Made by a program: the position numbers and the translations under genes. The notes beneath the pieces were generated by a model. The model had not been told where the DNA came from and searched no databases. It saw nothing but the letters and a program-made list of their open reading frames with translations. A DNA stretch of 64,000 nt from Myxococcota bacterium (GTDB lineage: Bacteria; Myxococcota_A; UBA9160; SMWR01). The stretch covers positions 124,001 to 188,000 of the forward strand of contig JBCCEW010000001.1 of NCBI GenBank assembly GCA_039030075.1. The letters run 5' to 3'. Positions 1-64,000 of this stretch are shown piece after piece (position 1 is the stretch's first letter; the number at the start of each line of letters is the position of its first letter).

Positions 1-1
1 C

Positions 2-610
2 CTTGCCCACGGGCAGAAGAGCTGGAACGGCGTGGCGATCCTCACGCGGAAGCCCGCCGAGCTGGTGCAGACCGGGCTTCCGGGCATGGACGAGCTCGGC
101 GCGCGGCTGATCACGGCGCGCGTCGAGGGACTCTCGTTCACCACCGTCTACTGCCCGAACGGGAAGTCGGTCGAACACGACGACTACCCGCGCAAGCTGG
201 CGTGGTACGAGCGCCTCGCCGAGCACTGGGCGGAGCGGACGGCCGACGAACCCGCCGTGCTCTGCGGTGATTTCAACATCTGCCCGACGCCCCTCGACAG
301 CTGGAACGGAGCAGCCTTCGAAGGACGGATCTTCCACACCGAGGCCGAGCGTACGCGCCTCGCGGCGCTCCTCGAAGGGGAGGTCGTCGATCTCTTCCGG
401 GCGAAGTACCCCGAGGAGCAGGCCTTCAGCTGGTGGGACTACCGAGGGGGCGCCTTCCACAAGAAGCAGGGCCTGCGCATCGACTTCCTGCTGGGCACGG
501 CCGCCGTGGCCGAGCGCCTCGAGGACGTGGTGATCGATCGCGAGTACCGCAAGAAAAAGGACGGCTTGACCGCCTCGGACCACGCACCGGTCTACGCGGA
601 TCTCCGCTGA
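2..610 (+). CDS. xth: Exodeoxyribonuclease III, 5' part missing
   Basis: Cut by the left edge: the frame is already open at base 2 (LAHGQKSWNG) and 202 residues are visible, while the family is usually about 255 to 270. It is a Mg-dependent exonuclease/AP endonuclease of base-excision repair in the cytoplasm. The visible part shows the GDFNICP metal/active-site motif, the WWDYRGGAF and GLRIDFLL segments, and the terminal SDHAPV motif carrying the catalytic Asp-His pair. The N-terminal Asn and Glu metal-ligand motifs lie outside the window. An internal GTG at 32 would split the conserved SWNGVAI stretch, so it is not the real start. The gene converges on shikimate kinase with 14 bases between them. 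Confidence 0.93.
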   Translation, partial: LAHGQKSWNGVAILTRKPAELVQTGLPGMDELGARLITARVEGLSFTTVYCPNGKSVEHDDYPRKLAWYERLAEHWAERTADEPAVLCGDFNICPTPLDSWNGAAFEGRIFHTEAERTRLAALLEGEVVDLFRAKYPEEQAFSWWDYRGGAFHKKQGLRIDFLLGTAAVAERLEDVVIDREYRKKKDGLTASDHAPVYADLR

Positions 611-624
611 TCGCGGCCCGGTCG

Positions 625-1203
625 CTAGAGGCCGAGATCCTGGTAGAAGAGCTCCAGGGCCTTCTCGGCGATCTCGGGCTTCGACAGGTTCTGACAGGGC
701 AGGACCGCGTGGGCGGCGCGCCGATACCAGGGATCGCGGCGTTCCATGATGTCGCCGAAGCTCTCGGTGCCCGACAGCTTCGGGCGGTTGGGATCGCCCG
801 AGGTGCGGCGCTCCAGGTAGCGCGTGGAGCGCTCGAGGTAGATGACGAATCCATGACGTCGCAGCGCGTCGACTTTGGCGGCGCTGTAGACCTCCTGCCC
901 GTCGGCATCGAGGTCCGCGATCACGCCGCCTCCCGTGTCGACGAGGGCGCCGCCCTCGAAGCGCGCGATCTTCTCGACGACCGCGCGCTCGCGCGCCCGG
1001 AAGCCGGGCCAGCCCTCATCCCCCACGATCTGCGAGACGGTCCGGGCCTCGGCCTCGTAGCGGATCAGCGCGTCGAGGGAGAAGAGCATGAAGTTCTTGT
1101 TCGCGCGCGCGATGCGTTTCGCGACCGAGCTCTTGCCGCAGCCGCGGCCTCCGATCAGCACGAGGTTCTTCGCGAGCGCGGGGTGACCGCTTCGTTCTGC
1201 CAT
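625..1203 (-). CDS. aroK: Shikimate kinase
   Basis: 192 residues. Phosphorylates shikimate with ATP in the chorismate pathway (cytoplasm). The Walker A P-loop GGRGCGKS is at residues 18-25, the shikimate-binding Asp at 44 (LFSLDAL), the FRARE segment at 68-72, the DTGGGV shikimate-binding loop at 89-94 and the lid RPKL at 140-143. Length is close to AroK/AroL. ATG at 1203 is chosen because it puts the P-loop at its usual distance from the N terminus; the frame is open further upstream but there it runs antisense to the protease gene. The Walker A has Cys where many members have Ala or Ser, a tolerated change. No other aromatic-pathway gene is adjacent. Confidence 0.92.
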   Translation of the reverse strand: MAERSGHPALAKNLVLIGGRGCGKSSVAKRIARANKNFMLFSLDALIRYEAEARTVSQIVGDEGWPGFRARERAVVEKIARFEGGALVDTGGGVIADLDADGQEVYSAAKVDALRRHGFVIYLERSTRYLERRTSGDPNRPKLSGTESFGDIMERRDPWYRRAAHAVLPCQNLSKPEIAEKALELFYQDLGL

Positions 1204-1278
1204 ACGCGGAGGGATACCGAAGCGGCTCCCGCGGGGCGACCCGGGGAGGGCTTCAAATCGGGTACTCTGGGGCGGCTC

Positions 1279-2157
1279 ATGCGCGTCTGGCTGTCGTGGT
1301 TCTCGGTTCTCCTCTGGTTGGGAGCGAATGCGGTTTCGCCCGCGGGCGCGGTGATCATCGATTCCGGCGACGGCAGCGGAAACACCACCGCCCCCTCCCC
1401 GGATCCGGGCTGGGCCCATCTGGGGATTGGGCTGGGAAACGGGCTCACCATCGTGTACCTCGGCGACGGGGCCGTCCTCACGGCGAATCACGTCGGTCCC
1501 CAGAGCGTGCTGCTCGGAGGCGTGACCTACGCCAGCGTTCCTGGCAGTGACGTCCGGATTTCGAACGGAGACGGGAGCTTCGCGGACCTCTTGCTCTTTG
1601 AGATCTTCCCCCGCCCGTCCCTGCCGAGCCTGACCATCGCGTCGGCGACCCCGTCGATGGGAACCGCCATCATCGCCGGCGGCCGTGGTCGGAACCGGGG
1701 CCCTGCGACGTCCTGGAATCCGCCCGGTCCCGGAGGCTCGATCGACGGCTATCTCTGGGATCCGGGCAATACGTTGCGATGGGGCACCAATCACGTCGAG
1801 GTGTTCCCCGCCGAACGCGTGCTCGGTACCGAGTCCATTGGGAGCACTTTCGACGAGTTCGCGGCGAACTCGCCGCACGAGTGCCAGGCCGCGACCGGCG
1901 ACTCGGGCGGGGCCGCGTTCGTGGACAACGGCGGGAACTGGGAACTCGCCGGCCTGCTCTTCGCCATCGCCGAATTCGAGAACCAGCCCGCCGACACGTC
2001 GCTCTACGGCCAGCTCACCTACTTCGCCGATCTCGCCTTCTACAAGGCCGAGATCGAGAATCTGGTGATGATGCCCGAGCCCCGCGGCGCCCTCGGTTGG
2101 GGCGGTCTCGGGGTGTGTGCCTTGGCCGCCCTGCGGCGGCGTCGGGCGCGGGCCTAG
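1279..2157 (+). CDS. PEP-CTERM-anchored trypsin-like serine protease
   Basis: 292 residues. A signal peptide covers about residues 1-24 (LLWLGANAVSPAGA). The body is a chymotrypsin-fold protease: His71 in LTANHVG, Asp103 in FADLLLF and Ser209 in ATGDSGG form the triad. The C terminus has MPEP (265-268), a short hydrophobic stretch (270-285) and the basic tail RRRRARA, the three-part PEP-CTERM signal that exosortase/EpsH recognises in exopolysaccharide-producing Gram-negatives. So it is probably secreted, sorted and released or anchored at the surface. No exosortase gene is in the window. A weak -10-like TACTCT lies at 1263-1268. It ends convergently on the ExbB-like gene, the two stop codons sharing CTAG at 2154-2157. 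Confidence 0.85.
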   Translation: MRVWLSWFSVLLWLGANAVSPAGAVIIDSGDGSGNTTAPSPDPGWAHLGIGLGNGLTIVYLGDGAVLTANHVGPQSVLLGGVTYASVPGSDVRISNGDGSFADLLLFEIFPRPSLPSLTIASATPSMGTAIIAGGRGRNRGPATSWNPPGPGGSIDGYLWDPGNTLRWGTNHVEVFPAERVLGTESIGSTFDEFAANSPHECQAATGDSGGAAFVDNGGNWELAGLLFAIAEFENQPADTSLYGQLTYFADLAFYKAEIENLVMMPEPRGALGWGGLGVCALAALRRRRARA

Positions 2158-2160
2158 GCC
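2151..2160. repeat. Palindrome over convergent stop codons
   Basis: GGCCTAGGCC is a perfect 10-base palindrome containing the TAG stops of both convergent genes. It may work as a small bidirectional hairpin, but no T-run follows on either side. Confidence 0.35.
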
Positions 2161-2729
2161 GCCGCCCGCCGCTCCTCGGAGCGGCGCTGCATCGAGATTA
2201 CTTCGTCGACGCACGCCAGCAGGCGCGTGTAGAGCCGCAGCTTCATGCCTTCGAGCATGGAGAAGCCCACCAGCGCGAAGATGCTCGAGGTGAGCGCGAT
2301 TGCGAGTGCGCCGAGCTCCAGGCTCGAGTCCGCCATGTGCATCGACACGAAGAGGATCAGCAGGCCGCCCGTCGTGCCAATGAACCCGATCGGAGGCAGC
2401 AGGTTCGCGTACATCGAGATGCGCTGTGCGTAGTGGGTGTCGTACTCGTTCACCACGTACTGGCGCGTCGCGTCGACGATGAAGTCGCGCGGGTGACCCG
2501 CCTGGTTCTCCTGCAGGCTCTTCATCAGCGTCCGCACCATCACGACCGCGAGCGGCTCGTTGGCGGCCGCATTCGGGCTCTTCGCCACGTGCTGCTTCAG
2601 CTCACCGGCACCCAGATGGCGTGTGGCGGCGCGGGCCTCGTAGCAGAGGCGCATGCCGCGATAGAGCGGAAACCACACCGCGGCCAGGGCAGCGCCACTC
2701 ACCACGCACGTCAACAGCCAATCGGACAT
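2154..2729 (-). CDS. MotA/TolQ/ExbB-family proton-channel protein
   Basis: 191 residues. Likely inner-membrane stator or proton-channel subunit that energises a TonB-like transducer. Predicted membrane segments are at about 4-22, 108-131 and 138-160, with a cytoplasmic loop of about 80 residues between the first two, the ExbB/TolQ topology. The segment LPPIGFIGTTGGLLILF in the second helix matches the conserved family helix (LGLLGTVxGM type). It is the last gene of the operon 7992-2154, 37 bases after the lipoprotein gene. The ExbD-like partner is five genes away at the other end of the operon, which is unusual because ExbB and ExbD genes are normally adjacent. Confidence 0.8.
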   Translation of the reverse strand: MSDWLLTCVVSGAALAAVWFPLYRGMRLCYEARAATRHLGAGELKQHVAKSPNAAANEPLAVVMVRTLMKSLQENQAGHPRDFIVDATRQYVVNEYDTHYAQRISMYANLLPPIGFIGTTGGLLILFVSMHMADSSLELGALAIALTSSIFALVGFSMLEGMKLRLYTRLLACVDEVISMQRRSEERRAAA

Positions 2730-2766
2730 CCGTCGTTCTCCTGCCAGTCGCGTCCGTCGGGACGCT

Positions 2767-3312
2767 TCAGCCGTTCCACCAATCGCGGTTGCGGAGGCGC
2801 TCGATGCCCTCGCGCAGCGTTCCCTGGCTGCCGAGCGGGTACGAGACGACCATCTCTCCGCGGCCTGGATAGCGCCGCTCGATCTCCTCGAGCATGCGAT
2901 CGGTGCTCGAGGGCGATCCCATCTGGAGCCAGAGCTCGGCTACCGCAAAGCGCACGTTCACGTCGAGCACGGCCACTTCCGGGTGACGACTCTGCCACTC
3001 GCCTTCGAGTAGGGGCAGCACGTGCTTCACGAGGTACATGTCCACGAACTCGCGGAACATCACCGAAGCGCCGCGGTCGCCGCGGCGGTTCAGGCTCTCG
3101 AGGGTCGCGTGAAAGTGCGAGAGGTCCCGGTAGCTCCGGTCGAGGTCGAGCTTGCGCTGCACGAGGGCCTCGCCACCGAGCGGCGCGTTCGCCTCGCTCC
3201 TGGCGGTCTGCTCGAGCAGGTCGTCGGCGATCGTCTCGTCGGTCACGCAGCCCGCGCCTACGACGAGCACGAAGGACAAGAGGGCCAGGGGAATCCAGCG
3301 ATGGGTGTTCAT
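2767..3312 (-). CDS. Predicted lipoprotein of the TonB/secretin locus
   Basis: 181 residues, function not recognised. The N terminus is a lipoprotein signal (MNTHRWIPLALLSFVLVVGAGC) with lipidation at Cys22. The mature part is helical and charged, without a family I can name; it ends RNRDWWNG. ATG at 3312 gives a standard signal. It lies between the 675-residue exported protein (17 bases upstream) and the ExbB-like gene (37 bases downstream), so it is probably a periplasmic or outer-membrane component of the same machine. The absence of an Asp right after the Cys argues for outer-membrane sorting by the usual Lol rule. Confidence 0.75.
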   Translation of the reverse strand: MNTHRWIPLALLSFVLVVGAGCVTDETIADDLLEQTARSEANAPLGGEALVQRKLDLDRSYRDLSHFHATLESLNRRGDRGASVMFREFVDMYLVKHVLPLLEGEWQSRHPEVAVLDVNVRFAVAELWLQMGSPSSTDRMLEEIERRYPGRGEMVVSYPLGSQGTLREGIERLRNRDWWNG

Positions 3313-3329
3313 CTTCGTGTCTCCCGCGC

Positions 3330-5357
3330 CTAGGGGCGATTCTCGTGGTACATGCGGCGCAGGAGGGTGTGCACCGGGTGATCGCGGCGCGCGCGCAGCT
3401 CTTCGACCATGGCCTCGGTGCCGAGGGTGGCCTTGAAGAGCGGCAGTGCGCTGGTGCGCGCCTCGATCTGCTTCTCCATGCGCAGCAGGCTGCGCTTGGT
3501 CTGTTCGATCTTGCGGTCGAGGTTCTCGACCTGCAGGGCGTCGACCGGGTCGCCGCTCACCTGGAACTCGGCGTCCGGGTCGGGCGCGGCGGGTCCGACG
3601 TCGCGGCCGAGGCGGTCGCGGCGCGCAGCCAGTTCGATCAGGTCGTTCTCGGCCCGCTCGTGCTGGGTGCGCAGGCTGGTCAGGCTGTCCTCGAGCTCGG
3701 CCACCGTCGACTCCTCGGCGAAGCCGAGGTAGACGAGCACCTGGCTGTCGGCGAGGGCGCGTCGCAGGACGGCGATCTGGGCCGCGCTGGCTTCGCCCTT
3801 CTGGATCCAGCTGTCGACATGGCGCGAGCTGGTGACGCCCTCGGCGACGGGGCGTGCGAGGTCGAGGTAGCTGTTCTCCTGCCCCTGACGCTCGAGCGAC
3901 GAAGCGAGGCTGGGCCAGAGCTGGCGGTCGAAGGGGAACAGACGGAGCGCCGCGACATAGCGACGCGTCGCCTGGCGCATCTCGGCGCGGGACAGGCGAC
4001 CGCGCGCGTAGGTGAGGAGCGAATCGCCGTAGCCCCGTGCAGCCTCGTAGGCCGCGAAGTAGGCCGAGTCCGGCAGCGTCTCGCGCTCGGAAGGAACGGC
4101 GTAGCGCTGGAAGAGCGAGAGGTAGCGGGCGTAGATGCGCGCCGCGCTGCGCGCGTAGTCGTCGGCCAGGTGCGGCTTCTCGACGGCGCGGGTCAGGTAG
4201 TAGTCGGCCGCGTTGAGGCTGGTCTCCTGGATCTCTTCCCACAGGCCGTGCATCGACGCCAGGTAGTCTTCCTTGCCGTCGTAGCCCATCTCGCGAAGGT
4301 CATCGCCTTCCTTCAGCTCACCGTAGACGTCGATCGCGCCCTCGATGCTGAAGGGGGTGTCGATCTCCGGGTCGACACCGAGGCGCTGCTTCGCGGCGTA
4401 CACCTCGCCGAGCTGGCGCAGCACGCGGGTGTAGACCGCGGCCTGGCCCTGCAGGGTCACCGCGCGGTCGAGGGCGGCCTCGTAGGCGCCGCTCGCGACG
4501 CGCATCGCCTTGATCGTCTCGGCTTCGAGCCCGCGCTCGGCGAGCATCGAGCGCGCTTCGTCGTGGTACTTGCTGGCCTCGAACAGGGCCAGCGTAAAGG
4601 TCAGGCTGCCCGCGTCGGATTCGGTGCCGTCCAGCCGCGACACGATGCGATCGAGATAGGCCCTCGAGGACAGCTCGACGGGGATCACGTCGGGGTGCGC
4701 GCCGACACGACCGTCGTGGAGCAGGCGCACGATGGCGGCCAGCGGGTCGAGGTCGCGGTCGACACCCATCTGCTGGCTTCGGATCAGGACCAGCCGCGAC
4801 AGGTTCTCGTAGAGATAGGGCAGCGCGGCCACGAAGCCCGAGTTCGGCGAGTCCGAGAGGGACAGGGTGCGCAGCGTGTCGTAGGGAGTCTCGAGCGGCA
4901 CGATCACGTGCAGCCACAGATCGAGCATCTCACCGACGAAGTCGAAGCGCTGGTCTCGTTCGAGCGCGCGGTGCGCGAGGATGTAGTGGTACCAGTAGCG
5001 GTTCTCGTGCCGTTCGAGACGGTCCGAGAGCTGCACGATGGTGTCGACGCTGTCGTCGAGGTGATCGGGTTCGCCCGTCGCGAGATAGAGCAGGAGCTGG
5101 GCGATCGCCGCGCGCCGCATCGACGTCTCGGGGTCCGGCGCGGCTTCGATCGCGCCCGGGCCGAAGGCCACCGGAATGTAGTCCTCGAGCCGAATCCCGG
5201 CCTCGTTCCCGTACTGGGAGAGGCGCGAGCGCAGCGCGTCCGCATCCGCCGACGAGTACACGTAGGCGTAGTCGAGATAGCCGGCCCAGGGCGAATCGGC
5301 GGCGGCCGCGGGGACGGCCAGGGTCAGCATCAGGGAGAGGGCGGCGAGCGCCTTCAT
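3330..5357 (-). CDS. Exported 675-residue helical repeat protein of unknown function
   Basis: A signal peptide covers residues 1-20 (MKALAALSLMLTLAVPAAAA). The mature protein is rich in Ala, Leu, Arg and paired helices typical of TPR-like scaffolds (for example YLTRAVEKPHLADDYARSAA). Around residues 560-645 there is a heptad-like coiled coil (LEDSLTSLRTQHERAENDL and VENLDRKIEQTKRSLLRME). No catalytic motif is seen. It sits between the TonB-like gene (9 bases) and the lipoprotein gene (17 bases). By context it may be a periplasmic scaffold linking the TonB-like transducer to the outer membrane. I do not recognise a named family. Confidence 0.78.
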   Translation of the reverse strand: MKALAALSLMLTLAVPAAAADSPWAGYLDYAYVYSSADADALRSRLSQYGNEAGIRLEDYIPVAFGPGAIEAAPDPETSMRRAAIAQLLLYLATGEPDHLDDSVDTIVQLSDRLERHENRYWYHYILAHRALERDQRFDFVGEMLDLWLHVIVPLETPYDTLRTLSLSDSPNSGFVAALPYLYENLSRLVLIRSQQMGVDRDLDPLAAIVRLLHDGRVGAHPDVIPVELSSRAYLDRIVSRLDGTESDAGSLTFTLALFEASKYHDEARSMLAERGLEAETIKAMRVASGAYEAALDRAVTLQGQAAVYTRVLRQLGEVYAAKQRLGVDPEIDTPFSIEGAIDVYGELKEGDDLREMGYDGKEDYLASMHGLWEEIQETSLNAADYYLTRAVEKPHLADDYARSAARIYARYLSLFQRYAVPSERETLPDSAYFAAYEAARGYGDSLLTYARGRLSRAEMRQATRRYVAALRLFPFDRQLWPSLASSLERQGQENSYLDLARPVAEGVTSSRHVDSWIQKGEASAAQIAVLRRALADSQVLVYLGFAEESTVAELEDSLTSLRTQHERAENDLIELAARRDRLGRDVGPAAPDPDAEFQVSGDPVDALQVENLDRKIEQTKRSLLRMEKQIEARTSALPLFKATLGTEAMVEELRARRDHPVHTLLRRMYHENRP

Positions 5358-5366
5358 CGTCGGCTC

Positions 5367-6671
5367 CTAACGGGGGGATTTCGCGAGGCAGGAGAGCGCG
5401 TGCGCGAGCTCTTCACAGCGGTCACCCGACCGGCGCCGCGGCGCCGGTTCGATGCCCATCAGGAAGGCGTTCACGTTCTTCGTCTCCACCAGGTGGAATC
5501 GGCCAGCCGGGCTCTCACACGAAGCTCGTTTTCCGGCTTCGGCCACGACCTTTTGTTTCAGGGCGAGTTCCCGGGCGTCGGACACGCAGGGGGCCAGGGA
5601 TCCGAGGGAGATCCCCGGAATCCGTGCCTGCGGGTCGGCGGTCCGGGCGCGGGCTGCCGGCTGGACCGGGGTGGCCGCGCGACGGGGCCGCGGGGCCGGC
5701 TCCGGGCGTCGCCGTGCCTTCTCCGGCACGGCGCCGACCGAGGCCACCTCGACGCGCTCACGCGAACGGCGCCCGGGAGGCGGCGTGGCGGCTCGACGTG
5801 TGCGCGCCGGAGCGCGCTCGGGCCGGTTCGGGCTCGTGGGGGGCGGCGCCACCGCGCTCGGGACAGGAAGCGGGGCACTCTTGCGCGGCGCATCGCGCCG
5901 CGGCCGGGCACTGCGGCTCGGCGTCTCGGGCGCGGGAGCGGCGGGTGCCGCCAACGCGGGCGCAGGAGCGAGACTGGGCGCGGGGCGCGACGCGCGCGCG
6001 ACGGCGAAGGCCGGCGCCGAGCGGCTCGGCCGATCGTTGGGCGCGGGCTCGTCCGGGGCCAGTTCGTCGATGGCAAGAGCGGGGGCCGGAGCCACCTTCG
6101 GAAGCGTCGGCGCCGGCCGGCGTCGCTGCACCGGTGCGGGCTCGGGCGGCGGCGCGGCCTGGGCGATCATGCGATCGATCTGGGGCGGCGGGCGACTCGG
6201 CTGCTTCGGAGGAGGCGGCGGCTTCGGCCGTTCCACCCGCGGCTTCGGCGGCGGCGGAGCTTGCGCGACCACCACCGGCGGCGGCGCCGGTTCGGGCACG
6301 ACGACGGGCTCGGGTTCCGGAATCACAGGTTCGGGCTCGGGCACCGGTTCCGGTTCGGGGACCACGGGCGGCGGAGGCTCGACCTCTGCCACGACCACGG
6401 GCTCGTCCTCGAAGGCGACGATGCGCACGCCGGCGTCGTCGTCCTGATCGACCTGGAGCAGCAGCATCCACATGGCGAGCGCGGCCACGAGCGGCGGGGC
6501 GAGGCCGCGGGCGAAGTCGCGGGCGGTGCGCGCGGGTGCACCTTCGCGCTGCCAGTCGCGGATTCCCTCGAGCAGCGGTCGCGGCTCGACACGACGCGTC
6601 GACGGCGCCACCGGCAGCGGTACGCGACCGGCGCCGTAGCCGTAGCGGCCTTCGAGTCGGGCGCGGCTCAT
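5367..6671 (-). CDS. TonB-like proline-rich energy transducer with atypical Cys-containing C terminus
   Basis: 434 residues. Order: basic cytoplasmic N terminus (1-55), one membrane anchor at about 58-73 (LVAALAMWMLLLQV), an acidic then Pro-rich periplasmic arm (about 85-365) with PEPEPV repeats followed by PPPPK and RPAP runs, and a C-terminal domain of about 65 residues with four Cys (CVSD, RASCES, DRCEE, ALSCLA). The architecture is TonB/TolA-like, but I do not find a canonical TonB C-terminal domain; the Cys could form disulfides in the periplasm. ATG at 6671 is chosen because it gives an N-in single-anchor protein and lies 13 bases after the ExbD-like gene. Its likely partners are the ExbB- and ExbD-like proteins of this operon. 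Confidence 0.75.
   Translation of the reverse strand: MSRARLEGRYGYGAGRVPLPVAPSTRRVEPRPLLEGIRDWQREGAPARTARDFARGLAPPLVAALAMWMLLLQVDQDDDAGVRIVAFEDEPVVVAEVEPPPPVVPEPEPVPEPEPVIPEPEPVVVPEPAPPPVVVAQAPPPPKPRVERPKPPPPPKQPSRPPPQIDRMIAQAAPPPEPAPVQRRRPAPTLPKVAPAPALAIDELAPDEPAPNDRPSRSAPAFAVARASRPAPSLAPAPALAAPAAPAPETPSRSARPRRDAPRKSAPLPVPSAVAPPPTSPNRPERAPARTRRAATPPPGRRSRERVEVASVGAVPEKARRRPEPAPRPRRAATPVQPAARARTADPQARIPGISLGSLAPCVSDARELALKQKVVAEAGKRASCESPAGRFHLVETKNVNAFLMGIEPAPRRRSGDRCEELAHALSCLAKSPR
6160..6390 (-). repeat. Proline-rich coding repeats in the TonB-like gene
   Basis: This stretch encodes consecutive PEPEPV-type and PPPP-type units of the periplasmic arm. The DNA is correspondingly repetitive and GC-rich, so length variation by slippage is possible. 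Confidence 0.6.
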
Positions 6672-6684
6672 GGGAGGCCTCGGT

Positions 6685-7149
6685 TCATCGCTGGGCCATG
6701 CGGGGCGACACCGTCGCGCGCCGCGTGCCTGGCCACAGCTCTTCGAGCAGGGCCACCGCGTCGAGTAGATCCTGACTCCGCGAATCTTCGTGGGGAGCCA
6801 GCAAGGGCTTCTTGCCGACGTCGCCCTGCAGCGCACTGAGGCGGTCGCGGAGCGCTTCGAGCTCGGCGCGTTCGGTCTCGGCCGGTTCCCCGTCGATGAC
6901 ACGCACGAGTTCGAAGGGCGCCTCCTCACTCGGAGGATGGATGCGCAGCTGCCAGCGTTCGTGGGCCTGGCTCGGGAGACTCGCCGTCGCGTCCTGCTCG
7001 ATGCGGGGCACGACCAGCTCGCCGAGCACGGGCGCCTCGACCGGTGCGTCCTCTGCGAGCTGTGTCATCGCGATCAGCAGCAGGAACGCCAGATCGACGA
7101 AGGAAAAGAGCCACGAGGGCGCATTCCCGCCCTGGTTCGGTGCGTTCAT
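6685..7149 (-). CDS. ExbD/TolR-like protein
   Basis: 154 residues with one N-terminal membrane segment (about 14-30). The motif FVDLAFLLLI puts an Asp at residue 19, the position of the proton-conducting Asp in ExbD/TolR. The periplasmic part has a pairing-prone helix (ETERAELEALRDRLSALQ) and ends SPRMAQR. With the ExbB-like protein it should form the proton-driven motor for the TonB-like protein. It is second in the operon, 12 bases after the barrel gene and 13 before the TonB-like gene. The periplasmic domain diverges from classical ExbD, so substrate cannot be inferred. Confidence 0.78.
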   Translation of the reverse strand: MNAPNQGGNAPSWLFSFVDLAFLLLIAMTQLAEDAPVEAPVLGELVVPRIEQDATASLPSQAHERWQLRIHPPSEEAPFELVRVIDGEPAETERAELEALRDRLSALQGDVGKKPLLAPHEDSRSQDLLDAVALLEELWPGTRRATVSPRMAQR

Positions 7150-7161
7150 CGGGGGGGATGC

Positions 7162-7992
7162 CTAGTCTTCGCCGAGCAGGCTGAACCGCCAGAAGGCGAA
7201 GTGGAGGGAGGTCGTGAACTCCTGCGCGGTGAGGTCCACGGAGTAGCTGCCGCGCGGGGTGAAGGTCGTGTCCGTCAGGGCCGTGTCGACCTTGCCGAGG
7301 TTGTAGAAGCGCCAACCGACGCTCCAGCTGACGCGCTCGTTCAGCTGGTATCCAACGCCGGCGCCCGCCTGCCAGGCGAACTCCTGGGCGTCGTCGTCGC
7401 CGAGCAGAAGCGAGGTGCTGACGGCGAGATCGGTGAAGGCGAGCCCCGCACCGCCGCTGCCGTAGATCGTGAGCGGATCGAGCCACGGGACGCGACCGAA
7501 GATCGCGTTGATCGGCGCGCGCACGGGCAGGTCCATCCGGAACTTCCCCATCACGGACCACGAATCGATGTCGGCCCGGTACGGCTCGAGCGCATTGAAG
7601 CTGTCCGTATCGAGATCGAAGTTGCGTCCGCGCAGGTGTTCGATCTCGACGCGCATCGGCCAATCGGGGAAACGCCAGTCTTCTTCGCCGAAGAACCGCA
7701 GCTGGCGGCCGGGCCAGTAGGGCACCGCGAAGCCGGGCAGGTTCATACGCCAGGGCAGGGCTTCGTTGAGCGGAAAGGCCATGCCGAGCGAACCGCCGTA
7801 GATCGGCGAGGAGTCGTTGCTCGAGCCCGAATTCGTCAGACTGACGAAGTTGTTCGTGCCGGTCCCCTCGCCTGTGAGCGAGGAGATGCCGATGTTTCCC
7901 GCGAGGTAGAGTTCCGCGGCCGGGCTGGCCGCGGGCAGCAGCAGGGCAAGGCCCAGGAGCCACCCGAATGTTCGAGATCTCTGGCTGCGCAT
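7162..7992 (-). CDS. Outer-membrane beta-barrel protein
   Basis: 276 residues from ATG at 7992. The signal peptide is about 1-25 (WLLGLALLLPAASPAA). The rest shows alternating strands rich in Gly and aromatics (ELYLAGNIGISSL, WQAGAGVGYQLNERVSWSVGW) and the C-terminal strand ends in FAFWRFSLLGED, as in OmpA/OmpW-like barrels. Its strands and length suit an 8-stranded barrel. A GAGGG Shine-Dalgarno sits about 5 bases before the ATG; an in-frame TTG at 8004 is less likely. It is the first gene of the operon with ExbD, TonB-like and ExbB-like genes, and its start lies close to that of the divergent secretin. Confidence 0.78.
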   Translation of the reverse strand: MRSQRSRTFGWLLGLALLLPAASPAAELYLAGNIGISSLTGEGTGTNNFVSLTNSGSSNDSSPIYGGSLGMAFPLNEALPWRMNLPGFAVPYWPGRQLRFFGEEDWRFPDWPMRVEIEHLRGRNFDLDTDSFNALEPYRADIDSWSVMGKFRMDLPVRAPINAIFGRVPWLDPLTIYGSGGAGLAFTDLAVSTSLLLGDDDAQEFAWQAGAGVGYQLNERVSWSVGWRFYNLGKVDTALTDTTFTPRGSYSVDLTAQEFTTSLHFAFWRFSLLGED

Positions 7993-8116
7993 GAATTCCC
8001 TCAACAGTTCCGGGGGGTTGCCGGCAGGTTTCCACGCTTCTTCGAGCGGGCGGGCGCGTGGCTATGTGTCCCCCGTCACGTTTCTCATCGGCAGAACGGC
8101 CCCAGGATCGAAGCCC

Positions 8117-10399
8117 TTGACGCTTTTTCGCCCCGTTTTTGGAACTCTCGTTGCGCTCGCCTTGCTGGGCGTGGCGGGGGCGACCCACGCCCAGGAACCG
8201 GTGGCCGTGTACGGCCTGGAACTCGAAGTCGACGAGGACCGCGAGCGCCTGCTGATCTTCTCGGGGGCGCCGGTCACTCCCCGTCTCGTTCCGGTGGACG
8301 ACCGCACGCTGATGCTCGCTCTGCCGGGCACCTTCCTGGACCCGTCCGCTCCCACGCGAATCGTGCCCGGGCGGCAGGGGACCGTTCGTCGCATCACCAG
8401 CTTCGACCGCGCCGAGGCCGGGGGAGCGCCCGAGGTCCGGATCGTCGTCCAGCGGCGTCCCGGGGCCCCACCCAGCATCGAGCGACGGGCGTCGATCATC
8501 GCCGTCGACTTTCCCGCGATGCCGCGTTTGCCCGCGGCCCGCCAACCGGGCGATCGCGTCTCGGTCGCTTTCAAGCGGGCGCCGTTGCGTCAGGTCGTCA
8601 CCCAGTTGGCGGAGGCCACCGGCGAGACGCTCATCTTCGACGAGACGCTCTCGGGCGTCCTCACCGTCGAAGGTCCCAGCACGGTCAGCCGCGACGAAGC
8701 CCTCGCGATGCTCGACAGCGCACTCTTGATCCGCGGTTTCGCGGCGGTGCCGGCCCCCGGTGGCGGCCGCAAGATCGTGTCGATCCAGGGAGCGCCCGGA
8801 CCCTGGGTGACCGACGACGCGCTCCCGGACTCGGACACGGTCGCCACCACCCTCGTGCGACTCGAGACCATGCGCGTCGAACACGTCGCGCCGGTGATTC
8901 AGCCGCTCGTGGGAGCCCAGGCGCGCGCGACGTCGTATCCGCCGACCAACAGCCTGATCCTCTCCGGGCCGGCGTCCCGGTTACGCCGGCTTCGCGAGGC
9001 GCTCCTGCTCTTCGATGACGTCGAGCTCGGTCAATGGGTGATCTGGCGCGCCCAGTTCTCCAACGCCGAGAACCTCGCCTCTCAGGTGCAGGAAGTGGTG
9101 GGCGAGAAAGGCATCCTCGAGTCGGGTTTCGACGCCCGCACCAACCGGGTCCTGCTTCGGGTGCGACCAGATGCGGTGGAGCGTGCGCGTTCGATCGTGC
9201 GTCGTCTCGATCGCCCGGCGGCGGGATCCGGCAAGTTCCACGTCGTGCGCGTCGAGCACGCGGACCTCGATCGCCTGGTCGAGATCCTGGAGTCGCTGCG
9301 CGATACGCCGAGAGCGAACACGAACGTGGCCTTCGCGCGGTCGCTGGGGATCGAGCGCGCGATCGGTCTGCAGAGCCGCGATTTCGCGGTGAGCGCGGAT
9401 CCCGCCACCCACAGCCTGCTGGTGCGCGCGGCCCCCGACGACCTCGCTGCCGTTCTCGACGTGGTGCGCGCGATCGATCGAGAGCCGACGCTCGTGAAGG
9501 TGTCCCTCGACATCCTGCGGCTCGATCTCGACGACTCCCTCGACCTGGGCAGCGAGTACATCATTCCGTCGGTCATCGAGCCGGACTCGGCGCGCGACCT
9601 GATCGCACAGGTGTCGCGGGTCGACGCCGGCGGCGTGCTGGACCCGGCGGCGGGCGGGAACCTCCCCCCGTTGGTCGCCAACTACACCCGCGCGCCGCTG
9701 ATCGTGCCGATCGTCGACCCGATCACGGGAGCCGTCTTCCCCTTCATGATCAATCGGGAGACGGTCTCCTTCACCGCGAGCGGGCGGACCGTCGAGACCG
9801 ATTCGATCGTACGTCCGCGGCTGCTGGTCACGAGCGGCGAGGAGCACGAGATCTTCGCCGGTGACAACATCCCGGTCCCCGTGTCGTCGACCACCGACAC
9901 GACGATCGCCACCCAGGTGCGCCAGGACATCGAGCGCTACGACGTCGGCACGAGCGTGCGCATCACGCCGACGGTCGGCGCTCAGGGCACGATCGAGCTG
10001 GACCTCGCCGTGGAGGTCACCTCGCTCAGCGCATCGCTGGCGGGCCCGATCGAGGACGTCGGTCCGACCATCGAGGAGCTGAGCGTCGAGTCGACGATCC
10101 TGCTGCAGAGCGGCGACGTGGCGATCCTGGCCACCCAGGCCGATTCGGTCGAAGCCGATGCTGAGGCCGGCGTGCCCTGGCTCTCCCAGGTCCCCTTCTT
10201 GAAGTGGGCCTTCACGAACACCGCCGAGAGCCTGCGCAAGCGACACATCCTGATCGCCGTGGAGGCCGAGGTGGTGACGCCCGAGGCGCTCGCACTCGCG
10301 GAGCAGATCACCGCGCTGGTGCGCGACCGTGAAGCGCGCGCTCAGGCCCTCGCGGACGAGTCGGGTTCGCCGGAGCCGGCCAGCTCGCAAGACGAGTAG
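8117..10399 (+). CDS. Secretin (GspD/PilQ-type outer-membrane channel)
   Basis: About 760 residues. Order: signal peptide (LFRPVFGTLVALALLGVAG, cleaved after ATHAQ), an AMIN-like beta domain (GLELEVDEDRERLLIFSG), an STN/N0-like domain (VSVAFKRAPLRQVVTQLAE), two or three N1-like repeats (ending YPPTNSLILSGPASRL and SADPATHSLLVRAAP), and the secretin core (RPRLLVTSGEEHEIFAGDN, VPWLSQVPFLKWAF). It would form a multimeric outer-membrane pore. TTG at 8117 is preferred: it gives a 26-residue signal peptide and leaves room for divergent promoters. ATG at 7991 overlaps the divergent start and would add 42 residues; GTG at 8066 is a third option. No type II or IV pilus genes are nearby; the neighbours are TonB-motor genes. 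Confidence 0.85.
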   Translation: MTLFRPVFGTLVALALLGVAGATHAQEPVAVYGLELEVDEDRERLLIFSGAPVTPRLVPVDDRTLMLALPGTFLDPSAPTRIVPGRQGTVRRITSFDRAEAGGAPEVRIVVQRRPGAPPSIERRASIIAVDFPAMPRLPAARQPGDRVSVAFKRAPLRQVVTQLAEATGETLIFDETLSGVLTVEGPSTVSRDEALAMLDSALLIRGFAAVPAPGGGRKIVSIQGAPGPWVTDDALPDSDTVATTLVRLETMRVEHVAPVIQPLVGAQARATSYPPTNSLILSGPASRLRRLREALLLFDDVELGQWVIWRAQFSNAENLASQVQEVVGEKGILESGFDARTNRVLLRVRPDAVERARSIVRRLDRPAAGSGKFHVVRVEHADLDRLVEILESLRDTPRANTNVAFARSLGIERAIGLQSRDFAVSADPATHSLLVRAAPDDLAAVLDVVRAIDREPTLVKVSLDILRLDLDDSLDLGSEYIIPSVIEPDSARDLIAQVSRVDAGGVLDPAAGGNLPPLVANYTRAPLIVPIVDPITGAVFPFMINRETVSFTASGRTVETDSIVRPRLLVTSGEEHEIFAGDNIPVPVSSTTDTTIATQVRQDIERYDVGTSVRITPTVGAQGTIELDLAVEVTSLSASLAGPIEDVGPTIEELSVESTILLQSGDVAILATQADSVEADAEAGVPWLSQVPFLKWAFTNTAESLRKRHILIAVEAEVVTPEALALAEQITALVRDREARAQALADESGSPEPASSQDE

Positions 10400-10421
10400 G
10401 GGGTTGCGGTAGGCGCGTGCG

Positions 10422-11339
10422 CTAGGCGGCGTCGGCGCTGGTGTCGCCGAGGTGCGCTTCCACCGGGCCGCCGTGGGCTTGGCGGGTGTGGGGCAGTCCG
10501 AGATCGTCGAGCCAGCGCGCGGCGCTCTCACCCTGGAGCAGGGCGATCGTCGAGGCCGTGCCCGCGATCAGGCAGCGCGACGCGAAGACCGTGACGCTCG
10601 CCAGGCTCTCGATGGGCCAGCCGGTGCGGGGGTCGAGCACGTGCCCGTAGCGAACACCGTCGACCACCATGCAGCGTTCGTAGTCGCCGCTCGTCGCGAC
10701 ACCGCCACTCGTCACGGGAACCAGCCCGGCCGGTCGATCGGGTGCGTTTGCGTCCCGCACCCCCACCCGCCAGGGGGCGCCACCGGGGTGGGGGCCGATC
10801 ACGGCGAGGTCGCCGCCGAGGTCGACGATGCCGCTCTGGCAGCCGGCTTCGCGCAGGAGCTGTGCCACCCGGTCGGCGGCGTATTCCTTCACGAAGCCAC
10901 CGAGGTCGATCTGCATCCCGGTGTCGGGCAGGCGAATCTCGGGCGCGCACCACTCCACCCGCTGCCAGCCGACATGGGGCAGTAGGGCGTCGATCGCGTC
11001 CTGGTGGGGAAGGCGCTCCGATCGGAAATCCCAGGCGCGCCGCAAGATGCCCGAGGTGATGTCGAAGCGTCCTTCGCTCTGTCGGAAGCAGGTCTCGGCG
11101 TAGTCGAGCAGCGAGGTCGTCTCGGGATCGACCCGAACCGGCGCGTCACCAGCGCCGGCGTTGATGCGCCCGACGATGCTGTCGCCACGGTAGCGGGAGT
11201 ACTTGCGCTCGAGTCGCGCAATCTCGCCCCGGGCGGCCGCGGCCCAGTGGCGCGCGCGGCGCGGAGACTCGGCGTAGAGCTGCAGGGCGCACGGGCAGCC
11301 CATCGCTTTGAAGCGAAAGGCCTGGAGTCGCGCCGACAC
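10422..11339 (-). CDS. apbE: FAD:protein FMN transferase
   Basis: 305 residues. ApbE covalently attaches FMN from FAD to a Thr or Ser of target proteins, usually on the periplasmic side. The family signatures are present: FRFKAMGC near the N terminus, DLGGFVKEYAADR, VDLGGDLAVIG, TSGDYER and GHVLDPRTGWP (metal and FAD site). GTG at 11339 is chosen because it keeps the conserved strand before AMGC; it lies 5 bases after the stop of the DUF3570 gene. No signal peptide is visible, so export is unclear. It is the last gene of the operon with DUF3570, DUF4266, TlpA-like and DsbD-like genes. Confidence 0.88.
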   Translation of the reverse strand: MSARLQAFRFKAMGCPCALQLYAESPRRARHWAAAARGEIARLERKYSRYRGDSIVGRINAGAGDAPVRVDPETTSLLDYAETCFRQSEGRFDITSGILRRAWDFRSERLPHQDAIDALLPHVGWQRVEWCAPEIRLPDTGMQIDLGGFVKEYAADRVAQLLREAGCQSGIVDLGGDLAVIGPHPGGAPWRVGVRDANAPDRPAGLVPVTSGGVATSGDYERCMVVDGVRYGHVLDPRTGWPIESLASVTVFASRCLIAGTASTIALLQGESAARWLDDLGLPHTRQAHGGPVEAHLGDTSADAA

Positions 11340-11344
11340 CCGCT

Positions 11345-12631
11345 CTAGAACCGTGCGGTCAGACCGACCGAGAACAGGTTGTAGGAGACGAGGCCCGGGT
11401 TCTCGACTTCCACGCTCTGGATCGCGAGATCCGAGGCGCTCTCGTAGCGCTCGAAGGACACGTTGGCGTCCCACAGGAGCTGCCAGGTCTGGAAGCGCGC
11501 CGCGGCCTTCAAGCGGTAGGCGAACGCGCCGTACGGCGAGAGGCGGTAGTCGCTCGAGCGATAGCCGTCGCTGCGGGGACCGACGTAGAAGGGTGCGTAG
11601 AAGTCCGCCTGGCTCTGGGAGTAGTAGCGGAGCGAGGGGATCAGTCGGATGCGCTCGAAGAGCGTCTGGTACCAGGCCAGCTCGAACTCGTGCGCGTTGA
11701 TGCCCCAGTCGTCGACGCCGAGCTTGTAGTCGAGGTGCAGCGTGCCGCCCATGCGCGTGAAGTGGTGGCGGAAACGCGTGAGCCACGAGAACTGGTGCCG
11801 CTGATCGGGTCGCTCGTCGGTCTCGGGAATGTTCGCCACGAACGCGAGCTTGTACGGGTCCGAGAGGAAGCCGTCGGAGAGCTGGTATTTCAGTGAAGAC
11901 TGGATCGTGGTGGCGCGCCCGAGCACCTGGGAGGCGCCGAGGGAGAGGTTGTAGGTCTGCTTGTTCTCTTTGTCCGGGCGTGTCGGGAAGAGATCCGTAT
12001 CGACGGGTTCGATCTGGTCGAAGGAGCCGCCAATGCCCGCCGAGACCGTGGTGTTCTTCTCGTTGAACTGGCGCTCGCCGTTCACGCCGAGATTGACAGC
12101 GAGGTAGTCGTTCTCGATCGAGACACCGGTCGAGCCCGAGAGCGTCCCGCGGTCGAGGTAGCGGGTGCCCGTGAGCATGGCGTCGGTGCGCGCTTCGTCG
12201 ATGGTGGCGCCGGTCATCACCTGGACCGGATCGTCCGCGGGGGTCGCACCCGGGGTGACGTACCACGGCGTGGCGCCCGTCATCGTCTCGTGGGCGAGTT
12301 CGAGTCCGACTCCCCAGCGGTCGCCGACGGGCGCCTCGAAGCGGAACTGGTGGATGTCGATCTCGTAGCGGTCGCGCTCGCTGCCCGGTGCGGCCTTGCC
12401 ACTGTCGAGGCTGTCTTCGCTGTACTGCGAGTACTTGTAGTCGGCGCGCATCTCGAGGGGAGCCGACTCGGCCGACGCGCGATCGGCGAGCCCGGGCAGC
12501 GCGAGGGCGCCCGAGGTGATCGCGTGCAGGAAGGTCCGCGGTTGGGTCTGGCGCTCGAGGCGCTTCGCCTGTCGGCGGCGCTGTCGCGCCCGCCGTGCGG
12601 CGGCCTTGTTCTGCGCTCTGCGTCGGCTCAT
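11345..12631 (-). CDS. DUF3570-family outer-membrane-like protein, possible ApbE target
   Basis: 428 residues. A very basic N terminus (MSRRRAQNKAAARRARQ) precedes a hydrophobic export segment (about 31-54, ending DRASA). The remainder is beta-rich with alternating aromatic strands and ends YNLFSVGLTARF, the terminal Phe typical of outer-membrane barrels. I assign DUF3570 from the order of motifs and from the DUF4266 and ApbE neighbours. Two TGAT tetrads occur at residues 118-121 (ETMTGAT) and 140-143 (QVMTGAT), like the (S/T)GAT sequence to which ApbE attaches FMN. Function is unknown. Start at ATG 12631 has GAGGG five bases upstream. Confidence 0.82.
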   Translation of the reverse strand: MSRRRAQNKAAARRARQRRRQAKRLERQTQPRTFLHAITSGALALPGLADRASAESAPLEMRADYKYSQYSEDSLDSGKAAPGSERDRYEIDIHQFRFEAPVGDRWGVGLELAHETMTGATPWYVTPGATPADDPVQVMTGATIDEARTDAMLTGTRYLDRGTLSGSTGVSIENDYLAVNLGVNGERQFNEKNTTVSAGIGGSFDQIEPVDTDLFPTRPDKENKQTYNLSLGASQVLGRATTIQSSLKYQLSDGFLSDPYKLAFVANIPETDERPDQRHQFSWLTRFRHHFTRMGGTLHLDYKLGVDDWGINAHEFELAWYQTLFERIRLIPSLRYYSQSQADFYAPFYVGPRSDGYRSSDYRLSPYGAFAYRLKAAARFQTWQLLWDANVSFERYESASDLAIQSVEVENPGLVSYNLFSVGLTARF

Positions 12632-12655
12632 GGATCCCTCGCGTACGCTCGGCAG

Positions 12656-12874
12656 CTAGTTGCAGCCGCAGCCGCCGCCGCCGGCGGCGCCGCCGTCGAG
12701 CGAGCCTTCCTTGCTGAATTCGATGTGCTTCTCGAGTGCCGACTCGAGCGGGTCGGGATCCCATGCCATGTCGGTACGGGCCAGGACGTCCCGTTCCCAG
12801 GGACGCACGGACTCACAACCCACGGCACCCAGGAGCACCACAGCCAGCAGCAGGACGGACGCACGCATCGCCAT
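12656..12874 (-). CDS. DUF4266 small lipoprotein
   Basis: 72 residues. Lipoprotein signal MAMRASVLLLAVVLLGAVGC, then the core motif RPWERDVLARTDMAWDPDP and a helix ending KHIEFSKEG, and a Gly-rich tail GGAAGGGGCGCN with two Cys. This matches the short DUF4266 family that accompanies DUF3570 proteins. The Gly/Cys tail might bind metal or be modified, but that is inference. It starts two bases after the TlpA-like stop, so translation is probably coupled. A second ATG at 12868 would remove only two residues. Confidence 0.83.
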   Translation of the reverse strand: MAMRASVLLLAVVLLGAVGCESVRPWERDVLARTDMAWDPDPLESALEKHIEFSKEGSLDGGAAGGGGCGCN

Positions 12875-12876
12875 TC

Positions 12877-13428
12877 CTATCGTCCTGCCGCGACGAGGGC
12901 CTGAATGCGCTTGCGCAGGCTCTCGACGTCCTGCTTGCGGAAGCCCTTGTGGACGTGGTGGACGGTTCCGTTGCGATCGATCAAGAACGAGGTGGGCATG
13001 GTTTCCACCCCGAACTGGGCCGGGGTCTCCCCCTTGGGATCCAGGCCGCTCGGGTAGCCGACCGGTCGGCGCTTCAAGAACTTCTTCGCGGCCGCGCTCG
13101 TCCCATCCACGTTGATGGCGACGACCTGGAAGTCCTCTTCGGGGAACTCCTGGCGGAGCGCGTCGAGGGCCGGCAGCGCTTGGGCGCAGGGGCCGCACCA
13201 GGACGCCCAGAAATCGAGGTAGACGACCTTCCCGCGATGCTCCTCGAGCGACACGGTGCCGCCGGTGAGGCCGGGCAGCTGGAACGACGGGGCCGTCTCG
13301 CCGGCCTCGACGGCCTGAGTGGCGGAAGCGCTCAGGAGCACCGCGAGCGCGAGAGCGGCAAGGGCGGAACGAGACGTGCGGCGGGGGAGGTTCGACACGA
13401 TGAGGGTCCTCGTTGTTGTCCGGTGCAT
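12877..13428 (-). CDS. TlpA/ResA-like periplasmic thioredoxin
   Basis: 183 residues. N-terminal signal or anchor at about 20-40 (ALAALALAVLLSASATQA). Thioredoxin fold with active site FWASWCGPC at about 73-81 and the cis-Pro loop VETMPTSFLID. Likely a periplasmic thiol reductant or oxidoreductase supplied with electrons by the DsbD-like protein encoded upstream. The start may be ATG 13428 or a GTG 11 codons in (VSNLPRR), which gives a more ordinary signal peptide. A CRP/FNR-type palindrome ends 24 bases upstream. Confidence 0.88.
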   Translation of the reverse strand: MHRTTTRTLIVSNLPRRTSRSALAALALAVLLSASATQAVEAGETAPSFQLPGLTGGTVSLEEHRGKVVYLDFWASWCGPCAQALPALDALRQEFPEEDFQVVAINVDGTSAAAKKFLKRRPVGYPSGLDPKGETPAQFGVETMPTSFLIDRNGTVHHVHKGFRKQDVESLRKRIQALVAAGR

Positions 13429-13451
13429 CGATGCACCGGCAAGTTCACTCG

Positions 13452-13465
13452 GTGATGCAGATCAC
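13452..13465. promoter_or_regulatory. CRP/FNR-type palindrome (site 1)
   Basis: GTGATGCAGATCAC is a dyad with arms GTGAT and ATCAC, fitting the GTGA-N6-TCAC pattern of CRP/FNR-family regulators. It overlaps the end of the DsbD-like gene, 24 bases upstream of the TlpA-like start. A site with one base different lies at 15884-15897. Confidence 0.5.
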
Positions 13466-15660
13466 GACCGGGGCGCGGCGCCGGCGACTTCGCGAAGGGC
13501 CGTGCGCAGTCCGTCTCGGGTGAGCAGCTCGGGGAGCAAGCGCGGCGCTGCGGCCCCGGGGGCGTAGAGCGCGTAGACCGGAACGCCGGCCTTGCCCAAC
13601 GCGGCGAGTGCGCCGCGGATGCGGTCGTCACGGCGCGTCCAGTCCGCGCGGTAGACCACGTAGTCGAGCTGCGACAGGGTTTCGGCGAGCGACGGGTCCG
13701 CGAGCACGCCCTTCTCGTTCACTTTGCAGGTCACGCACCAGTCGGCGGTGAAGTAGACGAAGACCGGGCGACCCTCGGCGAGGCTCGCCGAGACGGCGTC
13801 TGCCGAATAGGGCAGGGCGCTCTCGATCGCTGGCGCTTCGGGCTCCGCGCGGCTCTGCGGGGTGAGATCGATGGCGCCGATCCCGGCCGTGGTCACCGCG
13901 ATCATCGCCACGGCGAAGACGGCGGCCGAGACCGACACGCCGCGTCGTTGCAGCAGGCCCAGCAGGAATCCGACGAAGGCCACGGCCACCAGCAACATCA
14001 GCGTGGCGATCACCGCCTCGGGTCCACTCGCCCGGCCCAGGATCCACAGGAGCCATACCACCGTGAGCAGCAGGGCGAAGGCGAGGAACCCGCGCAGGTC
14101 GCTCATCCACGGGCCCGAGCGCGGCATCCGCCGGGCCCAACCCGGGAAGGCGGCGGCCAACAAGAAGGGCGTCGCGAGCCCCAACCCGATGGAGAGGAAG
14201 ATCGTGATGATCACCGGCGCCGAGCTCGCGAAGGCGAACCCGACCGCCGTACCGAGGAAGGGGGCGGAGCAGGGTGTCGCGAGCGCCACGGCGAGCAGTC
14301 CGTCGAAGAAGCTCCGACCGGCGCCCGGGGCGTTGCTGCCGATGGCGCTGAGCCTCGACGTGTCGACGAGAATTTCGAAGCCACCGAACAGGTTCAGCGC
14401 AAAGGCGACCAGCAGGCACGAGACGGCGACCAGGAAGCCGGGCTCCTGGAGCTGGAAGCCCCAGCCGACCGCATGGCCGGCGGAGCGCAGCGCGAGCACC
14501 ACCAGGGCGAGCGCCAGCATCGAGAGGCCGATGCCCGCCATGTAGGCCGCGGCGTGGCGTCGATGCTCGTGGTGCGAGCCCTGGGCGAGCTGCGCCAGCC
14601 CGGCGAGCTTGATCGCGAGCACCGGCAACACGCAGGGCATGAGATTGAGGATCAGGCCTCCGACCCAGCCGAGCAGCAGCGCACGCAGCCACTCGCCGAG
14701 CCCTCCTGGGGTGGGATCACTCGCGGCCGGCAGTGCGGTGGCCGTCGCGACCGGCACTTCGCGCAGGTCGATCTCGACGCTGCGGGGGGTGCCGCTCGCA
14801 TCGACCAGGGACAGGACACCGGCCGGGTGGGGGGCGAGGGCGCTTTCGTCGAGCGGCTCCCCGACGAGTGCGATCTCGAACGCTCCGGCGCGGCCATCCG
14901 CGACCGGCGTGGCTGCGCTCGCGCGCCAATCGGCTGCCTCGCTGGCGTAGGGGAAGAACGGGAAGCTCCCATCGGCGGCGCGCCAATCGCAGTCCTCGGC
15001 GCTACCGCACGGTTCCACCCGCAAGCGCGCCCGCAGCTGGCCCTCGGCGTTCGTGGCCACGGGTTCGACGAGGCGCACCGAGACGCCGACCGCTTCGGAC
15101 GGAAGCGGCACACGCGCGGACTCGGCGTCGAAGCGCGCGACCACCTCGGCGGGCGCCGGCGACAGCGGTGCGCGCAACGCGAAACGGGCGGGGAGGCAGA
15201 CATGGGCACAGACCAGTGCTTCGACGTCGGCGACGACGGCCGTCGCGTCGTCGGGGAAGCGCGCTTCGCTCACCAACAAGACGGGGCGCGCGTACCCGTA
15301 GGAGAGCAGGTCGATCTCACGGTCATAGAAGGCTTCCGGGGCGGGCCACGCGAGCGGCCCCATTTCGGGCGCCGCGTCGCTTCCTTCCAGGCCCCACGCG
15401 ACCTTCGGCGGCAGACCGGTATCGCCGGCGTTGCGCCAATACACGTGCCAGCCGGGCGAGGGGACGAGTTCCAAGCCGATCCGCCAGGCGCCCTCGCTCG
15501 GGGTTGCCCAGAGGCGCGCGGTCAAGCGGTCTTCGCCTCCTTCGGGGGCTCCATGGGCCTCGGCGGTTCGATGCGTGTCCGCATGGGCCAGGCCGAACCA
15601 CAGACACAGGACGAGGCTCGAGAGCCAGGCGAAGAGAAGTCGGGGGGGAGTGCTTCGCAT
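13462..15660 (-). CDS. DsbD/ScsB-like thiol:disulfide interchange protein
   Basis: 732 residues. Signal peptide (LLFAWLSSLVLCLWFGLAHA), a periplasmic N-terminal domain with a Cys pair (ALVCAHVCLP), a central membrane domain of about eight helices with the paired Cys in LMPCVLPVLAIK and ATPCSAPFLG, and a C-terminal thioredoxin domain with TADWCVTCK. This three-domain chain carries electrons from cytoplasmic thioredoxin to periplasmic partners, here probably the TlpA-like protein. ATG 15660 is preferred over ATG 15681 because GGAG stands six bases before it. First gene of the operon, 33 bases before the TlpA-like gene. Confidence 0.9.
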   Translation of the reverse strand: MRSTPPRLLFAWLSSLVLCLWFGLAHADTHRTAEAHGAPEGGEDRLTARLWATPSEGAWRIGLELVPSPGWHVYWRNAGDTGLPPKVAWGLEGSDAAPEMGPLAWPAPEAFYDREIDLLSYGYARPVLLVSEARFPDDATAVVADVEALVCAHVCLPARFALRAPLSPAPAEVVARFDAESARVPLPSEAVGVSVRLVEPVATNAEGQLRARLRVEPCGSAEDCDWRAADGSFPFFPYASEAADWRASAATPVADGRAGAFEIALVGEPLDESALAPHPAGVLSLVDASGTPRSVEIDLREVPVATATALPAASDPTPGGLGEWLRALLLGWVGGLILNLMPCVLPVLAIKLAGLAQLAQGSHHEHRRHAAAYMAGIGLSMLALALVVLALRSAGHAVGWGFQLQEPGFLVAVSCLLVAFALNLFGGFEILVDTSRLSAIGSNAPGAGRSFFDGLLAVALATPCSAPFLGTAVGFAFASSAPVIITIFLSIGLGLATPFLLAAAFPGWARRMPRSGPWMSDLRGFLAFALLLTVVWLLWILGRASGPEAVIATLMLLVAVAFVGFLLGLLQRRGVSVSAAVFAVAMIAVTTAGIGAIDLTPQSRAEPEAPAIESALPYSADAVSASLAEGRPVFVYFTADWCVTCKVNEKGVLADPSLAETLSQLDYVVYRADWTRRDDRIRGALAALGKAGVPVYALYAPGAAAPRLLPELLTRDGLRTALREVAGAAPRS

Positions 15661-15713
15661 AGGTGTCTCCGGTCGCGTCATCGGTCCGTGTCGACGTCGG
15701 GTTGAATGCTTGT

Positions 15714-15747
15714 GTTCGGATCTCCCCCGGGATGCGTTCGGATCTCC
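15714..15747. repeat. 12-base tandem direct repeat upstream of the DsbD-like operon
   Basis: GTTCGGATCTCC occurs at 15714-15725 and again at 15736-15747, a period of 22 bases (about two helical turns). With three flanking bases, 14 of 15 positions match. The spacing suits two regulator molecules on the same DNA face, 54 to 87 bases upstream of the dsbD-like start. Confidence 0.45.
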
Positions 15748-15883
15748 GCGCGCGCGTCGACCTCACGGCGGTTCGGCGGTTGCCGGTGAACTGCACATGC
15801 CGGTTGCCGATGTGGACCTTGCGTTCACTTGCGCGCAACGTGCCGACCCGCCGCTTCGATTTCTCGAAACGAGTCGGGCTTTG

Positions 15884-15897
15884 GTGATGCGGATCAC
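15884..15897. promoter_or_regulatory. CRP/FNR-type palindrome (site 2)
   Basis: GTGATGCGGATCAC differs from site 1 (13452-13465) at one spacer base. Flanks TTG and AAG extend the symmetry. It is 77 bases upstream of the cytochrome gene at 15975, a reasonable activator position. Confidence 0.5.
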
Positions 15898-15974
15898 AAG
15901 GCTGCGAGGGGAATCCACCGTAACGAATCGACAACGGCCAAGGAGAGGGGCCGTTGGGTGATCAGAGGATTCCC

Positions 15975-17198
15975 ATGACCCCGCATCTCCTTCGACCGCA
16001 TGCGCGTCGTCGCGACTTCGGTGCTCTCGTCGTCGCGCTTCTCGTTCTCCTTCTCGCCGCATCTGCTCACGCAGACCGGAGAGACCGCGCCAAGCGTATG
16101 TTCGATCGCTTGGTCGGCGTTCCGCCCACAGAAGCGCAGCTGACTCTCATGCTGAACGAGATGGGCCCTCCGGGCTCCACTCCGACGCAGGCCCAGCTGC
16201 GCGCTGCGGCGCTCGAAGCCATGGAGAGCCCCGACTTCTACAACGTGGCGCTCGCCAACTTCGTGAAGCCGTGGACCAACGTGGAACGCACCGTCTTCGT
16301 CGACATGAACGACTACGTGGCGACCGTGATCGGCAGTATCCGTGATGGCCACCCCTTCGATCAGGTGCTGACCGCGGATCGCGTCTACATCGCGGCGCCC
16401 GGCATGGTGCCGACCGACTACGCGATCGACAGCAACCAGCACTATCGCGAGATCGAGATGATGGGCCTCGATCTCTCGAACGACACGGTGTTGGTGGAGC
16501 GGACCCAGTCGTTCTTCCACCCCGAGATGAACCCCGAGGACACGGCGGGCGTCACGACGACCCGCGCGGCGGCCGAAGCCTTCTTCAGCGCGGGTACGAA
16601 CCGCCGGATGTGGCGCTTCACTTCGCTGAACTACCTGTGCCGCGACCTCGAGGAAATGAAGGACACCAACCGCGCCGCCGACCGCGTCCGCCAGGACGTG
16701 AGCCGCAGCCCGGGCGGTGACAGCGCGATCTTCCATACCCAGTGCGTGGGCTGTCACGCGGGCCAGGACGCTCTCGCCGGGGCCTATGCCTACTTCGAAT
16801 GGGCCCCGGACGAGGGCCTCGAAGGCCGCATGATGCACACGCGCGGCCAGGTCCAGGGGAAGTACGCGATCAACACGGGCGTCTTCCCGGGCGGTCACAT
16901 CACCGTCGACAACAGCTGGCAGAACCTCTGGCGCTCGGGCGGCAACGCCGCCCTGGGCTGGAGCGACAGCGAACTCGGCAGCGGTCTGGGCATGAAGACG
17001 CTGGGCGCCGAGGTGGCTCACAGCCGCGCCTTCGCGGTTTGCCAGGTGCAGAAGGTCTTCGAGCACGTCTGCTTCCGACCCGCCCAGGTCGAAGCCGACG
17101 CGACGGCCATCGAGTCGATCGCCGACACGTTCGAGCAGGGCTACGACATGCTCGGCGTCTTCGCGGACGTGGCGGTGCACTGCACGGAGGGGGAATAG
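15975..17198 (+). CDS. Exported mono-heme cytochrome c protein
   Basis: 407 residues. Signal peptide about 1-33 (GALVVALLVLLLAASAHA). The N-terminal part resembles the DUF1549-type region of planctomycete cytochromes (RMFDRLVGVPPTEAQLT, NDYVATVIGSIRDGHPFDQ). A single heme-c motif CVGCH lies at residues 257-261. ATG 15975 is preceded by AGAGGAT; a TTG at 15954 is not needed. It is first in an operon with the LamG-cytochrome lipoprotein and the Tat-exported DUF1501-like protein, so it probably acts in periplasmic electron transfer linked to those proteins. Substrate unknown. Confidence 0.75.
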   Translation: MTPHLLRPHARRRDFGALVVALLVLLLAASAHADRRDRAKRMFDRLVGVPPTEAQLTLMLNEMGPPGSTPTQAQLRAAALEAMESPDFYNVALANFVKPWTNVERTVFVDMNDYVATVIGSIRDGHPFDQVLTADRVYIAAPGMVPTDYAIDSNQHYREIEMMGLDLSNDTVLVERTQSFFHPEMNPEDTAGVTTTRAAAEAFFSAGTNRRMWRFTSLNYLCRDLEEMKDTNRAADRVRQDVSRSPGGDSAIFHTQCVGCHAGQDALAGAYAYFEWAPDEGLEGRMMHTRGQVQGKYAINTGVFPGGHITVDNSWQNLWRSGGNAALGWSDSELGSGLGMKTLGAEVAHSRAFAVCQVQKVFEHVCFRPAQVEADATAIESIADTFEQGYDMLGVFADVAVHCTEGE

Positions 17199-17290
17199 CC
17201 ATGAACCGGCACATCCTCCGAACGAACTTTCTGGAACATCGTCACGGCGCTGGAGGCGGGCCGTCGTGCGAGAAGCGAGTGGAGCGTTCC

Positions 17291-19411
17291 ATGCACTCTC
17301 GTACGCGAATCGAATGGAAGCGAAGCGCACGTCTGTGCGCCCTGGTGTTCACCGCCGCCCTGGCCTTTGGCTGCGGTGAGTTCGGTGGCGGGTCGGGCGG
17401 CAGTTCGGGCGGTGGCTCCTCGGGTTTCTTGAACCTCTCGGCCCAGGCCGGTGGTGTCGAGGCCTTCGAGGCGACGGTCTACCCCCTCGTCACGACCTAC
17501 TGCACGACCTGTCATGCGGGCAGCGGCCCCGGTTCGCCTCACTTCGCGGCACCCAGTGTCTCCACGGCGTATCAGCAGATCACGTCGCAGGGCAAGGTGA
17601 ACCTCGGGAACCCCTCGGCTTCGCGGATGGTCGTGAAGCTGGTCTCCTTCAACCACCACTGCTGGCCGCCGAGCTGCGCCACTGCCGGCGCCGAGATGGC
17701 CGCCGCCATCCAGGCATGGGCCGACGCGGTCGACTTCGGCTCCGGCGGTGTCAGCGTGGACGGTGCGCTCTCGAGCGGTAGCCAGGCCTTCAGCGACGGC
17801 ATCGTCGATACGGGCAGCGAGCGCTACTTCGGCAACCTGATCGCGCTCTACGAGTTCAAGGAAGGCACGGGCGATACCGCCTTCGATACGAGTGGCGTGG
17901 CGCCGGCCATGGACCTCGATCTGCGCGGCGACGCCGAATTCCTGAGCAACTGGGGCATCATCGTCGAGAACGGCTCTCTGCGCGCGAGCGACGCGGCCAG
18001 CCGCAAGCTCTACGATCGCATCGCCGACCCGACGAACGGGACGCAGCAGTACACGGTCGAGGCCTGGGTCACCCCGGCCAACATCGACCAGACCGGCCCG
18101 GCCCGCATCGTGTCCTACTCGCGGAACACGAACGAGCGGAACTTCACGCTCGGGCAGGTCGAGTACAACTACAACGTGCGCAACCGGAACATCGATCCGG
18201 GCGCACAGGACGAAGGCACGAACGGTCTCCCCGCCCTCCAGACCGAGGATGCGGACCGCGATGCTCAGGATCGTCTGCAGCACGTGGTGGTCACCTACGA
18301 CCAGTTCCGCGGTCGCCGGATCTACGTCGACGGCGTGTTCACCGACGACACGGATCCGCTTCCGGCCAGTCGGCTCTGGAACTGGGACCCGAGCTACACG
18401 TTCGTGCTTGCCAACGAGCGCTCGAACAATCGACGCTGGATGGGTCAGCTGCGGCTGGTCGCCGTCTACAACCAGGCTCTCACCGACGCCCAGATTCGTC
18501 AGAACTTCGAGGCGGGAGTCGGCGAGCGCATCCTGATGCGCTTCGACGTGGCCCAGTGGATGGGCGCGGGAGCCTCGGTCGAGTTCGTGGTCACCGACTT
18601 CGACCAGTACAGCTACCTCTTCTGTCAGCCCACGATGCGGACCCCGGCTCCGAACGGCAGCCGCATCTCGAACATCCAGATCGCGGTGAACGGCGACATC
18701 GCCACCAGCGGTCAGGGCTTCCAGACGATCGACACCACGTCCTCGGGCACGCGGCAAGAGCTCTCGCGCCAGTGCACGGTGGTGCCGAAGGGTGGCAGCG
18801 GTTCCGACGACACGTTCACCCTGGTCTTCGAGCATCTCGGCGGCTTCCAGAACGTGGTGGTCGAGGACCCGGTCGACCCGGCGCCGGTCATCCTGGATCC
18901 GGACCCGCGTCCGGTGAACGGTCTGCGCGACTTCGTGCGGGTGAACGAGGCCTTCGCTCGGATCACCGGTCAGAGCACGGACGTGGCCGCGGCGACCTAT
19001 GACGAGATCGCGGAGCAGCTGCCGCCGGACTACGACGTGCGCTCCTTCGTGTCGTCCCACCAGGTCGCAACGGCGAAGCTCGCCCTCGAGTACTGCGACG
19101 CGCTGGTCGAGGGTCCGGACCGGTCCACCTACTTCCCGGGCTTCAACTTCGGGCAGACGGCCGACCTCGCCTTCGACACCGATGGGGAACGGCAGCAGAT
19201 CTTCGATCCGCTCTATGCCCGCATGGTCGGATCGAATCTGGTGATGCAGCCGACGGAAGCCGAGGTGGACGCCCACCTGTTGGCGCTGGTGAACCAGCTG
19301 ACGGCGGTGTGTTCCACGCCGGCCGGCTGCACCGATCCGAATCGAACGCTCACGGTCGTGAAGGGCACCTGCGCCGCCGTTCTCAGCAGCGCGGCTGTCA
19401 CCCTCCACTAA
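17291..19411 (+). CDS. LamG-domain, heme-c lipoprotein
   Basis: 706 residues. Lipoprotein signal with Cys28 (LVFTAALAFGC), a Gly/Ser linker, a heme-c motif CTTCH at 71-75, then a LamG/concanavalin-like beta-sandwich (YTVEAWVTPANIDQ, VVVTYDQFRGRRIYVDG, WMGQLRLVAVYNQALTD) and a C-terminal region of about 300 residues, unrecognised. ATG 17291 has GGAG six bases upstream and gives a proper signal; ATG 17201 has a GGAGG but would put 30 extra residues before the signal. LamG domains bind carbohydrate or other ligands; coupled to heme this resembles planctomycete PSCyt/LamG proteins. It lies between the cytochrome gene and the DUF1501-like gene. Confidence 0.75.
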   Translation: MHSRTRIEWKRSARLCALVFTAALAFGCGEFGGGSGGSSGGGSSGFLNLSAQAGGVEAFEATVYPLVTTYCTTCHAGSGPGSPHFAAPSVSTAYQQITSQGKVNLGNPSASRMVVKLVSFNHHCWPPSCATAGAEMAAAIQAWADAVDFGSGGVSVDGALSSGSQAFSDGIVDTGSERYFGNLIALYEFKEGTGDTAFDTSGVAPAMDLDLRGDAEFLSNWGIIVENGSLRASDAASRKLYDRIADPTNGTQQYTVEAWVTPANIDQTGPARIVSYSRNTNERNFTLGQVEYNYNVRNRNIDPGAQDEGTNGLPALQTEDADRDAQDRLQHVVVTYDQFRGRRIYVDGVFTDDTDPLPASRLWNWDPSYTFVLANERSNNRRWMGQLRLVAVYNQALTDAQIRQNFEAGVGERILMRFDVAQWMGAGASVEFVVTDFDQYSYLFCQPTMRTPAPNGSRISNIQIAVNGDIATSGQGFQTIDTTSSGTRQELSRQCTVVPKGGSGSDDTFTLVFEHLGGFQNVVVEDPVDPAPVILDPDPRPVNGLRDFVRVNEAFARITGQSTDVAAATYDEIAEQLPPDYDVRSFVSSHQVATAKLALEYCDALVEGPDRSTYFPGFNFGQTADLAFDTDGERQQIFDPLYARMVGSNLVMQPTEAEVDAHLLALVNQLTAVCSTPAGCTDPNRTLTVVKGTCAAVLSSAAVTLH

Positions 19412-19460
19412 GCCCGACCCGGAAACCCAACTCCGACACGATTCAAAGAGAGGACCTCCC

Positions 19461-20966
19461 ATGTCCAAGAATCGACGCTACAGCGAAGGGGTCATGGCCC
19501 CCTACCGGTACCCGGACCACCCGCGCCCGCGGACCCGGCGTGAGTTCCTGGCCCAGGGCTTCATCACCGGCTCGGCGTGGATCGCCGCCCCGAGTCTGCT
19601 CGGCCTGTTCAAGTCCGAGGAGGCGAAGGCCCAGGCGATGGTGAGCTGCGGTCTCGGCGGGGCGGGCGGAAAGCTCCCCTTCCTGATCTTCGACCTCGGA
19701 GGCGGGGCGAGCATCGCGGGCTCGAACGTCCTGGTGGGTACGAACACGCAGCTCGATCCGATGTCGCCCGATGGCTACCGGAAGATGGGCCTGCCGGCCG
19801 ATCGCACGCCGGCGGACCCGGCCTTCATCGACACCTCGATGGGGCTGGCGTTCCACACCCAGAGCGCCTTGCTGCGCGGCATCCGGATGCGTGCGAGCGA
19901 TACGACGATCGCCAACACGAACGGGGTCGTCTTCGCGGCGCGCTCGGACAACGACACGGGCAACAACCCGCTCAACCCGATCTACGGCATCAACGCGGCC
20001 GGGGCGGCAGGTGCGCTGCTCGGCTCGGTCGGGACCCGCGCGAGTGATTCGGGCGGGCGGTCGACGATCCCGATGTCGATGTTCGATCCCACGGTCCGTC
20101 CTACGAAGGTCGATCGGCCGAGTGAGGCCACCGGGCTCGTCGACACGGGCAAGCTCCTGACCCTGTTGGACGACCCGGCGGACGCGTCGGCCGTGATGGC
20201 CGCCGCGGAGGCGATCTCCGGCGACAAGGTGGCGAAGCTGCCCGAGACCGACCTCGTGAAGGGGTTGATCAACTGCAGCTTCCAGGAGACCACCGAGCTG
20301 GTGACCGACTTCGGCGATCCGAACGCGCTCGATCCGCTCCAGGATCCCATGCTCACCTCGGTGATCGCGCCGGGTGAGTTCGGCCAGAGCGAGTTCCGGA
20401 AGACCGGAACCATTATGAAGCTCGTACTCGACGACTATGCGGGCGTCGGCACGATGGAGTTCGGTGGCTACGACTACCACAACGGCACGCGCGAGCTCGG
20501 TGAGCGGAAGGACGAGATCGCCGGCCAGCAGATCGGCGCCGCCCTCGAGTACGCCGCGCTTCTGAACAAGCCGGTCGTGATCTATCTGATGAGCGACGGA
20601 TCGGTGTTCAGCGACGGCGCCGTCGACAACACGGAGGACGGAGACGGGAAGCTCGTCTGGCGGGGCGACAACTCGTCGACCGCGTGCGCGGTGCTGCTCG
20701 TCTACGATCCCGATGGTCGTCCGGCGCTCGCGGGCAACGGCAACCAGATCGGGTACTACCGCGACTCCGCCTCGGTGGAGACGGCGTCCTCGATCGTGGG
20801 CGACAACGTGACCGCGCTGACCGAGGCGGTCGTGCTCAACTACCTCGCGCTCCACAACGAGACGGGCCGCCTGAGCGACGTGCTGCCGAACCACATCCTG
20901 GGCTCGGACACGGCCGTGCTCGACTCGGTGATCGGGTTCGCGAACCTGCCGCGCTTCAACACCTGA
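19461..20966 (+). CDS. Tat-exported DUF1501-like protein
   Basis: 501 residues. The N terminus has a twin-arginine motif TRREFLAQG followed by a hydrophobic segment (FITGSAWIAAPSLLGLF), so it should be exported folded, perhaps with a metal cofactor. The body (FLIFDLGGGASIAG, GGYDYHNGTRELGERKDEI, VVIYLMSDGSVFSDG) matches the alkaline-phosphatase/sulfatase-like DUF1501 type. Substrate is not known. AGAGAGGA lies upstream of ATG. It follows the LamG-cytochrome gene by 49 bases and closes the three-gene set. Such proteins are sometimes labelled GspF by automatic transfer; nothing here supports that. Confidence 0.75.
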   Translation: MSKNRRYSEGVMAPYRYPDHPRPRTRREFLAQGFITGSAWIAAPSLLGLFKSEEAKAQAMVSCGLGGAGGKLPFLIFDLGGGASIAGSNVLVGTNTQLDPMSPDGYRKMGLPADRTPADPAFIDTSMGLAFHTQSALLRGIRMRASDTTIANTNGVVFAARSDNDTGNNPLNPIYGINAAGAAGALLGSVGTRASDSGGRSTIPMSMFDPTVRPTKVDRPSEATGLVDTGKLLTLLDDPADASAVMAAAEAISGDKVAKLPETDLVKGLINCSFQETTELVTDFGDPNALDPLQDPMLTSVIAPGEFGQSEFRKTGTIMKLVLDDYAGVGTMEFGGYDYHNGTRELGERKDEIAGQQIGAALEYAALLNKPVVIYLMSDGSVFSDGAVDNTEDGDGKLVWRGDNSSTACAVLLVYDPDGRPALAGNGNQIGYYRDSASVETASSIVGDNVTALTEAVVLNYLALHNETGRLSDVLPNHILGSDTAVLDSVIGFANLPRFNT

Positions 20967-20999
20967 TTCTCCCTGAGTCACGACCGCACCCGATCCTGA

Positions 21000-21005
21000 T
21001 AGACT
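21000..21005 (+). promoter_or_regulatory. -10-like TAGACT, leaderless promoter of the SDR gene
   Basis: TAGACT ends six bases before the ATG at 21012, the TAnnnT-to-start spacing of leaderless transcripts. No clear -35 is seen and there is no Shine-Dalgarno before the ATG. Confidence 0.5.
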
Positions 21006-21011
21006 CGCGCG

Positions 21012-21866
21012 ATGCGAGACTTCCAGGGACGGGTAGCGGTCGTGACCGGTGCGGCGAGTGGGATCGGACGCGCCCTCGGCGTGCGCTTCGCCGAAGCGGG
21101 CATGAATGTGGTGCTGGCGGACGTGCAACGCGACGCCCTCGAGGCCACGGCAGCGCAGCTGCGCGAGCACGGCGGCGAGGTGCGGGCCGTGGTCACGGAC
21201 GTGACCCAGGCCGATGATCTGCTCGCACTCGCGGAAGCCACCGAGGACGCGTTCGGGGCGGCGCACGTGGTGTGCCACAACGCCGGCGTATTCGCGGCGG
21301 GGCTGTCCTGGGAAGCGCCGCTGACGGACTACGCCTGGGTCCTCGACGTCAACGTCTGGGGCGTGATCCACGGGATCCGGGCATTCACGCCACGCCTGCT
21401 GTCTCACGGAGAACCGGCCCATCAGGTGATCACGGCTTCGATGGCCGGCGTGACGACGTCGCCCTTCGTGGCGCCCTACACGTTGAGCAAGCATGCGGCC
21501 GTCGCGCTGGCAGAGACGCTGTACCTGGAGCTGCGCGCGAAGCAGTCCGCGATCGGGGTGTCGGTCTTGTGCCCCGAGGTGGTCGCGACGCGAATCGGCG
21601 ACTCGGAGCGCAACCGCCCCGAGCACCAGAAGCGTGACGGCCCCACGCACGCCGAGCGAGACCTCGTCGAGGACGCGCTCCGCGCGAGCACGGTGGGAGG
21701 GCTCGCCCCCGAGGCGATCGCGGCGCGCACCTTCGAGGCGATCGAAGAGGATCGCTTCTACGTGTTCCCGCCGGACGGCGATCCGTGGCGACTCGCGTGC
21801 GAGCGTCGGCTCGACGACATCCGTCACGTGCGCAACCCGAACTACGAACCCCCGGTCAGCAGCTGA
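21012..21866 (+). CDS. Short-chain dehydrogenase/reductase
   Basis: 284 residues. Classical SDR: cofactor motif TGAASGIG at 12-19, HNAGVF, the catalytic Ser in ITASMAG, and YTLSK (catalytic Tyr and Lys). The acidic residue after the second strand (VLADVQ) favours NAD(H). The C terminus (YVFPPDGDPWRLACERRLDDI) resembles SDRs encoded with lipid or steroid genes. Substrate cannot be named. It is probably leaderless (TAGACT at 21000). It converges on hemB with 21 bases between stops. Confidence 0.88.
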   Translation: MRDFQGRVAVVTGAASGIGRALGVRFAEAGMNVVLADVQRDALEATAAQLREHGGEVRAVVTDVTQADDLLALAEATEDAFGAAHVVCHNAGVFAAGLSWEAPLTDYAWVLDVNVWGVIHGIRAFTPRLLSHGEPAHQVITASMAGVTTSPFVAPYTLSKHAAVALAETLYLELRAKQSAIGVSVLCPEVVATRIGDSERNRPEHQKRDGPTHAERDLVEDALRASTVGGLAPEAIAARTFEAIEEDRFYVFPPDGDPWRLACERRLDDIRHVRNPNYEPPVSS

Positions 21867-21887
21867 TCCGCAGGGGGGATCGGGCGC

Positions 21888-22859
21888 TCAGTCGGCGAGC
21901 AGGCGGGCCGCGTCGAGGGCGCCGTAGGTGAAGATCACGTCGGCACCGGCGCGCTTGAGCGAGAGCAGGCTCTCGAGCAGGCAGGCGTCGTAGTCGAGCC
22001 AGCCGCGCTCGGCGGCGGCACGGAGCATCGCGTACTCGCCGCTCACGTGGTACGCCGCGACGGGCAGCGCGGTGTTGTCGCTCACCAGCCGAATGATGTC
22101 GGCATACACGAGCCCCGGCTTCACCATCAGCCAATCGGCACCCTCGGCTTCGTCGAGGGCGATCTCCCGAAGGGCCTCGCGCGCGTTGGCCGGATCCATC
22201 TGGTAGGTCTTCTTGTCGCCGGCGCGGGGCGTCGAGTCGAGCGCCTCGCGGAAGGGACCGTAGAAGGCCGACGCGTACTTCGTGCAGTAGCTGCCGATGG
22301 CGACCTCGGAATGGCCGGCTTCGTCGAGGGCGTTGCGGATCGCGCCAACCCGGCCGTCCATCATGTCCGACGGGGCGACGATGTCGGCCCCGGCGTCGGC
22401 CTGGGCGACGGCCATCGCGGCGAGAATCGGCAGGGTCTCATCGTTGTCGATGCGGTCGCCGATCACCACGCCGTCGTGGCCATCCGAGGAATAGGGATCG
22501 AGGGCGACGTCCGTGATCACGAGCAGCTCGGGTTGGGCGTTCTTCAGCGCGCGGACCGCTCGCTGGAGCAGCCCATCGGGTTTCGTGCTGGCGCTGCCGC
22601 GGGGATCCTTCTCGTCATCGGGCAGGGCCGGGAAGAGCGCGACGCCGGGGACGCCCAGGCTCGCGGCTTCGCGCGCTTTCTGTACGAGGAGGTCGATCGA
22701 CAGGCGGGCATGTCCGGGCATCGAATCGATCGGCGTCGCGTGGTTCTCGCCCTCCTGCACGAAGAGCGGCAGGACGAGGTCGTCCGGGCGGAGTTGCGTT
22801 TCGCGCAGCATGCGGCGCAGGGCCGGGCGAGCGCGGTTGCGACGCGGTCGGATGTGCAT
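21888..22859 (-). CDS. hemB: Delta-aminolevulinic acid dehydratase (porphobilinogen synthase)
   Basis: 323 residues, the usual length. It condenses two 5-aminolevulinates to porphobilinogen in heme synthesis. Both active-site Lys are visible, in YCTKYASAFYG and in WLMVKPGLVYADI. The metal-binding segment reads DVALDPYSSDGHDG, lacking the Cys of zinc enzymes, so the Mg-dependent type is expected. ATG 22859 is chosen: the family begins with a similar basic segment (RPRRNRARPALRRML). TACCCT ends six bases upstream, consistent with leaderless transcription. The c-type cytochromes nearby need heme, but hemB is not co-transcribed with them. Confidence 0.94.
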   Translation of the reverse strand: MHIRPRRNRARPALRRMLRETQLRPDDLVLPLFVQEGENHATPIDSMPGHARLSIDLLVQKAREAASLGVPGVALFPALPDDEKDPRGSASTKPDGLLQRAVRALKNAQPELLVITDVALDPYSSDGHDGVVIGDRIDNDETLPILAAMAVAQADAGADIVAPSDMMDGRVGAIRNALDEAGHSEVAIGSYCTKYASAFYGPFREALDSTPRAGDKKTYQMDPANAREALREIALDEAEGADWLMVKPGLVYADIIRLVSDNTALPVAAYHVSGEYAMLRAAAERGWLDYDACLLESLLSLKRAGADVIFTYGALDAARLLAD

Positions 22860-22865
22860 GGACGA

Positions 22866-22871
22866 AGGGTA
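22866..22871 (-). promoter_or_regulatory. -10-like TACCCT, leaderless promoter of hemB
   Basis: On the minus strand TACCCT is followed by six bases and then the hemB ATG, the same spacing as the TAGACT boxes elsewhere in the window. Confidence 0.42.
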
Positions 22872-22923
22872 TCGTCCTGCCCGAAGCGTCGCGATGTGGG
22901 CCGGGTCACGCGACCCGAAGCGT

Positions 22924-24318
22924 TCAGGGGGCCGGATGCACACGTCGGCCCGCGCACCAGGTCGCGGCGACGTCGTCTGTCGAGAGGCGTTCGCGCGCCG
23001 CGCGCCACGGGCGGTCGAGCAGGCAGAGGTCGGCGGGGGCGTCCACTTCGATGCGCCGCGCTTCGCCACCGGGAGCATCGAGGGGCGTCATGAAGAGGGC
23101 GAGTGCGGCTTCGGGCGAGAGCGCTTCGGATGCATCGAACACGGAGCCCGAGGCACTCCGCCGCTCGACCGCCGCGCGCATCGAGCGCCAGGGATCGGGG
23201 CCTCCGAAGGGTGCGTCGCTCCCGGCGGCGAGGGGCACGCCCGCTGCGTGCCACCCGGCCGCACGGTAGAGCCAGGGCTGGTCCTTGGCCGGCACGTCGA
23301 CGCGGTACTGCTCGCCGCGTTCGGCGAGGAAGTGGGGTTGGGTCACCACCCGAAGTCCGGCTGCGGCCACCGCGTCCACGACCTCGGGCGGCGCCACGGC
23401 GGCGTGTTCGATGCGATCGCCCGGATGGCTTCCGGCCTCCTGCAAGCCCGCGATGCAGAAGACGAGCTCGGTGCGCGTCACGCAGTGAACGGCCACGGCG
23501 CGGTCGCGTTCGTGCGCCCTGCGCGCCGTGGCCACGAATGCCTCGAAGGGCGGCAGGCGCGCTTCGTCGAGCAGGATCTTGCGCTCGCCGGGCGCACAGC
23601 GTTCGCTGCCGAAACCCTCGACTGAATCGTCGCCCATGATGCGCAGTCGCTGGGGGAACTCGCCCGTGTCCTGACGTCGGGCGAGCTCGGCGGAGCGCGC
23701 CGCGTCGTTGGTGGCCGACGCGTCGGTGACGCCGGTAACGCCACAGCGTGCGAGTCGGCGGCCGACCGCCTCGAGCGTCGGAGGCGATGCCGCCAGGCGT
23801 TCCTGCAGCCACGCATCGAGGCGAAACAGACGGCCGTCGAGATGGCCCCGCGCATCGCGCTCGGCGCCGGTCGGCGGCGCCGTGCCGGCGCACACGCGGT
23901 CGAGGGCGGCGCTGTTGAGGATCCACAGCGAGCCGCTGCGGTGCTGGATCCGCGCCGGACGATCGGGGAGCCACGCGTCGAGGCGCGCGCGGTCGAGTGG
24001 ACCCGCCACCGACTCGTGGTAGCCGACGCCGCGCAGCCAGCTGTCATCACTCGGGGGCGCGTTCCGGAGCGTTTCGACGAGGGCGGCTTCCGTCGTCACG
24101 TCGGGCGGTCCGCAGGCGACGGATACGGCCTGGGCCGCCAGTGCGAACAGATGCAGGTGGTGATCGTGCAGGCCGGGCAGTAGGGCGCCGCCCGCCGCGT
24201 CGTGCACGGGTTCGTTCGGGTTGCTGGGGAGCGCCGCCCCGACGGTCACGATGCGTCCGTTGGCGATCCGGACGTCCTGGTGGGCGACGCCGCCGATCTC
24301 GGCGTTGCGGATCAACAC
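22924..24318 (-). CDS. YtcJ-like metal-dependent amidohydrolase
   Basis: 464 residues from a GTG start. Amidohydrolase superfamily (amidohydrolase_3 type): the N-terminal beta-sandwich (MLIRNAEIGGVAHQDVRIANG), the metal motif LPGLHDHHLHL, a further His in AVHCVTR, IEHAAVA, and the catalytic Asp in AAGSDAPFG. It should hydrolyse a C-N or similar bond, substrate unknown. Its start overlaps the end of the CaiB-type gene by seven bases, so the two are translationally coupled. No signal peptide, so it is cytoplasmic. Confidence 0.85.
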   Translation of the reverse strand: MLIRNAEIGGVAHQDVRIANGRIVTVGAALPSNPNEPVHDAAGGALLPGLHDHHLHLFALAAQAVSVACGPPDVTTEAALVETLRNAPPSDDSWLRGVGYHESVAGPLDRARLDAWLPDRPARIQHRSGSLWILNSAALDRVCAGTAPPTGAERDARGHLDGRLFRLDAWLQERLAASPPTLEAVGRRLARCGVTGVTDASATNDAARSAELARRQDTGEFPQRLRIMGDDSVEGFGSERCAPGERKILLDEARLPPFEAFVATARRAHERDRAVAVHCVTRTELVFCIAGLQEAGSHPGDRIEHAAVAPPEVVDAVAAAGLRVVTQPHFLAERGEQYRVDVPAKDQPWLYRAAGWHAAGVPLAAGSDAPFGGPDPWRSMRAAVERRSASGSVFDASEALSPEAALALFMTPLDAPGGEARRIEVDAPADLCLLDRPWRAARERLSTDDVAATWCAGRRVHPAP

Positions 24319-25724
24319 GTGCGCAGTTCGCGTCGCCAGGTCGTCGTGTCCGCACCGAGTGGACGCGCGCGTCCGCGCGGAGCGCGTGCGCGTGGAGCGG
24401 CGACCGGCGTCTCGTCTTCGCCCGCGTGCACACGCAGCGCCTCGCCCGAGCCCCCCAGGTGGTAGGGACCCGTGGGCGCGAAGCGCAGCGCGTGCCGCGC
24501 GACGCCCGCCAGGGAGACGTCAAGTCGCTCGCCGCCCCCTGTCCGCCACGCCGCCCAGACCGCCAGGGTCGCGTGCAGACCGGCCAGGGGGTCGGCGATG
24601 GCGTCCCCGCAGAAGACCGGGTCTCCCGATCCCGCCACCGCGTCGCTACACCCGGCAGCGACACCCGCGTCGTCCCCGAACGCGACGCGTCCCGGGCTCG
24701 GATCGCTTCGCCCGTAGCCGGTCAGCGAGAGCCAGACCCGCCCCGGGCGCGCCGTGAGGAAATGCTCTGAGTCGAGACCCCATTGGGCGAGCGCGCGCGG
24801 GCGGGTGCTTTCGAGCACGACGTCGGCGGCGTCGAACAGGGCGCCGAGCAACGCCTGGTCGCCCGGGTCGGTCGTATCCACCGCCACCGAGGCCTTGCCG
24901 GCGTTCAGGAGATCGAAGAAGCGGCGGTCGCCCCCTCGCGCACCGTCGGGACGTCCGACACTCTCGATCTTCACCACCCGTGCCCCGACATCGGCGAGCC
25001 CGCTGCCGACGAGCGGCCCGGCCCACAGCGCGGTGAAGTCGAGCACCAGCGGCGGCCGTCGGGGCGGCGCGCCCCTCGGACCGAATGGTTCGCGACGGCA
25101 CCAGACCTCGGGGACGGTGGGGTCGGACGCAACGGCAAAGGGGAGACCGAGCCAGCCCGCGCGTTCGGCGAGCGTGGCGCGAGACTGCGTCGCGACGCCG
25201 CGGCGGGCGAACGCCCAGGCGTCGCTCGTGCCACCCGGGGTCTCGAGCCAAGCGGGGAGGGCGTCGCGGTCGTCCGTCCGCGCCAGGTTCAGGGCCACCC
25301 AACCGTCGGCAGCACGCAACAGACGGCAGCTTCTCCCCGGTGCCTCGCTGCCTGCGCGTCCCAGGCCGAGCAGCGCGGCGCGCTCGCCGAGCAGGACCGA
25401 GGCACCTTCCGCGCCGTCGTTCCCCCGCCCGGGGGGCCGCAGCCCGAGGGCGGTCCACGCCAGGCCCACCCCGTCGGCGCAGGCGGCCAACGCGCCATCG
25501 GGGACGCGTGGGGTCTGCCCGGGCAAGCCGGTGAGGGCCATCGCTCCGCACCGCGCCCAGGCCAGCGCCGGCGCAGGCGGCGGGGGGGCGGGCGCCGCAC
25601 GTGTGGAGACACCCAGATCTTCCAGCAGCCGGCGCGCGTAGCGACCGGCGATTCCCTGTGCCGGGATCGGAAGCGGAGCCGGGATCGGAGTCGGAACCGG
25701 CGGGGCTGCGGGGCGATGCGACAT
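24312..25724 (-). CDS. CaiB/BaiF-type CoA-transferase with permuted domain order
   Basis: 470 residues. The usual family N-terminal motif (VLDFTALWAGPLVGSGLADVG, then VVKIESVGRPDG) begins only near residue 226, and the active-site region (ERLDVSLAG, with the presumed catalytic Asp) follows near residue 410. The first 220 residues look like the C-terminal half of the family (RAADGWVALNLARTDDRDALPAWL). So the halves appear swapped, by fusion or circular permutation. It would transfer CoA between carboxylic acids, but whether this arrangement is active is unknown. ATG 25724 is preferred; TTG 25733 is possible. It is followed by the coupled amidohydrolase. Confidence 0.78.
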   Translation of the reverse strand: MSHRPAAPPVPTPIPAPLPIPAQGIAGRYARRLLEDLGVSTRAAPAPPPPAPALAWARCGAMALTGLPGQTPRVPDGALAACADGVGLAWTALGLRPPGRGNDGAEGASVLLGERAALLGLGRAGSEAPGRSCRLLRAADGWVALNLARTDDRDALPAWLETPGGTSDAWAFARRGVATQSRATLAERAGWLGLPFAVASDPTVPEVWCRREPFGPRGAPPRRPPLVLDFTALWAGPLVGSGLADVGARVVKIESVGRPDGARGGDRRFFDLLNAGKASVAVDTTDPGDQALLGALFDAADVVLESTRPRALAQWGLDSEHFLTARPGRVWLSLTGYGRSDPSPGRVAFGDDAGVAAGCSDAVAGSGDPVFCGDAIADPLAGLHATLAVWAAWRTGGGERLDVSLAGVARHALRFAPTGPYHLGGSGEALRVHAGEDETPVAAPRARAPRGRARPLGADTTTWRRELRTC

Positions 25725-25742
25725 GGCGATCAACGAGAGGTC

Positions 25743-25748
25743 AGTCTA
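25743..25748 (-). promoter_or_regulatory. -10-like TAGACT upstream of the CaiB-type gene
   Basis: TAGACT on the minus strand lies 18 bases before ATG 25724 and 9 before TTG 25733. The same hexamer is used by three leaderless genes in this window. Confidence 0.35.
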
Positions 25749-25793
25749 CCCGGACCGACGACGGCCGGAATCCCCAGGCCCACGGGCTTGCGG

Positions 25794-25799
25794 TAGGAT
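25794..25799 (+). promoter_or_regulatory. -10-like TAGGAT upstream of the small repeat protein
   Basis: TAGGAT at about 55 bases before ATG 25855 would give a leader of roughly 50 bases. A GAGGGTGGG Shine-Dalgarno region precedes the ATG. No -35 is recognisable. Confidence 0.3.
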
Positions 25800-25854
25800 G
25801 GCGCGGCTCCGGGGGCCGATGCCCCGGCAGACGTTCATTGAGGGTGGGTGTTCG

Positions 25855-26166
25855 ATGGCACAATTGAAGGCGGGAAGTCGGATTCAGAGCGCGGTGTGCG
25901 CGACCGAGTTGATGGTGATCCAGGCGCCCGACGGCGACGTCGACGTGCGCTGCGGCGGCGAGCCGATGCTCGACATTGGCGCCGACAAGCCCGCCGGCGC
26001 AGCACCCAACCCGGACTTGAAGGCGGGCAGCCAGATCGGCAAGCGCTACGTCGACGAGGGCGGCACGATCGAGTTGCTCTGCACCAAGCCGGGCGAGGGA
26101 ACCCTGGCCCTGGGCGACGCACCGCTCGTGCTGAAGGAAGCGAAGCCGCTTCCCGCGTCCGACTGA
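25855..26166 (+). CDS. Small conserved-looking protein with an internal duplication
   Basis: 103 residues, family not recognised. Two similar halves: LKAGSRIQSAVCATELMV near the start and LKAGSQIGKRYVDEGGTIE from about residue 53, each followed by a Gly turn and a short strand (CGGEPM and LGDAPL). The pattern suggests a two-fold beta structure. Cys13 and Cys34 are in the first half only at those positions. No signal peptide. It lies 22 bases before the acyl-CoA ligase gene, so it may assist or regulate that enzyme. Start chosen for GAGGGTGGG upstream and the conserved LKAGS at the N terminus. Confidence 0.7.
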   Translation: MAQLKAGSRIQSAVCATELMVIQAPDGDVDVRCGGEPMLDIGADKPAGAAPNPDLKAGSQIGKRYVDEGGTIELLCTKPGEGTLALGDAPLVLKEAKPLPASD

Positions 26167-26188
26167 TCGCCGAGCGACAGGAGCCGCT

Positions 26189-27694
26189 ATGAACCTGATG
26201 ATGCTGCTCGAGATGGCGGCTTCGGGGTTTCCCGACCGCGTCGCGGTCACCGACGGGGTCGACCGGCTCACCTACGGCGAACTCTTCGCCGCGGCGGGCG
26301 CCGCGGCCGCCGAGATTCGCGAATCGGGCGCGACCCGCGCAGCCGTCCTCGATGTCAGCAGCCTGGCCCTGCCCGTCGGACTGTTTGCGAGCGCCTGGGC
26401 GGGCGTGCCCTTCGTGCCGCTCAACTATCGACTCACCGGCGAAGAACTCGATCGCCTGATCGAACAGATCACGCCGTGCCACCTGATCACCGACCCCACC
26501 CGCGCGGCGGAGCTCGACGCGCGCGAGGGGGTGAAGGCATCGACCCGCGACGACTTCCTCTCGCGCTCGCGAGCGGGGACCGCGCTCGACGCCAGCTGGG
26601 GCATGGATCCCGAGGAGATCGCGATCCTGCTCTTTACGAGTGGGACCACCGGCCCGCCGAAGGCGGCCGTGCTGCGGCACAAACACCTCGTGTCCTACAT
26701 CCTGACGTCGGTCGAGTTCGGGAGTGCGCCGGAGGGTTCGGCCGGGCTGGTGAGCGTGCCGCCGTATCACATTGCTGGGATGGCGGCGATCGCGAGCTCG
26801 ATCTACTCGGGTCGCAAGATCGTGCAGCTGCCGAACTTCGATGCCGACGCCTGGATCGATCTCGCGCTGCGCGAGTCGGTCACCCATGCGTTCGTCGTCC
26901 CGACGATGCTCACGCGGATCGTCGACGCTCTCGAGACGAAGAAGACCGAGCTGCCTTCGTTGGTCGCGCTCTCCTACGGCGGAGGCAAGATGCCACTGCC
27001 CGTGATCGAGCGGGCCATGAAGCTGTTTCCGGTTTCCACGGATTTCACGAACGCCTACGGACTCACCGAGACCAGCTCGACGCTCACCGTGCTCGGCCCC
27101 GACGATCACCGGGTGGCTTCGGTCGCCGACACTGACGAAGGCCGACGTCGCCTCGGTTCGGTCGGGCGCGCGCTGCCCAGCGTCGAGATCGAGATCCGCG
27201 ACGAGGACGGCAAGGCCGTCGCCGCCGGTGTGCGCGGCGAGATCTACGTGCGCGGCGAACAGGTATCGGGCGAGTACCTGGGAAAGGGCACCCGCGTCGA
27301 GAACGACGGCTTCTTCCCGACCCGCGACGGCGGTTGGATCGACGACGAGGGCTACCTCTTCCTCGAGGGGCGCATCGACGACATCATCGTCCGGGGTGGC
27401 GAGAACATGTCGCCGGGCGAGATCGAAGAGGTGCTGCTCGACCACGAGTCGGTCGCGGACTGCGCCGTGGTCGGGATCCCCGACGAGCAGTGGGGCGAGG
27501 CGGTCGCCGCGGCGATCGTGTGCAAGTCGGGCTGCGAGGTCGAGGCCGACGCGCTGCGGGCGTACGTGAAGGACCAGCTGCGGTCCTCCCGGGTTCCCCA
27601 GCACATCTCCTTCGTGGGCGAGCTCCCCTACAACGAGACGGGGAAGTTGTTGCGCCGTGTCGTGCGGAGCGACTTCGCAGCGAAGGGCTCCTAG
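26189..27694 (+). CDS. Acyl-CoA ligase (AMP-forming)
   Basis: 501 residues, ANL superfamily. It activates a carboxylic acid with ATP to an acyl-adenylate and then to acyl-CoA. Motifs in order: LLFTSGTTGPPKAAVL (P-loop), NAYGLTETSS, the hinge region GRIDDIIVRGGENMSPGEIE, and the C-terminal catalytic Lys in YNETGKLLRRVV. Good Shine-Dalgarno (AGGAG) before the ATG. It lies between the small repeat protein and a crotonase-family gene, so it probably feeds acyl-CoA into a degradation route. Chain length cannot be read from the sequence. Confidence 0.9.
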   Translation: MNLMMLLEMAASGFPDRVAVTDGVDRLTYGELFAAAGAAAAEIRESGATRAAVLDVSSLALPVGLFASAWAGVPFVPLNYRLTGEELDRLIEQITPCHLITDPTRAAELDAREGVKASTRDDFLSRSRAGTALDASWGMDPEEIAILLFTSGTTGPPKAAVLRHKHLVSYILTSVEFGSAPEGSAGLVSVPPYHIAGMAAIASSIYSGRKIVQLPNFDADAWIDLALRESVTHAFVVPTMLTRIVDALETKKTELPSLVALSYGGGKMPLPVIERAMKLFPVSTDFTNAYGLTETSSTLTVLGPDDHRVASVADTDEGRRRLGSVGRALPSVEIEIRDEDGKAVAAGVRGEIYVRGEQVSGEYLGKGTRVENDGFFPTRDGGWIDDEGYLFLEGRIDDIIVRGGENMSPGEIEEVLLDHESVADCAVVGIPDEQWGEAVAAAIVCKSGCEVEADALRAYVKDQLRSSRVPQHISFVGELPYNETGKLLRRVVRSDFAAKGS

Positions 27695-27715
27695 CCCCGC
27701 TGGGGGACGCGTCGC

Positions 27716-28726
27716 GTGACCGCGCTCCTCGATTGGACCGCGCTGCGCGACGAGCTCGCGACCCCCGGCTGCACCGAATCCTACTCGCCGCTCAAGGGCG
27801 CGGCGTTCCTGGCCGTGGACCTCCTCCGTTTCCCCGCAGAGGCGCCGGACGCCGAGGTGACCGCGGTGGTGGGGGCCCTGGCCTCGCTGCCGTGCCCCAC
27901 CATCGGAGTGGGGGCGGGCGAGGAATTCGGCGCCACGCGAAGGGTCGCCGACGCCCTGGATGTCGTCGTCGCCGATCACGCCGCCCTCGCGATCCTCGCG
28001 ACGGCGATCGAAGCGAGCCCGCTCGCGGCCCAGTCCCTCGTTCAGCTCTTGCGCACGTCGGGTGCGCTCGCGGTGCACGCGGGACTATGGGCGGAGTCGT
28101 GGGTCTACTCGACCCTGCAATCCGGCGACGAGTTCCGTCGCTGGCTCGCCGCGCGGCCCGAGCGGTCGTTGCCCGGGCCCGGAGCCTCGGTGCGCGTCGA
28201 GCGGGACCGGGGTCGGCTGGAGATCTGGCTGGCCCGGCCCGAGCGTCGCAACGCATTCTCGCGCGGCATGCGCGACGAGCTCTGTGAAGCACTGCAGCTC
28301 GCCGTGATGGACGAGACCCTCGGGTCGGTCTGTCTGCGCGGTGAGGGCCGTGCCTTCTGCAGCGGGGGCGACCTCGCCGAGTTCGGGACGACCCCGGATC
28401 CCGCCACGGCGCATGCCATCCGTGCGACACGTCACCCCGGGCGGCTCTTGCACCAGCTGCATGGGCGGCTCGAGGTCACGGTTCATGGGGCCTGCGTGGG
28501 TGCGGGCGTCGAGCTCCCCGCGTTCGCCGGACGAGTCGTGGCACGGCGGGACGCGACGTTTCGCCTGCCCGAGCTGTCGATGGGGTTGGTCCCCGGCGCC
28601 GGCGGGACCGTCAGCCTGCCCCGACGCATCGGGCGGCAGCGCACCGCCTGGCTGGCACTGAGCGGTGTGGCCCTCGATGCGGCCACCGCGCTGTCGTGGG
28701 GCCTGGTCGACGCGATCGTCGACTGA
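27716..28726 (+). CDS. Enoyl-CoA hydratase/isomerase with a degenerate N-terminal crotonase-like half
   Basis: 336 residues from GTG. Residues about 155-336 form a crotonase domain: RNAFSRGMRDEL, GEGRAFCSGGDLAEF (oxyanion loop), both hydratase Glu positions in GAGVELPAFAG and LPELSMGLVPGAGGT. It stops early, lacking the usual C-terminal helices. The first 150 residues resemble the missing part of a second, eroded crotonase (LASLPCPTIGVGAGE, ASPLAAQSLVQLLR, DEFRRWLAARPE) without the catalytic Glu. The two halves may trimerise as one fold. Follows the ligase by 21 bases; beta-oxidation-like role inferred. Confidence 0.82.
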   Translation: MTALLDWTALRDELATPGCTESYSPLKGAAFLAVDLLRFPAEAPDAEVTAVVGALASLPCPTIGVGAGEEFGATRRVADALDVVVADHAALAILATAIEASPLAAQSLVQLLRTSGALAVHAGLWAESWVYSTLQSGDEFRRWLAARPERSLPGPGASVRVERDRGRLEIWLARPERRNAFSRGMRDELCEALQLAVMDETLGSVCLRGEGRAFCSGGDLAEFGTTPDPATAHAIRATRHPGRLLHQLHGRLEVTVHGACVGAGVELPAFAGRVVARRDATFRLPELSMGLVPGAGGTVSLPRRIGRQRTAWLALSGVALDAATALSWGLVDAIVD

Positions 28727-28764
28727 CGCGGCACGCCTTCCAGTGCCCCTCGGCCGGGCCGCGC

Positions 28765-28770
28765 TAGCAT
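28765..28770 (+). promoter_or_regulatory. -10-like TAGCAT upstream of the MMPL exporter
   Basis: TAGCAT lies 63 bases before ATG 28834 in a 107-base gap. It fits the TAnnnT pattern, but no -35 was found. Confidence 0.25.
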
Positions 28771-28833
28771 GCCCACGCCTCGCGCGGCCTCGCGGCCTGG
28801 CAGGCTGCGCCCGTAGAACGAGAGATTCCCGAC

Positions 28834-31311
28834 ATGGCCCTCGCACCGGGCACGTCCCCGTCGCCCACCGACCTGCGCGGCCGCATCGAGGCGGCCTTCG
28901 AAGACTGGGCCCTCTTCGTATGCCGCCGCCGCTGGTGGTTCCTCGCCTTCGGGTTGGGATGTGCGCTGGGCTTCGCCACGTTGCTGGCGGACCTGCGCGT
29001 CAACAACTCCACCGACAACTACCTCCGGCCCGACGATCCGATTCGCCTGCAGTACGACGCTTTCCGCGAGCAGTTCGGCAGCGAGACCCGGATCACGTTC
29101 GCGATCGAGAGCGATGCGATCTGGACCCACGCCTTCCTCGAGCGCTTGCGCGCGCTCCACGACGCGGCGGAGGAGCGCATCGAATCGGCGGATGAAGTCC
29201 AGAGCCTGATCAACGCTCGGGACACACGCGGCGAGGGCGACACGCTCGTCGTGGGCGACCTGCTCGAGGATTGGCCGACATCGGAGGCGGACCTCGACGA
29301 ACTGCGGTCGCGGGTGATGGCGAACCCGCTCTACCAGAACACCCTGATTTCGGCGGATGGCCGTCTCACCACCCTCTCGGTCCGCCTCGCCGCCTACGTC
29401 GACCCCGGAGAGGTCGACGTGCTCGCGGGTTTCGATGATGCCCCTGACAGCCGCGCCTCGGAGACCGAGCGCAGCGCCGGGGGATCCTTCTACCTGCCGC
29501 CGGAAGAGACGGCGGCGGCGATGGAGGTGGCCGATGTGCTGGCCGCCGAGTTCGATGCTCCGGATTTCCGGATCTCCCTCGCCGGCGCACCGGTCCTGAC
29601 CGAGACCCTGAACCGTCGCATGATCGACGACATGCGCTTCTTCATCCTCGCGTCGATCTCCGCCATCGCGCTGTTCCTGGCGCTGCTCTTCCGGCGGCCC
29701 GCGGCGGTGGCCCTGCCGCTGGTGATCGTCGGGGCGACCCTCGTCACGACCTTCGGGCTGATCTCCTGGAGCGGGACCGACGTCGGGCAGGGCACCCAGA
29801 TCCTGCCTTCGTTTCTGCTCGGGGTCGGCATCTGCGACACGGTCCACATCCTGAGCATCTACTACCTCGCTCGCGCCCGAGGCGACGAGAAACGCGAAGC
29901 GATCGGGTTCTCGTTCCGACACTCGGCCCTCGCCATCCTGTTGACGAGTCTCACGACCGCGGGGGGGCTGGCGTCGTTCATCACCGCGGACCTGGCTCCG
30001 GCGCAGCACGTCGGCGTGTTCGCGCCGATTGGCGTCATGCTCGCCTTCGTGTACACGGCGGTGCTGCTCCCGGCGATGATGGCGATCTTGCCGATGGGGT
30101 CGCCGCGCCCCACGACGAATCCGAACGCGCCGAGTCTCTGGCTCGATCGGGCGCTGCGCGCCACCGGACGCTGGTCGGCCCAGCACCGGGCGTCGGTCCT
30201 GGTGGGAACCGGGGCGCTCCTCGCGTTCTCCCTGGTCGGCGCGCAGTACCTCTTCATGAGCCACGACCCGATGGACTGGCTGCCTGCGTCGGACGCCACC
30301 CGAAAAGGCACGCTGCTGATGAACGACCGTCTCGGTGGGGTGAACACTCTCGAGGTGGTCGTGTCGTACCCGGAGAGCGAGGCGATCAAGCGACCCGACG
30401 TCCTCGAACGCCTCGAGGGATTCGAGGCCTATGCCGACGAGTACCGAAGTGGCCCGCTCAAGATCGCCCAGTCCATCTCGATCCTCGACGTGCTGCGCGA
30501 GACCCATCAGGCGCTCCACGCGAACGATCCCGCCTACTACGAGGTACCCCGCGAAGCCGGGCTGATCGCCCAGGAGCTGCTGCTCTTCGAGGGGTCGGGC
30601 ACCGACGATCTCGAAGAGATGGTCGATACGCGCTTCAGCCAGGCGCGGATGTCGCTGCGGGTGCCGTGGGAGGACACGCTGCACTACCCCGCCGTGATTC
30701 GAGACCTTCGAGCGGAGGTCGAGTCGCGCGTCGGCCCAGAGGCCGAGGTGACGATGACCGGGCTGCTCTCGATGCTCTCGCGGACCTTCGATTCGCTGAT
30801 GTCGTCGATGCAGCGCTCCTACCTCCTCGCCATCTCGATCATCGCGCCGATGATGATGTTGCTGCTCGGGAGCCTCCGACTCGGCTTGCTGAGCATCGTG
30901 CCCAACCTGGCCCCGATCATGGTGTTGCTCGGCTACATGGGCTGGAGCGAGACCCCCATCGACGGGATGAGCCTGATGGCAGGTGCGATCATCCTCGGGC
31001 TCGCGATCGACGACACCATCCACTACATGCACAACTTCCGACGGTCCTACGTCGCGTCGGGTGATTCTCTGCAAGCAATCGACGAAACCCTCGAAGGCAC
31101 GGGTCGGGCCTTGCTGGTCACCTCACTCGTACTGGCGGCGGGCTTCGCGGTCTTCGCGGGTGCCTATATGTCGAACGTGCGACTCTTCGGCGGGCTCGTG
31201 GCCGCGACGATCCTGGGCGCCTTCGTCTCGAACGTCGTGGTGGGGTCGGCGCTGATGTCCTACGCCAGCGAATGGGGGATCGGCGCCGGTCGGGCGAAGG
31301 AGCCGGCTTGA
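28834..31311 (+). CDS. MMPL/RND-superfamily exporter
   Basis: 825 residues with about 12 membrane segments in two six-helix halves, each preceded by a periplasmic domain: helix at about 35-55, cluster at 265-425, second start near 455, cluster at 655-815. Conserved charged helix residues include GVGICDTVHI and GLAIDDTIHYMHN, the proton-relay positions of the MMPL/HpnN group. It probably moves lipids or hydrophobic metabolites across the inner membrane by proton antiport. It lies between the acyl-CoA genes and a lipoprotein gene 29 bases downstream. No periplasmic adaptor gene is adjacent. Confidence 0.86.
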   Translation: MALAPGTSPSPTDLRGRIEAAFEDWALFVCRRRWWFLAFGLGCALGFATLLADLRVNNSTDNYLRPDDPIRLQYDAFREQFGSETRITFAIESDAIWTHAFLERLRALHDAAEERIESADEVQSLINARDTRGEGDTLVVGDLLEDWPTSEADLDELRSRVMANPLYQNTLISADGRLTTLSVRLAAYVDPGEVDVLAGFDDAPDSRASETERSAGGSFYLPPEETAAAMEVADVLAAEFDAPDFRISLAGAPVLTETLNRRMIDDMRFFILASISAIALFLALLFRRPAAVALPLVIVGATLVTTFGLISWSGTDVGQGTQILPSFLLGVGICDTVHILSIYYLARARGDEKREAIGFSFRHSALAILLTSLTTAGGLASFITADLAPAQHVGVFAPIGVMLAFVYTAVLLPAMMAILPMGSPRPTTNPNAPSLWLDRALRATGRWSAQHRASVLVGTGALLAFSLVGAQYLFMSHDPMDWLPASDATRKGTLLMNDRLGGVNTLEVVVSYPESEAIKRPDVLERLEGFEAYADEYRSGPLKIAQSISILDVLRETHQALHANDPAYYEVPREAGLIAQELLLFEGSGTDDLEEMVDTRFSQARMSLRVPWEDTLHYPAVIRDLRAEVESRVGPEAEVTMTGLLSMLSRTFDSLMSSMQRSYLLAISIIAPMMMLLLGSLRLGLLSIVPNLAPIMVLLGYMGWSETPIDGMSLMAGAIILGLAIDDTIHYMHNFRRSYVASGDSLQAIDETLEGTGRALLVTSLVLAAGFAVFAGAYMSNVRLFGGLVAATILGAFVSNVVVGSALMSYASEWGIGAGRAKEPA

Positions 31312-31340
31312 TCTTCCGATCCGTGCGAAGGAGGTCCGTC

Positions 31341-31793
31341 GTGGTCCAGCGTCTCTCGATCGTGCTCTGCTTGGGCTGGCTCGCGTGCGGGCCCGAGCGT
31401 GGGCCTTTCGTGGTGGAAGCGAACACGCCCGCGGTCCAGGGCAACTACCTGTCCGAAGCGGTCGGGCTCGAACTCGACGCAGGCGAGGTAGCGCCGATCC
31501 TGGAGGTGCCCTGTGCATTGCCGTGCGCCGAGACCGTTGCGTTCGGGACCGAGGACGAAGAGCAGATCGACATCCTGCTCTACCTCTACCGGGGCAACGC
31601 TCCCAGCGTCGACGGCAACCACTCGCTCGGGCTCTTCGCGGTGAGTGGGTTCAGCGTGAAGGACGGCACCGACGGCGCGATCTCGATCACCTTCCGCGCC
31701 ACCGAGAGCGCGCTGCTGCTCGAAGCGAAGGGCAGCGACGGCGCCTTCCTGGCGATCGAAGAGCTGGACGAGGAAGCCGTCTTCGCCGAGTGA
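31341..31793 (+). CDS. Lipoprotein resembling an isolated Hsp70 substrate-binding domain
   Basis: 150 residues. The GTG at 31341 follows an excellent AAGGAGG six bases before it. Signal MVQRLSIVLCLGWLAC with lipidation at Cys16. The mature part follows the beta-sandwich of DnaK in order: VGLELDAGEVAPILEV, then DILLYLYRGNAPSVDGN, HSLGLFAVSGF, AISITFRATESALLLEA. The ATPase domain is absent. A periplasmic lipoprotein with an Hsp70-type peptide-binding fold is not something I know. It lies 29 bases after the MMPL exporter, with which it may act. Homology is inferred by eye. Confidence 0.7.
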   Translation: MVQRLSIVLCLGWLACGPERGPFVVEANTPAVQGNYLSEAVGLELDAGEVAPILEVPCALPCAETVAFGTEDEEQIDILLYLYRGNAPSVDGNHSLGLFAVSGFSVKDGTDGAISITFRATESALLLEAKGSDGAFLAIEELDEEAVFAE

Positions 31794-31833
31794 CGCGACC
31801 CGGTGGGGCCTTCTGCCGAGCACGCGGGGCCGT

Positions 31834-31839
31834 CATACT
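31834..31839 (+). promoter_or_regulatory. -10-like CATACT, leaderless promoter of the GH3 gene
   Basis: CATACT ends six bases before ATG 31846 and differs from TAnnnT only at the first base. There is no Shine-Dalgarno before the ATG. Confidence 0.38.
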
Positions 31840-31845
31840 GGGGCC

Positions 31846-33954
31846 ATGACCGAATTCGAAGCCGCCGCCCGGCGGGTCCGGGAGGGCGCCGATCCGCGCC
31901 AAGAGGCCCGCGCACTCGTCGACCAGATGTCCCTCGACGAACAGCTCGCGTGTCTCGACGGAGATATCGCCTTCTGGCCCGGGATCATCGATCTCTCGAG
32001 CGGCGGGTACCACACCCATCCGTGGCCGGCGGTGAAGAACACGCGGCTCGGCGTACCGGGCCTCGACTTCTCCGATGGTCCGCGTGGCTGCGTGATCGGC
32101 GCGTGCACCGCGTTCCCGGTGTCGATGGCGCGGGGCGCGAGCTTCGATCCCGATCTCGAGCGCCGCGTGGGACGGGCGATCGGCATCGAGCTGCGCGCCC
32201 AGGGCGCGACCTTCACGGGCGCCGTGTGTCTGAATCTCTTGCGTCACCCCGCGTGGGGACGTGCGCAGGAGACCTACGGCGAGGATCCGCACCACGTCGG
32301 CGAGATGGCGCTCGCCCTGACGGAAGGCCTGCAAGAACACGTGATGGCGTGCATGAAGCACTTCGCCTTGAACTCGATGGAGAACGCACGCTTCCAGGTC
32401 GATATCGAAGTCGACGAGCGCTCGCTGCACGAGACCTACCTGCCGCACTTCAAACGGGTCGCCGACGGTGGTGTCGCGAGCGTGATGAGCAGCTACAACG
32501 CCATGAACGGCGAATGGTGCGGTGAGAATCGAGTGCTCCTGCGCGACATCCTGCGCGACGAGTGGGGCTGGGACGGTTTCGTGATCACCGACTTCGCGTT
32601 CGGCCTGCGCGATGCGGTGAAGTCGGTCGGTGCGGGCTGCAATGTCGAGATGCCCTTCCGCCAGCATCGGGCCGTCCACCTCCCGGGCGCGCTCGACTCG
32701 GGCGAGCTGGCCTCGAGCGAGGTGGAGGACCGGGCCGTCGAGACGCTGGCGACCTTCCTGCGCTTCGCCCACGTCTTCGCCGCGCCACCGCCGCCGCATC
32801 GGGTGGCCTGCGCCGAACACCGGGCGTTGGCCCGCGAAGCCGCGGCCGCTTCGATGGTGCTGCTGCGCAACCGCGGGGCGCTCTTGCCGGTCGCGCCGCA
32901 TGCCCTGTCTCGTGTCGCCGTCCTCGGCCGGTTGGCAGCGGTCCCCAACCTGGGCGACGGCGGCAGCAGCAACGGCTTTCCGCCCGAGGTGATCACGCCG
33001 CTCGCGGGCCTGGAGGCCGCGCTGCCCGATGCCGAGGTCGTCCATGCGAACGCGGACACCACGATCACGGCGGACGCGGATCTGGTGGTGGTCGTCGTCG
33101 GCTACACGAAGGAGGACGAGGGAGAGTTCGTCGACCCAGAGGCGATGCAGAAGCTCTCGTTCCTCTACCCGCCCTCGGACCACCCCGAGACGGGGTTCCC
33201 GCCCGACTTCGTCGCGCCGCCTCCGAAGCCGACGCCCGACGGCGGCATGCCCGGCTTCGCCGCCGGGGGCGATCGCAGCTCACTGCGGCTGCGTCCCGAG
33301 GACGAGGCCCTGATCGCGGCCGCCTGTGCGGCCCACGACCGCGTGGTCGTCGCGGTGATGGCCGGCAGCGCGGTGGTGATGCCCTGGCTCGAGACGCCGG
33401 CGGCGACGCTCCTGCTCTGGTACCCGGGGATGGAAGGCGGCCATGCCCTGGCCGACGTGCTGCTGGGTGCGTCCGAGCCCGGCGGGCGACTTCCCTTCGC
33501 GGTCCCGGTGCGCGACGAAGACCTGGTGCCCTTCGACAAGGACGCGACCGCGTTCCGCTACGACCTCCTCCACGGTCAATGGTGGCTCGACCACCAGGGC
33601 ACCGCGCCGCACCTGCCCTTCGGCTATGGCCTCGGCTACACCGAATTCGCGATCGAGACCTGCAGACAACAGGACGAGTCCGTGCAGGTGACCGTGACGA
33701 ACCGGGGCGCACGCGCCGGCTCGACGGTGGTGCAGCTCTACGGAAGCGTGCCCAGTTCCGAGCGCATGCGGCCGCCGAAGCGACTGCTCGCCTTCCGGCG
33801 GGTGGCGCTCGATGCGGGCGCGAGCGCGACCGTGGCGTTGCCCTTGGACGTGGCCCCTCTGGACATCCGCGAGGGCGGACGCTGGCTGCGCGAAGACGCC
33901 GCCGTCGAGCTGCACATCGGCTTCGACGCGATCGCGACCCAGCCCCTGAAGTAG
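31846..33954 (+). CDS. Glycoside hydrolase family 3 beta-glycosidase
   Basis: 702 residues. GH3 (alpha/beta)8 barrel then alpha/beta sandwich and fibronectin-III-like C-terminal domain. Motifs: LDFSDGPRG, KHFALNSMENAR (Lys-His), VMSSYNAMNG, and the nucleophile Asp249 in VITDFAF. The sandwich domain carries LLWYPGMEGGHALADVL, and the end shows FGYGLGYTEF. It probably hydrolyses beta-linked glucosides or xylosides; substrate is not readable. No signal peptide, so cytoplasmic action on imported oligosaccharides is likely. Converges on the RND pump gene with 9 bases between. Confidence 0.9.
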   Translation: MTEFEAAARRVREGADPRQEARALVDQMSLDEQLACLDGDIAFWPGIIDLSSGGYHTHPWPAVKNTRLGVPGLDFSDGPRGCVIGACTAFPVSMARGASFDPDLERRVGRAIGIELRAQGATFTGAVCLNLLRHPAWGRAQETYGEDPHHVGEMALALTEGLQEHVMACMKHFALNSMENARFQVDIEVDERSLHETYLPHFKRVADGGVASVMSSYNAMNGEWCGENRVLLRDILRDEWGWDGFVITDFAFGLRDAVKSVGAGCNVEMPFRQHRAVHLPGALDSGELASSEVEDRAVETLATFLRFAHVFAAPPPPHRVACAEHRALAREAAAASMVLLRNRGALLPVAPHALSRVAVLGRLAAVPNLGDGGSSNGFPPEVITPLAGLEAALPDAEVVHANADTTITADADLVVVVVGYTKEDEGEFVDPEAMQKLSFLYPPSDHPETGFPPDFVAPPPKPTPDGGMPGFAAGGDRSSLRLRPEDEALIAAACAAHDRVVVAVMAGSAVVMPWLETPAATLLLWYPGMEGGHALADVLLGASEPGGRLPFAVPVRDEDLVPFDKDATAFRYDLLHGQWWLDHQGTAPHLPFGYGLGYTEFAIETCRQQDESVQVTVTNRGARAGSTVVQLYGSVPSSERMRPPKRLLAFRRVALDAGASATVALPLDVAPLDIREGGRWLREDAAVELHIGFDAIATQPLK

Positions 33955-33963
33955 CGGGCGGTT

Positions 33964-36900
33964 TCAGTCGGCGATCGCCCGCGCCGAGACAGGCAGGGGA
34001 CGCACGTCTTCGAGGGTTTCGGCCGGGCTCTCCTCTCGACTTCCGGTCAGGTCCTCGAGGATCAGGTAGCCCGCGGGCACCAGGAAGAGCGTGACGACGG
34101 CGGACATCAGCACGCCGTAGCCGAGCGAGATCGCCATCGGGATCAGCGGGATCGCCGGCGGTGCCGCTTCGAACATCAATGGCACCAGGCCGATGAAGGT
34201 CGTCATGCAGGTCAGCACGATCGGGCGGAAGCGCGCGATCCCGGCGCTGCGTACCGCGTCTTCGGTGTGGAGTCCTTCGGCGCGGCGGCGGTTTACCGAG
34301 TGGACGAGCACGAGGCTCGCGTTCACCACCACGCCCGAGAGCGCCATGATGCCGAGCACCGAGAAGAACACGAGATCCCAGCCCATGATCAGGTGGCCGA
34401 GGATCGCGCCCACGGCGCCGAAGGGGATCACGCTCATGATCACGAAGGGCTGGCTGTAGGACTGGAGCGGGATCGCGAGCAGCGCGTAGATCAGCAGCAG
34501 CGCGAGGACCGCCCCGCGCAGCAGCCCGGCCAGGGCGCTCGCGTTCTCTTCCTGTTCACCCGAGAGGCGGTAGGACACGCCGGGATAGCCCGCGAGCAAC
34601 GACGGCATCTCCTTGAGGACGCTGGCGAGGACACGTTCGGGCGTCGTGACGCCGCGATCGACGTCGGCGGTGACGGTGACCACGCGCTGGCCGTCGGTGC
34701 GCTGGATCGTGGCGAAGCCCCGGTCGAGTTGCGCATCGGCCACCGCCGCGAACGGCACCTCGACGCCGTCTCCCGTACGGATCCGCATCTCTTCGAGGGA
34801 GCCGAGGGACTGTCGCTCGTTCTCCGGGTAGCGGATCATCACCTTGATGTCGTCCTGGCCGCGCTGGATCCGCTGGGCTTCCTCGCCGTAGAACGACTGG
34901 CGCACCTGACGGGCGAGGTCCTGCAGGGTCAGGCCGAGGGGGCGCGCCTCGGGGAAGAGGGCGAGCTGCACCTCTTGTTTGCCGCCGCGGAACGAATCGG
35001 CGATGTCCACGACGCCCTTGTACGAAGCGAGTCGACCCCGGAGCTCGGCCGCGGCCTGGGTGCGCGTCGCGACGCTGCCGCCGCGCAGCTCGATCCCGAT
35101 CGCGTCTCCCGCGGAGAAAGCGTTGCTGGTGAACACGAGCTCCACCTGGTCGGGGAAGGCGCCGGCGCGGGTCCTCCAGCGGTTGGCGAACTCGACGGCG
35201 TCGAACGACCGGAGGGTCGTGGTGGTCAGCTGCAGGCCCACCTCGATGATGTGGGACCCCCCGCTGCGCACGGCGAAGCTGCCGGGGCCGTCGCGGTCCA
35301 GCTTCTCGCCGATCGAGGAGACCATGTGGACGATGGGGTTGGGATCGTCGGGATACTCGGACTCGAAGCCGGCCGCGACTTCGACCGCGCTGTCTTCGAG
35401 CCCCTTCGCGGCGGCCCGCGCGGTTTCGAGTGGCGTCCCCTGCGGGAGCGTCAGTGAGGCGAAGACGTCGTTCCCCTGGACGTCGGGGAAGAACTGGTAC
35501 CGCATGCGGCCACTGGAGAAGAGGGCGGCCGTGACGATCATCAGGCCCAACGCGAGCGCCGCGGTGACGTAGCGGTACTCGAGCGCACGGTGGAGCGCGC
35601 TGCCGTAGCGTTCCTTGGCGAACTGCTCGAGCCAGTTGCCCATGAAGCCCTGAAAGCGCATCCAACGCGCGACGAAGCGGTTGGGCTCACCGGCGCTCGA
35701 CTCGGTCCGGCGGTGCGCGAGGTGACACGGCAGGATCAGCTGGGATTCGATCAGCGAGAAGAAGAGACAGATCGTAGCCGTCACGCCGATCACGCTGAAG
35801 AACCGGCCCATGTTTCCCGGCGCGAGCACCAGGGGCAGGAACGCCGCGACGGTGGTCATCACCCCGAAGATCACGGGGACGTAGACCTCCTGGGTCCCGA
35901 GGATCGCGGCTTCGGTCTGGTTCTTCGCGGTGGCCTCCCGGGTGTAGACGCTCTCGCCGATCACGATGGCGTCGTCGACGAGGATCCCGATCACCAGGAT
36001 GAAGGCCATCACCGTCAGCGTGCTGATCGAGAGGTCGAGGCTCGGGAACATCATGATCGCGCCGAGGAACGAGATCGGGACGCCGGCAGCGACCCACATG
36101 GCGAGCCGGAAGCGCAGGAACAGCGCCAGGATCGCGACGACGAGGAAGAGTCCCGAACGCGCATTGCCCACCAGGGCGTCGAGTCGGACCTCCAGATCCG
36201 CGGAAGCGTCATTGAAGAGGGTGATCTCCACGCCCTCGGGCAGCCGCTCGCGGAAGCCCACGGTCCACTCTTTGACGGCTCCGGCGATGTCGAGGATGTC
36301 CTCGTCGCCGATGCGCTCGACCTTCACGATGGCGGCCGGCGAGCCCGCGAAGCGGGCCGAGAGGTCGACGTCTTCGAAGCCGTCGATCACGCGGGCGATC
36401 TCGCCGAGGCGAACGCTCGTCCCGTCGTTGCGCGTCAGCACCACGATCGACTCGAACTCTTCGCCCTGGTAGGCCTGCCCCTTCGTGCGCAGCAGGATCT
36501 CACCATCGGTCGTCTTGACCGAACCACCGGGCAGGTCGAGGGAGGAGCGGCGCACCGCCGCGGCGATCGTGTCGAGGGTGATGCCGTGGCGGCGCAGCGT
36601 CTCCTCGGAAACCTCGATCGAGAGCTCGTAGGGCCGGGTATGGGTCAGACTCGCCTGGGAGACCTCGGGCAGCCCGGCAATCTCGTCGCGGGCCTGCTGC
36701 CCGAGGAGCTTGAGCGTGCGCTCGCCGGTGTGGCCGTGGATGGCCGCGCGGATCACCGTGTTGCGGATCACCAGCTTCGAGACGATCGGCTTTTCGGCTT
36801 CGTCCGGGAAGGTGTCGATGGCATCGACCCGGTTCTCGACCTCCGCCAACGCGTCGTTTACGTCGGCGCCGGCGACCACCTCGATCGTGACGGCGCAGAC

Positions 36901-37164
36901 GCCCTCGACCGAGGTCGAACGCACGCGTTTGAGGTTCGGAACGCCTTCGATCTCTTCCTCGATCCGCACGCAGATCGAGCGCTCGATCTCCTCGGGGGTG
37001 GCGCCGGTGTACTCGACGGTCACCCGCACCACGTCGGTCTCGATGCTCGGAAACTCCTCCTGGTTGATCAGGGGGAGCGCCATCATGCCCCCGGCCAGGA
37101 GCACGAACATCAGGAGGTTGGCGGCGACCGGGTTGTGGACGAACCAGGCGATGACCCGGCTCAT
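33964..37164 (-). CDS. RND-family efflux pump, inner-membrane subunit
   Basis: 1066 residues, HAE1/AcrB type with 12 membrane helices in two repeats. The helix-4 proton-relay pair is in LVIGILVDDAIVIGE and the family motif GEANVxG region is recognisable (GTTPEEIE-like TGATPEEIERSI). It exports small molecules with the adaptor encoded just upstream, whose stop overlaps this start by four bases (ATGA). The third component (TolC-type channel) is not in the window. Controlled most likely by the FadR-type regulator that heads the operon. Confidence 0.92.
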   Translation of the reverse strand: MSRVIAWFVHNPVAANLLMFVLLAGGMMALPLINQEEFPSIETDVVRVTVEYTGATPEEIERSICVRIEEEIEGVPNLKRVRSTSVEGVCAVTIEVVAGADVNDALAEVENRVDAIDTFPDEAEKPIVSKLVIRNTVIRAAIHGHTGERTLKLLGQQARDEIAGLPEVSQASLTHTRPYELSIEVSEETLRRHGITLDTIAAAVRRSSLDLPGGSVKTTDGEILLRTKGQAYQGEEFESIVVLTRNDGTSVRLGEIARVIDGFEDVDLSARFAGSPAAIVKVERIGDEDILDIAGAVKEWTVGFRERLPEGVEITLFNDASADLEVRLDALVGNARSGLFLVVAILALFLRFRLAMWVAAGVPISFLGAIMMFPSLDLSISTLTVMAFILVIGILVDDAIVIGESVYTREATAKNQTEAAILGTQEVYVPVIFGVMTTVAAFLPLVLAPGNMGRFFSVIGVTATICLFFSLIESQLILPCHLAHRRTESSAGEPNRFVARWMRFQGFMGNWLEQFAKERYGSALHRALEYRYVTAALALGLMIVTAALFSSGRMRYQFFPDVQGNDVFASLTLPQGTPLETARAAAKGLEDSAVEVAAGFESEYPDDPNPIVHMVSSIGEKLDRDGPGSFAVRSGGSHIIEVGLQLTTTTLRSFDAVEFANRWRTRAGAFPDQVELVFTSNAFSAGDAIGIELRGGSVATRTQAAAELRGRLASYKGVVDIADSFRGGKQEVQLALFPEARPLGLTLQDLARQVRQSFYGEEAQRIQRGQDDIKVMIRYPENERQSLGSLEEMRIRTGDGVEVPFAAVADAQLDRGFATIQRTDGQRVVTVTADVDRGVTTPERVLASVLKEMPSLLAGYPGVSYRLSGEQEENASALAGLLRGAVLALLLIYALLAIPLQSYSQPFVIMSVIPFGAVGAILGHLIMGWDLVFFSVLGIMALSGVVVNASLVLVHSVNRRRAEGLHTEDAVRSAGIARFRPIVLTCMTTFIGLVPLMFEAAPPAIPLIPMAISLGYGVLMSAVVTLFLVPAGYLILEDLTGSREESPAETLEDVRPLPVSARAIAD

Positions 37165-38324
37165 GAGCGCGGGCCCTCGATCAGGGGCCGGACCTGCATG
37201 CCCTCGACGGCGGTCTGGAGGTTCGACACGACCACCCGCTCACCGCTCGCGATGCGGGCGCGCAACATCACCTCGTCGCCATCGATGCGCAGCACCTGGG
37301 CGGGACGCAGCTGGAGTCGGTCCTCGGTGTCGACCACAAGCATCCGGTCGCCGTCGCGGAGCGAGACCCGGGGCACGACCAGCACGTCGTCTTCGCGGCG
37401 ACCGTCGATCTCGGCCCGCACGAAGAGGCCCACCGCGAGGGGCGGGCGCCCGGTCTCGCTCGGGGCGTAGGGCGCTTCCACCCGTGCGATCACGTGGACC
37501 ATGCGGCTCTGCGGATCGATCTCGCCCTCGGTGCGCACCACGCGCCCCTGCCAGGAGTGCTCGGCCCCGGCGAAGCGGGCTCGCAGGGTCACGGCCGGTC
37601 CTTCCTCGTCGCTGCTTCGACCGAGGCCGGGCAGCTCGAGGTAGGCGAGCTGCTGGTCGGGAACCGGCAGTCGGATCTCGGCGTAGTCGGTGGCGTAGAG
37701 CGTCGCGATCGACTCTCCCCGACTCACGAACTGCCCGACGTCGACGCGTTCTTCGCGGACGCGCCCCGCGAAGGGCGCCAACAGCTCGGTGCGGGCGAGG
37801 TCGCGTTCGGCCTGCTCGAGCGCGACGCGCGCGTCCGAGAGGTTCGCGTAACCCACCCGAGCGGCGCGGCGTGCGTTCGAGAGCTGAGAGTCCGAACCGA
37901 TGTCGCGCTTCGAGAGTTCTTCCTGGCGCTTGCGCTCGGACGAGGCGTGGGACCACTCGCCACGGGTTCGGGAGAGGGCGGCGCGCGCGCGGGCCACCGC
38001 GGCCTCGTAGTCCTGGGCATCGATCCGCAGGAGCGGCTCGCCTACCTCGAAGAAACCGCCCGAGACGAGCTTCGGCGAAACCCAGACGACGGGCCCCGAG
38101 ACCTGGGGAATCAGCGCGCTCTCGGTGCGGGGCGCGACGGTCCCCTGGGTCCGCACGCGCAGGGCGACGGTCTTCGGGCTGGGCTCGACGACGCGCACGG
38201 ACAGGAGAGTCCGCTCGGGCACTTCGCTCTCGACCGGCGGCGCGGTCACGAGCAGGAGCACGGCGCCGACGATGGCGATGCCGACGACGATCGCGGGCAG
38301 GACGAGTCGCTTGCGGTCGGCCAT
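37161..38324 (-). CDS. RND efflux periplasmic adaptor (MFP family)
   Basis: 387 residues. One N-terminal membrane anchor (about 8-28, VVGIAIVGAVLLLVTAP) then the HlyD/AcrA order: lipoyl half (VSGPVVWVSPKLVSGGFFEVG), alpha-hairpin (AAVARARAALSRTRGEW), second lipoyl half (LLAPFAGRVREERVDVGQFV) and the beta-barrel domain. It bridges the RND pump to an outer-membrane channel. Its ATG overlaps the regulator stop (TGATG), and its stop overlaps the pump start, so the three genes are coupled. Confidence 0.9.
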   Translation of the reverse strand: MADRKRLVLPAIVVGIAIVGAVLLLVTAPPVESEVPERTLLSVRVVEPSPKTVALRVRTQGTVAPRTESALIPQVSGPVVWVSPKLVSGGFFEVGEPLLRIDAQDYEAAVARARAALSRTRGEWSHASSERKRQEELSKRDIGSDSQLSNARRAARVGYANLSDARVALEQAERDLARTELLAPFAGRVREERVDVGQFVSRGESIATLYATDYAEIRLPVPDQQLAYLELPGLGRSSDEEGPAVTLRARFAGAEHSWQGRVVRTEGEIDPQSRMVHVIARVEAPYAPSETGRPPLAVGLFVRAEIDGRREDDVLVVPRVSLRDGDRMLVVDTEDRLQLRPAQVLRIDGDEVMLRARIASGERVVVSNLQTAVEGMQVRPLIEGPRS

Positions 38325-39112
38325 CAGCGCACTCCGTTCACGTGCGCGGCGTCAGACTCGTTCCGGAGTCGCGCTTCGAGGGTCTCTCGCGCGAAGCGTC
38401 GAAACTCGAGGGTCATCTGGTGCACCGCGTTCGCGGCCGCCGCACCGTCGCGGGCGTCGAGCGCCTCGCGCAGATGGGGGAGCCAGACCGCTCCGATTGC
38501 CGGCGAGCGATCTCGCGCGAGGAAGGTGTTGTGCTCATGGAGTCGGTCGAAGATCTGGCGGCTCTTCAGTCCGTGGCGCACCAGCTGGAGCACGAGGTTG
38601 CCGCTGGCCTCGACGAAGGCGTCGCCGAGCTGGTGCATGGTGTCGTGGCGCTCGTCGAGATCGAGCGCGGTGTCTTCGAGTCGGAGCAACAGGGTCTTCA
38701 CCCGATCGCGCTGGGTCTCGTCGGCGCGCTCGGCGCCCAGTCGGGCGGCCAGTGCGAAGAGTCCGCTGAGGGCTTCCAGCAGCTGATCCACGAGGCGCGG
38801 CTCGGGCGGGTCGTCCAGCTCGAGCAGATGGGCGACCACGTCGAGGCTGGCACTCTCGAGGGGTTGGACCCGGGCCCCTCCCCCCGGACGGATCTCGGCG
38901 AGGCCGAGCTGTTCGAGTTGCTTCAGCGCTTCCCGGACGGTGCCCCGGTGGACCGAGAAACGGTCGGCCAGGTCGCGCTCGGAAGGCAGCCGGTCCCCGG
39001 CCCGATAGCGGCCGCGCAGGATCTCGTCGCGGAGTTCGGCCGAGACGAGCCCGGACCGCGAACGCAGTTTGTCCGAGGTGGTGGCGTCGAGGGGATCAGC
39101 GTGAGTCGACAC
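38324..39112 (-). CDS. FadR/GntR-family transcriptional regulator
   Basis: 262 residues from GTG. N-terminal winged helix with PSERDLADRFSVHRGTVREAL and the wing GLAEIRPGGGARV, followed by an all-helical ligand domain (FCD/FadR_C type). FadR-group regulators often bind acyl-CoA or organic acids. A palindrome of the FadR operator type lies 43 to 67 bases upstream (39155-39179), so autoregulation and control of the downstream adaptor and pump are expected. RND operons are more often under TetR regulators, so this pairing is unusual. Confidence 0.86.
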   Translation of the reverse strand: MSTHADPLDATTSDKLRSRSGLVSAELRDEILRGRYRAGDRLPSERDLADRFSVHRGTVREALKQLEQLGLAEIRPGGGARVQPLESASLDVVAHLLELDDPPEPRLVDQLLEALSGLFALAARLGAERADETQRDRVKTLLLRLEDTALDLDERHDTMHQLGDAFVEASGNLVLQLVRHGLKSRQIFDRLHEHNTFLARDRSPAIGAVWLPHLREALDARDGAAAANAVHQMTLEFRRFARETLEARLRNESDAAHVNGVR

Positions 39113-39273
39113 GGAGGATGGCTCCAGCGGGCGCGCAGGGGCCGGGGCGGGGATTGGTCGGACCGTACTGGTCGGACCAATTGAGCCCTCACTTTACCTC
39201 GACTCGCTGGAATCGCCCAGGGGCGGACCTTCTTCCCCCGCGGGGAGGGATCAGAGGTCCGGTGCGGCCGTTT
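39113..39273. other. Regulator upstream region with AT-containing operator
   Basis: About 160 bases between the regulator start and the CaiB stop. The only structure seen is the double operator at 39155-39179. TACGGT on the minus strand at 39162-39167 could be a -10 inside the operator, which would allow repression by occlusion. Confidence 0.45.
39155..39179. promoter_or_regulatory. Double FadR-like operator
   Basis: Two copies of TGGTCGGACC, at 39155-39164 and 39169-39178, centres 14 bases apart; the second is followed by A, giving the full dyad TGGTC-G-GACCA. Known FadR sites have a closely related TGGT...ACCA core. It lies upstream of the GntR-family regulator gene. Confidence 0.62.
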
Positions 39274-40479
39274 CTAGGCGACGACGCCCCGTTTGCGCAG
39301 GTCCGCGATCTGATCCGCCGAGCGCCCCAGCTCCCCGAGTACCGCTTCGGTGTGCTGCCCGTGGTCGGGCGCCATCGCGCGCGGGGCCCAGGGCGAGCCG
39401 CCGAAGTCGACGGGCGAGGCCGGCAGCTTCGTCGTCGAAGCGCCATCGGGGACATCGACGAAGCCTCCGCCCGCGTGGACCTGCTCATCGGCCATCACCT
39501 CGTCGAGGTCCTGCACGGGCGCCCACCACATGTCGGGTTCGGCGTCGAAGATCTTCCCCCACTCGGCGCGGGTGCGGGTGGCGAAGACGCGGTCGAGCTC
39601 ACCGATGATCTCGGCGGCGTGCTCCGCGCGGCCGCCGAGGTCGGCGAAGCGCGGGTCGTCGATCCACTCCGGGTGACCCGCGACGCGGCAGAGGGGCGGC
39701 CAGTGGCGATCGCCCTCGAGACCGACGATCCAGAACCAGCGTCCCTCGCTGTCCTGGTAGTTGTTGATGCACGGGTTCCCCATCGACTCCCGCTTGGCGA
39801 CGCCCATGTTCACGCCGAAGCGCACCGCCACCGACAGGTCGAAGCTCAGCGTGTAGACGCCCTGGCGGAGCAGCGAGGTCGAGACGAGCTGGCCCTTCCC
39901 GGTGCGTTCGCGGTGGAAGAGCGCGGCCGAGATCCCGCCCGCGAGCGACTGGCCGGCCGTGTGATCGCCCATCCCGCCCCGTTGGAACGGCGGGTGGGTG
40001 CCCGGGGAGGTCAGCATGTGCGCGATCCCCGACCGCGCCCAGAACCCCGCGATGTCGTAGGCGGCGCGGGCGGCGTCGGGGCCCTCGAGCCCGTAGCCGC
40101 TGATGAACCCGTAGACGAGACGGGGATGGCGCTGCAGCAGCGTGGCCGCATCGAGGCCCAGGCGTTCGAGCGCGGCCATGCGGATGTTGGTCAGGAAGAC
40201 GTCGGCGTCGGCGATCAGCTCGAGCGCGATCTCGCGGGCGTCCGACTCGCGGAGGTCGAGCACGATCGACCGCTTGCTGCGGTTGTCGTTCTCGAAGATC
40301 GGGTTGAAGGGGAGGTCGCCGCCCAGCATCTGGGAGAAGCTGCGGGCCGGGTCGCCCATGCCCGGGGGCTCGATCTTGACGACCTCGGCGCCCCAGTCGG
40401 CGAGCACGCCGCCCGCGGCCGGCCCGGCGACCCACACCCCCATCTCCACGACCTTCACGCCATCCATCGGTCCGGGCAT
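39274..40479 (-). CDS. CaiB/BaiF CoA-transferase (type III)
   Basis: 401 residues in normal family order: GVKVVEMGVWVAGPAAGGVLA, ADWGAEVVKIEPPGMGDPA, VLDLRESDAREIALELIA, DVFLTNIRMAALERLG, and the region GGISAALFHRERTGKGQLV with the following Ser/Thr-rich segment, then a small C-terminal lobe. It transfers CoA between organic acids or activates a substrate for degradation. AAGGAG stands eight bases before ATG 40479. It is divergent from the 3-hydroxyacyl-CoA dehydrogenase gene across a 380-base gap. Substrate not determinable. Confidence 0.88.
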   Translation of the reverse strand: MPGPMDGVKVVEMGVWVAGPAAGGVLADWGAEVVKIEPPGMGDPARSFSQMLGGDLPFNPIFENDNRSKRSIVLDLRESDAREIALELIADADVFLTNIRMAALERLGLDAATLLQRHPRLVYGFISGYGLEGPDAARAAYDIAGFWARSGIAHMLTSPGTHPPFQRGGMGDHTAGQSLAGGISAALFHRERTGKGQLVSTSLLRQGVYTLSFDLSVAVRFGVNMGVAKRESMGNPCINNYQDSEGRWFWIVGLEGDRHWPPLCRVAGHPEWIDDPRFADLGGRAEHAAEIIGELDRVFATRTRAEWGKIFDAEPDMWWAPVQDLDEVMADEQVHAGGGFVDVPDGASTTKLPASPVDFGGSPWAPRAMAPDHGQHTEAVLGELGRSADQIADLRKRGVVA

Positions 40480-40859
40480 CGCGCACGCTCCTTCTGCCCC
40501 GCCGATCGTGGCCTCGGTGGCGGCCCGAATCGGGTGTCTCGCGCGGGGGATGCTCAGGGAGATACACGCTTCTTGCCGGACGCGCCGGGCTGGCGCCGGC
40601 GCGGCACCGCGAGGCTGACTCGGAGTCGCGACGCAGCGGGCCAGAGCCGCCGCAAACGCCCGACCTCCGGTCGAAACTGGTGACAGGTGCATTGACGCAA
40701 CGCGCCGCGCGGCGCACCCTGGATCTGCGCCCGGCACAGGCCCCCGAGGGCTCCGGGCATGCGCGCCCCCCCACTCCCGACTCGCGCCCGTGGATGGTCG
40801 GTCCCGTTTGGGTGGGTGCGCCTCACCCGACACCCCTTCCCACGAGAGAACATTCCCCC
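40480..40859. other. Divergent intergenic region between acyl-CoA genes
   Basis: 380 bases without a credible gene. It contains a possible plus-strand promoter with a 14-base palindrome in its spacer (40692-40720) and one TGGTCGGTCC at 40795-40804, one base off the FadR-like element at 39155. No Shine-Dalgarno is evident before the ATG at 40860. Confidence 0.5.
40692..40720 (+). promoter_or_regulatory. Possible promoter with palindromic spacer
   Basis: TTGACG at 40692-40697, a 17-base spacer and CACCCT at 40715-40720. The spacer holds a perfect 14-base palindrome GCGCCGCGCGGCGC (40702-40715). It would give a leader of about 130 bases for the dehydrogenase gene. Confidence 0.3.
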
Positions 40860-42212
40860 ATGTCCGGAAGCAGCACCCAAAGCGGCGCCGAAGTGCGACG
40901 CCTCCTCGCGAGCCGCAAGCTCGAGCGCGTCGTCGTCCTCGGCGCCAACGGCACCATGGGCTACGGCAGCGCGGCCCTCTTCACCCAGGCCGTGGCCGAG
41001 GTGACGTTCCTCGCCCGCACGAAGGAAAAGGCGCAAGAGGGCCTGGACGCCGCGATCGGTCAGGTCCGCTCGCCCACGGTGGCCTCCCGCGCGAAGGTCG
41101 GTGACTACGACGACGACCTCGAGTCCGCGGTGGCGGGCGCCGACCTCGTGTTCGAAGCGCTCACCGAAGACCTCGAGATCAAGAAGGCGATGTTCGATCG
41201 CGTCGAGGCGGCCCGCAGCGACGACAGCATCGTCGCGACGGTCACTTCGGGCATCTCGATCAACACGCTCTGTGACGGTCGCAGCCCCTCGTTCAAGAAG
41301 AACTTCCTGGGCCTTCACTTCTTCAACCCGCCGAACGTGATCGTCGGCACCGAGCTCATCGCTGGTCGCGACACCGACCCGGAGGTCGTCGATTTCATCG
41401 ACGCCTTCTCGCGCGTGCGCCTGGGCCGCGAGATGATCCGCACCCACGACACGCCTGCCTTCGCGGGCAACCGGGTCGGCTTCAAGGTGCTGAACGAAGC
41501 CGCGCAGCTCGCCGAGCAGATCGGACCGCTGCTGGTCGACCGGATCGTCGGGCCCTACACCGGCCGTGCACTGACGCCCCTCGCGACGATCGACCTCGTC
41601 GGCTGGGACATCCACCGCGCCATCGTCGACAACGTCTACGAGAAGACGAACGACGAGGCGCGCGAGACCCTCAAGCTGCCCGCCTACATGGACAAGCTGA
41701 TGGAGAAGGGCGTGCTCGGCGACAAGTCGGGCGGTGGCTTCTTCCAGCGCGACCGCAAGACGAAGACGCGTGCAGTGCTCGACCCGGTGAGCGGCGACTA
41801 CAAGCCCGAGAGCGAGTTCACGCTGCCCAACCTCTCCTACATCGATGACGTCGCCAACCTGTATTCCCAGGGTCGCTACGTCCAGGGCATGCAGCGCTTC
41901 CTCGCGGCCGAAGGCGACGAGGCGTCGCTCGCTCGCAAGGTGATCGCTGGCTACATCAGCTACGCGTTCCACCGGGTGGGCGAGGTCACCGACGATCTCG
42001 ACGGGATCGATCGGATCATGGGCGCGGGCTTCAACTGGGCGCCGCCGGGCGTGCTCGTCGACACGATGGGCGCCGCGTCGGCCGTCAAGCTCATCGAAGA
42101 AGCCGAACTGCCGGTCCCGCCCGCGCTCTCGAGCGCGGCGCGTAGCGGCGACGCGAAGCGCTTCTTCTCGCACCCCCACATCAACATCGGCAAGTACTTC
42201 GTCGCGAGCTAG
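40860..42212 (+). CDS. 3-hydroxyacyl-CoA dehydrogenase
   Basis: 450 residues. NAD-dependent oxidation of 3-hydroxyacyl-CoA in beta-oxidation. Rossmann motif [15 protein letters not shown] (Asn for the more usual Gly in GxGxxG), acidic end of the second strand, [15 protein letters not shown], the catalytic His in [11 protein letters not shown], and a second helical C-terminal domain ([18 protein letters not shown], and a repeat near [16 protein letters not shown]), as in longer FadB-like dehydrogenases without the hydratase part. ATG 40860 is the first sensible start. The SCP2-type thiolase follows after 65 bases, so both belong to one fatty-acyl degradation operon. Confidence 0.9.
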
Positions 42213-42277
42213 CGACGCCCGCCGACTCTCACGCTCACTCACTCCAAGGGACGCTCACTCCCACGAAAGAGGAACCC

Positions 42278-43513
42278 ATGGCCGCGAATTCCGACGTCTA
42301 CATCCTCGGTGGCTACATGACCGACTTCGCCCGCAACTGGACGAAGGAGAACAAGCACTTCTCCGCGCTGATGCGCGAGGCGGTGCTCGGTGCCCTCGAG
42401 CGGACCGAGATCGCTCCCGAAGAGATCGAGAGCGCCCACGTCGGCAACTTCGCCGCCGAGCTCTACTGCATGCAGGGCCACCTGGGCGCCTTCTTCACGG
42501 AGGTGCACCCGGCGTTCAGCGGCCTGCCCACCGGTCGCCACGAGGCGGCCTGCGCCTCGGGCAGCATCGCGCTGCTGGCGGCTTCCGCCGAGATCGAGGC
42601 CGGTCGCTACGACCTCCAGGCCGTCGTCGGCATCGAGCAGATGAAGACGGTCGACTCGGGGAAGGGCGGTACCTACCTGGGCACCGCCGCCTGGTTCGAC
42701 CAGGAGGCCGAGGGCGTCGAGGCACCGTTCCCGAAGCTCTTCGGTCGACTCGGTGACGAGTACGACAAGCGCTACGGCCTGAAGGACGAGCACCTCGCCG
42801 AGATCTCGAAGATCAACTACGCGAACGCGAAGCTGAACCCGAACGCCCAGACGCGCACCTGGTACATGAACAAGGAGCACGCGCTCTGTCGCACCGACGA
42901 CAACCCGGCGATCGGCGGGCGCATTCGCATCGCCGACTGCTCCCAGGTGACCGACGGCGCAGTCTGCGTGTTCCTGGCGTCGCGCGACTACGCCGAGAAG
43001 TACGCGAAGGGCACCGGGCAGAAGCTCGAGGACATCCCGCGTATCAAGGGCTGGGGCCACAACACGGCGCGCCTCAAGTTCGACGACAAGATCGCGGAGA
43101 GCGCGAACGAAGAGTACGTGTTGCCCCACGTGCGCAGCACCGTGACGTCGGCGATGAAGCGCGCGGGCATCCCGGACGTGTCGGGCATCGACGCGATCGA
43201 GACCCACGACTGCTTCACCACCTCCGAGTACATGGCGATCGACCACTTCGGCATCACGAAGCCCGGCGAAAGCTGGAAGGCGGTGGAAGAGGGCTGGCTC
43301 GAGATCGACGGCAAGCACCCCATCAACCCGAGCGGTGGGCTGATCGGGGCCGGTCACCCGGTGGGCGCCACCGGCGTGCGCCAGCTTCTCGACGCCTACT
43401 GGCAGGTGCAGGGCGAGGCCGGCGCCTATCAGGTCGAGGGCGCGAAGAACGTCCAGACCCTGAACATCGGCGGCAGCGGCACCACGAGCTGCAGCTTCGT
43501 CGTCGGCAAGTAG
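42278..43513 (+). CDS. SCP2-type acetyl-CoA acyltransferase (thiolase)
   Basis: 411 residues. Thiolase fold with the nucleophile Cys92 in HEAACASGS and His in [13 protein letters not shown] near the C terminus. The ending [16 protein letters not shown] has Cys six residues before the end, as in the SCP2-like subfamily. It cleaves 3-ketoacyl-CoA with CoA. AAAGAGGA stands before ATG 42278. It completes a two-gene set with the dehydrogenase; the hydratase step may come from the crotonase gene at 27716. Confidence 0.9.
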
Positions 43514-43543
43514 CCCCGCAGCCGCTGCGCGTTCGCCCTGGCT

Positions 43544-43561
43544 CCGCCCGCATCCGGGCGG
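43544..43561. terminator. Hairpin between convergent genes
   Basis: CCGCCCG (43544-43550), a 4-base loop and CGGGCGG (43555-43561): perfect 7-base arms between the thiolase and TetR stops. No T-run on either side, so a bidirectional or factor-assisted terminator is only plausible. Confidence 0.4.
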
Positions 43562-43564
43562 GGA

Positions 43565-44155
43565 TCAGGGGACCAGCATCCGCGCCACGAAATCGGCGTG
43601 GGCCTCGACGACCGCCTCGCGTCGCGGGTCGATGCCCATCAGGCGTCGGCACTCGGGCGCGACCGCGAACATCACCGAGCCGGCGCCCACGAGGGCGTAG
43701 TAGGCGTGGGCGCGCTGGGTGTCGTCGAGTTCCGGCATGTCGTCCACCATCACGCTGTCGACGATCGGCCGCAGGTGGTTGTCGACGAGCCACGTCATGC
43801 GGGCGTCGTCGGTTTTCCCCTCCTCGATCATCAAGCACAAGAGCTCGGGGCGTTCCGCGGCGAAGCGCACGTAGGCGCGGATCGTGTGGCGCAGGCGCTC
43901 GCGCGGATCCCCATCGGGGAGCCCGCCGCGCTCTCGCTCCAGGTGCGCGCGCATCGCGTCGAAGATCTGTGTGACCGCGGCGCGCCAGAGCGCCTCCTTG
44001 GTCCCGAAGTGGTAGGTGATGAGCCCCTGGTTGGCGCCGGCGCGACGCGCGATCTCGCGGGTACTCGCCCCTCGAAACCCGAGCGCGGCGAAGCACTCGA
44101 CGGCGGCGTCGACGATTCGCTGGCGGGTCTCTTCTCGCTGGGTGGCGCGTTGCAT
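43565..44155 (-). CDS. TetR-family transcriptional regulator
   Basis: 196 residues. N-terminal helix-turn-helix TRQRIVDAAVECFAALGFRG with recognition part STREIARRAGANQGLITYHF, and an all-helical ligand domain with LCLMIEEGKTDDARM. It is divergent from the VOC/CMD/PQQ genes; an inverted repeat in the shared AT-rich region is a likely binding site. The promoter on the minus strand (44164-44192) would start transcription almost at the ATG. Ligand unknown, perhaps the substrate of the PQQ dehydrogenase. Confidence 0.9.
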   Translation of the reverse strand: MQRATQREETRQRIVDAAVECFAALGFRGASTREIARRAGANQGLITYHFGTKEALWRAAVTQIFDAMRAHLERERGGLPDGDPRERLRHTIRAYVRFAAERPELLCLMIEEGKTDDARMTWLVDNHLRPIVDSVMVDDMPELDDTQRAHAYYALVGAGSVMFAVAPECRRLMGIDPRREAVVEAHADFVARMLVP

Positions 44156-44163
44156 GCGGAAGC

Positions 44164-44192
44164 AAATTATTCACTTGACAAGCGAAAATCAA
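44164..44192 (-). promoter_or_regulatory. Promoter of the TetR gene
   Basis: On the minus strand TTGATT, a 17-base spacer and TAATTT, ending 8 bases before the ATG. The -10 overlaps the AATTATTC element at 44165-44172. Confidence 0.5.
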
Positions 44193-44203
44193 GAGGGAAT
44201 TAT
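44175..44203 (+). promoter_or_regulatory. Promoter of the VOC/CMD/PQQ genes
   Basis: TTGACA at 44175-44180, a 17-base spacer and AATTAT at 44198-44203. It overlaps the inverted repeat at 44199-44216 and faces the TetR promoter. Confidence 0.5.
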
Positions 44204-44216
44204 TCGGATGAATAAT
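44199..44216. promoter_or_regulatory. Probable TetR operator
   Basis: ATTATTC-GGAT-GAATAAT: perfect 7-base arms with a 4-base spacer. AATTATTC also occurs at 44165-44172, 33 bases (three turns) away, over the opposite promoter's -10. Confidence 0.55.
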
Positions 44217-44281
44217 GAGCTTGCTTCGCGCTGCGGCACGCGGGTGTGGCAGCAGCGGGGCAGGGCAGCTCCGGAGACCCC

Positions 44282-44917
44282 ATGCCTCCCATCGCCAATC
44301 CCCGGCTCCCCGAATTCGGCGCCCAGGCGCCGCTGCGACCGGCGCGCTTCAGCCACATCGTGCTCCGCACCCGTCGCTTCGATCAGATGGCGCCCTGGTA
44401 CAAGACGGTCCTCAACGCCGAGGCCCTCTTCGAGATTCCGAACGGCGCCTTCCTCACCTACGACGACGAGCACCACCGCGTCCTGATCATCCAGGACCCG
44501 CGCATCCCGGCGCCCGCTCCCGACGAAGGGCGCGCGCCGCCCGCGCTCGAAGGCGTCGCGCACTGGGCCTACCTCTTCGATTCGCTCAGCGACCTGATGA
44601 CGACCTATGCGCGCCTGCGCGACGAAGCGAACATCACGCCGACGACCTGCGTGAACCACGGCTTCCAGTTCTCGCTCTACTACCACGACCCCGACGGCAA
44701 CGAGGTCGAGCTGGGCTGCGACAGCTTCGAGACGCGCGACGAGATGAACGACTGGTTCGCCGAGGGGCACTTCGCGAAGAACTTCTTCGGCTACCTCTTC
44801 GATCCCGAAGAGGCCTACCGCTGGCATCGCGAGGGCGTGGCCGACGCCGAGGTCTTCGAGCGCACCTACCGCGGCGAGGCACCGGACCTCGCGCCCTTCT
44901 TCGAGGCTCGGTCGTGA
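44282..44917 (+). CDS. VOC-family (glyoxalase/extradiol dioxygenase-like) protein
   Basis: 211 residues. Metal triad His25 (FSHIVLR), His94 (VAHWAYLF) and Glu143 (GNEVELGC) matches the catechol 2,3-dioxygenase/glyoxalase type of the vicinal oxygen chelate fold. ATG 44282 has CCGGAG a few bases upstream; GTG 44246 would add 12 residues. It could cleave a catechol-like ring or act on a related compound. The stop overlaps the next gene by four bases (GTGA). Divergent from the TetR gene, which probably controls it. Confidence 0.85.
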   Translation: MPPIANPRLPEFGAQAPLRPARFSHIVLRTRRFDQMAPWYKTVLNAEALFEIPNGAFLTYDDEHHRVLIIQDPRIPAPAPDEGRAPPALEGVAHWAYLFDSLSDLMTTYARLRDEANITPTTCVNHGFQFSLYYHDPDGNEVELGCDSFETRDEMNDWFAEGHFAKNFFGYLFDPEEAYRWHREGVADAEVFERTYRGEAPDLAPFFEARS

Positions 44918-45531
44918 GCGCCCCGCGGCTCACGCCGCTTCCGCCCGACGGCCTCGACGCCGACCAGCGCGCCTTGTACGACGCGGTGCTCGAGAGCCCG
45001 CGCGGGCAAGGCCCGGCGCGCGCGATCGTGCTACGCGAGGACGGGACCCTCAGCGGCCCCTTCGACGCCTTCCTGCGCACGCCGGCGGTGGGACGGTTCC
45101 TCGAAGGGGCGGGGATGGCGCTCCGCACCGACACGGACCTTGCGCCCGCGGCGCGCGAGGTCGCGGTGCTGGTGGTGGCGCGGGCCTGGGGCGCCGACTT
45201 CGAGTGGTGGGTGCACGGGTTGGTCGCGCGGCGCGAGGGCGTCCCCGAGTCCGCCATCGATGCGATCGGGCACGGAAAGCCGCCGAAAGGGCTCGATGCG
45301 GCGGGTCTGGCAGCGCACGACGTGGCCGCCGCGCTCGTCCACCAACGCACGCTTCCCGAGGATACGGCCGCGCGCGCGCGTGCCGCTCTCGGCGAGCGGG
45401 GGCTGGTCGAGGTCGTCACCCTCGTCGGGTTCTACCAGCTGATCTCGGGTGTCCTGGTCAGCTTCGAGCCGCCGCCCCCGTCGGGTTCGTTCCCGGTGGA
45501 AGGGCCGCCGACGAAGGGCCCGCTGCCGTAG
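44914..45531 (+). CDS. Carboxymuconolactone decarboxylase/AhpD-like protein
   Basis: 205 residues from a GTG that overlaps the VOC stop. Contains the CMD core: LREVA-type helix (APAAREVAVLVVARAWGADFEWWVHG) with the EW..H motif, and ALGERGLVEVVTLVGFYQLIS. The redox Cys pair of AhpD is absent, so a decarboxylase- or isomerase-like or structural role fits better. It is coupled to the VOC gene and followed by the PQQ dehydrogenase. Confidence 0.82.
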   Translation: MSAPRLTPLPPDGLDADQRALYDAVLESPRGQGPARAIVLREDGTLSGPFDAFLRTPAVGRFLEGAGMALRTDTDLAPAAREVAVLVVARAWGADFEWWVHGLVARREGVPESAIDAIGHGKPPKGLDAAGLAAHDVAAALVHQRTLPEDTAARARAALGERGLVEVVTLVGFYQLISGVLVSFEPPPPSGSFPVEGPPTKGPLP

Positions 45532-45585
45532 CGCCGCAGACCGCGCGCAGCGGCGCGAGGTCGGGTGGGATCCGGCTCGCTCGGG

Positions 45586-45591
45586 TAGGAT
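45586..45591 (+). promoter_or_regulatory. -10-like TAGGAT upstream of the PQQ dehydrogenase
   Basis: TAGGAT 22 bases before ATG 45614; AGGGGGA stands 3 to 4 bases before the ATG. No clear -35. It could give a separate transcript for the dehydrogenase. Confidence 0.35.
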
Positions 45592-45613
45592 GCGTCCCTT
45601 GCCAGGGGGAACC

Positions 45614-47728
45614 ATGCGCGCCCGTGTCTTCTTCGCCTCGCTCTTCGTCCTGCTCGCTTTCGGTGCTTGCGTCGCATCGACCGGGGGCGACGCGGGGGCC
45701 CCGTCCCCGTCCAGCCTGACGGCGGCGGCGGTCGACGACGCGCAGCTACGCGCGGCAGGCGCGGACCCCGAGACCTGGCTGACCTACGGCGGCAACTACG
45801 CCGAGCAGCGCTACAGCACCCTGGCGGCGATCGATGCCGGCAACGTCGCCGATCTCGGTCTCGCCTGGTCCTACGACCTCGGGACGCGGCGCGGCCTCGA
45901 AGCCACGCCGATCGTCGTCGACGGCGTGCTCTACCTGACCGGGACCTGGAGTGTCGTCTTCGCGATCGATGCCCGCACCGGAAAGCTCCTGTGGCGGCAC
46001 GATCCGCAGGTCCCGCGCGAGATGGGCGGGAAGCTTTGCTGCGACGTCGTGAATCGCGGGGTCGCCGTGTACCGCGGTCGCGTCTACGCGGGCACCCTCG
46101 ACGGTCGTCTGCAGGCGCTCGAGGCCAAGACCGGCGAGCTGGTGTGGAGCGAAGTCACCGTCGACCAGACCAAGCCCTACTCGATCACGATGGCGCCGCG
46201 GGTCGTGAAGGGGAACATCATCGTGGGCAACGGTGGCGCCGAGTTCGGTGTCCGCGGCTACTTCTCGGCCTACGACGCCGACACCGGCGCACTCCGCTGG
46301 CGCTTCTACACCGTGCCCGGCGATCCGGCGAAGCCCTTCGAGCATCCTGAGCTCGAGATGGCTGCGAAGACCTGGGATCCGTCGGGGAAGTACTGGGAAG
46401 TCGGCGGCGGCGGTACGGCTTGGAACTCCATCGCCTTCGACCCCGAGCTCGATCTCCTCTATGTGGGCACGGGCAACGGCTCGCCTTGGAGCAAGCACAT
46501 TCGCAGCCCCGGCGGCGGTGACAATCTCTTCGTCTGCTCGATCCTGGCGCTGCGTCCCGACACCGGCGAACTCGTCTGGCACTACCAGACGACGCCCGGT
46601 GACAAGTGGGACTTCACGTCCACGCAGGACATCGTCCTCGCCGACCTCACGATCGACGGGGAGCCGCGCAAGACGCTGCTGCACGCACCCAAGAACGGCT
46701 TCTTCTACGTGATCGACCGGGCGACCGGCGTCCCGATCTCGGCCGAGCCCTTCGTCGAGGTCACCTGGGCCAAGGGCGTCGACACCGAGACCTGGCGCCC
46801 GAACGAGGTGCCGAACCTCGACTACCGCAACGAGATCATCGAGATCAAGCCGTCGCCCCACGGCGCCCACAACTGGCACCCGATGTCCTTCAACCCGGAC
46901 ACCGGGTTGGTCTACATCCCCGCCCAGGAGGTGCCGTACTTCTTCCGGCTGGATCCGGAATGGGATTACAAGCCGGGTGCCTGGAACCTCGGCTACGACT
47001 TCACTGTCGCCGACGCCTTCCCGCGCGAGGTGGTCTCGGGACACCTGCTCGCCTGGGACCCTGTGGCCCAGAAGGAAGTCTGGCGCGCCCAGTACACCGG
47101 CCCCTGGAACGGCGGAACGCTGACGACCGCCGGCAACCTGGTCTTCCAGGGAACGGCCCACGGCACCTTCGCCGCCTACCAGGCCGACGACGGGACGCCG
47201 CTGTGGGAGACGCCGGCGGGCACCGGCATCGTGGCGGCACCGGTCACCTACGAGCTCGACGGGGTGCAGTACGTGGCGGTCCTCGCCGGTTGGGGCGGCG
47301 CCTTCGCCCTGGCCGCGGGCGCCGCGGCGGCCGCGGCGGGCAATCGACGCGATACGAACATCGGTCGACTGCTGGTCTTCCGCCTGGGCGCCGACGGCAA
47401 GCTGCCGGTCCACGACTGGATCGAGCAGGAGCTGGTGGCGATCCCGGCCGAGTTCGACGCGGCCCAGGTGAAGGCGGGCAGCGATCTCTTCCACCGCTGG
47501 TGCGGCACCTGCCACGGCGCGGGTGCGGTGGCCGGCTTGCTGCCCGACCTCCGCAAGGCGGACCCGGCGGTGTACCAGGGCTTCGACGCCATCGTGCGCG
47601 GCGGCGCACGTCTCGCGAACGGCATGCCGCGCTTCGACGCCTGGCTGAGCGAGGGCGATGTCGAGGCGATCCGCGCCTACGTGCTGACGCGGCGCGCCGC
47701 CCTGGTGCAGGAATCGGCCACCCGCTAG
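45614..47728 (+). CDS. PQQ-dependent quinohemoprotein alcohol dehydrogenase
   Basis: 704 residues. Lipoprotein-like signal (VLLAFGAC). Eight-bladed propeller with W-motifs (DTGALRWRFYTVPGDP and similar), the vicinal disulfide Cys142-Cys143 (GKLCCDVV), the catalytic Asp333 in WDFT, and a C-terminal cytochrome c domain with CGTCH at 630-634. It oxidises an alcohol in the periplasm and passes electrons via heme. The residue two after Asp333 is Thr rather than Asp, which fits a Ca-type rather than a lanthanide-type enzyme. A hydrophobic insert (FALAAGAAAAAAG) is odd. Follows the VOC and CMD genes. Confidence 0.88.
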   Translation: MRARVFFASLFVLLAFGACVASTGGDAGAPSPSSLTAAAVDDAQLRAAGADPETWLTYGGNYAEQRYSTLAAIDAGNVADLGLAWSYDLGTRRGLEATPIVVDGVLYLTGTWSVVFAIDARTGKLLWRHDPQVPREMGGKLCCDVVNRGVAVYRGRVYAGTLDGRLQALEAKTGELVWSEVTVDQTKPYSITMAPRVVKGNIIVGNGGAEFGVRGYFSAYDADTGALRWRFYTVPGDPAKPFEHPELEMAAKTWDPSGKYWEVGGGGTAWNSIAFDPELDLLYVGTGNGSPWSKHIRSPGGGDNLFVCSILALRPDTGELVWHYQTTPGDKWDFTSTQDIVLADLTIDGEPRKTLLHAPKNGFFYVIDRATGVPISAEPFVEVTWAKGVDTETWRPNEVPNLDYRNEIIEIKPSPHGAHNWHPMSFNPDTGLVYIPAQEVPYFFRLDPEWDYKPGAWNLGYDFTVADAFPREVVSGHLLAWDPVAQKEVWRAQYTGPWNGGTLTTAGNLVFQGTAHGTFAAYQADDGTPLWETPAGTGIVAAPVTYELDGVQYVAVLAGWGGAFALAAGAAAAAAGNRRDTNIGRLLVFRLGADGKLPVHDWIEQELVAIPAEFDAAQVKAGSDLFHRWCGTCHGAGAVAGLLPDLRKADPAVYQGFDAIVRGGARLANGMPRFDAWLSEGDVEAIRAYVLTRRAALVQESATR

Positions 47729-47766
47729 ACGGGGCGCGCGTCACCGCTTCGACGGGGCGCGTCGCC

Positions 47767-47772
47767 TAGACT
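47767..47772 (+). promoter_or_regulatory. -10-like TAGACT, leaderless promoter of lhr
   Basis: TAGACT ends six bases before GTG 47779. No Shine-Dalgarno precedes the GTG, so initiation on the 5' end of the transcript is likely. Confidence 0.5.
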
Positions 47773-47778
47773 GGCGGC

Positions 47779-50700
47779 GTGTCGTCCCCCTCGCCGTCTT
47801 CGTCGGATCCGCTCGCGGCCTTCGGCCCGGACGCGCGCCGCTGGTTCGCCCAGGAGTTCGGAGAGCCGACCCCGGTCCAGGCCCAGGGCTGGGCCGAGAT
47901 CGCGGCGGGGAAGCACGCGCTGCTGCTGGCCCCGACTGGCAGCGGCAAGACGCTGGCCGCCTTCTTCTATTGGATCGATCAGCTGGTTCGGAGGCCCGCG
48001 CCGGAACCCGGCGTGCGGGTGCTCTACGTCTCGCCCCTGAAAGCCCTGGTCTACGACATCGAGCGCAACCTGCGCGCGCCGCTCGCAGGCTTGCGCGCGG
48101 GCATGGCTCCCGACGATGCGGTGCGCTGGCCTCGGGTCGCCGTGCGAACGGGCGACACCACGCCCCACGAACGCCGCCAGCAGGCGCGGGATCCGGCCGA
48201 GATCCTGGTCACGACCCCCGAGTCGCTCTACCTGATCCTCGGCTCGCGTCAGCGCGACACGCTGGCGTCCCTCGAGGCCGTGGTCGTCGACGAAGTGCAC
48301 GCGCTGGCGGGGACGAAGCGCGGCGCCCATCTCGCGCTCTCTCTCGAACGGGTCGAGGCGATCGCCGAGCGCGCTCCCCAGCGCATCGGCCTCTCGGCGA
48401 CGGCCCGTCCGCTGGACGAGATTGCGCACTACCTCGGCGGGGATCGGTCCGTCGAGATCGTCGACACCAGCAGCACGCCGCTGCTGGACCTGACGATCTC
48501 GGTGCCCGTGCCCGACATGACCCAGCCCGACCGGTACCCGCTCCCGCAGGGCGCCGCGTCGGACGGGGAGGGGGCCGAGGCACCCCCGCGCCCCGACGCC
48601 CTCGGCGAGAGCGGCGGGCTCTGGCCTGCCCTCTATCCCGAACTCCTGGAGCAGATCCGCGCCCATCAGAGCACGATCGTGTTCACGAACAGCCGCGGAC
48701 TGTGCGAGCGCTTGACCCAGCGACTCAACGACCTCGCCGGCGAACCGCTGGCGCGTGCTCACCACGGCAGCGTGGCCCACGCGAAGCGCCGCGAGATCGA
48801 GGAGGCGCTCAAGGCGGGTCAGCTGCGCGCGATCGTGGCGACCAGCTCGCTCGAGCTGGGGATCGACATGGGCGCGGTCGACCTCGTGCTGCTCGTCGAG
48901 TCGCCGGGGGCGGTCGCGCGCGGGCTGCAACGCATCGGTCGGGCCGGGCACCAGGTGGGGGTGGCCAGTCGCGGGCGGCTCTACCCGAAGCACCGGGGCG
49001 ACCTGTTGGAAGCCGCGGTGGTCGCCGACGGGATGGGCGCCGGCGCCGTCGAGCCCCTGCGCGTCCCGCAGAACCCCCTCGACGTCCTGGCCCAGCAGAT
49101 CGTCGCCATCTGCGGCATGGACGCGACGACGGTCGCCGATCTCGAAGCCCTTTTGCAGCGCACCCACGCCTTCAAGACCCTCTCGCGCGAAGTGCTGACC
49201 GGCGTGCTCGACATGCTCTCGGGGCGCTACCCGTCCACCGACTTCTCGGAGCTGCGAGCGCGTCTGCGCTGGGACCGCGAGAGCGACCGGCTCGAGGCCT
49301 TGCCGGGCAGCAAGACCCTGTCGCTCGTCTCGGGCGGGACGATCCCGGATCGCGGGCTCTACCCGGTCCACCGCGGCAGCGACGGGCCGCGCATCGGCGA
49401 ACTCGACGAAGAGATGGTGCACGAAACGCGTCCGGGCGATGCGGTGACCCTTGGCGCCAGCACCTGGCGGGTCGAAGAGATCTCCCGCGATCGGGTGATC
49501 GTGTCACCGGCGCCGGGCGAGGTCGGGCGCTTGCCCTTCTGGCGGGGCGAGGGGCCCGGCCGCCCGATCGAACTCGGACGCGCGCTGGGGCGCTTCGTGC
49601 GGCGGCTCGCCGACCAGGCGGGTGCCCCCAAGCCGCTTCACGAGGGGCGCGACCGCGCCGAGCGCTGGCTGCGGGAAGAACACACCCTCGACGAGTGGGC
49701 GGCGCGCAACCTGGTCGACTACGTCGTGGAGCAGAGCGAGTCGACCGGGACCCTGCCCACCGATCGCGCGATCACGATCGAGCGCTTTCGCGACGAGCTC
49801 GGGGACTGGCGCATCTGCATCCTGTCCCCCTTCGGCGCGCGCCTGCACGCGCCCTGGGCCCTCGCGATCGAGGCCCGGCTCTCGCGACGGGCGGGTTACG
49901 CCGTGCAGACGCTGTGGAGCGACGACGGGATCCTGCTCCGCTTCGCCGATGCCGACGCGCTCCCCGACAGCGCGCTGCTGATCCCCGATCCTTCCGAGGT
50001 CGAGGACGAGATCGTCGGACAGCTCGCGAACTCGGCGCTCTTCGCGAGCCAGTTCCGGGAGAACGCAGCGCGCGCGCTGCTCTTGCCGCGCCGCCGTCCC
50101 GGTGCGCGCACGCCGCTCTGGACCCAGCGCCTGCGCGCCCAGAACCTGCTCGCCGTCGCGCGCGAGTTTCCCTCGTTCCCGATCGTGCTCGAGACCTACC
50201 GCGCATGTCTGCAGGACGTCTTCGACGTGCCCGGTCTGGTCTCCCTGCTCGAAGAGATCGGGCGTGGCGAGGTGCGGGTCGAAGACGTCGAAACGCGCCA
50301 GGCGTCGGCCTTCGCCCGTTCGCTGGTGTTCGAGTACACCGCCCAGTACCTCTACCAGGGCGACACGCCCGTCGCCGAACGACGCGCCCAGGCGCTCACC
50401 CTCGATCGCGCGATGCTGCGCGACCTGCTCGGGCAGGAAGACCTGCGCGACCTGCTGGACGCGCGTGTGATCGAAGACACCGAAGTCACGCTGCAGCAGC
50501 GCGGGCCCGAGGAGCGCGCGCGCCATCCCGACGCGTTGCACGACCGACTGCGGCGCTTCGGCGACCTCTCGGAGGCGGAGCTCTCAGCGCGCTGCGCCGA
50601 AGACCCTTCCGAGTGGCTCGAGAGCCTCGCGGTCACCCAGCGCGCCGTGGACGTCGAGATCGCCGGCGAACGTCGCTGGATCGCCGCGGAAGACGCCGGT

Positions 50701-52305
50701 CTCTATCGCGACGCCCTGGGCCTTGCCCCGTCGAAAGGACTTCCGGCGGCCTTCCTCGAACCGACCGCACGTTCCCTCGAACAGCTGGTCGTGCGTTTCG
50801 CGCGGCAGCGCGGCCCGTTCACCGTGGACGCGTGCGCCGCGCGTTTCGGACTGGCGCCGGGGGCCGTGGAGCCCGTGCTGGAAGCGCTGGTCCAACGCGA
50901 TCGCCTGCTTCACGGCGACTTCCACCCCGATGGAGACGCCCCCGAGTGGTGCGACCCCGAGGTGCTGCGTCAGCTGCGCCGGCGCACGCTCGCGAAGCTG
51001 CGCGCCGAGGTGGCGCCGGTCGATGACGAGACCTGGACGCGCTTCCTCGGCGAATGGCACGGCCTCGGCGACGAGCGGGGCGGCGATCCGGCGCTCCAAC
51101 GCGCCCTGGAACAGCTCGAAGGCTGCCCGCTCTCCTTTGCCGAGCTCGAGCGCTTGATGCTGCCTGCGCGCGTGCCCGACTACGATCCGCAGGCCCTGGA
51201 TGCCCAGGGCGCCCAGGGCGAATGGGTGTGGATCGGCTGTGAGCCCCTCGGCGAACGGGATGGTCGCGTGGCCCTGTATCGCCGCGAGCGCGTCGCCCTC
51301 CTGGCCGAAGCGCCGCCGCGTCCCGACGACCTGACGCCGCTCGAGACGGCGATCCTGGATCAGCTCGAAGCGCGCGGGGCGAGCTTTACCCAGGGGCTGC
51401 TCGCGGCGCTCGACGGGACGTCCCAGTCCGAGCTCTACGAGGCGCTCTGGGGGCTCGTCTGGAAAGGCCAGGTGACCAACGACACCTTCGCGCCGCTGCG
51501 CACGCTGGCCGCACGCCGCGACCTGCGGCCCCGCCGCGGGCGTCGGCGTCCGGGTGGGGCGCTCGGTTCGGTCGGCGGACGCTGGTCGACGGTGGGGCAA
51601 CTGATCGGCAGCGAGGCTCCGCCGACGCGCCGTGCGCATGCACGCTCGCTCCTGCTGCTCGAGCGCTACGGGGTCGCGAGCCGCGACGCGATGCCGCTCG
51701 AAGGCTGGCTGGGCGGTTTCGCGGCGGTCTACCCCGTGCTCCGGGCCATGGAGGATGCGGGGAAGCTGCGACGCGGGCACTTCGTCGATGCGCTTCCCGG
51801 CGCGCAGTTCGCGTTTGCCGGCGCCGTCGATCGCTTGCGCGCTGCGCGGCGCACGTCGGCCGGACCGGCTTCCGCGCGCGACGTCTGGGTGTTGGCTGCG
51901 ACCGATCCGGCCAACCCCTTCGGTGTGTCGCTCGGCTGGCCTGCCCCCTGCGGAGGGGAGGGCACCCCGCGTCGCGCGAGTGGGGCGAGCGTGGTGATCG
52001 TCGAAGGCACCCTCGCGCTCTATCTCGAGGCCGCGGGCACCCGTCTCGTGACCTTCGGGAGCCTCCCGGACGGGGAAGAGAACCCGGGCGAGGCCGAGCG
52101 GATCGAGCGGGCGGCGCGCGGCCTGCACCGGCTCTTCCGGCACCGCGCGCGCACCACCTTGCGCATCGAGCGCATCGACGGGGCCACCGCGACCACCTCG
52201 CCGTGGCGCGAGAGCTTCGTGCGCGCGGGCTTCCGCGCCGAGTACAAAGCGCTGGTGCTCGACCGTAGCGACGCACGCGAGGTGCACCCCGGCACGCGGG
52301 GTTGA
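47779..52305 (+). CDS. lhr: Lhr-type ATP-dependent helicase
   Basis: 1508 residues, as for full-length Lhr (about 1500). Order: helicase motor with Q-like PTPVQAQGWA, Walker A APTGSGKT (51-58), Walker B DEVH (171-174), SATARPL, then HQSTIVFTNSRG and QRIGRAGHQVG; the Lhr winged helix and beta-barrel; and the long C-terminal domain related to the HTH_42/AlkZ type near EWLESLAVTQRAVDVEIAGER. It unwinds DNA:DNA or RNA:DNA duplexes in repair and RNA metabolism. GTG start, leaderless-looking. Downstream the carboxylesterase gene begins after 68 bases. Confidence 0.92.
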   Translation: MSSPSPSSSDPLAAFGPDARRWFAQEFGEPTPVQAQGWAEIAAGKHALLLAPTGSGKTLAAFFYWIDQLVRRPAPEPGVRVLYVSPLKALVYDIERNLRAPLAGLRAGMAPDDAVRWPRVAVRTGDTTPHERRQQARDPAEILVTTPESLYLILGSRQRDTLASLEAVVVDEVHALAGTKRGAHLALSLERVEAIAERAPQRIGLSATARPLDEIAHYLGGDRSVEIVDTSSTPLLDLTISVPVPDMTQPDRYPLPQGAASDGEGAEAPPRPDALGESGGLWPALYPELLEQIRAHQSTIVFTNSRGLCERLTQRLNDLAGEPLARAHHGSVAHAKRREIEEALKAGQLRAIVATSSLELGIDMGAVDLVLLVESPGAVARGLQRIGRAGHQVGVASRGRLYPKHRGDLLEAAVVADGMGAGAVEPLRVPQNPLDVLAQQIVAICGMDATTVADLEALLQRTHAFKTLSREVLTGVLDMLSGRYPSTDFSELRARLRWDRESDRLEALPGSKTLSLVSGGTIPDRGLYPVHRGSDGPRIGELDEEMVHETRPGDAVTLGASTWRVEEISRDRVIVSPAPGEVGRLPFWRGEGPGRPIELGRALGRFVRRLADQAGAPKPLHEGRDRAERWLREEHTLDEWAARNLVDYVVEQSESTGTLPTDRAITIERFRDELGDWRICILSPFGARLHAPWALAIEARLSRRAGYAVQTLWSDDGILLRFADADALPDSALLIPDPSEVEDEIVGQLANSALFASQFRENAARALLLPRRRPGARTPLWTQRLRAQNLLAVAREFPSFPIVLETYRACLQDVFDVPGLVSLLEEIGRGEVRVEDVETRQASAFARSLVFEYTAQYLYQGDTPVAERRAQALTLDRAMLRDLLGQEDLRDLLDARVIEDTEVTLQQRGPEERARHPDALHDRLRRFGDLSEAELSARCAEDPSEWLESLAVTQRAVDVEIAGERRWIAAEDAGLYRDALGLAPSKGLPAAFLEPTARSLEQLVVRFARQRGPFTVDACAARFGLAPGAVEPVLEALVQRDRLLHGDFHPDGDAPEWCDPEVLRQLRRRTLAKLRAEVAPVDDETWTRFLGEWHGLGDERGGDPALQRALEQLEGCPLSFAELERLMLPARVPDYDPQALDAQGAQGEWVWIGCEPLGERDGRVALYRRERVALLAEAPPRPDDLTPLETAILDQLEARGASFTQGLLAALDGTSQSELYEALWGLVWKGQVTNDTFAPLRTLAARRDLRPRRGRRRPGGALGSVGGRWSTVGQLIGSEAPPTRRAHARSLLLLERYGVASRDAMPLEGWLGGFAAVYPVLRAMEDAGKLRRGHFVDALPGAQFAFAGAVDRLRAARRTSAGPASARDVWVLAATDPANPFGVSLGWPAPCGGEGTPRRASGASVVIVEGTLALYLEAAGTRLVTFGSLPDGEENPGEAERIERAARGLHRLFRHRARTTLRIERIDGATATTSPWRESFVRAGFRAEYKALVLDRSDAREVHPGTRG

Positions 52306-52334
52306 ACGCGGAAGATCGACCCGGGCGAGGCTCC

Positions 52335-52340
52335 TATACT
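52335..52340 (+). promoter_or_regulatory. -10-like TATACT upstream of the carboxylesterase
   Basis: TATACT lies 33 bases before ATG 52374, with GAGGAGA between them as Shine-Dalgarno. The best -35-like TTGAAC (52302-52307) is 27 bases away, too far for a standard promoter. Confidence 0.4.
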
Positions 52341-52373
52341 CTCTCCGCCCCAAAGCGAGGAGAGATCGAGCGC

Positions 52374-54224
52374 ATGTTCCACGGCCAGCGGCGACGAGTG
52401 CGGAATCGAATAGGGTGGGGCGCCGGATTCGCCCTGTTGGCAACGGCGCTCGCATGCGCCCCGTCCGAGGCACCGCTCCCGACGGCCGATCCCCAGACCG
52501 AGCGCACCCTCACGAGTGGTCGCATCCTCGGCTTCCGTGACGCCCAGGGCAGTCACGTCTGGCGCGGTATCCCCTTTGCCGCACCGCCGACCGGGAAGTA
52601 CCGCTGGCGCGCGCCGCGTAGCCCGCGCTCCTGGGACACGCCGCGCGAGATGCTCGCCTTCGGCGCGCGCTGCCCCCAGTACGCGAGCCCCCTCGACCAG
52701 GTCGGCGAGATCGGCACCGTGATCGGGGACGAGGACTGCCTCACCCTCAACGTCTTCGCACCGCCCTTCAAGCCCTACGAGTGGCCGGGGCGCGGCCGGC
52801 GCCTGCCGGTGATGGTGTGGTTCCACGGCGGCGGCAATGTCTCGGGTGCCAGCGATTTCTATGACGGCTCGGTGCTCGCGAGGCGACACAACGTGATCGT
52901 CGTGACCGCGAACTACCGGCTCGGACCGCTCGGTTTCTTCCGCCACCCGGCCTTGCGCGACGGCGCTACCTACGAGGAAGAGTCGGGGAACTTCGCCACC
53001 CTCGACCTGATCCGCGCCCTGCACTGGGTGCAGGAGAACGCCGCGAACTTCGGCGGCGATCCCGAGAACGTGACGATCTTCGGCGAGAGCGCCGGCGCTC
53101 GGAACGTGCTGATGCTGCTCCTCGCTCCCGGCGCCCAGGGGCTCTTCCATCGCGCCATCGTCCAGAGCGGTGGCACGCGGACGAGCAGTCTCGAAGACGC
53201 GGAAGCCGCCGGTGAGCGCCCGACCCTGGGTGGCGCACCGGGATCGCAAGAGGTGCTCCTGCGCCTGCGGATGGCCGACGGCGCCCCGGATCGCAAGGCG
53301 GCCGCGCGCCAGCTCGAAACCCTGTCCGAGGTCGAGATCGCGACCTATCTCGGGGAGAAGACTGCCGCCGAGCTGCTGGCCGCCTACGGCGACTACGGCG
53401 AGAGCAGCGGGCGCACTGGTCTGTTCCGCCAGCCCCAGAACTTCCGCGATGGCGTGGTCCTCCCCGAAGCGCTGCCGATCGAAGCGTTAGCGGCGGGGGC
53501 CTACGCCCAGGTGCCGATCATCCTGGGCAGCAACCGCGACGAACAGAAGCTCTTCCTGATGGCGAACCCCGAGCACGTGCGTTGGACCTTCGGTGTGCCG
53601 AGCGCTCGCGACCCCGAGCGCTACGAGCTGCTGTCGTCCCTGCAGAGTCGTTTCTGGAAAGCGAATGGCGTCGACGCCCTCGCGTCGGCGATGCGCTCCG
53701 TGCAAGGCGATAGCGTCTACGCCTATCGCTTCGACTGGGACGAGGAGCCGCGGATCCTGTGGGCGGATCTCGGGCAGCTGGTGGGCGCCGCCCACGCCAT
53801 CGAGATTCCCTTCGTGTTCGGTCACTGGAACCTCGGTCCCCAGAGCCACCTGCTCTTCGACGACGACAACGCCCCGGGCCGGGTTGCCCTCTCGGACGCG
53901 ATGCTGTCCTACTGGGCCGAGTTCGCCTGGAAGGGCGCGCCGGGACGCGGCCGCACCCGCGAGCTGCCGGCCTGGGATGCCTGGGACCCGAGTGCGCCCG
54001 ACGCGGGCAAATACCTCGTGCTCGACACCGAGACCGGTGGTGGGATCCGCATGGAGCCGGCAGTCGTCACCAACGACGCACTCTTCGTCGATCTGGCCCA
54101 GGCGAGCCTGGACGAAGCGACCCGCTGCAAGATCTACGGGGACTGGGTGTGGGGCGCGCCCCGGGTGGCCGACCGCGGCGCCGGGCTCGGCTGCGGGAGC
54201 GGCCGCAAACCGGCGGCGCCCTAG
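52374..54224 (+). CDS. Type-B carboxylesterase lipoprotein
   Basis: 616 residues. Lipoprotein signal with LLATALAC. Alpha/beta hydrolase of the cholinesterase/carboxylesterase B type: VWRGIPFAAPPTGKYRW, DEDCLTLNVF, MVWFHGGGNVSGA (oxyanion), the nucleophile Ser239 in FGESAG, the acid in LGSNRDEQKLF and the His in GAAHAIEIPFVFGH. It would hydrolyse esters in the periplasm or at the outer membrane. A disulfide between the Cys of FGARCPQYA and DCLTLN is likely, as in the family. Weak -10 TATACT upstream. Confidence 0.88.
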   Translation: MFHGQRRRVRNRIGWGAGFALLATALACAPSEAPLPTADPQTERTLTSGRILGFRDAQGSHVWRGIPFAAPPTGKYRWRAPRSPRSWDTPREMLAFGARCPQYASPLDQVGEIGTVIGDEDCLTLNVFAPPFKPYEWPGRGRRLPVMVWFHGGGNVSGASDFYDGSVLARRHNVIVVTANYRLGPLGFFRHPALRDGATYEEESGNFATLDLIRALHWVQENAANFGGDPENVTIFGESAGARNVLMLLLAPGAQGLFHRAIVQSGGTRTSSLEDAEAAGERPTLGGAPGSQEVLLRLRMADGAPDRKAAARQLETLSEVEIATYLGEKTAAELLAAYGDYGESSGRTGLFRQPQNFRDGVVLPEALPIEALAAGAYAQVPIILGSNRDEQKLFLMANPEHVRWTFGVPSARDPERYELLSSLQSRFWKANGVDALASAMRSVQGDSVYAYRFDWDEEPRILWADLGQLVGAAHAIEIPFVFGHWNLGPQSHLLFDDDNAPGRVALSDAMLSYWAEFAWKGAPGRGRTRELPAWDAWDPSAPDAGKYLVLDTETGGGIRMEPAVVTNDALFVDLAQASLDEATRCKIYGDWVWGAPRVADRGAGLGCGSGRKPAAP

Positions 54225-54289
54225 CGCCGATCGGGCCGTCTCAACCGACTCCGCCGGCGCTCCGATACGGGCTCGGGGGGGCGGTGCCC

Positions 54290-55060
54290 GTGAATGGATG
54301 GTTCGCACAACTCGACCGGATCCTTCGAGGTGAGGAGACCGCGCCCGAGCGTCTGACGTCGGGCCAGATGGAAACCCCGCTTGCGGGCCTGCTCGTGGCG
54401 ATGCTGATGCTCGCGATCGTCTCGGGGGCGACCCTGGGCGCCTTCGGTGTGATTCGGGGTGCGGAGCAGGGTGCTCTCCAGGTCTTCGCGAGCGCGATCA
54501 AGTTCCCGCTGCTCTTCGTCCTGACCCTCGTGGTGACGCTTCCGTCCCTCTACGTCTTCAACGCCCTGATCGGCTCGTCCCTGAACTGGATGTCGGTGCT
54601 GCGCCTGGCCGTGGCGAGCGCGGCGGTCATGTTGGCCGTTTCTGCTTCGTTCGCGCCGATCGTGGTGTTCTTTGCGGTCAGCAGCAGCAGCTACCCGTTC
54701 ATGAAGCTGCTGGTCGTCGTCTTCTCGGGGATCTCGGGAGCCCTCGGCCTGGCATTTTTGTTGCGGACGCTGCAGCGGCTCGTGTTCCCCGAGCGGGTTG
54801 CGCCCGTCCGGACGTCGGAGATCGCGGAGGCCGACGAACCCGCCGCACCCATCGAGTCGATTCCCGGGGCGGACGACGTCCGCGCGGTGCGCGTGTTTCG
54901 CGTCTGGGTGGCCGTCTTCGGGCTCGTGGGAGCGCAGATGGCGTGGGTGCTCCGCCCGTTCATTGGAAGTCCGGCGCTTCCGTTCGCGTGGTTCCGACCG
55001 CGCGAGAGCAACTTCTTCGTGGACGTGCTGCGCTCGATCACAGAGCTTCTGGGAGGCTAG
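54290..55060 (+). CDS. Multi-pass membrane protein A (tandem paralog)
   Basis: 256 residues from GTG. About five membrane segments: near 33-55, 70-92, 103-130, 138-158 and 208-225, with a charged loop (FPERVAPVRTSEIAEADE) before the last. Shared with the next gene: QVFASAIKFPLLFVLT, LPSLYVFNALIG, SASFAPIVVFF and QMAWVLRPFIGSP. Function is not recognised; the topology is like Yip1-type or small-integral-membrane families. It lies 65 bases after the esterase and 6 before paralog B. Confidence 0.72.
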   Translation: MNGWFAQLDRILRGEETAPERLTSGQMETPLAGLLVAMLMLAIVSGATLGAFGVIRGAEQGALQVFASAIKFPLLFVLTLVVTLPSLYVFNALIGSSLNWMSVLRLAVASAAVMLAVSASFAPIVVFFAVSSSSYPFMKLLVVVFSGISGALGLAFLLRTLQRLVFPERVAPVRTSEIAEADEPAAPIESIPGADDVRAVRVFRVWVAVFGLVGAQMAWVLRPFIGSPALPFAWFRPRESNFFVDVLRSITELLGG

Positions 55061-55066
55061 GCGGTC

Positions 55067-55741
55067 GTGGTCGGCGCCGCGTCGCTGGGATCCGTCGATG
55101 CCGCCCTGCGGTCGGGAAGTCGGTCCACGCTCTCGGCTCCGTCGCTCGCAGCCCTCTTCGCGATCATCGGTGTGAGTGGTGCGCTCTACGGCGCTGCACT
55201 CGGCGGGTACTCCGCGACCCACGGAGCGCTGAGCCGCCAGGTGCTCTACTCCGCGGCGAAGGTGCCGCTGCTCATCGTCGTGACCTTCGCGATCAGTTTG
55301 CCGAGCTTCTTCGTCCTGAACGCCCTGTTGGGGCTCCGGTCTCAGCTTCGCCCCGCGATCGGGGCGCTGTTGACGGCGCAGGCGTGCGCGGCGATCGCGC
55401 TCGCCTCCTTCGCGCCGATCACGATCCTCTGGTACGCGAGCTGGAACGACTACCAGGCGGCGAAGCTCTTCAACGCGTTCGCCTTCGGCTCGGCGAGTCT
55501 TCTCGCCCAGCTGCCGCTCCGACGCCTCTACGCACCTCTGCTCGCCCACCAGCCCCGCAGTCGCTGGCTGCTGCGGGCGTGGCTGGTCATCTACGGCTTC
55601 GTCGGAATCCAGCTCGCCTGGGTTCTGCGCCCCTTCGTGGGGTCGCCGAGCCTCGAGCCGCGGTTCCTTCGGGAAGGGGCCTGGGGCAACGCCTATCTCC
55701 ACCTCGTGGAGGTGATCTCCGACGTCCTGGAGAAGCTCTAG
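55067..55741 (+). CDS. Multi-pass membrane protein B (tandem paralog)
   Basis: 224 residues from GTG, GGGAGG ten bases upstream. Paralog of the preceding gene: QVLYSAAKVPLLIVVT, LPSFFVLNALLG, LASFAPITILW and QLAWVLRPFVGSP align with it, without the long acidic loop. It probably forms a heteromer or pair with A in the inner membrane. Function unknown. Its stop shares CTAG with the convergent ketosynthase gene. Confidence 0.72.
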   Translation: MVGAASLGSVDAALRSGSRSTLSAPSLAALFAIIGVSGALYGAALGGYSATHGALSRQVLYSAAKVPLLIVVTFAISLPSFFVLNALLGLRSQLRPAIGALLTAQACAAIALASFAPITILWYASWNDYQAAKLFNAFAFGSASLLAQLPLRRLYAPLLAHQPRSRWLLRAWLVIYGFVGIQLAWVLRPFVGSPSLEPRFLREGAWGNAYLHLVEVISDVLEKL

Positions 55742-56973
55742 TCGGTCCAGCGGCGGAACACGAGTGAGGTGTTCACGCCGCCGAAGGCGAAGTTGTTGCT
55801 GACCACGGTCTCCATCTCGAGGGGCCGCGGCGCGCGCGTGACGTAGTCGAGGGGCGCGCAGCGTTCATCGCGCGCTTCGAGATTCAGGGTGGGAGCCACC
55901 CAGCCCTCGCGCAGCATCTCGAGGGTCATCCAGGCTTCGAGGGCGCCGCAGGCGCCGAGCGTGTGACCCATGTGGCCCTTCAGCGTCGAGACGGGCACCT
56001 CGGGTCCGAACACGCGGTGGGTGGCGTCACTCTCGGCGATGTCGCCCACTTCGGTGCCCGTGCCGTGGGCGTTGACGTAGTCGATGTCGGCCGGGTCGAG
56101 TTCGGCGTCCTCGAGGGCGAGGCGCATCACGCGCTCCATGCCGTCGGCCTCGGGGTTCGTCATGTGGCTGCCGTCGCAGTTGGTTCCATAGCCCAGGATC
56201 TCGGCGTAGATGCGCGCGCCGCGGGCCTCGGCGAACTCGAGGGACTCGAGGATCAGCGTACCTGCGCCCTCGGCCACGACGATGCCGTCGCGGCCGGCGT
56301 CGAAGGGGCGCGGGGTCGTCGTCGGCGCGTCGTTGCGTGTGGAAGCGGCCATCAGGACGTCGAAGATCACGGCATCGATGCACTCGATCTCTTCGGCGCC
56401 GCCACCGATCATCACGTCCTGCCGACCGAAGCGGATGGCTTCGTAGGCGTAGCCGATGCCCTGGCTTCCCGAGGTGCAGGCACTCCCGGTGGGAATCACG
56501 CGTCCGCGCACCTCGAAGAACTGGGCGATGTTCGCGGCGCAGGTGTGACTCATGAAGCGGATGAAGTCGCTGCCGCGGATCCCGCTGGTGGTGCGCTTCC
56601 CGAAGTACTGGCGCGCGTAGACCTCGAGCGCGCCGGGACTGCCTTGGGTGCAGCCGTACGCCACCCCGGTGGTGCCGTCGGAGAGCGACGGGTGCTCGAG
56701 GAGACGGGCGTCGGCCAGGGCGAGCTCGGTCGCGCGGGTCGCCATCAAGGAGTCGCGGCCCATGCTGCGGAGCTTCTTGCGCGAGTAGTGCTTCGGGGTC
56801 TCGAAGGCGGAGACCGGCGCGGCGAGGCGGGTGTGGAGACCGTCCACGTCGCCCCAGTCGTCCCGCGTGGTCACCGCCGAGCGCCCACTGCGCAGGGCGT
56901 CGCGGACGACCTTCCATTCGCCACCGAGGGGCGACAAGCCCGCCATCCCCGTGACCACCACCCGCCGCTTCAC
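55738..56973 (-). CDS. Beta-ketoacyl-ACP synthase (FabF-like)
   Basis: 411 residues from GTG with GGAGGACGG just upstream. Catalytic triad Cys166 (GSACTSGSQ), His303 (NAHGTGTEVGD) and His334 (LKGHMGHTLG) as in FabF. It elongates acyl chains by decarboxylative condensation with malonyl-ACP. Unlike primary FabF it is encoded with an acyltransferase, an ACP and a halogenase-like gene, as in aryl-polyene-type clusters. Its start overlaps the acyltransferase stop by four bases (GTGA). No partner ketoreductase, dehydratase or chain-length factor is in the window. Confidence 0.9.
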   Translation of the reverse strand: MKRRVVVTGMAGLSPLGGEWKVVRDALRSGRSAVTTRDDWGDVDGLHTRLAAPVSAFETPKHYSRKKLRSMGRDSLMATRATELALADARLLEHPSLSDGTTGVAYGCTQGSPGALEVYARQYFGKRTTSGIRGSDFIRFMSHTCAANIAQFFEVRGRVIPTGSACTSGSQGIGYAYEAIRFGRQDVMIGGGAEEIECIDAVIFDVLMAASTRNDAPTTTPRPFDAGRDGIVVAEGAGTLILESLEFAEARGARIYAEILGYGTNCDGSHMTNPEADGMERVMRLALEDAELDPADIDYVNAHGTGTEVGDIAESDATHRVFGPEVPVSTLKGHMGHTLGACGALEAWMTLEMLREGWVAPTLNLEARDERCAPLDYVTRAPRPLEMETVVSNNFAFGGVNTSLVFRRWTD

Positions 56974-58025
56974 GACCGTCCTCCGCTCTCGTCCGCCGCT
57001 TCGTTCCAGTAGTCGAAGAAGTTGAACCACTGGAGCGGGGCGCGCAGGCAATGGTGCTCCAGCCGGTCGGCGAATGCTTGGGCGAAGCGCTGGAGCGTCG
57101 CGTCGCGATCGGCGCGGCGCAGGGTGAAGCCCTCCGAGAGGACCTCGGCGCTGACGCGGTAACGCGCGTCGCCGTCCCGCACCGCCACCATGAAGAAGAG
57201 CGGACAGCCGAGCAGGCCGGCCATCAGATAGGGCGCCGTCGGCAGCTCGACCTCGCCGCCGAGGAGGGTCACCCGCGCGGTGCGACCGCGGTCGGCGGGC
57301 TCCACCCGATCGCCGAGGATCGCCACCAGCTCGCCGCGCTCGATGCAGCGTCGGATCTGCAGGACCGTCCCCATCGAGTCGGGTTCGACCTGGAGCACCC
57401 GCACGTCGACGTCGGGGGAGAGCTGCCGGAAGATCGCGTTGATGCGCGGCGCGTGCTGGGTGTACATCAGCACGTTCACGACGCGGCCGTCGCGATCGGC
57501 GAGGGCGCGCAGCGCGTCGAAGCTGCCCAGGTGGGCGCCGACCACGATCGCGCCCTGGGTGGGGGTGAGCAGCCGGTCGAAGTCTTCGCGTCCGACCACG
57601 TCGAAGCGCAGCTCGTCTTCGCGCCCGAACCACAGCACGAGCCGGTCGAAGATGCTGAGGGCGAAGGTGCGGAAGTGGAGGAAGCTCGTCCACACGCTGG
57701 GCGGACGGCCGAGAGCGCGCTTGCCCTCGGGCAGGGCATCGAGGCGGCGCAGGTACGCGAGCGATGAACGCCGCTGGGTGCGGCCGGTCAGGAAGAAGTA
57801 GCCGACGATGCCATGAACGAGGACCATGCTCAGGGGGCGACCGAACCAGCGGTAGCAGGCGACGGTGAAGCGCAGGCCCCACATCGAGCCGCGCTCCGCG
57901 GCCCGCGACCAGTTCGTTGCTGAGTTCGCGGGTACCGTGGCGGTACTCGCGGCCGGAGCAGCGTTGTTCGCGGATGCGCGACCGGGATTCGCGGAGGGAG
58001 CGGCCGTGGTGGAAGGGGCGCTCAT
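56970..58025 (-). CDS. LpxL/HtrB-like lysophospholipid acyltransferase
   Basis: 351 residues. After an Ala/Ser-rich N terminus (MSAPSTTAAPSANPG) come a membrane segment (about 60-80) and the acyltransferase motif HLGSFDALR (His-x4-Asp), GDRVEPADRG and the C-terminal RAPLQWFNFFDYW. It transfers an acyl group to a lipid or sugar acceptor at the inner membrane. ATG 58025 overlaps the stop of the upstream membrane-protein gene (ATGA), supporting this start. In aryl-polyene clusters a similar enzyme attaches the polyene to its lipid carrier; that role here is inferred. Confidence 0.85.
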   Translation of the reverse strand: MSAPSTTAAPSANPGRASANNAAPAASTATVPANSATNWSRAAERGSMWGLRFTVACYRWFGRPLSMVLVHGIVGYFFLTGRTQRRSSLAYLRRLDALPEGKRALGRPPSVWTSFLHFRTFALSIFDRLVLWFGREDELRFDVVGREDFDRLLTPTQGAIVVGAHLGSFDALRALADRDGRVVNVLMYTQHAPRINAIFRQLSPDVDVRVLQVEPDSMGTVLQIRRCIERGELVAILGDRVEPADRGRTARVTLLGGEVELPTAPYLMAGLLGCPLFFMVAVRDGDARYRVSAEVLSEGFTLRRADRDATLQRFAQAFADRLEHHCLRAPLQWFNFFDYWNEAADESGGRS

Positions 58026-58627
58026 GCCGACGGCTCCGGCGGGAACCAGCGACGCAGGAGTGGCTCGGCGAACGAGCCTTCGTACTTGCGGAAGCGCCAG
58101 GCGCGCACGAACCACTCGCCGACGAAGAGCACGCCCATCAGCAGGTAGGCCAGGAAGCCGGTGTAGAGGGTCCAGGCGGCAAGGTCGCCCGCGAGGGCGA
58201 GCCCGGCGGACACGGCCGCGTTGACGACGAAGAAGCCACACCAGATCCAGGTCATGGCGCGGCAGTGGTCCACCTGGGCCGTCGAGAGCTCCGGATCCTG
58301 CAGTCGCGCGAAGCGCTCGATCATGCTCGGGCCGCCGCGCAGGGTGCGCCCGAAGGCCACGAGCAGGCCGAGGTTCACGAGCACGGGCACGAAGAGCAGG
58401 GCGACCGGGTGATTCGACCAGAGCGTCGGGACCAGTACGACGGCGACGAGGCCCGCCGGCAGCAGCCAGGGCGCCAAGGCGTCCCAGCCGGCGCGGCCTG
58501 CGAGCAGCGCCCGAACGCCGAATCCGATGGCGATCCCCGCTGCGATCCAGCGCGGTTCGATCCAGTGCAGGCCGGCGAAGAGCAGGAACGGGTAGGCCAC
58601 TGCCAGGACGCCGCGCGCGATCCTCAT
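58022..58627 (-). CDS. COG4648-like membrane protein
   Basis: 201 residues with five to six membrane segments (for example GVLAVAYPFLLFAGLHWI, LVAVVLVPTL, MTWIWCGFFVVNAAVSAGLAL, LYTGFLAYLLMGVLFV). The pattern and length resemble the COG4648 proteins found with ACP and acyltransferase genes in aryl-polyene-type clusters. Start ATG 58627 overlaps the ACP stop (ATGA) and its stop overlaps the acyltransferase start. Function not established. Confidence 0.78.
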   Translation of the reverse strand: MRIARGVLAVAYPFLLFAGLHWIEPRWIAAGIAIGFGVRALLAGRAGWDALAPWLLPAGLVAVVLVPTLWSNHPVALLFVPVLVNLGLLVAFGRTLRGGPSMIERFARLQDPELSTAQVDHCRAMTWIWCGFFVVNAAVSAGLALAGDLAAWTLYTGFLAYLLMGVLFVGEWFVRAWRFRKYEGSFAEPLLRRWFPPEPSA

Positions 58628-58863
58628 GCCGCTTCGGACCGTCTCCGGAAGGCCTCGTGGATCACCCGAACCGCGTCCGCGACCGTCCGCACCGACTTCA
58701 GCTCTTCTTCTTCGAGCTTCACGCTGCTGCGCTCTTCGAGGGATACCGCCAGGTCCACCAGATCGATGCTGTCGAGGTCGAGATCGTCGATCAGGTGGAC
58801 ATCGGGCTGGATCTCGTCCGGGGATAGACCGAACTCCGCCTCCATCATGGAGCGCAGTTCCAT
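58624..58863 (-). CDS. Acyl carrier protein
   Basis: 79 residues from ATG 58863. Carrier fold with the phosphopantetheine attachment Ser32 in DLDLDSIDLVDL and helices ELRSMMEAEFG and VADAVRVIHEAFRRR. Acidic, small and soluble as expected. The conserved family N terminus suggests a start a few codons upstream: GTG 58869 (VLMELR) or a TTG with AGGAG before it are alternatives. First of four coupled genes (ACP, membrane protein, acyltransferase, ketosynthase). It lies 161 bases downstream of the glycosyltransferase stop. Confidence 0.85.
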   Translation of the reverse strand: MELRSMMEAEFGLSPDEIQPDVHLIDDLDLDSIDLVDLAVSLEERSSVKLEEEELKSVRTVADAVRVIHEAFRRRSEAA

Positions 58864-59024
58864 GAGCACTTCTGCGGCGCTCGGATTCTGCTCGATCGAA
58901 AGCGGCAAGGGCGACGGACTCCTGGCGATGCGTGTCGGCACGCACGCCCCAACACCGTAACCCGACGAGAGAAATGCGCACGACGACCGAGCGGCCTCCG
59001 AGTCGCTTTCCCCGAGGGGCTGGC

Positions 59025-59762
59025 TCAGCCCGAACCGGCTCCGCCGAAGAGCCCGGCCAGCCCGGCCCGGATCGACAGCCGCGTGTGGAGCCAGCTGATC
59101 CGGAGGTTGTCGCGCAGCAGGTCGAAGTGCGAGACGCCTCCTTCCTCTGGCGCGAGGTAGCGGACCCGCGTCGCCAGGTTCCGGATCGGCACGCCCGCCC
59201 ACGCCATGCGGACCGGCAGCTCCTGGTCGAACTCCATGTGGTCTCCGCCGGCCTCGGCGGCCATCGCCGCCGCGAGGGGATAGACCCGGAACCCGCACTG
59301 CGGGTCGCGGATCACGCCCGTGCCCACCTCGCGGTTCACCCAGAACACGCTGATCTGGCGCGCGAAGGCGCGGCCGGCGGGCTGGGTCTCGTCGAAGACG
59401 GGGTAGCCGAGGATCAGGGCGTCCGGGTGGTCGCGCGCTTCGTCGAGAAAGCGCGGGATGTCGTCGAGGTCGTGTTGGCCGTCGGCGTCGACCTGCAGCG
59501 CGTGGGTGTGGCCTGCCGCGGCGGCGGCGACGAACCCGGTCTTCACCGCCGCGCCCTTGCCGCCGTTCGTGTCGCGGCGCTCGACCTGCGCGAGGCCGTC
59601 GGCCGCGATGGCTTCGAGCAACTGGCGCGCGTGCGGACCGCTGCCGTCGTCGATCACGAGCACCGGCGGTCCGAACCCGGCGGCCCGCTCGACCACGCCG
59701 CGAATCGTCTCCGGGTTGTCGTAGGTCGGGATCAGGACGCAGGGCCGGAAGCCATCGCTCAA
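59025..59762 (-). CDS. Family 2 glycosyltransferase
   Basis: 245 residues from a TTG start that overlaps the halogenase-like gene's stop (TTGA); no ATG lies upstream in frame before the conserved start CVLIPTYDN. GT-A fold: VIDDGSG, DTNGGKGAAVKTG, the metal motif LQVDADGQHD and the acceptor region QCGFRVYP. It resembles DPM/undecaprenyl-type GT2 enzymes and the GT2 encoded in aryl-polyene clusters. It transfers a sugar, substrate unknown. Confidence 0.88.
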   Translation of the reverse strand: MSDGFRPCVLIPTYDNPETIRGVVERAAGFGPPVLVIDDGSGPHARQLLEAIAADGLAQVERRDTNGGKGAAVKTGFVAAAAAGHTHALQVDADGQHDLDDIPRFLDEARDHPDALILGYPVFDETQPAGRAFARQISVFWVNREVGTGVIRDPQCGFRVYPLAAAMAAEAGGDHMEFDQELPVRMAWAGVPIRNLATRVRYLAPEEGGVSHFDLLRDNLRISWLHTRLSIRAGLAGLFGGAGSG

Positions 59763-61042
59763 GCGGCGGCCTCGCGCTGCAGTTCGCGCGCCCGCAGCCG
59801 CGCAAAGAACAGGAGCAGCTCGATCGGCGGCCGTACCCGCCAGGTGGGGAGCACGGCGCCCGCGAGCACCGAGATGATCTCCCGCTTCAGCCAGCCGACG
59901 CCGGGGCGGTCGTGGGGGGGCCGCATGAACACCTGGCGGAACGCCGGGTCGTACCAGGCATAGATGAACTTCGCATAGATCCCGAGCGCTGCCCGGCTCT
60001 CGCGTTCGTAGGCCGCGAAGTCTGCGGCGACGGGGAGGCGCGCCTTCGCGAGTGTGCGCAGCGCCGCCCGACTCGCGCGGTCGGCGCCGGTCATCGCCAG
60101 GTGCACGCCCGAGGAGAACACGGGATCGAGAAACGCCCCGGCGTCACCAGCCACCAGCCAACCGTCTCCGGCCCAGCGATCCAGGCGGTATTGGAAGTCG
60201 GCCGTGGCCTCGAGCGGCCGCGACTGTCGGGCCCCGCGCAGCCGCTGACCGACGGCCGGGACGATCTCGAGCACCTCGGCCCAGAGCGCGTCGTGGTCGA
60301 CGCCGGCACGGCGTCGCTCGCCGTACCAGCTGCGGTCGATCACCGCGCCCACCGAGGCGCCTCCGTCGGAGAACGGGATCAGCCACATCCAGCCGAAGGG
60401 CGTCGCGACGATGGCGATGGTGCCCGCGTCGTCGCCCGTCGAGCGCAGGATGTCGGCGTAGTGGGTGTAGAGCGCGATCTTGTGGAGCTTCGTGTCGCGC
60501 GTACGCAGCCCGAGCTGATGTCCGAGCAGGGTGGTGCGGCCCGAGCAGTCGGCGACCAGGCGCGCATCGAGACGCTCGCGGCGTCCATCCGGATCGACCA
60601 GGTCGAGCCCGGTGGCCCGCTCTCCCTCGAAGCGCACGCGCTCGACGGTCGTGCGGTCGCGTCCCTCGGCACCGGCCTCGAGCGCGGCTTCCCACAGCAC
60701 GCGGTCGAAATCGGCGCGTCGCACCTCGTAGGCGTGCTCCGCCGGGCAGCGACTGGCGTCGGGGAAGTGGAAGTACTCGGGGGCCGCTCCGTCCTCGAAA
60801 CAGAAGTACGCCCCGTATTTTCGGGCGAAGCGCTGCTTTTCGAAGCGTTCGAGCAGGCCGAGCTCGGCACACAACGGCATGGTGGCGGGCAGGAGACTCT
60901 CGCCGACGCAGAAGCGCGGGTGCTGGGACTGCTCGACCACCACGACCGAATGGCCCGCGCGCGCGAGTCGATGGGCGAACGTCGTGCCGGCGGGCCCGCC
61001 GCCGATCACCGCTACATCGGTCTGCTGTCGCGCTGCGGACAT
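59759..61042 (-). CDS. Flavin-dependent halogenase-like oxidoreductase
   Basis: 427 residues. FAD-binding GGGPAG at 14-19, the GESLLPATMP loop, the FARKYGAYFCF region with the catalytic-type Lys, and the halogenase signature W218-x-W220-x-I222-P223 (FGWMWLIPF), plus VAGDAGAFLDP for the flavin phosphate. This favours a flavin-dependent halogenase over a geranylgeranyl reductase-type enzyme. In xanthomonadin clusters a halogenase brominates an aryl polyene, and the neighbours here fit that setting. It is probably leaderless (TAGACT at 61049-61054) with an adjacent palindrome at 61055-61068. Confidence 0.84.
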   Translation of the reverse strand: MSAARQQTDVAVIGGGPAGTTFAHRLARAGHSVVVVEQSQHPRFCVGESLLPATMPLCAELGLLERFEKQRFARKYGAYFCFEDGAAPEYFHFPDASRCPAEHAYEVRRADFDRVLWEAALEAGAEGRDRTTVERVRFEGERATGLDLVDPDGRRERLDARLVADCSGRTTLLGHQLGLRTRDTKLHKIALYTHYADILRSTGDDAGTIAIVATPFGWMWLIPFSDGGASVGAVIDRSWYGERRRAGVDHDALWAEVLEIVPAVGQRLRGARQSRPLEATADFQYRLDRWAGDGWLVAGDAGAFLDPVFSSGVHLAMTGADRASRAALRTLAKARLPVAADFAAYERESRAALGIYAKFIYAWYDPAFRQVFMRPPHDRPGVGWLKREIISVLAGAVLPTWRVRPPIELLLFFARLRARELQREAAA

Positions 61043-61048
61043 CGCGCA

Positions 61049-61054
61049 AGTCTA
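61049..61054 (-). promoter_or_regulatory. -10-like TAGACT, leaderless promoter of the halogenase-like gene
   Basis: On the minus strand TAGACT is followed by six bases and the ATG at 61042, identical to the SDR and lhr arrangement. Confidence 0.5.
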
Positions 61055-61068
61055 GAGGAACGGTCCTC
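61055..61068. promoter_or_regulatory. Short operator-like palindrome
   Basis: GAGGA-ACGG-TCCTC, perfect 5-base arms, immediately upstream of the TAGACT box, in the promoter spacer region. It could be a repressor site or chance. Confidence 0.3.
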
Positions 61069-61257
61069 GTCCGCCGCTCCTGCCAGCGCGAATCCGCTGC
61101 ATCGCGTGGGCGGCGTCACGCGCGCCAGGGACCGAAGTGGAGACCGCCCCCCGAGTGCCAGCGCCTTCGGGACGGCTCGAGCCGCTGAACGAGCCCTGGC
61201 GTTCGGGAGCCGTGGCCGATCGGGCCCCGGCGCTCGACGGGAGAGGCGATCGCTACC

Positions 61258-62091
61258 ATGGCCGCGATGCGCGACGGGGACCGAGGAGCAGAGAGCCGCG
61301 AGTCCGCCGTCGTGCGGGCGTTGCGCGCGAACCACGGTTGGGCGTTCTTCGTCGCAGTCACCCTCGTGTCCGGCGCGACGCTGGTTCCGTTGACCTGGAT
61401 CTCGTCACGCTTCTGGGCCGGGGCCGGGAACTTCTTCAGTGACGCGACCCATCGGTTGCTGCGCTTCTACTTCGACCACCTCTTCTACATGGTGCCGGTG
61501 ATCGAGGGTCGCGAGCGACGCGCGCCCGGGTCGTGTCTGATCGTCGCGAACCACGCCTCGTTCCTGGATCCGCTCCTCCTGATGTCCATCGAGCCGCGCC
61601 TGGGTGGGCCTGTGCGTCGCTACATGCTGCGCGTGCCCGTGTTCGGAGAGATCGCGCGGCTGGCCGGCTTCTTCCAGAGCGACGTGGGCGAGCTGCCGTC
61701 CTTCGAGGACATCGCCGCGAGCGTCGGCGGCGCGCGGTCGCGCGGGGGCAGCGTGCTCTTCTTTCCCGAAGGCACCCGTAGCGCGGACGGTCAGCTCGGG
61801 ACGTTTCACCGTGGTGCCTTTCGTGCTGCCTTCGATCACGATCTCGTGGTGCAGCCGGTTGCGATCGAGGGCCTGGGCGACGTCCTGCCGAAAGGGCGAT
61901 ACCTGACCCAGACCTCCGGGCGTTATCCCGTGCGGATGCGCTACCTCGACCCGATCGCGCCCCCCTTCGGAGACGGCGTGAGGCGGGATGTGGTGCGCGC
62001 CCTCACGGATCGAGCGCGTGCGGCGATCGCGGACGCTCTCGACCAGATGCGCGAGGAGCGCCGCGCGGGCGCTGATAGGATGGCGTCATGA
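61258..62091 (+). CDS. PlsC-like lysophosphatidic acid acyltransferase
   Basis: 277 residues. Hydrophobic segment at about 28-50 (AFFVAVTLVSGATLVPLTW), catalytic NHASFLD (His-x4-Asp), FFPEGTRS and the acceptor-site LPKGRYL. It acylates lysophosphatidate or a related lipid at the inner membrane. ATG 61258 has GGGAGAGG upstream; ATG 61267 is a possible alternative. Its stop overlaps a 22-codon frame that itself overlaps the DUF3604 start. Probably part of the polyketide/lipid gene set on the opposite strand. Confidence 0.88.
   Translation: MAAMRDGDRGAESRESAVVRALRANHGWAFFVAVTLVSGATLVPLTWISSRFWAGAGNFFSDATHRLLRFYFDHLFYMVPVIEGRERRAPGSCLIVANHASFLDPLLLMSIEPRLGGPVRRYMLRVPVFGEIARLAGFFQSDVGELPSFEDIAASVGGARSRGGSVLFFPEGTRSADGQLGTFHRGAFRAAFDHDLVVQPVAIEGLGDVLPKGRYLTQTSGRYPVRMRYLDPIAPPFGDGVRRDVVRALTDRARAAIADALDQMREERRAGADRMAS
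62076..62081 (+). promoter_or_regulatory. -10-like TAGGAT before the 22-codon frame
   Basis: TAGGAT ends six bases before ATG 62088, the leaderless spacing, but it is also part of PlsC codons, so it may be chance. Confidence 0.25.
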
Positions 62092-62156
62092 CCCACCCGG
62101 GACCCGTGCCGGCGAATCCGACTCCGCCTCGCATGAACCGACCAGGGGTCACATGA
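62088..62156 (+). CDS. Possible 22-residue coupling peptide
   Basis: The frame reads MTHPGPVPANPTPPRMNRPG followed by Val-Thr and a stop. Its ATG overlaps the PlsC stop (ATGA, 62088-62091) and its TGA overlaps the DUF3604 ATG (62153-62156). Pro-rich, with no known family. It could let ribosomes pass from PlsC to the DUF3604 gene, or be a chance frame. Confidence 0.3.
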   Translation: MTHPGPVPANPTPPRMNRPGVT

Positions 62157-64000
62157 AACGGTTTCTGCTGCTGGGGTCGCTCGCGATTCTCGGGCTTCTG
62201 GCCGTCCTCTACGCCGCGGGCCGGGGCTGGCTCGGCGAGACGCTCCATGCCGGGACGCCCCTCGCGCAGCCGCGGGTGCCGGGGCCAGCGTCGGAAACCG
62301 AGGGCGCGAAGCGGGTCCTGTTCGGCGACTTCCATGTGCATACCGGGTTCTCGGCCGACGCCTACACGCTCAGCCTGCCGCTCACGGGGGGCAGCGGCAG
62401 CCACACGGTGGCCGATGCCTGCGACTTCGCGCGCTTCTGCGCCGGGCTCGACTTCTGGTCGGTCAACGACCATGCCGAGGGCGCCTCGCCGCGCCGCTGG
62501 CGGGAAACCGTGGAAACCGTGCGCCAATGCGACGCGGTCGGACGCGACGCGAGCGGCGCCTCGGATCTCGTGTCGTTCCTCGGCTGGGAGTGGTCCCACA
62601 TGGGAACGACGCCCGAGAACCACTACGGGCATCGCAACGTCGTGTTGCGCGACCTCGAAGACGCCTCCATCCCGACACGGCCGATCGGCGCGGATTCCCC
62701 GGCCCAGTACTTCCAGAGCGCTCCGGCCCTCGTGCGGGGCGTTTTGCCGCTGATCACCGGCGAACCCGCCTACCTGCGCTACGCGACGGCCCTCGAAGAG
62801 ACCGAGGCCACGCCCCGCTGCGCCGACGGCGTTCCGGTGCGTGAGCTCCCGAGCGACTGCCGCGAACTCACCGCAACCCCGGCCGGCCTGTTCGCAAAGC
62901 TGCGGGATTGGGGTCATGCCGCCCTCGTGATTCCCCATGGCATGACCTGGGGGATGTACACGCCGCCGGGTTCGAACTGGGAGAAGCAGCTGTCCCCCGA
63001 GCAGCACGATCCTGTGCTGCAGCGTCTGGTCGAGGTGTACTCGGGTCACGGCAACGTCGAGCCCTACCGGGACTGGCGCGGCGTGACCGTCGACGCGGAC
63101 GGCGTCCGGCGCTGTCCGCCGCCCCGCGACGACTACCTGCCCGCCTGCTGGCAAGCCGGAGAGATCATCCGCCGTCGCTGTGGCGACGCGGGCCTGGCGG
63201 AAGAGACCTGCGAGGCGCGCGCGGCCGACGCGCGCCGCCACTTCGTCGAGGGGGCGGCGGGGCTCGGCCATCTGGCGGTGCCGAGCGCGAGTGCCGAGGA
63301 GTGGGGCGACGCCGGGCAGTGTCGCGACTGTTTCTCGCCCGCGTTTTCCTACCGTCCGGGGTCGTCGGCCCAGGCGCTGCTCGGTCTTTCGCGCAGCGAG
63401 GGCGACGCGCCGCCCCAGCGCTTCCGGCTCGGCTTCATCGCTTCGAGCGACAACCACACGGCACGCCCCGGCACCGGATACAAGGAACTCTTGCGCACAC
63501 GCATGTCCGACGCGCGGATGGCGCGGGTGAAGCTACCGATCGGGGCGCCCGAGTTCGATCCGGCGCCCGAGGCGCGTCCGGCCGATCCCGGCGACGTCGC
63601 GCCGAGTGAGTGGATCGAACGCGAACGCGCCGGATCCTTCTACTTCACCGGCGGGCTCGTGGCAGTGCACGCGACGCGGCGCCACCGCGAGGCGATCTGG
63701 GAGGCGCTCGAGACGCGCGAGACCTACGCGACGAGTGGGCCGCGCATCCTGCTCTGGTTCGACGCCATCGACGCGAATGCGTCCGGGGGGCGCGCCCCGA
63801 TGGGCAGTCACCTCACGATGGACCGCGAACCGACGTTCGAGGTGCGCGCCGTCGGGTCCCACGAACAGGCACCGGGTTGTCGTGCGGGCACGGAAGAGCG
63901 CGTGGGCGCCGACCGCCTGGCGCGTCTCTGCGGCGGCGAGTGCTTCCATCCCACGGATACGCGGCGGCCGATCGTCCGGATCGAGGTGATCCGCGTACGA
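62153..64000 (+). CDS. DUF3604/PHP-like metallohydrolase, 3' end missing
   Basis: 616 residues to the window edge, no stop reached. N-terminal anchor (FLLLGSLAILGLLAVLYAAG) and then metal-binding motifs GDFHVHTGFSADA, SVNDHAEGA and SSDNHTARPG, the order of the DUF3604 family (PHP-type active site, thought to be a phosphoesterase-like hydrolase). Long insertions with several Cys (GDAGQCRDCFSP) suggest an extracytoplasmic location. AGGGG stands six bases before the ATG. Function unproven. Confidence 0.84.
   Translation, partial: MKRFLLLGSLAILGLLAVLYAAGRGWLGETLHAGTPLAQPRVPGPASETEGAKRVLFGDFHVHTGFSADAYTLSLPLTGGSGSHTVADACDFARFCAGLDFWSVNDHAEGASPRRWRETVETVRQCDAVGRDASGASDLVSFLGWEWSHMGTTPENHYGHRNVVLRDLEDASIPTRPIGADSPAQYFQSAPALVRGVLPLITGEPAYLRYATALEETEATPRCADGVPVRELPSDCRELTATPAGLFAKLRDWGHAALVIPHGMTWGMYTPPGSNWEKQLSPEQHDPVLQRLVEVYSGHGNVEPYRDWRGVTVDADGVRRCPPPRDDYLPACWQAGEIIRRRCGDAGLAEETCEARAADARRHFVEGAAGLGHLAVPSASAEEWGDAGQCRDCFSPAFSYRPGSSAQALLGLSRSEGDAPPQRFRLGFIASSDNHTARPGTGYKELLRTRMSDARMARVKLPIGAPEFDPAPEARPADPGDVAPSEWIERERAGSFYFTGGLVAVHATRRHREAIWEALETRETYATSGPRILLWFDAIDANASGGRAPMGSHLTMDREPTFEVRAVGSHEQAPGCRAGTEERVGADRLARLCGGECFHPTDTRRPIVRIEVIRVR

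Follow-up and report, generated by a model that had tools for sequence, protein, structure and literature searches.

A putative proton-motor gene module in a redox and surface island with an ATPase-orphan secretin in uncultured Myxococcota-like bacteria

Only a few kinds of transducer tip (TonB/TolA, vWA and Glt) are known from proton-driven envelope motors. The Tol-Pal system together with CpoB comprises a motor, a proline-rich transducer, an exported TPR/coiled-coil protein and a lipoprotein. Force transducers other than TonB also work with 5:2 motors and TPR genes, as the vWA transducers do beside tolQ/tolR-like genes, and the same study describes an SHLS-type transmembrane motif with a histidine as a feature of TonB and TolA (PMC12204202). 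The Myxococcus Agl-Glt gliding machinery combines a motor with an exported TPR protein of about 675 residues (GltC, 673 residues), small barrels and a TonB-like linker (PMC3169522). In type II secretion systems (T2SS), the membrane-anchored periplasmic protein GspB/OutB contacts the N0 domain of the GspD secretin (PMC9239104). Protein secretion dependent on Ton and the proton motive force is known from Myxococcus, where PopC leaves through Oar, a TonB-dependent transporter and not a secretin (PMC6434023). We describe here a locus that shares parts with several of these systems.

A five-gene motor-like module divergent from a secretin

In the window, the 64,000-nucleotide stretch of Myxococcota bacterium DNA analysed here, seven open reading frames were confirmed at positions 2154–10399. 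Six minus-strand genes (8004 down to 2154), packed with gaps of 9–37 nt, are divergent from a plus-strand secretin gene (about 8066–10399), just as a sequence-only reading had described. The five core genes (2154–7149) encode an ExbD-like protein, a proline-rich transducer, an exported protein termed D, a lipoprotein and an ExbB-like protein. This order is retained across complete loci, so that having ExbB at one end of the operon and ExbD at the other, remarked upon in the sequence-only reading, proves to be a conserved arrangement. The core proteins are 42–70% identical to orthologues from other genera and are therefore products of real genes; chance reading frames in GC-rich DNA were thereby ruled out.

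The ExbB/TolQ-like protein (2154–2729, minus strand, 191 residues) is divergent: its match to PF01618 (E 0.00099) scores 19.3 bits in the protein scan and 20.2 bits in the genome scan, short of the curated cut-off of 22.9. Its orthologues in 10 loci are 42–61% identical, with LPPIGFIGTT and LALxSSIFALIG as conserved stretches, and no phage homologues of it were found. The ExbD/TolR-like protein (6685–7149, minus strand, 154 residues) reaches 14.9 bits against PF02472, where the cut-off is 25.4. Family membership of both subunits is thus weakly suggested by Pfam. The transmembrane aspartate of the ExbD-like protein, within FSF[VL]DLAF, is invariant in 10/10 orthologues read and would be the residue that binds protons.

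The transducer (5367–6671, minus strand) has a cytoplasmic YGxGA motif, one transmembrane helix, a proline-rich stalk and a C-terminal domain of about 80 residues that carries four invariant cysteines in the alignments (FVETKNLNAFLM). The transmembrane anchor and the proline-rich periplasmic stalk, seen in the alignment and the N termini, are as in TonB and TolA, and to this extent the name "TonB-like" given to it earlier is apt; the tip is another matter. Pfam and NCBIfam scans of the transducer gave no match, including to the TonB/TolA C-terminal family. The AlphaFold2 model (pLDDT 83.5) gave no match for the tip in the PDB at E ≤ 0.001 (best E 0.055, TM 0.24), and neither TonB/TolA nor GspB/GspC HR structures were among the 50 fold matches listed; no known secretin-contacting domain was thus found in it. 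Histidine is absent from the transmembrane segment in 10/10 N termini read by eye, and the SHLS-type motif with it. Tip and transmembrane motif together rule out a canonical TonB system.

Protein D (3330–5357, minus strand, 675 residues) is the hallmark of the module. Its profile matches TPR structures at positions 455–508, and its AlphaFold2 model (pLDDT 88.6) is all helical with a C-terminal coiled-coil (long helices 549–585 and 607–647), the fold matches being generic TPR or helical-repeat proteins only. The lipoprotein (2767–3312, minus strand, 181 residues, N terminus ...LVVGAGC) had no Pfam or NCBIfam match; a cysteine follows its signal-like hydrophobic N terminus in 11/11 orthologues inspected by eye, 6 of which match the strict lipobox pattern.

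The module therefore resembles the ExbBD-TonB and TolQRA 5:2 motors in its ExbB-like subunit, its ExbD-like subunit with a membrane aspartate and its membrane-anchored, proline-rich periplasmic transducer. It differs from them in motor subunits below the Pfam cut-offs, in the positions of ExbB and ExbD at either end of the operon with D between, and in a transducer that lacks both the TonB/TolA C-terminal family and the transmembrane histidine. Like the vWA systems, it pairs a non-TonB transducer with a TPR gene, but in place of vWA its tip has a small alpha/beta domain with four cysteines, it lacks the SHLS-type histidine and it has one ExbD instead of two (PMC12204202). Compared by parts list, it also recalls Agl-Glt, from which it departs in having a single ExbD per operon, a transducer in which the Pfam scan found no FHA, and a linked secretin with flavin and haem genes (PMC3169522). 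Membership of Agl-Glt was excluded by the missing second ExbD-type subunit and FHA-bearing GltG, and membership of Tol-Pal by the lack of TolB or an OmpA-domain Pal among the operon proteins.

An orphan secretin with a small barrel

Pfam strongly suggests that the plus-strand gene encodes a secretin (PF00263, 96.6 bits). An N-terminal extension, a GspD N0 domain and three Secretin_N domains precede the secretin domain, which is the GspD-type architecture. The protein scores 237 bits against the NCBIfam GspD equivalog (cut-off 351) and 99.5 bits against the PilQ family (threshold 284). In the tree, its clade lies next to, but apart from, T2SS GspD (support 100/98), and some members carry AMIN/SPOR-like extra ends; AMIN and a SPOR match below threshold are seen in a relative at locus L029.

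The small outer-membrane beta-barrel (7162–7992/8004, minus strand; PF13505, E 5.9e-11) is the secretin's usual operon partner, standing immediately upstream of it on the same strand in ten loci. The sequence-only reading had counted it with the motor genes; its usual place is the secretin's operon, and its position in the window is derived.

No GspE/PilB-type ATPase lies within 30 kb of any of the 16 members of the orphan clade, whereas 37/45 other secretins have one at that distance (Fisher p 3.6e-9). That the locus lacks type II secretion and pilus genes holds in that no T2SSE-family ATPase was found on the 416-kb contig carrying it, but the same genome has T2SS/T4P/Tad-type ATPases and six further secretins elsewhere. 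T2SS-type ATPases occur elsewhere in 16/16 genomes tested, and in 16/16 a T2SSE-family ATPase lies about 1.5–2.3 kb from a different secretin. A T2SS or type IV pilus (T4P) locus was ruled out here, no ATPase being near the secretin. The locus shares with the T2SS a GspD-like secretin and a membrane-anchored periplasmic protein nearby, and differs from it in having no GspE, a tip not recognisable as an HR domain, and AMIN/SPOR-like extras on some secretins of the clade (PMC9239104).

A flavinylation module and three exported proteins

The locus extends beyond the 2154–10399 genes of the sequence-only reading, which missed a flavinylation module (10422–15681) and three genes for exported haem/LamG/Tat proteins, F12–F14 (15954–20966). 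The former, all on the minus strand, encodes an ApbE flavin transferase (10422–11330; PF02424, E 8.9e-75), its predicted substrate, a DUF3570 protein with two TGAT motifs at residues 118 and 140 (11345–12631; PF12094, E 4.2e-65), a small secreted DUF4266 protein ending in CGCN (12656–12868; PF14086, E 1e-20), with CxC in 6/6 proteins read, a TlpA-like thioredoxin (12877–13428; PF08534/PF00578) and a DsbD-type transmembrane electron carrier (13462–15681; PF02683, PF11412, PF13899). This is the already known DsbD-TlpA-DUF4266-DUF3570-ApbE module: the five clustered genes, the [S/T]GA[S/T] pair and the terminal CxC of DUF4266 agree with the consulted sections of its description (eLife 2021, PMC8238504), which report flavinylation of the DUF3570 family in Chlorobium luteolum. 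In those sections the module is widespread in other bacteria, and no secretin, ExbBD motor or F12–F14 is mentioned.

F12 (15954–17198, plus strand) contains one CxxCH, kept in 7/7 orthologues, and resembles DUF1549 weakly (PF07583, 14.6 bits, below cut-off), one relative being weakly DUF1585-like. F13 (17201–19411, plus strand) is lipoprotein-like, with a LamG domain (PF13385, E 3.5e-18) and one CxxCH kept in 5/6 orthologues. F14 (19461–20966, plus strand) has a twin-arginine-type signal (RREFLA; RRxFL in 9/11 orthologues) and, although suspected by eye to be DUF1501, remained without a Pfam match when the threshold was relaxed to E 5. In five loci from several genera F14 is the gene next upstream of ExbD, in the same orientation; F12-F13-F14 precede ExbD on its strand in these and a sixth, and in all six the DsbD/ApbE module is divergent from it.

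Distribution and possible role of the motor

Among 91 genomes of the class, in which presence calls carry contig-break uncertainty, 22 carry D, and the transducer tip is found in precisely these; a 379-genome sample of the phylum gave no clear D profile match outside the class. The gene set is real and recurs in many genera, and by these profiles its motor genes appear to be a strictly co-inherited unit, known to date from a single class of uncultured Myxococcota-like bacteria. Linkage of secretin and motor was seen in at least 10 genomes; these come from four families and show three layouts. In one further genome (G090) lipoprotein-ExbB adjoins the secretin. It is commoner with the motor (18/22 motor genomes against 25/69 D-less ones; p 2e-4, uncorrected for phylogeny).

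The sequence-only reading had proposed that all seven genes form a secretin machine powered by the proton motor. The gene unit, the orphan secretin and their linkage agree with it; the separability of the genes and the lack of a known secretin-contacting domain do not. What it had named as telling against itself was observed in part: the secretin occurs without a detected motor, and some motors without a linked secretin. T2SS/T4P-type ATPases are also present in every tested genome, although the GspE-type ones stand next to a secretin of their own. Tight co-divergence of motor and secretin was looked for and not found (D against secretin pairwise identities, rho 0.13, p 0.44), and, mapped on the secretin tree, the motor-linked label needs about 9 changes, which is not below the number for shuffled labels.

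We favour, at a probability of roughly 0.42, the tentative reading that the five genes form a proton-motor module of a new kind, which would serve an envelope redox and surface island. The ExbB-like and ExbD-like subunits would form an inner-membrane motor, the transducer with its novel four-cysteine tip would convey its work across the periplasm, and D and the lipoprotein would be periplasmic and probably outer-membrane partners. Where the module most often occurs, the island that it serves would make F12–F14, a flavinylated redox system and a secretin without ATPase, accompanied by a small barrel; the motor would most likely power an outer-membrane step of this island, such as placing or exporting F12–F14, with the secretin as candidate port. 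F12–F14 ahead of the motor genes, the co-occurrence and the secretin linkage count in favour, as do the retained gene order, the invariant ExbD aspartate, the orphan status of the secretin and its higher frequency in motor genomes, and the conserved CxxCH and Tat-type signals of F12–F14.

A stronger version, in which the motor acts through the transducer to open or work the secretin and exports folded F12–F14 without ATPase or pseudopilus, we consider rather unlikely. The absence of nearby ATPases throughout the clade and a linkage that persists through three arrangements speak for it, and Tat-type and haem proteins, being folded on the periplasmic side, would require a wide port. GspB/OutB offers a precedent for contact with N0 (PMC9239104). 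Set against this are the 25/69 D-less genomes that keep the secretin, motors that lack it, a tip matching neither HR-like nor TonB-like folds, and uncorrelated D and secretin distances. Less likely still, the five genes could act on their own like Tol-Pal or Agl-Glt (PMC3169522), pulling on peptidoglycan or outer-membrane partners and sharing no more than an inherited neighbourhood with the secretin and redox genes. Type-2 motor copies stand without F12–F14, flavin module or linked secretin, so that the motor's own task may differ, and the parts list resembles both systems; but the operon lacks TolB, Pal/OmpA, FHA and a second ExbD, F12–F14 directly precede the motor genes in several genera, and linkage kept despite repeated rearrangement argues for shared function. 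Least probable is that the secretin serves the ordinary type II machinery in trans, the motor being unrelated. Its GspD-type N0-N1 architecture and branching beside T2SS GspD, the T2SS-type ATPases in all genomes tested and its persistence without the motor fit this reading, whereas the T2SSE-family ATPase beside a different secretin means that a pore is already at hand for the ordinary system, and the extra AMIN/SPOR-like ends of some clade members also speak against it.

What is new is a separate, co-inherited module whose transducer tip and large periplasmic partner, D, are both new, and the island gives genetic context to ATPase-orphan secretins and to the flavinylated DUF3570 system. Should the motor drive the secretin, this would be an exception to the general dependence of secretins on cytoplasmic ATPases, and folded haem and Tat-exported proteins would reach the cell surface by an export free of ATPase and pseudopilus.

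As to what was weighed for the motor-island reading, Oar, which shares the idea of Ton-driven export (PMC6434023), and the non-TonB transducers (PMC12204202) were counted as precedents. Lone type-2 motors, the secretin in D-less genomes, the label changes, the missing D-secretin correlation and secretin-binding domain, and a flavinylation module widespread without mention of a motor in the sections consulted (PMC8238504) were counted against it. Plasmid homologues of D were not found, and its close relatives in named genomes are 5 MAG contigs only. Secretin and ApbE pairwise identities do correlate (0.65).

The motor module and its distribution

The window derives from a 5.76-Mb draft genome (contig 1, positions 124001-188000) and contains all seven genes of the sequence-only reading, six on the minus strand plus a secretin gene. 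The minus-strand operon is ordered barrel, ExbD-like, transducer, D, lipoprotein and ExbB-like, with intergenic gaps of 9-37 nt; the five genes from ExbD-like to ExbB-like (2154-7149) constitute the motor module. Pfam support was strong for the secretin, good for the barrel and below the family cut-offs for the ExbB-like and ExbD-like proteins; the lipoprotein and transducer had no Pfam match, and D, a 675-residue TPR/coiled-coil protein, had no credible one. Beside the operon, a predicted secreted protein (1210-2157, plus strand; no Pfam match) shows by eye a GDSGG stretch of the trypsin type and, at its C terminus, a PEP-CTERM-like tail of hydrophobic residues and arginine.

Searching with D retrieved relatives of 44-70% identity in other genera, with neighbours identical in kind; named relatives come from metagenome assemblies, under the labels Myxococcota, Deltaproteobacteria or Proteobacteria. 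Profile searches placed D in 22 of the 91 genomes of the class, a count omitting three chance-level matches (G047, G054 and G080; E above 1e-4), and gave no clear match outside the class in a 379-genome phylum sample, where other matches all had E above 1e-4. A profile of the transducer tip, the C-terminal domain of about 80 residues, recovered exactly the same 22 genomes, bearing out the proposal that the motor genes form a unit. The unusual order with ExbB and ExbD at opposite ends also held, ExbD-transducer-D-lipoprotein-ExbB being kept in complete loci.

The ExbD membrane aspartate was found in every copy read, and the hydrophobic N terminus of the lipoprotein ends in cysteine in 11/11 copies read. 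The predicted structure of D (pLDDT 88.6) is helical throughout and includes a TPR-like segment and, towards the C terminus, two long helices. The transducer tip, predicted as helix, three strands, helix (pLDDT 83.5), carries four invariant cysteines; a fold search gave no match among solved structures at E<=0.001. The transducer also has no transmembrane histidine of the TonB/TolA kind, and its likeness to TonB is confined to its layout. Judged against open-licence literature and general knowledge, the module most plausibly represents a novel type of proton-driven motor of the envelope. Its nearest conceptual relatives are the PMF-dependent secretion of PopC through Oar (PMC6434023), non-TonB force transducers (PMC12204202), Agl-Glt (PMC3169522) and GspB-GspD anchoring (PMC9239104).

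Second motor copies (type-2; L035, L090, L091, L093 and L104) stand apart from any secretin, flavin-system or F12-F14 gene; in the first four loci a gene of 105-139 aa precedes ExbD.

The redox/surface island

The usual client of the motor is best seen as a redox/surface island. Its complete DsbD-TlpA-DUF4266-DUF3570-ApbE set (10422-15681), described as a flavinylation system (PMC8238504), has both expected motifs (two TGAT) in the window DUF3570 and the terminal CxC in DUF4266. Adjoining it are the exported-protein genes F12-F13-F14 (15954-20966), which precede ExbD on the same strand in six loci (L032, L034, L086, L088, L092 and L095) and which other genera carry immediately upstream of the motor. 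F12 is exported, with a single CxxCH in 7/7 copies, and is weakly similar to DUF1549 (one relative, weakly to DUF1585); F13 is lipoprotein-like, with a LamG domain and, in 5/6 copies, CxxCH; F14, of no Pfam family, has a twin-arginine-type (Tat) signal in 9/11 copies. PSCyt-type cytochromes with LamG-type domains have been described (PMC5615132). Most economically, the motor would export or place F12-F14, for which the secretin is a candidate port.

The orphan secretin and its linkage to the motor

The secretin (about 8066-10399, plus strand) resembles GspD and carries a long N-terminal extension; in a relative at locus L029, Pfam recognises an AMIN domain and, below threshold, an end similar to SPOR. 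In the tree, 34 secretins of this type separate from T2SS and other secretins (support 100/98). Across 16 genomes, no member of this orphan clade had a T2SSE-family ATPase within 30 kb, as against 37 of 45 other secretins, the remaining 8 having none on their contig. The suggestion of a secretin free of cytoplasmic ATPases stands for the neighbourhood but not for the genome: ordinary T2SS/T4P-type ATPases occur in every genome tested, so they may serve the orphan secretin in trans. Against such service, each of the 16 genomes has a T2SSE-family ATPase at a distance of 1.5-2.3 kb from another secretin.

The usual operon partner of the orphan secretin is the small barrel. In one genus (L117, L118, L119 and L171) an unrelated protein of 215-294 aa precedes the secretin instead; those of L117 and L118 were run against Pfam and gave no match. 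Clade secretins in L113, L158 and L159 (and L110) adjoin glycosyltransferase, methyltransferase and LPG-synthase-like genes; the motor was not found in the genomes of the first three.

Motor and secretin are linked in three layouts and four families. The secretin stands at the ExbD end in G000, G005, G033 and G045, at the ExbB end in G089 and G090 (where a contig break interrupts the motor), and beyond ApbE, with the motor in the same locus, in G039, G059, G063, G064 and G075. It is from this linkage that a possible contact between the two is inferred. Several observations speak against a dedicated motor-secretin machine. Among these draft genomes of many contigs, the secretin is present in 18/22 with D (G001 and G059 counted from fragments) and kept in 25/69 without it (among them G090, which counts as motor-less solely owing to its contig break). 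On the secretin tree the label for motor linkage shows no clustering: it needs 9 changes, no better than shuffled labels. Pairwise identities, from pairs that are not independent, showed no correlation between D and secretin; those of secretin and ApbE were correlated. Type-2 motor loci have no conserved substrate genes. The check proposed in the sequence-only reading, whether the seven genes stay together across lineages, goes partly against a single machine: motor and secretin are recurrently linked but also occur apart. Glycosyltransferase-type genes on the secretin's other side are common to G063, which has the island, and to G051, G034 and G055, which do not; in these genomes the secretin seems to have stayed put while the island next to it was either lost or gained.

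Follow-up and report, generated by a model that had tools for sequence, protein, structure and literature searches.

A lipoprotein resembling an exported, stand-alone Hsp70 substrate-binding domain without its ATPase domain

Introduction

Hsp70 chaperones are regarded as inseparable from ATP. The ATP-independent chaperones of the bacterial periplasm, such as Skp, SurA and Spy, have folds unrelated to the β-sandwich subdomain of the Hsp70 substrate-binding domain (SBDβ), and the protein family described here is like them in its proposed role only, i.e. ATP-free polypeptide binding in the envelope. Its closest described counterpart is the SBDβ of DnaK and other Hsp70s (C-terminal part of PF00012; structures 4b9q, 7ko2 and 1dkx), with which it shares fold, strand order, pocket and homology over DnaK residues ~393–505. 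However, the family differs from DnaK and other Hsp70s in having neither an ATPase domain nor a lid, in its predicted export, in a Cys pair at DnaK positions 416 and 420, in the replacement of N415 and Q442, and in an N-terminal strand of its own.

Two other relatives of DnaK are relevant for comparison. The substrate-binding domain (SBD) of HscA (1u00) has the same SBDβ fold as our protein (match Z 10.3), but HscA is cytosolic and keeps both ATPase domain and lid; its arch, described as specialised in the text available from PMC8215388, is hydrophobic, whereas that of our protein is acidic. The PilZ-DnaK chaperones CsdK1 and CsdK2 of Myxococcus xanthus are likewise unusual Hsp70 derivatives, although in these a PilZ domain is joined to a retained ATPase domain, linker and SBD (PMC10313047, sections available). 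A full-text literature search, judged by titles and abstracts and with subscription journals mostly outside its scope, found no description of a bacterial Hsp70 SBD that is exported or stands alone.

The gene and its export signal

The gene was found in a 64,000-nucleotide stretch of DNA from a Myxococcota bacterium, hereafter the window. It occupies positions 31341–31793 (+ strand) and encodes a lipoprotein of 150 residues with an Hsp70 SBDβ, as assigned from the reading frame, PDB matches and profile score. Translation is read from a GTG at 31341 to a stop codon ending at 31793, and a Shine-Dalgarno sequence, GGAGG, can be read at 31330–31334 (+), 6 nt ahead of the start. A longer alternative frame begins with an ATG at 31272 and runs into the upstream gene; the GTG was preferred as the start that has both a Shine-Dalgarno sequence and a signal peptide. 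The upstream gene (28834–31311) encodes an MMPL-family transporter (Pfam MMPL, 9.3e-28) and ends 29 nt before the lipoprotein gene, and the downstream gene (31846–33954), a family 3 glycoside hydrolase (GH3), starts 52 nt past it. The shared strand and the 29-nt gap make one transcript for the MMPL and lipoprotein genes likely. The following stretch (33964–39112) appears ordinary by eye: an RND efflux pump-like gene (33964–37164, − strand) stands in line with genes for a membrane-fusion-like protein and a GntR-like regulator.

The N-terminus of the protein reads MVQRLSIVLCLGWLAC. Residues 1–16 (31341–31388, +), which end in LCLGWLAC, comprise a signal peptide with a lipobox-like end and a putatively lipid-bearing Cys16. 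The segment SIVLCLGWLAC matches a PROSITE-style lipoprotein pattern, in line with the export and lipid anchor proposed in the initial annotation, though the strict lipobox [LVI][ASTVIGL][GAS]C is not matched, position −3 being W.

Homology to Hsp70

A phmmer search against the PDB yielded 53 matches at E<=10, all of them Hsp70, DnaK, BiP or HscA (best 2op6, E 1.3e-4). Their alignments begin at residue 40–42 and end at 126 at most, and those printed are gap-free across the SBD. The protein scores low in curated profiles (Pfam HSP70 on the protein alone 12.9 bits, below the cut-off of 20.6; NCBIfam DnaK E 0.0016), so these alone would miss it. When the SBDs of 91 Hsp70s, taken from loci gathered in this analysis, were made into a local profile, the protein scored 40.4 bits, compared to 6.7 bits for the highest-scoring of 2000 shuffled versions of its mature part (1209 of which scored at all) and 1.5 bits for the next-best of 389 window frames, which rules out a chance resemblance. 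The gap-free alignments and a score far above the shuffled background agree with the initial annotation, in which the mature part was said to follow the strand order of the DnaK β-sandwich; its pairing of LYRGN.../LGLFAVSGF with QGER.../LGQFNLDGI of DnaK was also borne out.

The absence of an ATPase domain, claimed at the same time, holds as well: the protein has only 150 residues, and the Pfam and NCBIfam matches of this protein and its relatives are confined to the SBD part, with ATPase domain and linker missing. In the 64-kb window there is no HSP70 match elsewhere and no frame for an ATPase domain. The α-helical lid (SBDα) is missing too, since the protein ends at DnaK ~505. Four long Hsp70s are encoded in the genome, which also has three partial matches to the ATPase domain. 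One Hsp70 of 779 residues (locus L002, 616–2955, − strand, on G000:C1) is encoded ~130 kb from the lipoprotein gene; its profile match ends at 513 of 599, and it has a long acidic low-complexity tail and adjoins a small J-domain-like frame.

Predicted structure

Structure prediction returned the Hsp70 β-sandwich. The AlphaFold model of the window protein, computed from a four-sequence alignment (pLDDT 81.8, pTM 0.74), places the SBDβ at residues 35–145 (31443–31775, +) by alignment to DnaK 393–505 (Z 15.2, rmsd 2.1, 109 residues). The best 50 Foldseek rows were all Hsp70s, with 4b9q at 5.7e-8. A single C-terminal helix of six residues is predicted. The model of the member from Stenotrophomonas sp. 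VV52 superposes on DnaK with Z 16.3 (rmsd 1.5 over 112).

The 13 top-scoring structural matches of either model are all open, ATP-bound or AMPylated Hsp70s. Open Hsp70s gave Z 13.1–15.2 with the window model and 13.5–16.3 with the Stenotrophomonas model, compared to 11.7 and 12.9 for the best other rows. The SBDβ is preceded by an N-terminal segment (residues 17–34; 31389–31442, +) with the motif [VI]VExx[ST]PA, recognised from family alignments and from DSSP of the model, which assigns a strand to residues 23–27 of the window protein. In several open structures this family segment (from residue 26–33) superposes on the ATPase domain near DnaK 148/151 or BiP 178/181, with residues 26/28 onward at DnaK 151 or BiP 178/181. 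According to the text available from PMC4595643, residues 145, 146, 148, 151, 155 and 167 of the ATPase domain are among those touching the SBD. The predicted position of the segment, on the area of the ATPase domain that contacts the SBD, suggests a built-in substitute for that domain, although the alignments are shallow and the placement could be a training bias.

Relatives, distribution and descent

Twelve relatives without an ATPase domain were identified, including the window protein; beyond it, six belong to the same phylum and five to the GTDB family of Stenotrophomonas sp. VV52. Eleven of the twelve are single-domain proteins. The twelfth (G356; L091 1372–2688, on G356:C104) is a 438-residue lipoprotein with two tandem SBDs and no ATPase domain, in which the Hsp70 profile match of the C-terminal part reaches position 598 of 599. 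A lipoprotein-like N-terminus was recognised by eye in ten of the twelve, and nine pass the formal lipoprotein pattern (window protein included in both counts), compared to 70 of 1254 ATG frames of >=120 aa; among the eleven other than the window member, eight pass one of two lipoprotein patterns. The relative in G338 (L075 1321–1692, − strand, on G338:C251) has a strong Shine-Dalgarno sequence of its own and no signal peptide, and is apparently a cytosolic stand-alone SBD.

Single-domain relatives in the order of the window genome were found in G024, G043, G004 and G065, and five of 90 genomes of the class, window included, carry the gene (N-terminal profile, E<=1e-8). Applied to 377 genomes of the phylum, this profile adds at least G338 (E 1.2e-17) and G356 (1.1e-9), with at most 15 candidates scored per genome. 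This phylum count covers the early-start matches G338, G356, G181 and G287 and leaves out G247, G322 and G323, which are also early-start. The matches in G181 and G287 (L093, L094) are ordinary Hsp70s in which the region of the first SBD strand is a few residues longer, probably the reason for their early match to the family profile. A scan of genome_contigs gave three loci, in G024 (Deltaproteobacteria MAG Meg19_02_Bin_151), G043 (Myxococcota MAG IP29b_bin.68) and Stenotrophomonas sp. VV52 (G377). The gene is present in five of 297 genomes of the GTDB family of VV52; two of 328 genomes of its order pass E<=1e-25, and in its class (369 genomes) N-terminal coverage was seen in G377 alone among the matches listed.

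Six relatives match Pfam HSP70 at E 2e-18 to 1e-22, from profile position 364 at the earliest and with no ATPase-domain match. The protein of carrier G004 (G009's locus) falls just short of the cut-off, like the window protein (20.2 bits vs 20.6). Strain VV52 also has a 672-residue Hsp70-like frame, to which its stand-alone protein is 42% identical across 88 residues. Four further candidates without an ATPase motif (G013, L048, L054 and L061) were taken as cut dnaK pieces by their look, because of their NTTIP loop and lack of a signal peptide, and were left out of the family counts.

In a tree of ~104 columns the eleven single-domain members group together as one clade, apart from 91 Hsp70s drawn from the best matches to the stand-alone family (support 0.957; 0.953 with columns 415, 416, 420 and 442 masked), and both G356 domains are its nearest neighbours. 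Between carriers G392 and G618, dN is 0.126 and dS 0.426 (dN/dS ~0.3). As judged from these alignments, the single clade and the excess of dS over dN show one evolutionary origin and purifying selection, and thus an old, selected gene. It is also a rare and accessory one. Its sparse distribution in two distant groups suggests that it probably moved horizontally.

Carriage of the stand-alone gene by phages or plasmids was rejected. By tblastn, no plasmid record (148) and no phage record (33) reached 80% query coverage, and the matches listed (best 40 of 148 and best 20 of 33, respectively) cover the SBD part, as for DnaK or HscA. Among 80 of the 492 related stretches in viral_contigs, none is stand-alone. 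A crude pattern finds the ATPase motif in 75; of the remaining five, L150 has the start of a full Hsp70, L148, L152 and L171 are truncated at contig ends, and the start of L156 lies within the ATPase domain.

Conserved pocket and lost docking residues

Residues were counted in the eleven single-domain members and in the 91 ATPase-bearing Hsp70s, leaving aside position 481, where the alignment is unsafe. DnaK positions follow what we take to be the E. coli numbering, which agrees with the placement of model residues 35–145 on 393–505. The pocket is retained in the single-domain members: T428, I436 and V/I/L438 in 11/11 and F426 in 10/11. The docking positions are not. N415, found in 88/91 Hsp70s, is absent from all eleven members (G in ten, P in one), and Q442, invariant in the 91 Hsp70s, is R in ten members and L in one; in the window protein it corresponds to R84 (31590–31592, +). 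In DnaK, the SBD residues K414, N415, Q442 and D481 contact the ATPase domain (PMC6017645, text available in part), and K414 and N415 are also listed as such contacts in the portion available of PMC8215388.

The same loop carries the Cys pair, which in the window protein is C58-A-L-P-C62 (31512–31526, +), at DnaK 416 and 420. By the alignment counts, C416 is present in 9/11 single-domain members and 1/91 Hsp70s, C420 in 11/11 and 25/91, and both together in 9/11 and 0/91. In each of the eleven relatives that carry an export signal, the docking loop contains two Cys (ten at 416/420, G065 at 418/420), with the pair in G356 in the first SBD only; the cytosolic-looking G338 protein has a single Cys there. 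P419 is invariant in the family. Since this residue is touched by the J-domain in DnaK (PMC8215388, available portion), its invariance here probably reflects a structural role.

The window member is a divergent one of its family, above all in its cleft. It retains the pocket residues F68, T70, I78 and L80, and has acidic residues at both arch positions by alignment: D46 (31476–31478, +) at DnaK M404, and E71 (31551–31553, +) at DnaK A429. At the gate, G109 stands at DnaK R467, and G468 is replaced by T. The mature protein is very acidic: its pI is 4.05, and acidic residues number 25 compared to 6 basic ones. In other members the arch and gate positions are mostly kept, the Xanthomonadaceae members having L404/A429. 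Given that arch residues set specificity in DnaK and HscA (as stated in the available part of PMC8215388), the acidic arch makes a changed peptide preference of the window member likely, and a loss of peptide binding possible.

Proposed function and alternatives

Taken together, the sequence comparisons and the predicted fold firmly support a stand-alone Hsp70 SBDβ without an ATPase domain that would be exported and lipid-anchored. The most likely reading, to which we give about an even chance, is that it faces the periplasm as an SBDβ freed from the ATPase domain and acts as a putative tethered, ATP-free peptide binder. The lipid would tether the protein to a membrane. Its cleft would bind, in a simple and fast equilibrium, short hydrophobic stretches in extended form from polypeptides that are unfolded or passing by, needing neither an ATP cycle nor a lid or J-protein; the acidic arch of the window member points to an altered peptide preference. 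Several observations count against peptide capture: the arch and gate of the window member are changed and its mature part is very acidic, lidless DnaK has a lowered substrate affinity (PMC6017645, text available in part), and the rarity of the gene and its lack of conserved neighbours are unlike a housekeeping chaperone.

The peptide-binder reading also has a structural side, based on the AlphaFold models from four sequences as regards both the open conformation and the docking of the N-terminal segment. The N-terminal strand may replace the ATPase-domain hairpin (DnaK ~145–155), keeping the cleft open, ATP-like and fast-exchanging, and the Cys pair is probably a disulfide that would staple and stiffen the loop with which an Hsp70 docks onto its ATPase domain. 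The protein could then, quite speculatively, be an envelope-anchored, fast-exchange, ATP-free peptide receptor, possibly redox-sensitive. With the same caution, its relatives may form an undescribed family in which the Hsp70 peptide-binding domain was cut free and exported.

Possible, but rather unlikely, is an adaptor or structural module in which the SBDβ fold is reused for one specific partner or surface and extended-peptide binding is lost. The changed arch, gate and neighbouring positions of the window member would fit it, as would the rarity of this accessory gene and an MMPL-GH3 neighbourhood seen in no other member with inspected flanks; however, pocket positions 426, 428, 436 and 438 are conserved in divergent members, and the Xanthomonadaceae members keep the L404/A429 arch.

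We consider it improbable that the protein is a decoy that protects its carrier by sequestering peptide toxins or antimicrobial peptides within the envelope. The DnaK SBD binds proline-rich antimicrobial peptides, and the fold matches include structures containing oncocin, pyrrhocoricin and A3-APO; an accessory gene of scattered distribution fits a defence function, and short unassigned genes neighbour it in L111 and L113, but the three in L113 match no Pfam family.

The initial annotation had linked the protein to the adjacent MMPL exporter, and a partner holding substrate or peptide near that exporter would be favoured by the likely shared transcript. This is very unlikely. The inspected neighbours of the other members are unrelated: DUF2238 in G004, a transporter-like gene (by eye) in G338, an M48 peptidase and an HGSNAT-like gene in VV52, START-like genes in G392 and G618, and short unassigned genes in G473 and G627. 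In VV52 the M48-family peptidase (L102 5830–9744), of 1304 residues with a long C-terminal part, lies directly upstream of the lipoprotein gene. MMPL homologues occur in 11 of the 17 genomes of the window's family; among 12 MMPL loci checked, the lipoprotein gene lies beside the window's MMPL only and is absent from the other 11, and in carrier G004 no MMPL match reaches E<=1e-60. The tree also groups members having unrelated neighbours. The variable neighbours and the MMPL loci mostly lacking the lipoprotein mean that the MMPL link is accidental or local, and the proposed adjacency to MMPL exporters is thus confined to the window. Similarly, the lipoprotein gene was found at only one of six START loci checked, that of carrier G392.

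It is extremely improbable that the protein is half of a split Hsp70 working with a separate ATPase domain: the homology of the domain and the Hsp70s and ATPase-domain matches counted above would fit it, but the export signal, the lack of an ATPase domain in the window and the replacement of N415 and Q442 in all eleven single-domain members argue against it, and ATP is absent from the bacterial periplasm. A decaying dnaK fragment with an accidental signal peptide, which the short, sparse and divergent sequences might suggest, is just as improbable and is refuted for the family as a whole by one clade in two groups, shared derived residues, a dN/dS of ~0.3 for closely related carriers and intact signal peptides.

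Significance

Because the docking residues are lost and the pocket is kept, the family would serve as a natural test of the purpose of the ATPase-docking residues. The question is testable, since the carriers include Stenotrophomonas sp. VV52, which has a RefSeq genome. A natural, exported Hsp70 client-binding domain would be surprising for chaperone biology, its peptide-binding role being putative, and would show that the grip of Hsp70 can be useful without its engine.
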